Of a DNA stretch of 25,670 nt, positions 1-25,670 are shown one piece after another. The stretch spans positions 1 to 25,670 of IMG/VR virus record IMGVR_UViG_3300031839_000090; one strand, 5' to 3'. Position 1 is the first letter of the stretch. The number at the start of each line of letters is the position of its first letter. The translations under genes and the position numbers were made by a program. This DNA is from a virus. The notes below the pieces were generated by a model, which worked only from the letters and a program-made list of their open reading frames with translations, had not been told where the DNA came from and did no database searches.

Positions 1-1
1 G

Positions 2-682
2 CAGTTAGCTGCACAGGCACCAGAGATGCACAACATGCACGAGGTATATCGTGATATGTATGAATCTTTGGGTGTTACGGATGTTGATAGGATAATGAAG
101 GCGGTGCCGGACGACGAACCGCGGCCCTTGGACCCTGCGCAAGAGAATATCAACGCTTTGGACATGATGGAGTTACGGGCGTTTGCGGGTCAGGATCATC
201 AGTCGCATATTATGGCGCATTTAATTTTTGGCGCGACTCCGATGGTTGGTCAGATGCCGCAGGTTGCAGTTTCTTTACAGAAGCATGTTTTGGAGCATGT
301 TAAGATACAGGCTGAAGAGGCTGGTATGCAGCAGATGCAGCAAGCGCAGGGTGGTGACGAGGCTCAGATGGAGATGCAGTATCAGGCGGTTGTGGCACAG
401 TTGGTTGCGCAGGGTATGCAGCAGGTTAAGCAGTTGTCTGGACAAATATCTGGTCAGGGCCCTGATCCTCTGGTACAGCTTAAAGAGAAAGAGTTGGAGA
501 TTAAGGCGCAGTCAGAACAGTCGGACGCTCAGATGGATCAGGCAAGACTTCAGCTTGATGCTCAAAACCAGCAGATGCGTGGTCAGCAGTTCCAGCAACG
601 CCTTCAGAGCCAAGAACAGCAGACGGACAAGCGCATTCAGAGCGCGATGGACCGCGAGTTATTAAAGCAAAGGAGTCAGTAA
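2..682 (+). CDS. Portal protein, C-terminal part (5' truncated by window)
   Basis: The reading frame is already open at the window edge (QLAAQAPEMHNMHEV...), so the ATG at 26 is internal and the gene begins upstream. The visible 226 residues start with a helical stretch containing LDPAQENINALDMM and end in a long Gln/Met-rich, heptad-like helix (about residues 100-226) with motifs such as QMEMQYQAVVAQL and LKEKELEIKAQ. Long Gln-rich C-terminal helices of this kind are typical of portal (head-tail connector) proteins of podovirus-like phages, where they build the barrel inside the head. The position ahead of scaffold and coat genes agrees with a portal. The diagnostic N-terminal core is outside the window, so the call rests on the tail region and context. 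The stop overlaps the next start (TAATG). Confidence 0.7.
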   Translation, partial: QLAAQAPEMHNMHEVYRDMYESLGVTDVDRIMKAVPDDEPRPLDPAQENINALDMMELRAFAGQDHQSHIMAHLIFGATPMVGQMPQVAVSLQKHVLEHVKIQAEEAGMQQMQQAQGGDEAQMEMQYQAVVAQLVAQGMQQVKQLSGQISGQGPDPLVQLKEKELEIKAQSEQSDAQMDQARLQLDAQNQQMRGQQFQQRLQSQEQQTDKRIQSAMDRELLKQRSQ

Positions 683-876
683 TGGCTAAAGTAAAATTCC
701 AAGGGGCCCCTGCGGGTCCATCTCCGAAGGCGGTTCCTTACGCTGATATTAAGGATCAGGGCCGTATTCCGTATGGCAAGAGTGCGCCATTTAAGATACC
801 TACATCTACTGCGATTAAGACGGCCCGCGGCATGGGTGCCGCAAAGCGCGGCGGCAAGTACCACGCGTGTGTCTAA
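682..876 (+). CDS. Small basic conserved phage protein, 64 aa
   Basis: This protein is rich in Lys, Gly and Pro and ends in GMGAAKRGGKYHACV. The start ATG shares one base with the portal stop (TAATG), so translation is probably coupled. There is no membrane segment. The Gly/Lys-rich end with a double glycine resembles the ends of other small basic proteins in this window (8494-9837). The function is unknown. Its position directly after the portal suggests a small virion or assembly accessory protein, but nothing in the sequence proves that. Confidence 0.7.
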   Translation: MAKVKFQGAPAGPSPKAVPYADIKDQGRIPYGKSAPFKIPTSTAIKTARGMGAAKRGGKYHACV

Positions 877-888
877 TGGAGTTTTGAC

Positions 889-1464
889 ATGAGTAGATTT
901 CTCAACGGCCTGTCTAACTTTCAGATGAACAGTGGTGTTCGTGCGGATGGCCTGTCCGCGAACGATTTACAGCGTCAGTTGAACCGAATTGTTCCTCCTC
1001 AGCCTGTTCCTCAGCCGCTTCCTTTTGCGGGGCTTCCCGAACGCCGTGACTCGAACCTCTTTTTCCAACAGAATGATCCTGCTTTTTTACAGGAACAGGC
1101 TAAGTTACAGTCTGCGTTTGACGAGAGGTTTGACGAGATGCCTGCGGGGCCCGCGCTAACGGCCAAAGCGCCTCAACAGCAGTTTGCTGAGGGGTACGGG
1201 CCTCAAGTACAAATGGCGAGTCCTCAACAGCAGATGTTATCCCAAATGCAGAACCGAGGTTTTAGTTCGCCTCAACCACAACAACAAATACAGCCCGCGC
1301 CTCAACAGCAGATAGCTGGTGGATACGGGTTAACGGGCGCGTACCAAGGCGACCAGTTCTCTCGGGGTGTGATGTCTTTACCTCAAATACAGGATAATTT
1401 TTATTCTCCTCCCGCGGGTGGTTACACGGCACCGCCAATAACTTCACCGTACTCAATGTTCTAA
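889..1464 (+). CDS. Gln/Pro-rich low-complexity protein, 191 aa
   Basis: This hypothetical protein is dominated by Pro-Gln-Gln units (APQQQF, SPQQQM, QPQQQI, APQQQI), with two GGYG/EGYG spots and a C-terminus rich in Pro, Tyr and Thr. A GGAG Shine-Dalgarno sequence sits just upstream of the ATG. It is probably largely disordered. Comparable low-complexity proteins occur among the internal virion proteins later in this window, so a capsid-internal role is possible, but no domain can be recognised. It lies between the portal and the lysis block. Confidence 0.65.
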   Translation: MSRFLNGLSNFQMNSGVRADGLSANDLQRQLNRIVPPQPVPQPLPFAGLPERRDSNLFFQQNDPAFLQEQAKLQSAFDERFDEMPAGPALTAKAPQQQFAEGYGPQVQMASPQQQMLSQMQNRGFSSPQPQQQIQPAPQQQIAGGYGLTGAYQGDQFSRGVMSLPQIQDNFYSPPAGGYTAPPITSPYSMF

Positions 1465-1468
1465 TGCT

Positions 1469-1948
1469 ATGATTGATCCTGTAACGGCTTTTGCCGCAGC
1501 TAACGCCGCCTTTAAGGGTGTAAAGATGTTGGTTGGTGCTGGTCGTGAGATGCAGGACGTTAGTCAGCAGCTTGGAAAGTGGTACTGTGCGGTTGCGGAT
1601 ATTTCCAAGGCTGAGACGCAACGTAAAAATCCAACGTGGTTGGATAAAAAGACACAAGGTTCCGATAACATAGAGCAGCAAGCTATGGATATTGTGATCC
1701 GCAAGAAGACCCTTTTAGAAAAAGAGAAAGAGATTAAGTTTATGCTGGACTACAGGTTTGGCTTGGGCACTTACGACGAGATGTTGGGTATGCGGCGCAA
1801 GATACGCGCAGAGCGGGAGGAGACGGTGTATCGTGCTATGGAAGCCAAGCGCCAGATACAGAACAATATGGCTATTGCGGCGCTAAGTCTTGGTATAATC
1901 AGCGTTTTGGGTGGTGGTATGTATTTAATAGTGTTGGCTACCCAATAA
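1469..1948 (+). CDS. Helical protein with C-terminal membrane anchor, 159 aa
   Basis: The N-terminal 25 residues are Ala-rich (DPVTAFAAANAAFKGVKML). Residues about 70-130 are strongly charged and helical (KKTLLEKEKEIKF, MRRKIRAEREETVYRAMEAKRQI), predicting a coiled coil. A single hydrophobic segment, AIAALSLGIISVLGGGMYLIVL, ends the protein. This is a tail-anchored membrane topology. The start lies 4 nt after the previous stop, with no clear Shine-Dalgarno sequence, and the stop overlaps the next start. The location at the head of the lysis block makes a lysis-accessory role possible, but an internal virion membrane protein is equally possible. The family was not recognised. Confidence 0.65.
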   Translation: MIDPVTAFAAANAAFKGVKMLVGAGREMQDVSQQLGKWYCAVADISKAETQRKNPTWLDKKTQGSDNIEQQAMDIVIRKKTLLEKEKEIKFMLDYRFGLGTYDEMLGMRRKIRAEREETVYRAMEAKRQIQNNMAIAALSLGIISVLGGGMYLIVLATQ

Positions 1949-2154
1949 TGGAGTCTTGGACGTTATATGTTGTTATCTTTTTTATAAGTGGTGAGACAAT
2001 TATGTTGGAGAACAATGAAAAGTTTTCTACGAGGCAGGCTTGTTATCAAGCAGGTTTGACGAAAGCTGTTTACCTTTTAGAGCAAACAGTAGCTATAATA
2101 GGCGTTCCTGCTAGGGGTAGTTTTTCTTGTCAGAAAGTTGGTTTAGATGTTTAA
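1948..2154 (+). CDS. Small two-Cys protein with hydrophobic N-terminus, 68 aa
   Basis: The N-terminus (MESWTLYVVIFFISGE) is hydrophobic and could be a signal/anchor segment or an edge beta strand. It is followed by FSTRQAC and a C-terminal SFSCQK, giving two cysteines. The protein aligns without gaps over its first 30 residues with the 70-aa protein at 3520-3732 (shared G-E, F-S-x4-C and a late Cys). The start overlaps the upstream stop (TAATG), and the 3' end overlaps the next gene by 8 nt. The two cysteines may form a periplasmic disulfide (inference). Function is unknown. The lysis-block context suggests an envelope role. Confidence 0.6.
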   Translation: MESWTLYVVIFFISGETIMLENNEKFSTRQACYQAGLTKAVYLLEQTVAIIGVPARGSFSCQKVGLDV

Positions 2155-2413
2155 AGTTTTTTTGATAGCTTCTACGCTTGCGGGAGTAGCCAACCCCACT
2201 CATGTTCAGTGTCACTTATGGAAACGTTTTACGGACGGAAACGGTCAAAAGGTTTGTGTTTACAGGTTTACAGCGGGGTATGGTGGTTTGGGGTATCATT
2301 ACCCTACGAAGAGTTTTTCCGAGTGTCCGAAGGTTTTTAGTTGTCTTTATGAGAAGAAAGACAAGCGACCTAGCTTGTCTGAAATATTAGATGGCCTGAA
2401 AGGAGGGTTTTAA
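2147..2413 (+). CDS. Small secreted-type Cys-rich protein, 88 aa
   Basis: The N-terminus MFKVFLIASTLAGVANPTH has a Lys, a hydrophobic core and a possible AxA-like cleavage region near residue 15, as in a signal peptide. Four cysteines follow (positions 22, 37, 60, 66), with aromatic/Gly-rich sequence YGGLGYHYP between the pairs. It starts 8 nt inside the previous gene and its stop overlaps the next start. An alternative frame at 2202-2390 is a shadow. An exported disulfide-bonded protein in a lysis cassette could be a spanin-like or envelope-modifying factor, but there is no lipobox and no recognisable family. Confidence 0.55.
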   Translation: MFKVFLIASTLAGVANPTHVQCHLWKRFTDGNGQKVCVYRFTAGYGGLGYHYPTKSFSECPKVFSCLYEKKDKRPSLSEILDGLKGGF

Positions 2414-2613
2414 TGTCTATGGAGAAGTTTTTGGCATGGAGGATCATGCCTAGATTTATGATGTTGGTAATGACGGTTATGTATATCAGGGTGATTGAGT
2501 GGTTTATGTCTTTGCCGCAGGATGTTGTTAGTACGCAAGCTACTGCGCTTACTGCAACCGTAACGGGTGCTATGACAGGTGCCTTCGCCGTATGGTTAGG
2601 ATCAGAGAAATGA
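2413..2613 (+). CDS. Small membrane protein, holin candidate, 66 aa
   Basis: Two hydrophobic segments are visible: residues about 12-32 (RFMMLVMTVMYIRVIEWFM) and about 40-63 (ATALTATVTGAMTGAFAVWLG), ending in SEK. Size and two-TM layout fit a small holin. The gene stop overlaps the ATG of the 3-TM holin gene (ATGA at 2610-2613), so the two membrane proteins are translationally coupled, and the endolysin follows. A preceding AGGAGGG provides a strong Shine-Dalgarno sequence. It may be the pore-forming holin, or a partner or antiholin of the next protein. Which of the two triggers lysis cannot be told from sequence. Confidence 0.6.
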   Translation: MSMEKFLAWRIMPRFMMLVMTVMYIRVIEWFMSLPQDVVSTQATALTATVTGAMTGAFAVWLGSEK

Positions 2614-3065
2614 TGGCATTATTAGGGAGTTTGCTGGGCTTCGGTAGTTCTTTTCTGCCCGAGGTACTTAGCTATTTTAAAGCTAACCAACAACAAAAGC
2701 ATCGTATGGAGATGATGCAGTTAGAGACGGAGCTTGCTCAAAAGCGTTCTGAGATGAAGCTGGTTGAGTTAGATAAGCAGGCAGATATTGCGGAAACAAA
2801 GGGGTTGTATGAGCATGATCGATCTATCGACGCTGGCGGATTTATCAACGGTCTTCGGGGTTCTGTGCGTCCTGTCATTACTTATGCCTTTTTCGGACTG
2901 TTCGTAGCTACAAAAGTAGTTATCATGGTTAAAGTAGGGCAGTCTGGCGGAGAATGGACGGAAGCTGTTGAACTTATGTGGGACCCAGAAACAGCCGGAC
3001 TTATGAGCGCAGTTTTAGCATTCTGGTTTGGAAATAGAGCAATCTCTAAATATGCGGGGAAGTAG
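2610..3065 (+). CDS. 3-TM holin, gene-transfer-agent type
   Basis: The 151-aa protein starts MMALLGSLLGFGSSFLPEVL, has a charged helical stretch (residues about 35-75, HRMEMMQLETELAQKRSEMK), then GLRGSVRPVITYAFFGLFVATKV and a final segment TAGLMSAVLAFWFGNRAI. This layout, including the G-x-x-R-P helix start, matches the GTA_holin_3TM family as I know it, which releases alphaproteobacterial gene transfer agents and related phages by permeabilising the inner membrane. I prefer the ATG at 2610, which makes an ATGA overlap with the previous stop. An in-frame ATG at 2592 would add six residues, and ATG 2613 is also possible. The endolysin gene begins 2 nt after its stop. Confidence 0.8.
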   Translation: MMALLGSLLGFGSSFLPEVLSYFKANQQQKHRMEMMQLETELAQKRSEMKLVELDKQADIAETKGLYEHDRSIDAGGFINGLRGSVRPVITYAFFGLFVATKVVIMVKVGQSGGEWTEAVELMWDPETAGLMSAVLAFWFGNRAISKYAGK

Positions 3066-3067
3066 TT

Positions 3068-3520
3068 ATGGGATACAAGTTAGGAAAGCGAAGCCTGTCA
3101 AGGCTAGAAGGTGTCAACGACGATCTGGTAACGGTCGTGAAATACGCTATCGGCGTGACGAAGCAGGACTTCTCAGTCATCTGCGGGTTGAGAACAATAG
3201 AAGAACAACGCGCATTGGTTGCAAAAGGGGCTTCGCAAACCATGAAATCAAAACACATTGACGGCAACGCCGTTGATTTGATGGCTTATTGTGATGGTGG
3301 GCGTTGGGAGTTAAATCTATATGACGAGATTGCGGACGCCATGAAGGAAGGTGCCGAGGCTGCGGGCGTAAAGCTCCGTTGGGGCGCGGCGTGGACGATA
3401 GATGATCTTGGTGCGTGGGACGGAACGGCAGAGAATGCAATGAACAGCTACATTGACATTCGAAGATCACAGGGCCGCAGACCGTTTATTGACGCCCCAC
3501 ACTTTGAAGTTGTGTTTTAA
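3068..3520 (+). CDS. Endolysin, M15-type L-alanyl-D-glutamate peptidase
   Basis: This 150-aa single-domain protein of the T5-endolysin / VanY-like M15 peptidase type cleaves peptidoglycan stem peptides. Visible motifs are SGLRT-like CGLRTIEEQ at residues 39-47, the zinc motif SKHIDGNAVDL with His63 and Asp70 (S-x-H-x(6)-D), and DAPHFEV near the C-terminus with Asp142 and His145. The His-x6-Asp spacing and Asp-x2-His pair match the zinc ligands and catalytic acid of T5 endolysin. There is no signal peptide, so it should need the adjacent holin to reach the cell wall. A GGGGAAG Shine-Dalgarno sequence precedes the ATG. Its length is usual for the family and no key residue is missing. Confidence 0.92.
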   Translation: MGYKLGKRSLSRLEGVNDDLVTVVKYAIGVTKQDFSVICGLRTIEEQRALVAKGASQTMKSKHIDGNAVDLMAYCDGGRWELNLYDEIADAMKEGAEAAGVKLRWGAAWTIDDLGAWDGTAENAMNSYIDIRRSQGRRPFIDAPHFEVVF

Positions 3521-3732
3521 TGTACGCGTTCGTCCTCATGCTGTATCTCGGCTACGGGGGCGAACGTAAGTTAGTTGTGGATGATCTGTATTTTTCCCAG
3601 TTAAACGTTTGCAACAGGGTAGCCGAGGCTCTTGTAGAGCGTTACAGCACTCACGGTATAGCTACTGCGGACAGAGCGGTTGCATACTGCTTGCCGATAA
3701 AAATTACGGACGACTCGTTGCACGTTTACTAA
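3520..3732 (+). CDS. Small two-Cys protein, paralogue of the 1948-2154 product, 70 aa
   Basis: The N-terminus is hydrophobic (MYAFVLMLYLGYGGE), followed by a short acidic stretch, FSQLNVC, a helix and a C-terminal AVAYCLP. Aligned with the 68-aa product at 1948-2154, the Gly-Glu pair, Phe-Ser pair and first Cys fall at identical spacing (GE to F 10 residues, F to C 6 residues), and a Cys recurs near the end in both. The start ATG overlaps the endolysin stop (TAATG). The protein probably acts at or outside the inner membrane if the N-terminus is exported. Function is unknown. Confidence 0.6.
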   Translation: MYAFVLMLYLGYGGERKLVVDDLYFSQLNVCNRVAEALVERYSTHGIATADRAVAYCLPIKITDDSLHVY

Positions 3733-3744
3733 AAAACAAGTAGG

Positions 3745-3770
3745 TTTCCCATATAAGATTAAATGGGAGA
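3745..3770 (+). promoter_or_regulatory. Hairpin over the ribosome binding site of the next gene
   Basis: TTTCCCAT at 3745-3752 can pair with ATGGGAGA at 3763-3770 (8 pairs including one G-U), leaving a 10-nt loop. The GGGAGA on the 3' arm is the best Shine-Dalgarno sequence for the ATG at 3779, so folding would hide it. No U-tract follows, so this is not a terminator. It sits in one of the few real gaps in the window, between the lysis and capsid blocks. Confidence 0.35.
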
Positions 3771-3778
3771 ATCTGGGA

Positions 3779-3976
3779 ATGGATGAGATACGCGTTGCAG
3801 AAGCTGTTTTTCGCGTTATAAGGGAAAGAAGACAGGGCGTTGTCGATCTAATGCAGTACGGCAACGTTAAATCACTAGAGCAATATCGTGAGCTTATGGG
3901 CAACTTAGAGGCCCTAAATCATGTGGAACAGGAACTCAAGGGCCTGCTAGATAAACAGGAGCGTAGTGTTGACTAA
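3779..3976 (+). CDS. Small helical conserved protein, 65 aa
   Basis: The protein is all-helical and charged (MDEIRVAEAVFRVIRERR..., SLEQYRELMGNLEALNHVEQELKGLL), with heptad-like leucines in the second half that predict a short coiled coil. There are no membrane segments or cysteines. The start is the first ATG after the hairpin at 3745-3770. Its 3' end overlaps the GroES-like gene by 11 nt and carries that gene's AGGAG site. It is a candidate assembly or scaffolding accessory because of its place at the head of the capsid block. Function not recognised. Confidence 0.65.
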   Translation: MDEIRVAEAVFRVIRERRQGVVDLMQYGNVKSLEQYRELMGNLEALNHVEQELKGLLDKQERSVD

Positions 3977-4421
3977 AGCACATGCAATAGACTTAGCCGC
4001 TGCCAAAAAGGGCGTGGCGAACTTAGAAGATGCTTATAAAGAGAAAGTAGAGACAACTTTAGACCCTTCAGCGTTGGGTCAATCTCTTTTAGAAAAAATG
4101 CCTAGTCCTACGGGATGGCGTCTGTTGATTCTCCCATACAAGGGGAAGGGTCAGACAGAAGGCGGCATATATCTACCGGATAAAGTAGTTGAGGAACAAT
4201 CTGTGTCTACGCAGGTTGGGTATGTCTTGAAGGTCGGGGAACTGGCGTATCAGGACGGGGACAAGTTTCCAGATGGTCCGTGGTGCGCGAAGGGTGATTG
4301 GGTAATGTTTGCTCGTTACGCTGGTTCGCGGTTTAAGATCGACGGTGGCGAGGTCCGTATTCTTAATGATGACGAGGTTTTGGCTAAAATCTCTAATCCT
4401 GAAGATATTTTGCATTTCTAG
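3966..4421 (+). CDS. GroES-like co-chaperonin (Cpn10 fold)
   Basis: Residues about 46-150 read as a Cpn10 domain: PTGWRLLILPYKG (first strand), a mobile-loop-like TEGGIYLPD with the hydrophobic tripeptide Ile68-Tyr69-Leu70 equivalent to the GroEL-binding loop, VGYVLKVG, GDWVMFARYAG, FKIDGGEVRILNDDEVLAKI. These follow GroES order closely. An extra N-terminal region of about 45 residues is not part of normal GroES (about 97 aa). The start is GTG at 3966 or TTG at 3969. AGGAG at 3957-3961 is better spaced for the TTG. By analogy with T4 gp31, the protein probably replaces host GroES on host GroEL to fold phage proteins, most likely the coat protein encoded downstream. No GroEL gene is present here. 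Confidence 0.88.
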   Translation: MLTKAHAIDLAAAKKGVANLEDAYKEKVETTLDPSALGQSLLEKMPSPTGWRLLILPYKGKGQTEGGIYLPDKVVEEQSVSTQVGYVLKVGELAYQDGDKFPDGPWCAKGDWVMFARYAGSRFKIDGGEVRILNDDEVLAKISNPEDILHF

Positions 4422-4430
4422 GAGAAAAAG

Positions 4431-5273
4431 ATGGCAGAAAATGATCAAATTGAATTAGAACTGGAGGGTTCTGAAGCGACGGAGGTTCAGGTTGAGGCTC
4501 CTCCCTCTGATGGGGGAGAGGATCAGTTTGAACAAGCGGAAAACGCTACTCAATCTCGCATAAATCGCCTTACGAAGAAGATGCGTGAGGCGGAGCGGCG
4601 TGAAAACGAGGCTTTAAACTACGCAAAACAGGTTCAGGCGGAAGCTAATTCGTTAAAACAGCGCATGTCTAGTTTGGATAACAGCTACGTTAACGAGTAT
4701 TCAACGCGTGTGGAGACACAGCTTGCTCAAACTGAAAAAGAGATGGCTCGGGCTATGGAGCTTGGTGATACGCAAGCGGCGGTAGAGGCTCAACGCAAGT
4801 TAACGTCGCTATCTATAGAGAACGACAGGGCTTCGCAGGCTAAAATGCAACAGGAGCGCCAGCGGCAAACCGCGGCTCAACCGCAACAGCAGCAGGTGCA
4901 GCAACAGCCTCAACAGCAGCAGGTTAGACGCCCCGACCGTAAAGCCGAAGAATGGGCGGAACAAAACGAATGGTTTGGTCAAGACGAGGCCATGACTTTT
5001 GCTGCTTTTGGTATTCATAAAAAGCTGGTTGAAGACGAAGGGTTTGACCCGCAGAGCGATGACTACTATAGTGAACTAGATCAGCGCATTTCGGATAAGT
5101 TTAGAGTGCCTGCAAACACTACCAGTAGACGGCCCGCACAGACGGTTGCTGGAGTTTCAAGAAGTACCTCTGGGCGCAGTGGAAAGAAGGTTAGACTCAC
5201 CCCTAGCCAAGTCGCAATAGCGAAAAAATTGGGTGTGCCACTAAGTGAATACGCGAAATACGTGAAGGATTAA
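4431..5273 (+). CDS. Capsid scaffolding protein
   Basis: This 280-aa protein has an acidic N-terminus (ELELEGSEATEVQVEAPP), long charged helices at about 40-140 (INRLTKKMREAERRENEAL, EKEMARAMELGD), a Gln-rich linker at about 143-165, and a basic C-terminal end, KKVRLTPSQVAIAKKLGVPLSEYAKYVKD. An acidic, coiled-coil body with a small basic C-terminal helical unit is the layout of podovirus scaffolds such as P22 gp8, whose C-terminus binds coat protein. The position two genes before the coat protein fits. GGAG lies just before the ATG. The scaffold would act as an internal core of the procapsid and leave before or during packaging. Confidence 0.8.
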   Translation: MAENDQIELELEGSEATEVQVEAPPSDGGEDQFEQAENATQSRINRLTKKMREAERRENEALNYAKQVQAEANSLKQRMSSLDNSYVNEYSTRVETQLAQTEKEMARAMELGDTQAAVEAQRKLTSLSIENDRASQAKMQQERQRQTAAQPQQQQVQQQPQQQQVRRPDRKAEEWAEQNEWFGQDEAMTFAAFGIHKKLVEDEGFDPQSDDYYSELDQRISDKFRVPANTTSRRPAQTVAGVSRSTSGRSGKKVRLTPSQVAIAKKLGVPLSEYAKYVKD

Positions 5274-5277
5274 GGCT

Positions 5278-5736
5278 ATGACAGACAGAACTCCTCGCGC
5301 TAACAAAACTAGGGAAAAAACGGTTGCGCGTAAGCCGTGGGCTCCCCCGTCTATGCTAGACGCACCACCTGCACCGGATGGATATAAGCATCGTTGGATT
5401 CGTTCCGAAACTCGGGGCTTTGACGATACTAAAAACATTAGCGCGAAGATGCGCGAAGGTTGGGAACTTGTTCGTAAGGACGAATACCCTGACTTTGAAT
5501 CTCCGGTAGTTGAATCAGGTAAATACGAAGGTGTATTTGGAATTGGCGGTTTGATGCTGGCTCGTATTCCAGAAGAAACAGTTGCGGAAAGAACAGCTTA
5601 TTTCTCTAATAGAAATAGGGATCAGATGGAAGCAGTTGATTCGGACATGATGCGAGAGAATGCACACTCAACCATGACGATCAATAAACCAGATCGTCAG
5701 TCTCGTGTAACCTTTGGTGGACCTAGAAAGAACTAG
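5278..5736 (+). CDS. Conserved structural-block protein, 152 aa
   Basis: This soluble protein has a basic N-terminus (TPRANKTREKTVARKPW), a Pro-rich stretch (APPSMLDAPPAPDGY), then a folded part with HRWIRSETRGFDDTKNI, EGWELVRKDEYPDF and FGIGGLMLARIPEETVAERTAYF. AAGG precedes the ATG, 4 nt after the scaffold stop. Proteins of this look are found beside scaffold and coat genes in marine phages, as far as I recall, and are called hypothetical or virion proteins. It could be a capsid or assembly protein. No catalytic motif is visible. Confidence 0.65.
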   Translation: MTDRTPRANKTREKTVARKPWAPPSMLDAPPAPDGYKHRWIRSETRGFDDTKNISAKMREGWELVRKDEYPDFESPVVESGKYEGVFGIGGLMLARIPEETVAERTAYFSNRNRDQMEAVDSDMMRENAHSTMTINKPDRQSRVTFGGPRKN

Positions 5737-5757
5737 CTCCTCCTTTACTGGAGAAAG
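5737..5757 (+). promoter_or_regulatory. Pyrimidine tract facing the Shine-Dalgarno sequence
   Basis: CTCCTCCTTT at 5737-5746 is complementary to purine-rich Shine-Dalgarno sequences. CTCC at 5740-5743 can pair with the GGAG at 5750-5753 that serves the ATG at 5761, with a 6-nt loop. Only four base pairs form, so an effect on translation is speculative. Confidence 0.2.
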
Positions 5758-5760
5758 ATA

Positions 5761-6405
5761 ATGGCGAATACAGAAACGTCTTATGGTCTTCGTCCGATAA
5801 GCAGACAGGGTTCTTCTGTTTCTTCTACGGGCATGACCGAGTATCGTATCGCGTCTGACAACTCTAATCCTATTTTTCAAGGCATGGCGGTTATTCCGTT
5901 GGCTGCGGGCGTCATTGACGATCTGCAAGCTGCGGCAGGCGGCAACGTTGCGATTTGTGGGGTTTTTGGCGGATGTGAATACGTCTCAAGCACTACAGGA
6001 AAACCAGTGTTTTCTAACTTTTGGCCCGGATCAGGCGCGGACAGCGACTTTCCGGTCAAAGCCTTCTTGTACGACGATCCCAATCAGTTGTTTCGGATTG
6101 CAACATCTAATGTTGTGGCTGCGGCAAACACTGAAGCAGAGATTCGTGCCGCGGTTTTTGCAAACATTGCGTTTGCAACAGGTAACAGCGGTTCGACTAC
6201 TACTGGGTTGTCTTCAGCCACGGCTGACTTGAACACAATCGCAACCACCAACACTTTGGCTCTCAGAATTATGGGTATCTTAGACGATCCTGCTAATAAT
6301 GACTTCACAAGTGCGGGTATCCCTCTCATTGTTCGTATAAACAACCACTTCAATGCGCCTACAGGCTCTATTGCAGCGGCTACTGTTTCTACGACAGGCG
6401 TATAA
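5761..6405 (+). CDS. Probable capsid decoration / structural protein, 214 aa
   Basis: The protein begins ANTETSYGLRPISRQGSSVSS and is rich in Ala, Gly, Ser, Thr and Asn, with short hydrophobic strands (MAVIPLAAGVIDDL, GGNVAICGVFGGCEYV, PVKAFLYDDP, LALRIMGILDDP, IPLIVRINNH). This is a beta-type virion protein composition. It lies immediately before the major capsid gene, with a good Shine-Dalgarno sequence on each side, which suggests a head decoration or stabilising protein made with the coat. There is no signal peptide. The exact family is not certain. Confidence 0.65.
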   Translation: MANTETSYGLRPISRQGSSVSSTGMTEYRIASDNSNPIFQGMAVIPLAAGVIDDLQAAAGGNVAICGVFGGCEYVSSTTGKPVFSNFWPGSGADSDFPVKAFLYDDPNQLFRIATSNVVAAANTEAEIRAAVFANIAFATGNSGSTTTGLSSATADLNTIATTNTLALRIMGILDDPANNDFTSAGIPLIVRINNHFNAPTGSIAAATVSTTGV

Positions 6406-6417
6406 GGAGCTTAAATT

Positions 6418-7326
6418 ATGGCTATTTCTCGCGCACAACTAGCAAAAGAGCTAGAACCGGGACTAAACGCACTGTTTGGGCTGGAGTATGGACGTTACGA
6501 AAACGAGCATAGTGAAATCTTTGAAGAAGAAAGCTCTGATCGGGCGTTCGAAGAAGAAGTTATGCTCGGAGGGTTTGCAACAGCACCTGTTAAGAGTGAG
6601 GGTGGAGCAATTTCTTTTGATGATGCTCAAGAGACTTACACCGCTCGGTACACTCACGAAACCATTGCGCTTGCGTTCTCTATCACAGAGGAAGCAATCG
6701 AAGACAATCTTTATGATCGTCTGGCTTCGCGTTACACCAAAGCGTTGGCTCGTTCGATGGCTACAACAAAACAGATCAAAGCTGCAGCTATCCTAAACAA
6801 CGCGTTCTCTACTGGTGCTAATGCAATAGGTGACGGCGCAGCATTGTGTTCTTCGGCTCACCCTTCTCTGTCCGGCAACCAAAGAAACTTGCTGTCTACA
6901 GCGGCTGATCTTAACGAGACTTCGTTAGAGCAGATGTTAATTGACATTGCAGGGTTTACGGATGAGCGCGGTTTAAAAATCGCGGTTCGTGGTACGAAGC
7001 TTATTATTCCAAAAGAGCTTCAGTTTATTGCAGAGCGGGTTATGAACTCTAATCTGCGTAGTGGCACTGCGGACAATGACAACAACGCGATTAAGAACAT
7101 GGGCATGTTGCCAGAAGGGGCGTCTGTAAATCACTTCCTTACTGACACAGACGCGTTCTTTATTAAAACTGACGCACCTAACGGCTTTAAGTACTTTAAC
7201 CGTGCTGCAATCAAGACTGCTATGGAAGGCGATTTTGATACGGGCAACATGCGGTTTAAAGCGCGTGAGCGTTACTCGTTTGGTGTATCGGATTGGCGTT
7301 GCGTCTTCGGAACACCCGGAGCGTAA
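6418..7326 (+). CDS. Major capsid protein, HK97-fold
   Basis: This 302-aa protein has features of a phage coat protein: an N-terminal helical arm (AQLAKELEPGLNALFGLEY), an extended E-loop-like segment, YTARYTHETIALAFSITEEAIEDNLYDRL, a long spine-type helix (RYTKALARSMATTKQIKAAAILNNAF), and a C-terminal part with LIIPKELQFIAERVMNS and FKARERYSFGVSDWRCVFG. The ITEEAxxDN...ALARSM...AAxILNxAF pattern is what I associate with the Mu gpT-like / uncultured marine phage coat family. Context (scaffold upstream, terminator right after) supports high-level late expression. AAGGAG precedes the ATG. No protease or propeptide site is evident. Confidence 0.85.
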   Translation: MAISRAQLAKELEPGLNALFGLEYGRYENEHSEIFEEESSDRAFEEEVMLGGFATAPVKSEGGAISFDDAQETYTARYTHETIALAFSITEEAIEDNLYDRLASRYTKALARSMATTKQIKAAAILNNAFSTGANAIGDGAALCSSAHPSLSGNQRNLLSTAADLNETSLEQMLIDIAGFTDERGLKIAVRGTKLIIPKELQFIAERVMNSNLRSGTADNDNNAIKNMGMLPEGASVNHFLTDTDAFFIKTDAPNGFKYFNRAAIKTAMEGDFDTGNMRFKARERYSFGVSDWRCVFGTPGA

Positions 7327-7350
7327 ATTACGCACAATCTTGTGTTTTAA

Positions 7351-7379
7351 GGGGCAGCTTCGGTTGCCCCTTTCTTTTT
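7351..7379 (+). terminator. Rho-independent terminator after the coat gene
   Basis: An 8-bp stem (GGGGCAGC with GUUGCCCC, one G-U pair) closes on a UUCG tetraloop at 7359-7362 and is followed by TTTCTTTTT (7371-7379). This is a textbook intrinsic terminator 24 nt after the major capsid stop. It is the only strong one seen in the window and splits the capsid block from the later structural genes. Confidence 0.9.
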
Positions 7380-7456
7380 GTTTAAATATTGTGTATTCTT
7401 TTGTTATCCCTGACAGCCACAGGATTTGGCTGACTAACCCAAGACAGGAGATTGAC
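7380..7456 (+). promoter_or_regulatory. Leader after the terminator, possible promoter region
   Basis: This AT-rich stretch after the terminator is where a new transcript for the downstream genes should start. A weak sigma70-like pair (TTGTTT at 7378-7383, TGTTAT at 7402-7407, 18-nt spacing) can be drawn, but neither box is close to consensus, so a phage-specific promoter is as likely. A small hairpin (CAGCCA at 7414-7419 with TGGCTG at 7427-7432, 7-nt loop) lies ahead of the ACAGGAG ribosome binding site. Confidence 0.3.
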
Positions 7457-8074
7457 ATGGGTACTACAACATTTAACGGACCAGTTCGGTCTGAAAACGG
7501 CTTTGAAACCGTATCTAAAAATGCGACTACTGGTGCTATTACAATTACCAGTGGTTCGAAAATGGGAACTGAAGCTGCTGGCGGTGCGGGCATTGAAGGA
7601 ACGGCTGCTGTTTACGTTACGCAAGTAGAGCGTTTTAAAAGCGATACCGCAACAAACGTAAACATCGTAAAAACAACTCTTTTGATTGATCTTACTGGTT
7701 TGCGTTCAACTGCGGCGGGTGACATCATTGGTAAAGATGGTTCTGGCGTTGCTTACATTGGTCGCGTTACAACGGCGAATCAAGGTACAGTATTCGGCGT
7801 AACCATGCTGTGCCTTGAAACCCCAGCAGGCGGTGATCCAGATATTAATTTGCATTCTGCTACTGAAGCTACAGGTGTTGAAGATACACCCATTTCTGAT
7901 TTAACTGAGACTTTGATTATTAACTCAGGTGATTTGGCAGCAGGTAGTTTGGTCGCTGGTGGCGATATTGCAGCAGATCAATATCTTTACCTAACTGCGG
8001 GTGCAACAACAGATGCAGATTATACAGCGGGTAGATTACTTATTACAATCACTGGCTATGACGTTGCTTCTTAA
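7457..8074 (+). CDS. Virion structural protein, 205 aa
   Basis: The start ATG at 7457 follows ACAGGAG at good spacing. The frame is open much further upstream (from 7202, through the coat gene and terminator), but that extension is not coding. The protein starts MGTTTFNGPVRSENGFETV and is a Gly/Ala/Thr-rich beta protein (LLIDLTGLRSTAAGDIIGKDG, YIGRVTTANQGTVFGVTMLCLETP, GDIAADQYLYLTAGAT), ending RLLITITGYDVAS. This N-terminus is one I recognise from marine phage and cyanophage virion proteins. It may decorate the head or be a neck protein. It is the first gene of the transcription unit after the terminator. Confidence 0.75.
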   Translation: MGTTTFNGPVRSENGFETVSKNATTGAITITSGSKMGTEAAGGAGIEGTAAVYVTQVERFKSDTATNVNIVKTTLLIDLTGLRSTAAGDIIGKDGSGVAYIGRVTTANQGTVFGVTMLCLETPAGGDPDINLHSATEATGVEDTPISDLTETLIINSGDLAAGSLVAGGDIAADQYLYLTAGATTDADYTAGRLLITITGYDVAS

Positions 8075-8096
8075 CCTAACATAAGGAGTAATTAAT

Positions 8097-8501
8097 ATGG
8101 CAGATGCTGTAACGTCACAGACACTTATCGACGGCGGCAAACAAGTCGTCATGAAATTTACAAACGTTTCGGATGGAACGGGTGAAAGTGCTGTAACCAA
8201 AGTAGATGTTTCTGCGTTAGAAACCAGTGTAGATGGTGACACTTGTACTGGTGTTGTTATTGAGCGCATTTGGTGGCAGTGCATTGGTATGAAAGTCAAG
8301 ATTTTGTTTGACGCAACTACTGACGCGTTTTGCATTGAGCTTGGTGAGAACCAAAGTGGGGATCACGACTACACTGCGTTTGGCGGTTTAACCAACAACG
8401 CGGGTAGTGGAAAGACGGGCGACATTAACTTTACTACGGTAGGTCACACTAGCGCAGATACATATACAATTATCCTGTACATGCGTAAGAAGTATGACTA
8501 A
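8097..8501 (+). CDS. Virion structural protein, 134 aa
   Basis: This beta-rich protein (MADAVTSQTLIDGGKQVVMKFTNVSDGTGES...) has a conserved-looking core, VVIERIWWQCIGMKVKILFD, and a C-terminal strand, YTIILYMRKKYD. It has a strong ATAAGGAG Shine-Dalgarno sequence and similar composition to the product of 7457-8074, so the pair are probably co-expressed virion proteins. The family resembles cyanophage structural proteins of the same size, from memory. No enzyme motifs are present. The last 8 nt overlap the next gene if that gene starts at 8494. Confidence 0.7.
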   Translation: MADAVTSQTLIDGGKQVVMKFTNVSDGTGESAVTKVDVSALETSVDGDTCTGVVIERIWWQCIGMKVKILFDATTDAFCIELGENQSGDHDYTAFGGLTNNAGSGKTGDINFTTVGHTSADTYTIILYMRKKYD

Positions 8502-8772
8502 GGGCAAGATGCCTGCACGAAACAAAAAGAATTTTCGTCCCACTAAATCTGGGGCGGGAATGACGGAAAAAGGTGTAAAAGCCTACAGAGCTAAAAACCC
8601 CGGATCGAAGCTTCAAACGGCGGTTACAGGCAAGGTTAAAGCGGGAAGCAAAGACGCCAAGCGGCGCAAGTCTTTTTGTGCGCGGTCCGCGGGTCAGATG
8701 AAGAAGTTTCCAAAGGCGGCTAAAGACCCTAATAGTCGGTTACGCCAAGCTAGAAAAAGGTGGAAGTGTTGA
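8494..8772 (+). CDS. Very basic conserved phage protein (DUF6321-like)
   Basis: This 92-aa protein has about 30 Lys/Arg against 3 acidic residues. The core KNFRPTKSGAGMTEKGVKAY, KNPGSKLQTAVTGKVKAGSK, KRRKSFCARSAGQMKK matches the small conserved family found in marine myo- and podoviruses that I know as DUF6321 (from memory, unverified). The start could be ATG 8494 (8-nt overlap) or ATG 8509, which has AGGG at 8501-8504. Strong basicity suggests nucleic-acid or procapsid-lattice binding. It is the first of a run of four basic proteins interrupted by one small membrane protein. Confidence 0.8.
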   Translation: MTKGKMPARNKKNFRPTKSGAGMTEKGVKAYRAKNPGSKLQTAVTGKVKAGSKDAKRRKSFCARSAGQMKKFPKAAKDPNSRLRQARKRWKC

Positions 8773-8773
8773 C

Positions 8774-8959
8774 ATGAAGCGCGATGTTTTTTCAGGTTTA
8801 TGTGGCGCAGCTTTTTTAGCTTATTTGGGGTGGATGGGCGTCACACTGTTTGAGTTACACACGCTAACGGCACTTCTTTATGCAGATACTGAGGAACTAC
8901 TTAAAGTTGTTGAGAACAACACAGCTAAAATAAAAGAATTAGCTAAATACTACGATTAA
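8774..8959 (+). CDS. Small single-TM protein, 61 aa
   Basis: After MKRDVF, one hydrophobic segment spans about residues 7-30 (SGLCGAAFLAYLGWMGVTLF), followed by a helical, charged tail (LLKVVENNTAKIKELAKYYD) with heptad-like spacing. It starts 1 nt after the upstream stop. AGGTGGAAG lies at a usable distance. It is a small membrane protein with a cytoplasmic or periplasmic coiled tail. It could be an additional lysis factor or a virion membrane-interaction protein. No family recognised. Confidence 0.55.
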   Translation: MKRDVFSGLCGAAFLAYLGWMGVTLFELHTLTALLYADTEELLKVVENNTAKIKELAKYYD

Positions 8960-8973
8960 AGGGGAAACCGTTA

Positions 8974-9168
8974 ATGGCCTATTCACGTAAGTCCAAAGGT
9001 GCGTCCAAGAAATCTAAGGGTAGCAAGATTTGTCCTGCGGGGAAAGCTTGGGCTCAAAGAACTTTTGATACTTATCCTTCCGCTTATGCAAACATGGCTG
9101 CATCTAAGTATTGCAAGGACCCGAACTATGCCAAGGGAGCCAAGGGTAAGAAGAAGGCGTCAGCGTAA
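8974..9168 (+). CDS. Basic small conserved phage protein (KICPAGKAW type)
   Basis: This 64-aa protein has Lys/Ser-rich ends (SRKSKGASKKSKGSK, AKGAKGKKKASA) around a conserved core, ICPAGKAWAQRTFDTYPSAYANMAASKYCKDPNY. It has two Cys and only two acidic residues. The same core occurs in marine phages and cyanophages next to other small basic proteins (from memory). AAAGGGG lies before the ATG, and the stop overlaps the next ATG. It is probably a DNA-binding or capsid-internal protein (inference from charge and position). Confidence 0.7.
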   Translation: MAYSRKSKGASKKSKGSKICPAGKAWAQRTFDTYPSAYANMAASKYCKDPNYAKGAKGKKKASA

Positions 9169-9566
9169 TGGGTGCTTTAAAAGATTGGGTAAAACAGGAT
9201 TGGGTTAGGATTGGGACCGATGGTAAAATCAAAGGTAAATGTGGTACTTCGAAAGATAAGAAGAACCCTGATCGATGCTTGCCTCGGTCTAAAGCGGCTT
9301 CTCTTTCCCAATCTCAAAGAGCTTCAACGGCTCAGAAGAAAAAACGAGAAGGCTCTAAAGGTAAAACAAACGTTAAAAACACCAAAGCCGCTGAAGTTAA
9401 ACATGCAAGGTTTGGCGGAGAAATATCCAACCAAAAACAATCCCGCAAGAGGCCCGCGCCGAAAAAAATGAGCGACGGAGGGCAGGTTGCACGAGGATGT
9501 GGGATAGTTCTGGCAAAAAATCGTAAAAGAACAAAACTTCCGTACAGAAACTCGGTCATCACATAA
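9168..9566 (+). CDS. Basic two-module protein (DUF5872-like plus RGCG tail)
   Basis: Residues 1-70 (LKDWVKQDWVRIGTDGKIKGKCG, KNPDRCLPRSKAASLSQSQR, KKKREGSKGKTNVKNTK) resemble the DUF5872 family of cyanophages (from memory). Residues about 95-132 form a separate tail, KKMSDGGQVARGCGIVLAKNRKRTK. That tail type (GG-x-x-A-R-G-C-G ... N-R-K-K-T-K) is found as a whole small protein or C-terminal end in other marine phages. The protein therefore looks like a fusion of two small basic families. It is highly Lys/Arg-rich. The start overlaps the previous stop (TAATG). Function is unknown. Nucleic-acid binding is plausible. Confidence 0.7.
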   Translation: MGALKDWVKQDWVRIGTDGKIKGKCGTSKDKKNPDRCLPRSKAASLSQSQRASTAQKKKREGSKGKTNVKNTKAAEVKHARFGGEISNQKQSRKRPAPKKMSDGGQVARGCGIVLAKNRKRTKLPYRNSVIT

Positions 9567-9576
9567 GGAGACTAAC

Positions 9577-9837
9577 ATGGCTGTTAAGAAAAAGAAGAAG
9601 GCAAAAGGTTACGCGGCGGGCGGCAAGGTACGTCGCATGTCTAAAGGCGGAGCGATGGGCGGCAAGATGCCCCGTCGCATGTCTAAAGGCGGAGCGATGG
9701 GCGGCAAGATGCCTCCTAAAATGATGGGCGGGGGTGCTTCTATGACGTTGCCTCAACTTAGAGCGGCAGCAAAACAACGGGGCATGACGCTTTCGCCTAT
9801 GAAGAAAATGGCAAAGGGTGGCAAGGTTAAAAAATAA
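9577..9837 (+). CDS. Gly/Lys/Met repeat protein, 86 aa, no acidic residues
   Basis: The protein has about 25 Lys/Arg and no Asp or Glu. It begins AVKKKKKAKGYAAGGKV, has two copies of RRMSKGGAMGGKMP, a middle helix, TLPQLRAAAKQRGMTLSP, and ends KKMAKGGKVKK. TAAGGAG precedes the ATG. The composition resembles histone-tail-like or protamine-like proteins, so binding of DNA inside the head is a reasonable guess. The short middle helix with LPQLRAAAKQRG looks like a SAP-type or Rho-N-type helix start, but it is too short to call. Confidence 0.65.
   Translation: MAVKKKKKAKGYAAGGKVRRMSKGGAMGGKMPRRMSKGGAMGGKMPPKMMGGGASMTLPQLRAAAKQRGMTLSPMKKMAKGGKVKK
9631..9713 (+). repeat. Perfect tandem direct repeat, 41 nt at 42-nt period
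   Basis: Bases 9631-9671 and 9673-9713 are identical and encode the 14-residue unit RRMSKGGAMGGKMP twice in frame. Identity at all synonymous positions shows a recent duplication by slippage or recombination. Copy number may vary between related phages. Confidence 0.95.
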
Positions 9838-9840
9838 TTC

Positions 9841-10515
9841 ATGGCATATCTGTATTCTAACGTGCCTTATTTTAAGGCGTGGGTGAGGCGTGAGTATACA
9901 CACAATCATCAGAAGTATCATGGCGAGTTTTTACACGCTATGGTGATAGGCGTCACAACGTTGCCAAATAGATGCTTGAGCTTTCAAGTTATGTTTACGG
10001 GCAGTGCTGCGGAAGGGGAGGACGAGGACGAAGTTCATGGTGGTGCCATGTGGGCAAGAATGCCTATAACGGCATTAGTTGGAGATATACCTTTGGAGGA
10101 ATGGCCTGAACCTATGGAGACTTATGCCGCGCAGCCTTGGGACTGTGCGTCTCATCATCATTCGGTTTTTGTTATGGATAGAACCACGCCTTGTCCTTGG
10201 CTGGCAAAAATAAATGGCGAAATGTACCCAGCTAAATATTTGTTTACGGTAGATTATACGGAAAGCGAGATAGCGGATGATCCTGCGCAGCATAAGCAGA
10301 GTCATGTTTTGCAGCTTTTAGAAGCGGGTAGTTGGACAGGAAACATAGTGGCCTTACCAAACAACCGCGTTAGAGTTACGCATCCCGCGTGGTTTGTTAC
10401 AGGTGAGGGGCCCCCTGACTTCAAACCTTCTCAGCATGTACATTACTCTAAATCTGATTTAGACTACACCTTAGACGTTAATCGAATATTCGATAATCTG
10501 TACAACGAGGAATGA
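9841..10515 (+). CDS. Conserved unknown protein, 224 aa
   Basis: This soluble protein starts AYLYSNVPYFKAWVRREYTH and is rich in Trp, His and Pro. A block around residues 58-70 is acidic (AAEGEDEDEVHGGAMWARMP). Other stretches include CASHHHSVFVMD, CPWLAKINGEMYPAKYLFTVDY and VTHPAWFVTGEGPPDFKP. Scattered His/Cys could bind metal, but no known motif is clear. I associate similar proteins with structural regions of uncultured marine phages, with no assigned function. It lies between the basic-protein island and the first adaptor, separated from each by 1-3 nt, so it is part of the late structural operon. Confidence 0.7.
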   Translation: MAYLYSNVPYFKAWVRREYTHNHQKYHGEFLHAMVIGVTTLPNRCLSFQVMFTGSAAEGEDEDEVHGGAMWARMPITALVGDIPLEEWPEPMETYAAQPWDCASHHHSVFVMDRTTPCPWLAKINGEMYPAKYLFTVDYTESEIADDPAQHKQSHVLQLLEAGSWTGNIVALPNNRVRVTHPAWFVTGEGPPDFKPSQHVHYSKSDLDYTLDVNRIFDNLYNEE

Positions 10516-10516
10516 C

Positions 10517-11185
10517 ATGGCGGTTTCAAACAGCGTAGATTTCGAACTGGATGTAGATGAATACATTGAGGAAGCTTTTGAGCGTTGCGGCTTAGAGGTG
10601 AAGACAGGTTATGATTTAAAGACAGCAAAGCGTTCTTTGAATCTTATGTTGGCTGATTGGGCAAACCGTGGATTAAACCAGTGGACGATTGCACAACGCA
10701 CTGAAACGATGGTTGAGGGAACAGGAGCATACGCTCTTAGTACGGATATTATTGATATTTTGTCCGTGGTTGTTCAACGTGACGGAACGGACTACTCTTT
10801 GTCTAGGTTAAGCCGAGAGGAGTATTTAAACATACCCAACAAGGCCACCAAAGGTCGTCCTAATCAATTTTTTCTAGATCGACAAATTATACCTAGTTTA
10901 AAAATTTGGCCCACGCCGGAAAACAGTACAGACGTTGTGTATTATAATGCACTTACGCGCATGGATGATGCGGACACATATATTAACACTTTAGACATGC
11001 CTTTTAGGTTTTACCCCTGTTTAGCCGCGGGTTTGGCTTATTATATCTCGGTAAAACGAGCCCCGCAGCGCGTACAACTATTGAAAGCCATGTATGAGGA
11101 AGAGTTTGAACGTGCAATGACGGAAGACCGTGATAGAGCTTCGTTTAACGTGGTGCCGCAGTATCAGTACTATAGGACGGGTTGA
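10517..11185 (+). CDS. Head-tail adaptor (P22 gp4-like)
   Basis: This 222-aa protein has VDEYIEEAFERCGLE and LKTAKRSLNLMLADWANRGLNQW at the N-terminus, a beta middle with YALSTDIIDILSV, the PNQFFLDRQ...LKIWPTPENSTDVVYYNALTRM segment, and a C-terminal helix, FRFYPCLAAGLAYYISVKRAPQRVQLLKAMYEEEFERAMTEDRDR. This is the pattern of the adaptor proteins that bind under the portal ring in P22/SU10-like short-tailed phages. It would connect the portal to the tail hub. The stop overlaps the next ATG by one base (TGATG). The assignment is from remembered family pattern and gene order. Confidence 0.78.
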   Translation: MAVSNSVDFELDVDEYIEEAFERCGLEVKTGYDLKTAKRSLNLMLADWANRGLNQWTIAQRTETMVEGTGAYALSTDIIDILSVVVQRDGTDYSLSRLSREEYLNIPNKATKGRPNQFFLDRQIIPSLKIWPTPENSTDVVYYNALTRMDDADTYINTLDMPFRFYPCLAAGLAYYISVKRAPQRVQLLKAMYEEEFERAMTEDRDRASFNVVPQYQYYRTG

Positions 11186-11541
11186 TGACCAAGTTTGCAA
11201 GTGGAAAAAACGCTTTTGCAATTTCTGACCGTTCTGGTTTTCGGTATCGGTATAAGGATATGCGAAAAGAATGGAACGGTTTGTTGGTTGGTAGGGATGA
11301 GTGGGAAGCCAAACAGCCTCAGCTAGGTCCTTTTAGAGAGGTTTCTGATCCGCAGGCTTTGCAGGATGCACGTCCTCAGTTTCCTGATACGAACACGCCG
11401 TTTATGGTTAAAACTACTAACGGAATTACTTATTTAGGAAACGGGAACTGGGCTACGTCAGGAACCGCGGAACTTCCAACGGAAATAAACAATACTGTAG
11501 CTTTAGAGGGCTCAGTAGGTGAGGTCACGGTGACAACATGA
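11185..11541 (+). CDS. Small structural protein with VTVTT C-terminus, 118 aa
   Basis: I use the ATG at 11185, which shares a base with the previous stop, rather than the in-frame TTG at 11182. The N-terminal part, DRSGFRYRYKDMRKEWNGLLVGRDEWEAKQPQL, resembles a conserved segment beside adaptors in marine phages. The C-terminal part is beta-like and ends GSVGEVTVTT. The 103-aa product at 19711-20022 ends GSVGSVTVTT, so the two share a C-terminal signature. It probably belongs to the neck or tail. The function is unknown. The stop overlaps the next start. Confidence 0.65.
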   Translation: MTKFASGKNAFAISDRSGFRYRYKDMRKEWNGLLVGRDEWEAKQPQLGPFREVSDPQALQDARPQFPDTNTPFMVKTTNGITYLGNGNWATSGTAELPTEINNTVALEGSVGEVTVTT

Positions 11542-12395
11542 GCTACACATACACAGCACTTAAAACAGCCATACAAGATTACACGGAAAACGACGAAACA
11601 ACGTTTGTTAAAACCCTGCCTATTTTTATTAAAAATACAGAAGAGCGTATTTTAAAAAATGTACAGTTAAGCTTGTTTCAAAAGAATGTTTCTGGAACTC
11701 TAACTTCCAGCAATAAGTTTTTAAACTGCCCCAGTGATTTTTTAGCTCCGTTTTCTTTATCCTTTACTAATAGTAGTACTCAACAGATATTCTTAGATTT
11801 TAAAAACTCGGACTTTGTTCAATCGTTTACCCCGAATGCTGCGGTTACGGGACCGCCTCGGTATTACGCGCAATACGATTTACAAAACTTTATTATAGCG
11901 CCTACACCGGACAGTGGGTACGCGGTGGAGCTTCACTATTTCTATCGTCCGTTGAGTTTAACGCAAAGCGCTTTTACGTTAACGTTAACCAGTGTTGTAG
12001 GTACTTTTACCGCGGCGGATACGATTACTGGATCAACTAGCGGTCAATCTAGCGGAGTTAACGCTGTACCGTCTTCCACAACGCTGACTGTTGTAATTCC
12101 AAGCGGCGACTATGTTGTTGGAGAAACGATTACGGGAAGTGACACGGGTGCTACCGCGGTAATCTCAGCTATTGGAGCGGATACAACTGTTTCGTGGCTC
12201 AGTGACAACGCCGAAATTGCCATGTTGTACGGCTCGTTGATGGAAGCCTACATTTTTATGAAGGGTGAGCAGGATATGGAAGCGTTATATGAGAAGCGGT
12301 TTGGAGAGGCTATTATGGGACTGAAGATGCTGGGAGAAGCCAAAGAAGTTACCGATGAATACCGTACTGGACCTGTAGTGAGGCCAAAACAATGA
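11538..12395 (+). CDS. Phage adaptor protein with duplicated beta insert, 285 aa
   Basis: The N-terminal (YTALKTAIQDYTENDETTFV, FIKNTEERILKNVQL) and C-terminal (WLSDNAEIAMLYGSLMEAYIFMKGEQDMEALYEKRFGEAI) helices match the adaptor family seen in marine podoviruses. PPRYYAQYDLQNFIIAPTPDSGYAVELHYFYRP is the central strand block. Between them, residues 147-216 are an insert made of two 35-residue repeats (TLTLTS...TITGSTSGQ and TLTVVI...TITGSDTGA). The start overlaps the previous stop (ATGA). It is a likely second head-tail connector, with the insert projecting outward (inference). Confidence 0.75.
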   Translation: MSYTYTALKTAIQDYTENDETTFVKTLPIFIKNTEERILKNVQLSLFQKNVSGTLTSSNKFLNCPSDFLAPFSLSFTNSSTQQIFLDFKNSDFVQSFTPNAAVTGPPRYYAQYDLQNFIIAPTPDSGYAVELHYFYRPLSLTQSAFTLTLTSVVGTFTAADTITGSTSGQSSGVNAVPSSTTLTVVIPSGDYVVGETITGSDTGATAVISAIGADTTVSWLSDNAEIAMLYGSLMEAYIFMKGEQDMEALYEKRFGEAIMGLKMLGEAKEVTDEYRTGPVVRPKQ

Positions 12396-12691
12396 ACAAT
12401 ATGTCTTTTGGCGTGTCCATGTCTAACGATTTTAAGGTTGGTGTTGAGACTACGAATAACCGAGGCTTTACGCCGGAAGAAACTGCGTTGCGTTGCGTAA
12501 ACAAGATAATTGGTGTTTCCGACAACGCTCCTCCTGCCATACGGGATCAGGCCCGTGCATATCGCTCCGAGATGGAGAAGATAATTTCGGTGTATATGAA
12601 ACAGGCTATCCAAAGTGACCGTACTACGGTATACAATGCAATAAAGGATTCTGGTCAGCCCGAGTTGGCCGAATATATAAGGAAAATGTAG
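12392..12691 (+). CDS. Small helical conserved structural-region protein, 99 aa
   Basis: After a short N-terminal strand region (SFGVSMSNDFKVGVETTNNRG), the protein is helical: FTPEETALRCVNKIIGVSDNAPPAIRDQARAYRSEMEKIISVYMKQAI, then TVYNAIKDSGQPELAEYIRKM. I recall the GFTPEE...RCVNKI...SDxAPPAIRDQA pattern as common in marine phage structural clusters, without known function. It overlaps the adaptor by 4 nt (ATGA) and abuts the next gene. It could be a tail assembly chaperone or connector component. Confidence 0.7.
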   Translation: MNNMSFGVSMSNDFKVGVETTNNRGFTPEETALRCVNKIIGVSDNAPPAIRDQARAYRSEMEKIISVYMKQAIQSDRTTVYNAIKDSGQPELAEYIRKM

Positions 12692-13126
12692 ATGGCTTTC
12701 AGTGGCAACTTTCTATGCACGTCGTTCAAAGTAGAACTAATGAAGGGCGTACATAACTTTACGGCAGCAAGTGACCAATTTAAACTGGCCTTGTATGATA
12801 ACAGCGCCAGTTTCACCGCGGCAACAACTGCGTACACTTCTAGTAACGAGATTACTGGTACGAATTACACAGCGAAGGGCAACTTTCTTACCAGTGTAAC
12901 ACCTACGTCCAGTAGTACAACGGCGTTTACAGATTTTGCTGACGAGGTGTTTTCTACGGTAACCATTTCGGGAGTGCGGGGCGCGTTAATCTTTAACGAG
13001 GCGGCATCCGGTGATCCGACAGTTTGTGTACTAGATTTTGGCGCGGATAAGGCGGCTAGTTCTGGCGACTTTACGATTGTATTCCCCACGGCTAATGCCT
13101 CTAACGCGATTATTCGGATAGCCTAA
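12692..13126 (+). CDS. Conserved beta structural protein, 144 aa
   Basis: It starts AFSGNFLCTSFKVELMKGVHNF and continues as a beta-rich, Thr/Ser/Ala-rich chain (DQFKLALYDNSASF, YTSSNEITGTNYT, GVRGALIFNEAASGDPTVCVLDFGADKAASSGDFTIVFP). This arrangement (a protein describing a 'phage tail/virion' beta-sandwich of about 145 residues) recurs in marine phage genomes (from memory). It follows directly on the previous stop, and its own stop overlaps the next ATG. It is probably a tail or fibre-attachment component. There are no catalytic motifs. Confidence 0.7.
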   Translation: MAFSGNFLCTSFKVELMKGVHNFTAASDQFKLALYDNSASFTAATTAYTSSNEITGTNYTAKGNFLTSVTPTSSSTTAFTDFADEVFSTVTISGVRGALIFNEAASGDPTVCVLDFGADKAASSGDFTIVFPTANASNAIIRIA

Positions 13127-13605
13127 TGGCTGATCCGGTTGCAGCCTTTCAGGGGTGGAATAGCTCCATACAAGGATGGAACACGGGTACTTGGAATACC
13201 AACGTTGCCTTTCCATTAACTGCGACCGCTTCTGTTAACAGTCAGACTGTTAACGTCTCGGGAGACGCCTTTGGGTTTGTGGGTTCCTTAGTTGGAACGG
13301 CAGCAGTTGGCTCTGTAACGGTGGTTGGTGAGGCCAACGTTTCTGTAACGGGAGTTGCGGGCACCTCGGCGTTAGGCAGCTTTTTTACAACAAACACAGA
13401 AGTTCAAATGACTTCTGCCATAGGCACTACAACCATTGTAGGAGCCGCAAACGTTGAGGTTACTGGGGTTAGTGCTACGGGTCAAATAGGCAAATTAAGG
13501 TCTGCTTGGAGTAACATAATTCCCTCTCAAACGTCTAACTTTACAAATATCACGGTTGCTCAAACACCGGATTGGGTTGAGATTGAGCATGGCCGCGCAG
13601 CATAG
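13126..13605 (+). CDS. Beta-repeat structural protein with GWNxGTW motif, 159 aa
   Basis: The N-terminus carries a Trp repeat, FQGWNSSIQGWNTGTWN (residues 8-24). The body has two copies of a unit ending in VVGEANVSVTGVAGTSALG and IVGAANVEVTGVSATGQIG, with a related AAVGSVTVVG before them. The protein is almost free of charged residues, as in repetitive fibre or decoration proteins. The C-terminus (FTNITVAQTPDWVEIEHGRAA) looks like a folded end. It sits just before the tail fibre, so a fibre-base or tail surface role is likely. The Trp motif recurs in the hub protein encoded at 17600-19711. Confidence 0.68.
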   Translation: MADPVAAFQGWNSSIQGWNTGTWNTNVAFPLTATASVNSQTVNVSGDAFGFVGSLVGTAAVGSVTVVGEANVSVTGVAGTSALGSFFTTNTEVQMTSAIGTTTIVGAANVEVTGVSATGQIGKLRSAWSNIIPSQTSNFTNITVAQTPDWVEIEHGRAA

Positions 13606-13614
13606 GATAACAAC

Positions 13615-15960
13615 ATGGCAAGCGTATATACAAACGATCTTCGTTTAGAAGAAATCGGCTCCGGAGAACAATCGGGTACTTGGGGCGATACAACTAACAC
13701 CAATTTAGAACTTATTGCTGAAGCGTTTGCTTTTGGCACTGAGGCTATTACGACTAACGCGGACACACACGCCACTACGATTGCGGACGGTGCGACTGAT
13801 CCGGGTCGCGCTCTGTTTTTAAAGTACACGGGTACTTTAGACAGCGCCTGCACCATTACTCTTGGTCCTAACACGGTTAGCAAGCTGTGGTTTATTGAGA
13901 ACGGAACCTCTGGTTCGCAGAACATTATCATATCTCAAGGGTCTGGGGCTAACATTACAATCCCACCGGGCGATACTAAAGCCATCTATTCAGATGGCGC
14001 AGGCTCTGGCGCGGCAATGGTTGACGCCTTTGCCTCTTTGTCTGTTGTTGACCTCAAGGTTCAAGACGATCTGACGGTTACTGGTACTACTACTCTTACT
14101 GGCGACTTGCTACTTGGTGACAACGACAAGGCCATCTTTGGCGCTGGGTCTGACCTACAGATTTACCATGATGGGTCGCATAGCTATGTTTCTGACCAAG
14201 GCACTGGAAACATTAAGTACAGAGCCGCTTCTCGACATCAGTTTGAAAATGCAGATGGTTCAAAGATGTATATTCAGCTTGTTGGTGATACGGTTGGTCA
14301 AGAGTATGTTCAACTTCGTTATAACAACAGCACCAAACTCGCCACCACCAACACAGGTATTGACGTAACAGGCACTGTCACGGCTGATGGACTGACTGTG
14401 GATGGTGCTGTTGTATTCAATGAGGCATCCGCTGATGTAGACTTTCGTGTTGAATCAAATGGCAACGCTAATATGCTGTTTGTTGATGGTGGTGAAAACA
14501 GGATCGGTATAGGGACAAATGCGCCTGCAACTGATGTACACATTCAAAAATCATCAGCTACTGCGATATTAAGGTTGCATAGAACTGGCGCAACTAATGC
14601 CGCAAACGCAGCTTTAGGGCAGCTTGAGTTTTTTAATGCAGATGGCACTGGTGATGGTCCAAATGTTACTTCTAAAATTGTGGGTAGTACGTTTACCAGC
14701 ACAGGAGCAGGCGGTAATTTAGAATTTTATACGCATGATAGCTCAGAGTCAGGTGGTGAAGGTTCTGATCCAGTTCAGAGGGTTAAGATAGATGGAAACG
14801 GAAATGTCGGGATTGGCACGAGTTCGCCTACTTCGCCTTTGCATTTATATGGCTCAAGTAATCAGTTGATTACCGTCGAAAGCACAGATGCTAATGCAAA
14901 CATTGCGTTCAAGGACAATTCGACAACAAACGTTGCGCAGGTCGGAGTTAAAACAGATGACATGTTCTTTGCTACTGGCGGCTCAGAAGCCATGCGCATC
15001 GACAGCAGTGGAAATCTGTTGGTGGGTAATACTTCTACTGGATTAACTTCTGACGGTGTTAATTTACATGGCGATGGAACCTTAGAAGTACGCAGAAATT
15101 TATCTACCGCTAACAGTTCAACAGTTGGCTTTATATCCAGAGGTTCATCGGACGGAAACATACTTCAGTTTTACAAAGATACAACTCATGTGGGGAGTAT
15201 TGGGGTTCGCTCTGGAACTGACCCTTATTTTGTTTCACCCGAAGGTTCTGGAACTGGATTAAAGATGGAGGGCGGGCTAAATGCTGTTGTTCCTATTTCA
15301 ACGAATGGTGAAGATAGAGATAACGTAGTAGACTTGGGTAAATCAACAGGCCGCTTCGACGACATCTATGCCACCAACGGCACAATCCAAACATCTGACC
15401 GCAACGAGAAGCAAGACATTGCAAGCCTAACTTCAGCCGAAATGCTGGTGGCTAAACGTATCTCAGCATTGTTTAAGACCTTCCGTTGGAAAGACAAAGT
15501 CGCAGCCAAGGGTAATGATGCAAGAACTCATACAGGTATCATAGCCCAAGACGTACAAGCTGCATTTACTGCTGAAGGTTTAGACGCTGGTGACTACTCA
15601 CTGTTTATCTCAAGCACTTGGTGGGAGCATGATGTTGAGGTTCCTGCTGTTGAAGCTGTTGCTGAAGTAACTGAAGATGTTGTTATTGCAGCAGTTCAAG
15701 AAGAGTTAGACGAAGAAGGTAATGTCTTAGTTGAGGCTCAAGAAGAACGCACAGAGCAGAGAGTAATAACAGAAGCCGTTGAAGCCGTTGATGCTTACAC
15801 TCGCACAGATACCTACGACACACTTGATGAAGCACCAGAGGGTGCAACTAGCAAGACTAGGATGGGCATTAGATACCCTGAGTTGTTGTCATTCGTAGCA
15901 GCATATAACGAGCAGCGGTTTGCAGCTATTGAGACACGCCTCACGGCATTGGAAGGATAA
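13615..15960 (+). CDS. Tail fibre with C-terminal S74 auto-cleaving chaperone
   Basis: This 781-aa protein has an N-terminal virion-binding part (ASVYTNDLRLEEIGSGEQSGTWGDT), a strand-rich shaft, LQIYHDGSHSYVSDQGTGNI near residue 181, and fibre repeats IGIGTNAPATDVHIQ (about 297) and VGIGTSSPTSPLHLYG (about 398). The S74 domain begins at TSDRNEKQDI. Ser594 is the likely nucleophile and Lys599 lies in the S-D-x-x-x-K motif, with HTGIIAQDVQAAF following. S74 domains trimerise the fibre and then cut themselves off before the Ser. An acidic insert (VEVPAVEAVAEVTEDVV...) splits the chaperone before the terminal helix, YNEQRFAAIETRLTALEG. It would act in host recognition. Confidence 0.9.
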   Translation: MASVYTNDLRLEEIGSGEQSGTWGDTTNTNLELIAEAFAFGTEAITTNADTHATTIADGATDPGRALFLKYTGTLDSACTITLGPNTVSKLWFIENGTSGSQNIIISQGSGANITIPPGDTKAIYSDGAGSGAAMVDAFASLSVVDLKVQDDLTVTGTTTLTGDLLLGDNDKAIFGAGSDLQIYHDGSHSYVSDQGTGNIKYRAASRHQFENADGSKMYIQLVGDTVGQEYVQLRYNNSTKLATTNTGIDVTGTVTADGLTVDGAVVFNEASADVDFRVESNGNANMLFVDGGENRIGIGTNAPATDVHIQKSSATAILRLHRTGATNAANAALGQLEFFNADGTGDGPNVTSKIVGSTFTSTGAGGNLEFYTHDSSESGGEGSDPVQRVKIDGNGNVGIGTSSPTSPLHLYGSSNQLITVESTDANANIAFKDNSTTNVAQVGVKTDDMFFATGGSEAMRIDSSGNLLVGNTSTGLTSDGVNLHGDGTLEVRRNLSTANSSTVGFISRGSSDGNILQFYKDTTHVGSIGVRSGTDPYFVSPEGSGTGLKMEGGLNAVVPISTNGEDRDNVVDLGKSTGRFDDIYATNGTIQTSDRNEKQDIASLTSAEMLVAKRISALFKTFRWKDKVAAKGNDARTHTGIIAQDVQAAFTAEGLDAGDYSLFISSTWWEHDVEVPAVEAVAEVTEDVVIAAVQEELDEEGNVLVEAQEERTEQRVITEAVEAVDAYTRTDTYDTLDEAPEGATSKTRMGIRYPELLSFVAAYNEQRFAAIETRLTALEG
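15922..15954 (+). repeat. Imperfect direct repeat, copy 1 (fibre C-terminus)
   Basis: This 33-nt segment encodes AAIETRLTALE at the end of the S74 fibre. It matches 17290-17322 at 27 of 33 positions, in the same orientation. The two copies bracket the C1q-fibre gene and the 91-aa gene. Confidence 0.75.
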
Positions 15961-15966
15961 TCACAC

Positions 15967-16920
15967 ATGACTAGAGCAAGAGATTTAGCCGCTGGTACTT
16001 TTGAACTAGCCACAGGCGGTGTACTTAAACTAGAGACATCAGACACCACCGTTACAGATGGTAGTGTGCTGGGCAAGATTGAGTTCAAAGCACCTGATGA
16101 AGCTAGTGGCACTGATGCTATACTGGTAGGTGCAGCCATTGAAGCTGTAGCTGAAGGTACATTTGCTGCTGATAATAATGCTACTGAGCTTGTGTTTAAA
16201 ACAGGTGCTAGTGCGGCTGCTGATGCTAAGATGGTAATAAGTAGCAGCGGAGCTGTTGGTATTAAAACGACTACTCCTGCTACCAATGGTCAGTTTTCAG
16301 TCCGGGGGGCTATTGCAACAACTAGTTATGGAAATGTAAGTGGTGACTTTTCTGATGCGTCAACTGGGTCTTTAAAAATTTCACACGCTTCTGGAGTAGT
16401 AAAATTAATTACAGATCAGACCCTTTCTTTGGTAACTGGCACAAGTGTAGTGGCTATGGGCATTGACTCCACAGGTGAAGTCACCAAGCCATTACAGCCA
16501 GCGTTTCATGTAGTTAAAAATGCAAATCAAAACAATATCGCTACAAGCACAGGCGTTACTGTGCTGTGGCAAGTTGAATCCTATGACGTGGGTGGAAACT
16601 TTGCTTCTAATACTTTTACTGCACCTGTGGCTGGAAAATATATTTTAACCGCTTCTATAAGAGTAGACAGTTTAGATACTACTGCTTCATTGCATAATGA
16701 TATGGCGATCGTAACTTCAAACAGAACCTACAAGAATATTTTTGACCTTCGGGGGTTAAGTGCTGACTCTACTTATTGGACTTTTACAATAAATGCGGTA
16801 GCCGATATGGATGCAGGTGATACTGCTTTTGTCACATTCTTTCAAAATGGCGGCAATGCACAATCGGATATAAAAAATGACAGTACGAGAACATACTTTT
16901 CTGGCATCTTGGTCGGATAA
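15967..16920 (+). CDS. Secondary fibre protein with C1q-like C-terminal domain
   Basis: The first about 175 residues are fibre-like (TRARDLAAGTFELATGGVLKLETSDTT, DAKMVISSSGAVGIKTTTPATNG), with the same V-G-I-x-T-x-x-P repeat as the main fibre. Residues about 177-317 (PAFHVVKNANQNN, FTAPVAGKYILTASIRVD, YWTFTINAVADMDAGDTAFVTFFQNG, TRTYFSGILVG) follow the order of the C1q/TNF-like jelly-roll domain common in phage fibres, including the F-T-A-P-x-x-G-x-Y signature. That domain trimerises and can bind receptors. It lies 6 nt after the main fibre. Codon choice is unlike the hub gene downstream (fewer GCG/ACG). Confidence 0.82.
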   Translation: MTRARDLAAGTFELATGGVLKLETSDTTVTDGSVLGKIEFKAPDEASGTDAILVGAAIEAVAEGTFAADNNATELVFKTGASAAADAKMVISSSGAVGIKTTTPATNGQFSVRGAIATTSYGNVSGDFSDASTGSLKISHASGVVKLITDQTLSLVTGTSVVAMGIDSTGEVTKPLQPAFHVVKNANQNNIATSTGVTVLWQVESYDVGGNFASNTFTAPVAGKYILTASIRVDSLDTTASLHNDMAIVTSNRTYKNIFDLRGLSADSTYWTFTINAVADMDAGDTAFVTFFQNGGNAQSDIKNDSTRTYFSGILVG

Positions 16921-16960
16921 CCAACGGGCGGAATAACCCTGTCTTAAAGGAGACATAATA

Positions 16961-17236
16961 ATGGCAACAATAACACTAACAGTAGACGTAACGGACACAG
17001 AGCAAGCTATCTTGCTGAACGATCTGTTAAACATAGACGATTGGCTTCAGGCTGCAATGGATGGCAAGAAAGCTAACTGCTGGAAACGTATGCAGCAAGA
17101 GTGGACTACCAAGCTGATGAACGATGAGAGCTTCACTGATAGCATCCCGTCTAACCAAGCAGCATTCGTAGCACTGGTGACTGCACGGGAAGACTACGTG
17201 ACACGCACAGAACGTGACGCAGCAAGCAGCATTTAA
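16961..17236 (+). CDS. Small conserved protein in the fibre module, 91 aa
   Basis: The protein is helical: TITLTVDVTDTEQAILLNDLLNIDDWLQAAMDGKKANCWKRMQQEWTTKLMND, then SFTDSIPSNQAAFVALVTAREDY. An AAAGGAG site precedes the ATG. Proteins with the TDxEQxxLxxDLLDIxxW...AxxGKxxxCxxR pattern occur beside tail fibres in marine phages, as I recall, with no proven role. They may be fibre assembly chaperones. The stop overlaps the small reading frame at 17236. Confidence 0.7.
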   Translation: MATITLTVDVTDTEQAILLNDLLNIDDWLQAAMDGKKANCWKRMQQEWTTKLMNDESFTDSIPSNQAAFVALVTAREDYVTRTERDAASSI

Positions 17237-17331
17237 TGGATATTAACTGGACAGTAGTAACAATCGTAGGTGCATTACTAGCCCAAGGTGCTGCTATTGA
17301 GACGCGCCTGACCGCACTAGAAAACGCATGA
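17236..17331 (+). CDS. 31-aa membrane/heptad peptide, possible fibre-end remnant
   Basis: The start ATG shares a base with the previous stop (TAATG), and the frame reads MDINWTVVTIVGALLAQGAA followed by IETRLTALENA. The first part is hydrophobic. The last 11 residues match the extreme C-terminus of the tail fibre (FAAIETRLTALEG). At DNA level 17290-17322 agrees with 15922-15954 at 27 of 33 positions. It may be a genuine micro-protein or a scar left by recombination at fibre ends. Confidence 0.45.
   Translation: MDINWTVVTIVGALLAQGAAIETRLTALENA
17290..17322 (+). repeat. Imperfect direct repeat, copy 2 (31-aa reading frame)
   Basis: This is the second copy of the heptad-coding segment, inside the reading frame 17236-17331. 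Differences from copy 1 are mostly at third codon positions, which suggests selection on the encoded heptad or divergence after an older exchange. Confidence 0.75.
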
Positions 17332-17355
17332 CCCCAACCCCGAAAGGAGATCACA

Positions 17356-17586
17356 ATGGCTGAGAAAAAAACAAACACCATTACGATCAACGGAACTGAC
17401 TACACTGAAGACCAACTAAATGACACCCAGAAGGTAATGGTGAACCACGTTGCTGACTTAGACAGAAAGATTGGCTCTGCTAATTTTAACATTGACCAGC
17501 TAAAAATGGGGCGCATGGCGTTTATGCAATCTTTGACGGCATCGTTGGCAACTGATACAGAAGAAGAAACGGCGAATGTAAACTAG
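17356..17586 (+). CDS. Small conserved phage protein (DUF6447-like), 76 aa
   Basis: It begins NTITINGTDYTEDQLNDTQK and continues with a helical hairpin (VNHVADLDRKIGSANFNIDQLKMGRMAFMQSL), ending in an acidic tail. The TITIxGxxYxxxxLxxxxK start followed by a heptad helix resembles the DUF6447 family found beside tail fibres of marine phages (from memory, unverified). CGAAAGGAG gives a strong ribosome binding site. It is probably a small fibre-module or assembly protein. Function is not known. Confidence 0.7.
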   Translation: MAEKKTNTITINGTDYTEDQLNDTQKVMVNHVADLDRKIGSANFNIDQLKMGRMAFMQSLTASLATDTEEETANVN

Positions 17587-17599
17587 GTGGAGTAAATGA

Positions 17600-19711
17600 A
17601 TGCCCCTGACCAAGCTCCAGTTCAAGCCCGGAATAAACCGAGAAACCACCTCTTACAGTAACGAGGGCGGTTGGTTTGATGTGGATAAGGTTAGGTTTCG
17701 TTTTGGGTTCCCTGAGAAAATAGGAGGTTGGTCTAAGTACTCTAGTACAGCCTTCTTAGGAACATGCCGCGCATTGCACCCGTGGTCCGCGTTAGACGGC
17801 ACAAGTTTTATCGGAGTTGGAACGCACCTAAAGTATTACATACTAGAGGGAACGCAGTACTACGACATCACCCCAATTCGTTTAACAACGAGCGCGGGTG
17901 ATGCCACCTTTGCTACGGGCGCGGACACTCTTAACGGAGCTATAGACGCCACTACGGAGACTATTGTAATAGACTCCGCCACTGGGTTTCCTGCTTCGGG
18001 TCGTATTCAGATAGGTTCTGAAGAAATAACCTACGCCTCTATTTCCAGCGTTACTTTGTTGGGTTGCGCTAGGGGCCAAAACGGTACGACTGCCGCGTCT
18101 CATGCGGATGGGGCCGCGGTTGGTTGCTGCACCATTACTGTAACGGAAAACGAACACGGCGCTTTAGCTGATGATTTTGTAACCTTTACGGATGCTGCTA
18201 CGTTAGGTGGCGTAATAACCGCTGCAGTTCTTAATCAAGAGTACCAGATCACTTCTATTGTAAGTGCTAATGCCTATCAGATTGAAGCGCGTACAATTTC
18301 TACCATTCCGTCAATTACAACCACGGAGGGTTTAAACCCTACCTTCGTGTTTGCTAATACTTCTGATAGTGGTAGTGGCGGTAGTTCTACGGTAGCTGCG
18401 TATCAAATCAACACGGGCCTAGATACCACTATTGTTGGCAACGGCTGGAACGCGGGTACTTGGGGCCGCGGCACGTGGAACTCGTCTACGGACACCAGCG
18501 CCTCGGGTCAGATGCTTCGAATTTGGAGCCACGATAACTTTGGCGAGGACCTCTTGCTTAACGATAGGGATGGAAACATCTACTATTGGGATAGGACTAA
18601 CGGTACAGGCGTCAGGGCGGTAGCTTTATCCACTCTTTCGGGGGCAAGCAGTCCACCAACCAAGGCTAAGATAGTTTTGGTTTCTGACAACGACCGCCAT
18701 GTTGTCGTGTTTGGAACTAACGCTGAAAACAGTACGGACCAAGACCCGTTGTTAATTCGATTTGGCAGTCAGGCAAGTCTTACGGGTTGGGCTGCGGCGG
18801 CTACGAATACTGCGGGCGACCTTAGAATAGGTTCTGGTTCTGAGATTGTGGCTGCGATAGAAACAAAACAACAGATTATGGTATTTACGGATGTTTCGTT
18901 ACACGCGATGCAGTTTCTAGGACCGCCGTTTACCTTTGGTATTAACATGGTATCGGACAACATAACCATTATGGGTCCGTTGGCCGCGATTAACGTAGAA
19001 GACAACGTGTTTTGGATGGGTCAGGAAGAGTTTTACACTTATTCTGGCGCGGTGCAGCGCATACCTTGTACGGTACGTGATTACGTCTTTTCGGACTTTA
19101 ACTTCTTTCAAAAGGAGAAGGTCACAGCCTCTTCAAACACTGCTTTTGGGGAGATTTGGTGGTTTTATCCTTCTTCAAGTAGTTCTGAAAACGACCGATA
19201 TGTAGTGTTTAATTACCAGCAAAACCTTTGGTATTACGGCACAATGGACCGCACTGTATGGCTAGATCGTGGTATAAACGCTGATCCGATTGCAGCGGCA
19301 CCGGATCATTACCTGTATAACCATGAAATAGGGTTTGATGACGGCAGTACGGACCCTGCGACGGCTATTTCTGCGCGGATTGAAAGCAGTCAGATAGATA
19401 TGGGTGACGGGGACCACTTTTTGTTTATGAGCAAGATGATACCTGATTTAACGTTTAGGGACTCAACGGCCTCTCTTCCATCCGCCACTATGACCTTACA
19501 GGCGCGTAATTATCCGGGCGGATTATACCTTCAAACGCAGGCAAAGGCGGTTACTCGGACGGCTACGGTGCCTTTGGAGCAGTGGACAAATCAGGTTAAT
19601 TTACGCCTTCGTGGCAGGGCCTTTTCGTTAAAGTTGGAATCTACGGACACAGGAGTTGGATGGCGACTAGGAACGCCGCGGGTTGATATAAGACCAGACG
19701 GGAGAAGGTAG
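17600..19711 (+). CDS. Tail hub / stabilisation protein (P22 gp10-like)
   Basis: This 703-aa protein starts PLTKLQFKPGINRETTSYSNEGGWFDVDKVRFRFGFPEKIGGW. Beta-propeller-type repeats follow (ALHPWSALDGTSFIGVGTHLKYYIL, LLLNDRDGNIYYWDR, VVVFGTNAENSTDQDPLLIRF, WMGQEEFYTYSGAVQRIPCTVRDYVFSDFN). This is the pattern of podovirus tail hub proteins such as P22 gp10. An insert at about 115-170 (TIVIDSATGFPASGRIQIGSEEITY...CARGQNGTTAASH) is a module common in phage structural proteins. A Trp repeat, GWNAGTWGRGTW, lies at 282-293. The start ATG at 17600 has GGAG 7 nt upstream. It plugs the adaptor and carries the tail appendages. Confidence 0.8.
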   Translation: MPLTKLQFKPGINRETTSYSNEGGWFDVDKVRFRFGFPEKIGGWSKYSSTAFLGTCRALHPWSALDGTSFIGVGTHLKYYILEGTQYYDITPIRLTTSAGDATFATGADTLNGAIDATTETIVIDSATGFPASGRIQIGSEEITYASISSVTLLGCARGQNGTTAASHADGAAVGCCTITVTENEHGALADDFVTFTDAATLGGVITAAVLNQEYQITSIVSANAYQIEARTISTIPSITTTEGLNPTFVFANTSDSGSGGSSTVAAYQINTGLDTTIVGNGWNAGTWGRGTWNSSTDTSASGQMLRIWSHDNFGEDLLLNDRDGNIYYWDRTNGTGVRAVALSTLSGASSPPTKAKIVLVSDNDRHVVVFGTNAENSTDQDPLLIRFGSQASLTGWAAAATNTAGDLRIGSGSEIVAAIETKQQIMVFTDVSLHAMQFLGPPFTFGINMVSDNITIMGPLAAINVEDNVFWMGQEEFYTYSGAVQRIPCTVRDYVFSDFNFFQKEKVTASSNTAFGEIWWFYPSSSSSENDRYVVFNYQQNLWYYGTMDRTVWLDRGINADPIAAAPDHYLYNHEIGFDDGSTDPATAISARIESSQIDMGDGDHFLFMSKMIPDLTFRDSTASLPSATMTLQARNYPGGLYLQTQAKAVTRTATVPLEQWTNQVNLRLRGRAFSLKLESTDTGVGWRLGTPRVDIRPDGRR

Positions 19712-20022
19712 TGTCTCGTAACTTAATCAAGCCGTTTTTTCCTAAAGCGCCGGACGAGTACGACCGAACGTACATGGAATCTGTAGTTCTGGCGTTTTCG
19801 GTGTATTTAGAGCAGATGCAGAATCCGGGTCAGGGGAGACACACGGAGTTGGTTTTAACGAACTTACAGACGGACGATCAGGGTTTGGAGGTAGGTGCGT
19901 TATTTCAGTACAGGGACGCTGCGGGCGTTATGGGACAGGTAAAGATAGTGGTTGCGGATCAGCCTAACTTACGCGGTAATACTGCTACGGGTTCTGTCGG
20001 GTCTGTTACTGTGACGACATAG
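19711..20022 (+). CDS. Small conserved structural protein, GTG start, 103 aa
   Basis: The start codon is GTG at 19711, overlapping the hub stop by one base and preceded by GGAGAAGG. The N-terminal part, SRNLIKPFFPKAPDEYDRTYMESVVLAFSVYLEQMQNPGQGRHTELVLTNLQTDDQGLEVGALF, is conserved-looking, and the tail is GSVGSVTVTT, as in the 118-aa product at 11185-11541. Directly after a gp10-like gene, P22 carries needle and gp14 genes, so it could be a small tail or ejection-assembly protein. No direct similarity to those is visible. Confidence 0.7.
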   Translation: MSRNLIKPFFPKAPDEYDRTYMESVVLAFSVYLEQMQNPGQGRHTELVLTNLQTDDQGLEVGALFQYRDAAGVMGQVKIVVADQPNLRGNTATGSVGSVTVTT

Positions 20023-20073
20023 GCATGGAAAAGTAAAACGACATCTGCTATTGTGGATTAAAGGGGCGATACG

Positions 20074-21552
20074 ATGCAACAACAACTAATTCTTCCTGAA
20101 GGTGGTTTGGCTTCCTTTTTGACATCAAACCTAGATGAGATTGATGACAGTCGGCTCCTGTTTGGAAAGCAGTCGGGTATTAACTCGCACCGCGGAATTG
20201 CGGAGAAGATGGCGGGATTTGGTCGCAACGGCGATACTGAGATGATCCACGCTGAGAAGGGTGAGATTATAATTCACCCTAAGTTGTTGGAAGAGAACCC
20301 ACGTTTAGCTCAAGAGATGATGGACGCGTTTTCCAGTTCTGGGGTTAATTTAGACCGTTACACGGTTGGCGGAGAGGCAAACAGCATTAACCCGCGAACC
20401 GGACAGGCGGAGTTTTTCTTTAAGAAGCTTGTAAAGAGCGTTAAGAAGCTTGTTAAGACGGTCGCTCCTATTGTTGTGCCGCTTGCGCTTAACTTCTTTA
20501 CGGGTGGCGCGTATGGCGCACTTTCTATGGTAGCGCAGGGCGCTATTTCTGGAGGAATTACTTCTTTAATTCAAGGCGGCAATATAAAAGACGCTTTAAA
20601 GGGCGCAGCAATGGGTGGCGTGATGGGCGGCATTTCTGCAGGCGCTCAAGGGTTTATGAAGGCCGAGGGTGGCCTCGGACAAAAGTTTGGCGCAGGTATA
20701 AAGAGCTTTAAAGGCAGTGTTATGGATACCTTTAAAGCTCCGAACTCAGGGTTTATTCTTGGTGAAAGTGCTAAAAAGTTTTCTACGCCTTCGGGAGTAG
20801 ACGGAAACCTCGTTGATTTTAGTACAAAAAGTTCTGATTACACAATAAAACCAACCGGTGCGAACCTCCAGAAAGTGGGTAATAGTATTGATGTAAACAT
20901 GGGCACTGGTGCAGAAGTTCAAACGGGATTTCGTAAATATATTCCGGACTCTGTTGAAAAATTATTTTACGATTCCCCGAAGGATGCTTCTTCGTTTTTA
21001 CCAGAAGGGGTTAGTTTTACGGATGCGTCCGACTTGGCGCAGAAAGAAGCAGTGGCCCTTGCAGCTAAGTCCGGCGGCATTAAACTTGTACCAACAATCG
21101 GGGCGGGCCTCGCTTTAGCTGCACCAATGGGTTTGTATGATCCGATTCCCGAAAAAGAGTTAGAAGACCCATACGACGGAACGTCTCCGTCAGAGGATCG
21201 GTTAGCTGAAAACCCCGAACGTTACCGCGTTGGCGTTCCAGACGTTCCGTACCTCCGTGCCACAATGGATGACATTGCGGTGCCGTCACAGGAACAACTC
21301 TTGTATGAACAATACTTAAACCAACCTCAATACGCCGCGGCTGGCGGAGAAATGAAAGACTTCCCTCGCCGCAATGGGTATATCGCGGGCCGCGGAACCG
21401 AGACTTCCGACAGTATTCCCGCCATGCTTTCCGACGGTGAGTTTGTAATGAACGCACGGGCCGTCCGCGGCGCGGGTAACGGAAGCCGAGAAAAAGGGGT
21501 TCGTAAGATGTACGACATAATGCGAGCTTTTGAGGGGGGTGCAGTAGCATGA
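20074..21552 (+). CDS. Internal virion (ejection-type) protein 1, 492 aa
   Basis: The N-terminal section (residues about 58-90, MIHAEKGEIIIHPKLLEENPRLAQEMMDAF) and GGEANSINPRTGQAEFF are followed by a basic amphipathic stretch, FFKKLVKSVKKLVKTVAPIV. Then comes a Gly/Ala-rich hydrophobic region (VVPLALNFFTGGAYGALSM, AAMGGVMGGISAGAQGF) that could insert in membranes. The C-terminus has AAAGGEMKDFPRRNGYIAGRGTETSDSIPAMLSDGEFVMNARAVRGAG. A membrane-active middle between soluble ends fits a protein released into the cell envelope on infection. It is the first of three consecutive large internal-type proteins. Start at ATG 20074 after AAAGGGG. The stop overlaps the next ATG. Confidence 0.68.
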   Translation: MQQQLILPEGGLASFLTSNLDEIDDSRLLFGKQSGINSHRGIAEKMAGFGRNGDTEMIHAEKGEIIIHPKLLEENPRLAQEMMDAFSSSGVNLDRYTVGGEANSINPRTGQAEFFFKKLVKSVKKLVKTVAPIVVPLALNFFTGGAYGALSMVAQGAISGGITSLIQGGNIKDALKGAAMGGVMGGISAGAQGFMKAEGGLGQKFGAGIKSFKGSVMDTFKAPNSGFILGESAKKFSTPSGVDGNLVDFSTKSSDYTIKPTGANLQKVGNSIDVNMGTGAEVQTGFRKYIPDSVEKLFYDSPKDASSFLPEGVSFTDASDLAQKEAVALAAKSGGIKLVPTIGAGLALAAPMGLYDPIPEKELEDPYDGTSPSEDRLAENPERYRVGVPDVPYLRATMDDIAVPSQEQLLYEQYLNQPQYAAAGGEMKDFPRRNGYIAGRGTETSDSIPAMLSDGEFVMNARAVRGAGNGSREKGVRKMYDIMRAFEGGAVA

Positions 21553-22850
21553 CCACATCAACGGTAATTAACCGCCAAGACCCCGCCATTGAGGCGTACC
21601 GACTAGGGCTGCTGGCGGACACGCAAGAGTTTATTAAAAAACAGATTGAAACGGGTGACTTACCGCCGGACTATCAGATTGCTGGTTTAAGTTCCGCGGA
21701 GCAAGCTGCAACAGCCGCGGCCCAACGGGGCGTCGGGGCCTATCAGCCCTACCTAAATCAAGGTGCGGCCTCATTGCAGGGCGCAACGGGGATGGTGGGT
21801 CAGGGTCAAGGCTACATGGGCGCGGGAGCCGCGTCTCTTGCGGGAACGGGCCAACAGTACGATCCAAACAGGGCTCAAAGCGTAGCTTCTGCGGGAATGC
21901 AGCAACTTGCAAGAACGGGCGGACAATATGACGCCGTTCCTACGATAGCTAATACTTACGGCGCAATGCGGGACATGGCTCAAACTACGGGCGCTTATGA
22001 TCCCCGCAGTGCCCGCGGTTATATGAATGAATACGAAGACCAAGCGGTTCAACAGGCTTTACAAGATGTTGCTCGTGCGGGTCAGATGCAACAATCACAA
22101 TTGGGCGCAAATGCCGTTGCTTCTGGAGCGTTTGGCGGCGCACGGCAGGGCATTGCGGAAGCTGAATTAGGGCGAAATACCTTAGAACAACAAGGACGGA
22201 CCGCGGCCCAAATGCGTCAAGCGGGTTATGAAAGCGCGGCCCAAAGATCACAGGCAGCTTTTGAACAGGCTCAAGGTCGGGGTCAAACGGCGGCACAACA
22301 ACGTGCTTCGATGGGATTAGCGGCGGGTCAGTTTGGTCAGAGTGCGTATGAAAGCGCGATGGCCCGCCAGCAAGCGGCGGCACAACAAGCGGCTGCTCTG
22401 GGCATGTCGGCAGAACAATTTGCAGCTTCGGGTCTGGAAAGTGCTCTGAACCGTCGTCAGGCAGCGGCAAGCGCGTATGGCAGCTTAGGTCAGGGGCTTG
22501 GTAGTCTTGGTCAAGGCTTGGGTCAGCTTGGAATACAGCAAGCTGGTCTGGGCGAAATGTACTCGGGCCTTAATACGCAGGACATTCAAAACCTAATGAC
22601 CACGGGCGCTAATCAGCGCGGTGTGCAGCAAGCGGGTTTGGATGCGTTGCGCATGTCTAATTTACAGCGTTACACGCAGCCTTATCAACAGTACGGCTTC
22701 TTGTCGGACATATACTCTGGTACACCAACAGGGTCTTCAACACTAACAGCATCCTCTGCCCCACAAGTTTCGCCCTTTCAAACGGCATTGGGCTTGGGTA
22801 TAGGTGCATTAGGCGCAGCGACAGGCGCACAAAGAGCGGGGTTATTCTAA
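21549..22850 (+). CDS. Internal virion (ejection-type) protein 2, Ala/Gln helical repeats
   Basis: This 433-aa protein is made largely of Ala, Gln and Gly. The N-terminal section contains three x-A-x-T-G/T-x-x-Y-D-P/A units (LAGTGQQYDP, LARTGGQYDA, MAQTTGAYDP). The middle has three units starting Y/L-E-S-A-x-x-R (YESAAQRSQ, YESAMARQQ, LESALNRRQ), each followed by an Ala/Gln helix. It then has Gly-Leu-Gly repeats (GSLGQGLGSLGQGLGQLG) and a hydrophobic Gly/Ala end. Long amphipathic Ala-rich helices are typical of internal core or ejection proteins. It overlaps the previous gene (ATGA), and the next begins at once after its stop. Confidence 0.68.
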   Translation: MTTSTVINRQDPAIEAYRLGLLADTQEFIKKQIETGDLPPDYQIAGLSSAEQAATAAAQRGVGAYQPYLNQGAASLQGATGMVGQGQGYMGAGAASLAGTGQQYDPNRAQSVASAGMQQLARTGGQYDAVPTIANTYGAMRDMAQTTGAYDPRSARGYMNEYEDQAVQQALQDVARAGQMQQSQLGANAVASGAFGGARQGIAEAELGRNTLEQQGRTAAQMRQAGYESAAQRSQAAFEQAQGRGQTAAQQRASMGLAAGQFGQSAYESAMARQQAAAQQAAALGMSAEQFAASGLESALNRRQAAASAYGSLGQGLGSLGQGLGQLGIQQAGLGEMYSGLNTQDIQNLMTTGANQRGVQQAGLDALRMSNLQRYTQPYQQYGFLSDIYSGTPTGSSTLTASSAPQVSPFQTALGLGIGALGAATGAQRAGLF

Positions 22851-25670
22851 ATGATGAATCGTGGTGTTATGCAGCGTCAGATGTTTCGCAACGGCGGCGA
22901 AGCAAGTTTCCCCGACCTAAGTGGCGACGGACGCATTAGTCAAAAAGACATTTTGATGGGTCGCGGTGTTCAAGGCTTGGCAATGGGCGGTCCTCCGATG
23001 GACCCCAACATGATGCCACCACCTCCTAATATGATGCCACCACCTCCGATGGCTCCTCCCCCCATGCCACCCGCGGGTGCGGAACAGGCTTTGATGGGCG
23101 CGGAAGCGCAGGGTCAACAGGCGGGCATGATGGCTATGGAAGGCATGATGCAAGACATAGACGGAGCCCAAGACTACGAAAGCCTGATTAACGGGTTACG
23201 GGGCAATGATCTGCCCCTAGATGCGCGGTACGCGGAACTTGCTGGTTTAGTAGGTCCCGAGGATGCGCAGCAAACTCCTGAGTCGGTATTAACTCTAACC
23301 CAGCCCGCCATTATGATGACGGAAGAGGGCGCTTTAAACAGCGGCGTCGGGGAGTTAATGAGGGGCATAGCGGGCGACGTTGAGATGGAAGGCCCGATGT
23401 CCGAGGGCGTCGGTGGTTTAATGATGGCCCAAGCGCCGGAGCCCGCGATGCAAGCTCCAATGATGGAGGCGGGCAACACTCCCCCTGTAAATTTTAGGCA
23501 GGGTGGGCCCGTAGAGGTCCGAGGATACCAAGACGGAGAAGAAGTTAAAGTCGGGGGTGGCTCCGCCATTGACATAGCTGGTAGAGACTTGTCCAAGTAT
23601 CAAGATTTTCTAAGCGGTGGCTATGACGCTCAAGCGCGGGCCGCGGACCTTGAAGAGCAACGCAAGATGTCTCAAGCTCAGATGCTGTTTGATATTGCTC
23701 AAACGGGTTTGCAGTTTGCGGGTAATACGCAAGGCAGCTCTATCGCAGAGCGTCTAGCCAATGCGGCTGCGCAAACACAGCTTCCACAACGGATCGGGGA
23801 ACGTTCTGCGCAAATGCTTGCAGCTAAACAGGCTCAGACCGCAGAGAAGCGTCAGTTAGACATGGCAGCTAGACAGGCTGCGTTAGCGGGCGGTCAAGCC
23901 GAAGTTGATGCGCAATTAAAACGTGATTTGGCTCCAGCCCCCAAGAAACTAGCCCCGTCTATGCACCGCGTTACTCTTAAAGATGGTACAAGCAGAGAGT
24001 TTGACGTAGCAAACGATCTTGCGGGCTTTAACGCATACATTAAGAAAAACGCGGCTCTAAACCCTCAAAGCGTTAAGGTTGGGGAAGCCGCCAAATCCAA
24101 ATATAAGATTATGCCTGTTTATACTTTTGGTGCTAATGGTCAACTTATAAGCGAAAAAGGTTATTCGGTTGATGAATCTACCGGAGATGGTCTTGCAGAA
24201 TATAACGCGGCATTAGAGAAAGCGGGCGCAGTTTCAGGAACCCAAGCGGAACACCGCCTTGCTTTAAATGCAAAAATAAAAGAACTAGGCGTTTCCGACA
24301 CCATTTCTACATTTAGAATACTTAAAGACGGTAAACTTTTAAACGGCGACAAAGTAGTTGCCGGAGAAGTACGCGCTCTAACCAGCAAAGACGCCACGGC
24401 TTTGGGTAAAACGGGCAAACTTGGTCCGGCGCTTGGTATACAAGCCAGCTTGATGGAAGTGTTTAAACCGGGAGAAGAATCTAAGTTTATTCTGGTAGAT
24501 GAGAACATAGAGGCGACTCTTAAGAAGCTTGGTTCCGGTTGGAGTAAAACACCTCCCGATAAGGGCCTTATTAAGTTGCAAAAAGTGGGTACTGACGGAA
24601 CGGTTGTTTCAAAAGTTCTTCGCAAAGATTCCTCCACTTTCAGCACAGATTTAGACGCCGCGCTTGCGGACAACTTTATGCCCGAAAACGAAGCCGCGTC
24701 TCTTGCTCTAAGAGACAGTGTAGCACAACAGGTAGAGGAAAGACTTGAGACAACCACGATTAATGCAGAGGTGCGTGAGCAAGCCGATAGGCTTGAAATA
24801 ATCGCGAAAGAGGCCCTTGTCGCAGCAAGTCAACAAATTGCTGGAAATAATTTTACCGCGGGTCAAAATGCAATACAACTTGCTTATGATAAAGAGAGGG
24901 ATGCGGCTGATCTTGCTCTTAGACAAGTTATTGAGGACAGAAAACTTACGGATTCGAAGTTTGACAATATCATGGCAAAAGCCAAGTTCTACGACCAGAA
25001 AAAACAGCAAGAATACTCCAAGTCTCAAGACCTTATTGCACAAAATAACGTTGAAATAAACCAAGCGTTTAAAGAGCGTGAGGTTGCGATTGCAGAAGGC
25101 AACTTTGATCTTGCTAAAAAGAAGCAAGCCGAGGTTGTTCGTTTAAATAACCTGAACGCTAACGAACGCGACCGTCAGTTTATACTGGCCCAAGAGGCGC
25201 AGGCGCTGGACGAAAGGTCACAAAACGAACTGGGTACTTATCGCACGGATATGTTGCTTCAAGACAGTTTACGATTAAAAGCTACGGTAGATCACCAAGC
25301 CGCTACGCTGGCTATCAGCCAAGCAGAATTGGATTTAAAGCAGGCGGAGCCCAATATTCGAGTTGTTGGGGATAATGTTTATGACTTTACTGATTTTAAT
25401 ACAACGGGAAGACCTAAAATAATTGCCGGAGTATCTGCCCGTGGAACCACTACGGTAAATGTAAACGGTACTATTGTAGACATAACAGACCCTCAGAATA
25501 CCCAGATTGTTTACCAAGACCCCAACTCTAATTTCGTTATAGAAGGTGGTTCTGTAGTAGACATGACGGACCCAAATAACCCACGGGTTGTAACATCTAT
25601 ACCCAAACAAGCGGGCACGGTTATAAAAGAGTTTGATGGCAAGTTGCTGCAAATATCTCCTGAATTTGAT
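22851..25670 (+). CDS. Large internal virion protein 3 (3' end outside window)
   Basis: The frame from ATG 22851 is open for 940 codons to the window end, so the gene is 3'-truncated. N-terminus: MFRNGGEA, then an EF-hand/dockerin-like loop DLSGDGRISQKD (residues 22-33), Met/Pro repeats (MMPPPPNMMPPPPM), and FRQGGPVEVRGYQDGEE near 220. A long helical, Ala/Gln/Glu-rich region fills the centre, strongest at about 610-830 (KAKFYDQKKQQEYSKSQ). The visible end has two VDxTDPxN units at 876-883 and 903-910. The size and the two preceding genes suggest the largest ejection protein. Minus-strand frames here are shadows. No lytic transglycosylase motif was seen so far. Confidence 0.72.
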   Translation, partial: MMNRGVMQRQMFRNGGEASFPDLSGDGRISQKDILMGRGVQGLAMGGPPMDPNMMPPPPNMMPPPPMAPPPMPPAGAEQALMGAEAQGQQAGMMAMEGMMQDIDGAQDYESLINGLRGNDLPLDARYAELAGLVGPEDAQQTPESVLTLTQPAIMMTEEGALNSGVGELMRGIAGDVEMEGPMSEGVGGLMMAQAPEPAMQAPMMEAGNTPPVNFRQGGPVEVRGYQDGEEVKVGGGSAIDIAGRDLSKYQDFLSGGYDAQARAADLEEQRKMSQAQMLFDIAQTGLQFAGNTQGSSIAERLANAAAQTQLPQRIGERSAQMLAAKQAQTAEKRQLDMAARQAALAGGQAEVDAQLKRDLAPAPKKLAPSMHRVTLKDGTSREFDVANDLAGFNAYIKKNAALNPQSVKVGEAAKSKYKIMPVYTFGANGQLISEKGYSVDESTGDGLAEYNAALEKAGAVSGTQAEHRLALNAKIKELGVSDTISTFRILKDGKLLNGDKVVAGEVRALTSKDATALGKTGKLGPALGIQASLMEVFKPGEESKFILVDENIEATLKKLGSGWSKTPPDKGLIKLQKVGTDGTVVSKVLRKDSSTFSTDLDAALADNFMPENEAASLALRDSVAQQVEERLETTTINAEVREQADRLEIIAKEALVAASQQIAGNNFTAGQNAIQLAYDKERDAADLALRQVIEDRKLTDSKFDNIMAKAKFYDQKKQQEYSKSQDLIAQNNVEINQAFKEREVAIAEGNFDLAKKKQAEVVRLNNLNANERDRQFILAQEAQALDERSQNELGTYRTDMLLQDSLRLKATVDHQAATLAISQAELDLKQAEPNIRVVGDNVYDFTDFNTTGRPKIIAGVSARGTTTVNVNGTIVDITDPQNTQIVYQDPNSNFVIEGGSVVDMTDPNNPRVVTSIPKQAGTVIKEFDGKLLQISPEFD

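Follow-up and report, generated by a model that had tools for sequence, protein, structure and literature searches.

How did a frame of 31 codons at the right-hand end of a phage tail-fibre cassette come to share its last codons with a fibre gene lying upstream? The frame lies in a 25,670-base virus contig from IMG/VR (the window), possibly a fragment of its genome. A preliminary description of the locus had read the shared codons either as the footprint of a fibre-module swap, with the crossover between two fibre ends, or as part of a micro-protein that co-trimerises with the fibre. The features needed below are as follows; TM84 is our name for an 84-aa (sometimes 81-aa) membrane protein, and L133 and L253 are the loci that match the two sides of the junction.

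13615..15960, +, 781-aa S74 tail-fibre gene (Pfam Peptidase_S74, E 1.4e-11; PHROG tail fibre), containing repeat copy 1
13615..14081, +, lineage-constant 5' part of the S74 fibre gene; left edge of the cassette at 14081
15967..16920, +, C1q-type fibre gene in the cassette, mosaic (Pfam C1q, E 1e-3, below the curated cut-off)
16961..17236, +, 91-aa gene, often present in the fibre cassettes of contigs from marine phages
17234..17299, +, 5' end of a TM84 gene, probable donor side (66/66 to L133)
17236..17331, +, 31-codon chimeric open reading frame (parents L133 and L253)
17294..17299, +, CTATTG, crossover point common to both parents (three-way register)
17294..17331, +, what remains, stop included, of the 3' end of an S74 fibre gene, probably the former resident; same sequence as the last codons of the 758-codon fibre gene of L253
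17331..17375, +, constant right flank, made up of the 76-aa gene's leader, ribosome-binding site and first codons (45/45 identity)
17356..17586, +, 76-aa gene, the first to the right of the cassette (PHROG 21153)

The 31-codon frame repeats a fibre end

The frame (17236-17331, + strand) is present and encodes 31 amino acids, MDINWTVVTIVGALLAQGAAIETRLTALENA. Its ATG overlaps the stop codon of the 91-aa gene as TAATG, and the hydrophobicity of its first 20 residues would suffice for a membrane span. The described repeat is real: positions 15922-15954 at the fibre end (copy 1) and 17290-17322 (copy 2) agree at 27 of 33 bases, and the copies bracket the C1q-type fibre gene and the 91-aa gene. The second-best match to copy 1 within the window reaches 20/33, and in 100 windows simulated with a first-order Markov model no 33-mer match on either strand was better than 22/33. 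All six differences between the copies are synonymous (GCA/GCT, ACA/ACG, CTC/CTG, ACG/ACC, TTG/CTA), as expected if both ends come from working fibre genes. The first ten bases of copy 2 (17290-17299) also belong to the TM84 family, so that its purely fibre-derived portion starts at 17300.

Neither Pfam nor PHROG has a match for the 31-aa frame, the 91-aa gene falls into no confident family of either collection, and tblastn of both proteins against cultured phages gave no match. The frame is missing from all 79 readable loci of the 91-aa gene (169 relatives in IMG/VR, 80 kept) and from all 80 loci kept for the 76-aa gene (94 relatives). L230, for example, has a 111-aa gene in its place and keeps the C1q C-terminus (86%), the 91-aa gene (90%) and the 76-aa gene (74%), an absence that the preliminary description had held to count against its reading. 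A scan for the junction sequence returned four stretches, all unrelated, and the junction is known from one contig; the IMG/VR scans may not cover entries that belong to the window's own genome or lie very close to it.

The start of the frame is the start of TM84

A scan of IMG/VR for the codons of WTVVTIVG gave 52 stretches that, bar several stubs and some truncated at a contig end, encode TM84, MDINWTVVTIVGALLAQGAAIVW...HENDVMIARIDANVEAIKEALNVV, with one N-terminal hydrophobic span followed by a long, probably helical tail. Sorting of 55 locus rows (two contigs occur twice, which leaves 53 contigs including the window) yielded 48 intact rows from 46 contigs, four stubs (the window, L093, L101 and L105) and three loci cut by the contig end. 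Intact TM84 adjoins the right end of a fibre cassette, where the preceding gene is a fibre, fibre-assembly or other cassette gene; in every locus that extends far enough, a MIDPxTAF gene comes next. Twenty-two matches to the TM84 pattern in bacterial genomes included no TM84. Synonymous change is 0.109 in codons 1-10 of TM84 versus 0.24-0.35 in later blocks, which could reflect either exchange or constraint at the start of the gene.

Positions 17234-17299 are identical at 66 of 66 bases to the start of the intact 84-codon TM84 gene in L133. The 30 best rows include 25 TM84 loci, and in every one of these the match to the window ends exactly at 17299; the stub locus L093, counted apart from them, stops matching at 17287. 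The window holds about 21 of the 84 codons and lacks the helical tail (HENDxxIARIDANVxAIK), and no second piece of TM84 is found elsewhere in it; a MIDPxTAF homologue lies at 1469, far from the cassette. The hydrophobic start noted in the preliminary description therefore exists, but it is the 5' end of a separate gene family and not part of a fibre. On its left, none of the 79 readable 91-aa loci has TM84 directly behind that gene (no NWT frame within 80 bases of the stop), so that the edge at 17233/17234 is a second junction, with no parent among these loci. A TM84 stub before the 76-aa gene was likewise found in none of the 80 loci of the latter.

The end of the frame is the end of a fibre gene, probably the former resident

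A scan for the fibre end together with the leader gave four contigs. Among them is L253, of the window's own lineage, in which a full S74 fibre gene ending ...IETRLTALENA* stands directly before the 76-aa gene. Its 758-codon frame starts like the fibre of the window's lineage and ends ...NEQRFASIETRLTALENA. A degenerate fibre-end pattern that required alanine before IETRL, where L253 has serine, had 0 matches. Positions 17294-17375 are identical to L253 at 82 of 82 bases and, among the loci examined, the 37-mer 17294-17330 occurs besides L253 only in L082, which is the window's own copy. We reject a simple duplication of the window's own fibre end, since copy 2 is exact to L253 and matches that end at only 27/33.

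The flank to the right is constant: 17331-17375 is identical (45/45) in 25 of the best 30 rows, behind upstream genes that differ. In five of its 80 loci (L138, L168, L180, L203 and L208) the 76-aa gene is preceded by a fibre whose coiled end is S74-like, and in the cultured roseophages CRP-1, 7, 212, 235, 345, 901 and 902 it follows fibre-region genes. As judged from sequence, the 31-codon frame is a chimera, in which the 5' end of TM84 is joined to the last codons of the former resident fibre.

The two parents overlap by six bases

The identities to L133 and L253 overlap by CTATTG (17294-17299) in a three-way register of L133, window and L253. The two parents meet sharply, with L133 ending at 17299 and L253 beginning at 17294, as at a short-homology mosaic junction. 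The homology at the breakpoint comprises six contiguous shared bases, or 8 of 10 over 17290-17299; with equal base frequencies, a blind join would share at least six bases with p ~0.0013. The reading as a recombination footprint of a fibre-module swap thus holds, with both parents of the junction in hand, whereas a crossover between two fibre ends does not, the exchange lying between TM84 codons ~20-22 and a fibre end. We conclude that the junction is very probably the right-hand end of a horizontally swapped tail-fibre cassette, at which the start of TM84 was joined to the resident fibre end. The observations behind this are both parental sequences, the exact breakpoint, the gene order in both types of parent and the recurrence of TM84 stubs described below.

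The course of events may be pictured as follows. The resident phage would have been L253-like, of the CRP-901/HTVC023P-type lineage, with its S74 fibre gene directly before the 76-aa gene, and would have met a second phage in one cell, presumably by co-infection. The entering cassette would stem from a phage with fibre genes followed by TM84, of which it brought the first ~21 codons. In the direction of transfer that we infer, it replaced the resident fibre up to its last codons, a crossover at CTATTG linking codons 20-22 of TM84 to the resident fibre at a point some eleven codons short of its stop. Microhomology or a phage annealase may have mediated the recombination; phage annealing enzymes can use such matches, RecET acting on 5-13 bases according to work cited in an excerpt of PMC2327257. 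Survival would have been limited to products in which the last gene of the cassette and the 76-aa leader were preserved, and the 31-aa peptide itself probably has no function. By chance the codon phase of the two parents agrees at CTATTG, which leaves the chimeric frame open; no such pattern is seen in the stubs elsewhere.

Donor and resident belong to different phage groups

The capsid protein of the window shares 73% identity with that of phage DSL-LC04, 72% with that of Pelagibacter phage HTVC023P and 60% with those of Roseobacter phages CRP-901/CRP-902; the TM84 contig L225 has a capsid protein at 81% identity to CRP-9 (HMO-2011 type). Of seven proteins taken as probes from the TM84 contigs L224-L228, none matches the window or L253. 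The capsid types and the unmatched probes place the donor and resident sides in different phage groups; the parental genomes are distinct except for the MIDPxTAF gene, with its homologue at window position 1469. L243 has genes to the right of TM84 in common with the contigs of L224, L226 and L228 (30-63% identity), from which we provisionally assign its group; with cultured roseophages its 1220-aa protein reaches only 24-26% identity. A capsid search over 19 contigs gave no match, these contigs being fragments or other phages.

The cassette was assembled in more than one event

To the left, 13615-14081 is 84-85% identical in DNA to L134/L218, L142/L221 and L136/L220 and 83% to L149, and all these matches end at 14081, as does that of L253. 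L244, of the same lineage (capsid 72%, fibre N-terminus 96% to the window), matches the window in pieces over 4935-14081 and again over 17331-17564, with one 62-base match between. Inside the cassette, 15306-16233 is 91% identical to L243, whose contig also carries TM84 (98.4% to 17236-17299, 64 bases), and 16477-17224 is 89% identical to L230; 14082-15305 is without a single source among the relatives. Since the patches come from different relatives, the cassette reflects more than one event.

TM84 stubs recur at other cassette ends

Stubs of TM84 are found in eight contigs including the window, with five distinct junctions, so that four junctions in seven other contigs stand beside that of the window. 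The count is a lower bound, because stubs were found only by the chosen patterns. Scanning again, this time for the start of TM84, yielded 39 stretches, and seven of them were new: three intact TM84 genes, two stubs (L249 and L251) and two unrelated. Ten contigs were recovered by a scan for the promoter-like flank of L093 and L105; six of them carry a stub (L093, L105, L249, L251, L279 and L282) and four carry none (L278, L280, L281 and L283).

L093 carries 52 TM84 bases that run out of frame into the 3' end of a fibre-assembly gene of the resident type; flank included, this gene end is 88.5% identical to L278, L280 and L283. L249 and L251 share one stub junction, although the contigs come from different metagenome records. 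The stubs of L105 and L249 stop after 13 codons, and L105, L279 and L282 have a common 13-codon stub with different cassette genes in front. For the far side of the L101 stub the search gave no match. TM84-stub junctions thus recur at cassette ends. It is possible, as a tentative extension, that the TM84 5' end (~20-66 bases) serves as a recurrent border of fibre-cassette exchange, common to backgrounds with different right flanks; if so, it would be a shared landing sequence for swaps of receptor-binding modules between otherwise unrelated marine phages. In this reading the phages of L105, L279 and L282, which lack the gene, would have kept its stub.

Alternative explanations

The open frame, the TAATG overlap that would couple its translation to the 91-aa gene, and a start suited to a membrane span would fit a functional single-span membrane peptide of 31 residues that acts with the fibre through its fibre-like heptad. 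A conserved frame is not what we find: it is missing at 79/79 and 80/80 related loci, its halves match two unrelated genes to the base, the comparable stubs are out of frame (L093) or end after 13 codons (L105, L249), and no Pfam or PHROG family covers it. We regard such a peptide as highly improbable, and the proposed co-trimerising micro-protein falls with it, given the exact two-parent origin. That the join is seen in one contig only would also suit a chimera of two phages made at 17294-17299 during assembly or amplification. Assemblers join sequences over k-mer lengths, far more than six bases, and analogous stubs exist in seven other contigs, one junction (L249/L251) in two different metagenome records; an artefact is accordingly very unlikely.

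Decay in place would need a single event in a single genome: an ancestral TM84 between the cassette and an S74 fibre gene, with one deletion removing the 3' part of TM84 and most of the fibre. Several fibre genes do stand together in some contigs. However, an intact TM84 followed by a fibre gene was seen in no locus, the visible next gene being MIDPxTAF, and the window has no other piece of TM84 and its MIDPxTAF homologue only at the distant position 1469, which leaves little probability for this course. A direct repeat at both ends of the C1q-fibre/91-aa block might, finally, be the crossover site of an invertible or site-specific switch. We give this next to no credence: copy 2 is fully accounted for as the old fibre end, and the sole inverted repeat in 13500-17700 is weak (76% over 21 nt) with both arms inside the first fibre gene. 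An invertible tail-fibre segment, with inverted crossover sites around it, was rejected for the same interval. The right-hand end of a swapped cassette remains the preferred reading.

Comparison with known systems

How receptor-binding genes are swapped between groups of marine phages that share little DNA is commonly deduced by comparing genes, since breakpoints are difficult to locate. In the present case six bases delimit the breakpoint, both parental sequences are known, and the process can be counted through scraps of that donor gene at further cassette ends. For annotation, short open frames at cassette ends can be scars.

The junction resembles the mosaic phage genomes produced by illegitimate or short-homology recombination and selection, a debate taken up in PMC2327257 and PMC3945230: the parent changes abruptly at gene edges, and essential genes are intact on either side with gene scraps between. 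What sets it apart is that each parent is resolved base by base, that the breakpoint falls within two genes and that one donor-gene scrap recurs at other cassette ends. As in the horizontal tail-fibre exchanges among the unrelated phages P2, P1, lambda and T4 (works cited in PMC3945230), receptor-binding ends and assembly genes move as a block from one phage group to another, but we saw no strong inverted repeat or invertase-type site. Module recombination among HMO-2011-type phages, Cobavirus and other marine roseophages (CRP-9/13) is likewise an exchange across distinct marine roseophage groups, and the TM84 contig L225 has an HMO-2011/CRP-9-type capsid protein. Recombination boundaries among HMO-2011-type phages, Cobavirus and other roseophages are described as hard to identify in an excerpt of PMC8528129, whereas here one boundary of a fibre exchange is exact. 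The junction in the window is ordinary mosaicism, unusually well resolved.

The fibre cassette is a mosaic

Between positions 15306 and 17224 the nearest relative changes along the cassette, with a patch resembling L243, a contig carrying the membrane-protein gene TM84, followed by one resembling L230, a relative sharing the C1q C-terminus, the 91-aa gene and the 76-aa gene. Because these patches are closest to different relatives, more than one exchange occurred. Other features of the window and of related contigs are:

16961-17236, 91-aa gene, with 169 relatives in IMG/VR
1469-1948, MIDPVTAF protein gene, 159 aa, hydrophobic C-terminus
L105:3420-3460, promoter-like right flank, also in L093, L249, L251, L278, L279, L280, L281, L282 and L283
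L133:5997-6248, TM84, adjoining fibre genes, also at other TM84 loci

A tblastn search of 50,697 phage records (E 1e-3) returned no match to the 91-aa gene, Pfam and PHROG searches gave no confident family, and the gene next downstream of it varies widely between loci. The MIDPVTAF gene adjoins the fibre cassette in TM84 phages, whereas in the window, where TM84 does not accompany it, the gene is found some 12 kb upstream of the cassette.

Right flanks of the cassettes

The 45 bases at 17331-17375, comprising the leader and start of the 76-aa gene, are identical across loci (in 25 of the best 30 matches) and the encoded 76-aa proteins diverge by up to about 30%, a conservation that would seem to exceed the need of coding alone. 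A third right-flank type resembles a promoter (TTGCTT, 15 bases, TATAAT) and is placed immediately 3' of the final cassette gene or of a shortened TM84 copy.

TM84 and its homologues

TM84 is predicted to encode a single N-terminal span followed by a helical tail. Distant homologues (34-43%) are found in the roseophages CRP-403, CRP-113 and CRP-361, where they have fibre/assembly genes on one side and DNA maturase A on the other. In T7 this slot is occupied by the class II holin gene 17.5.
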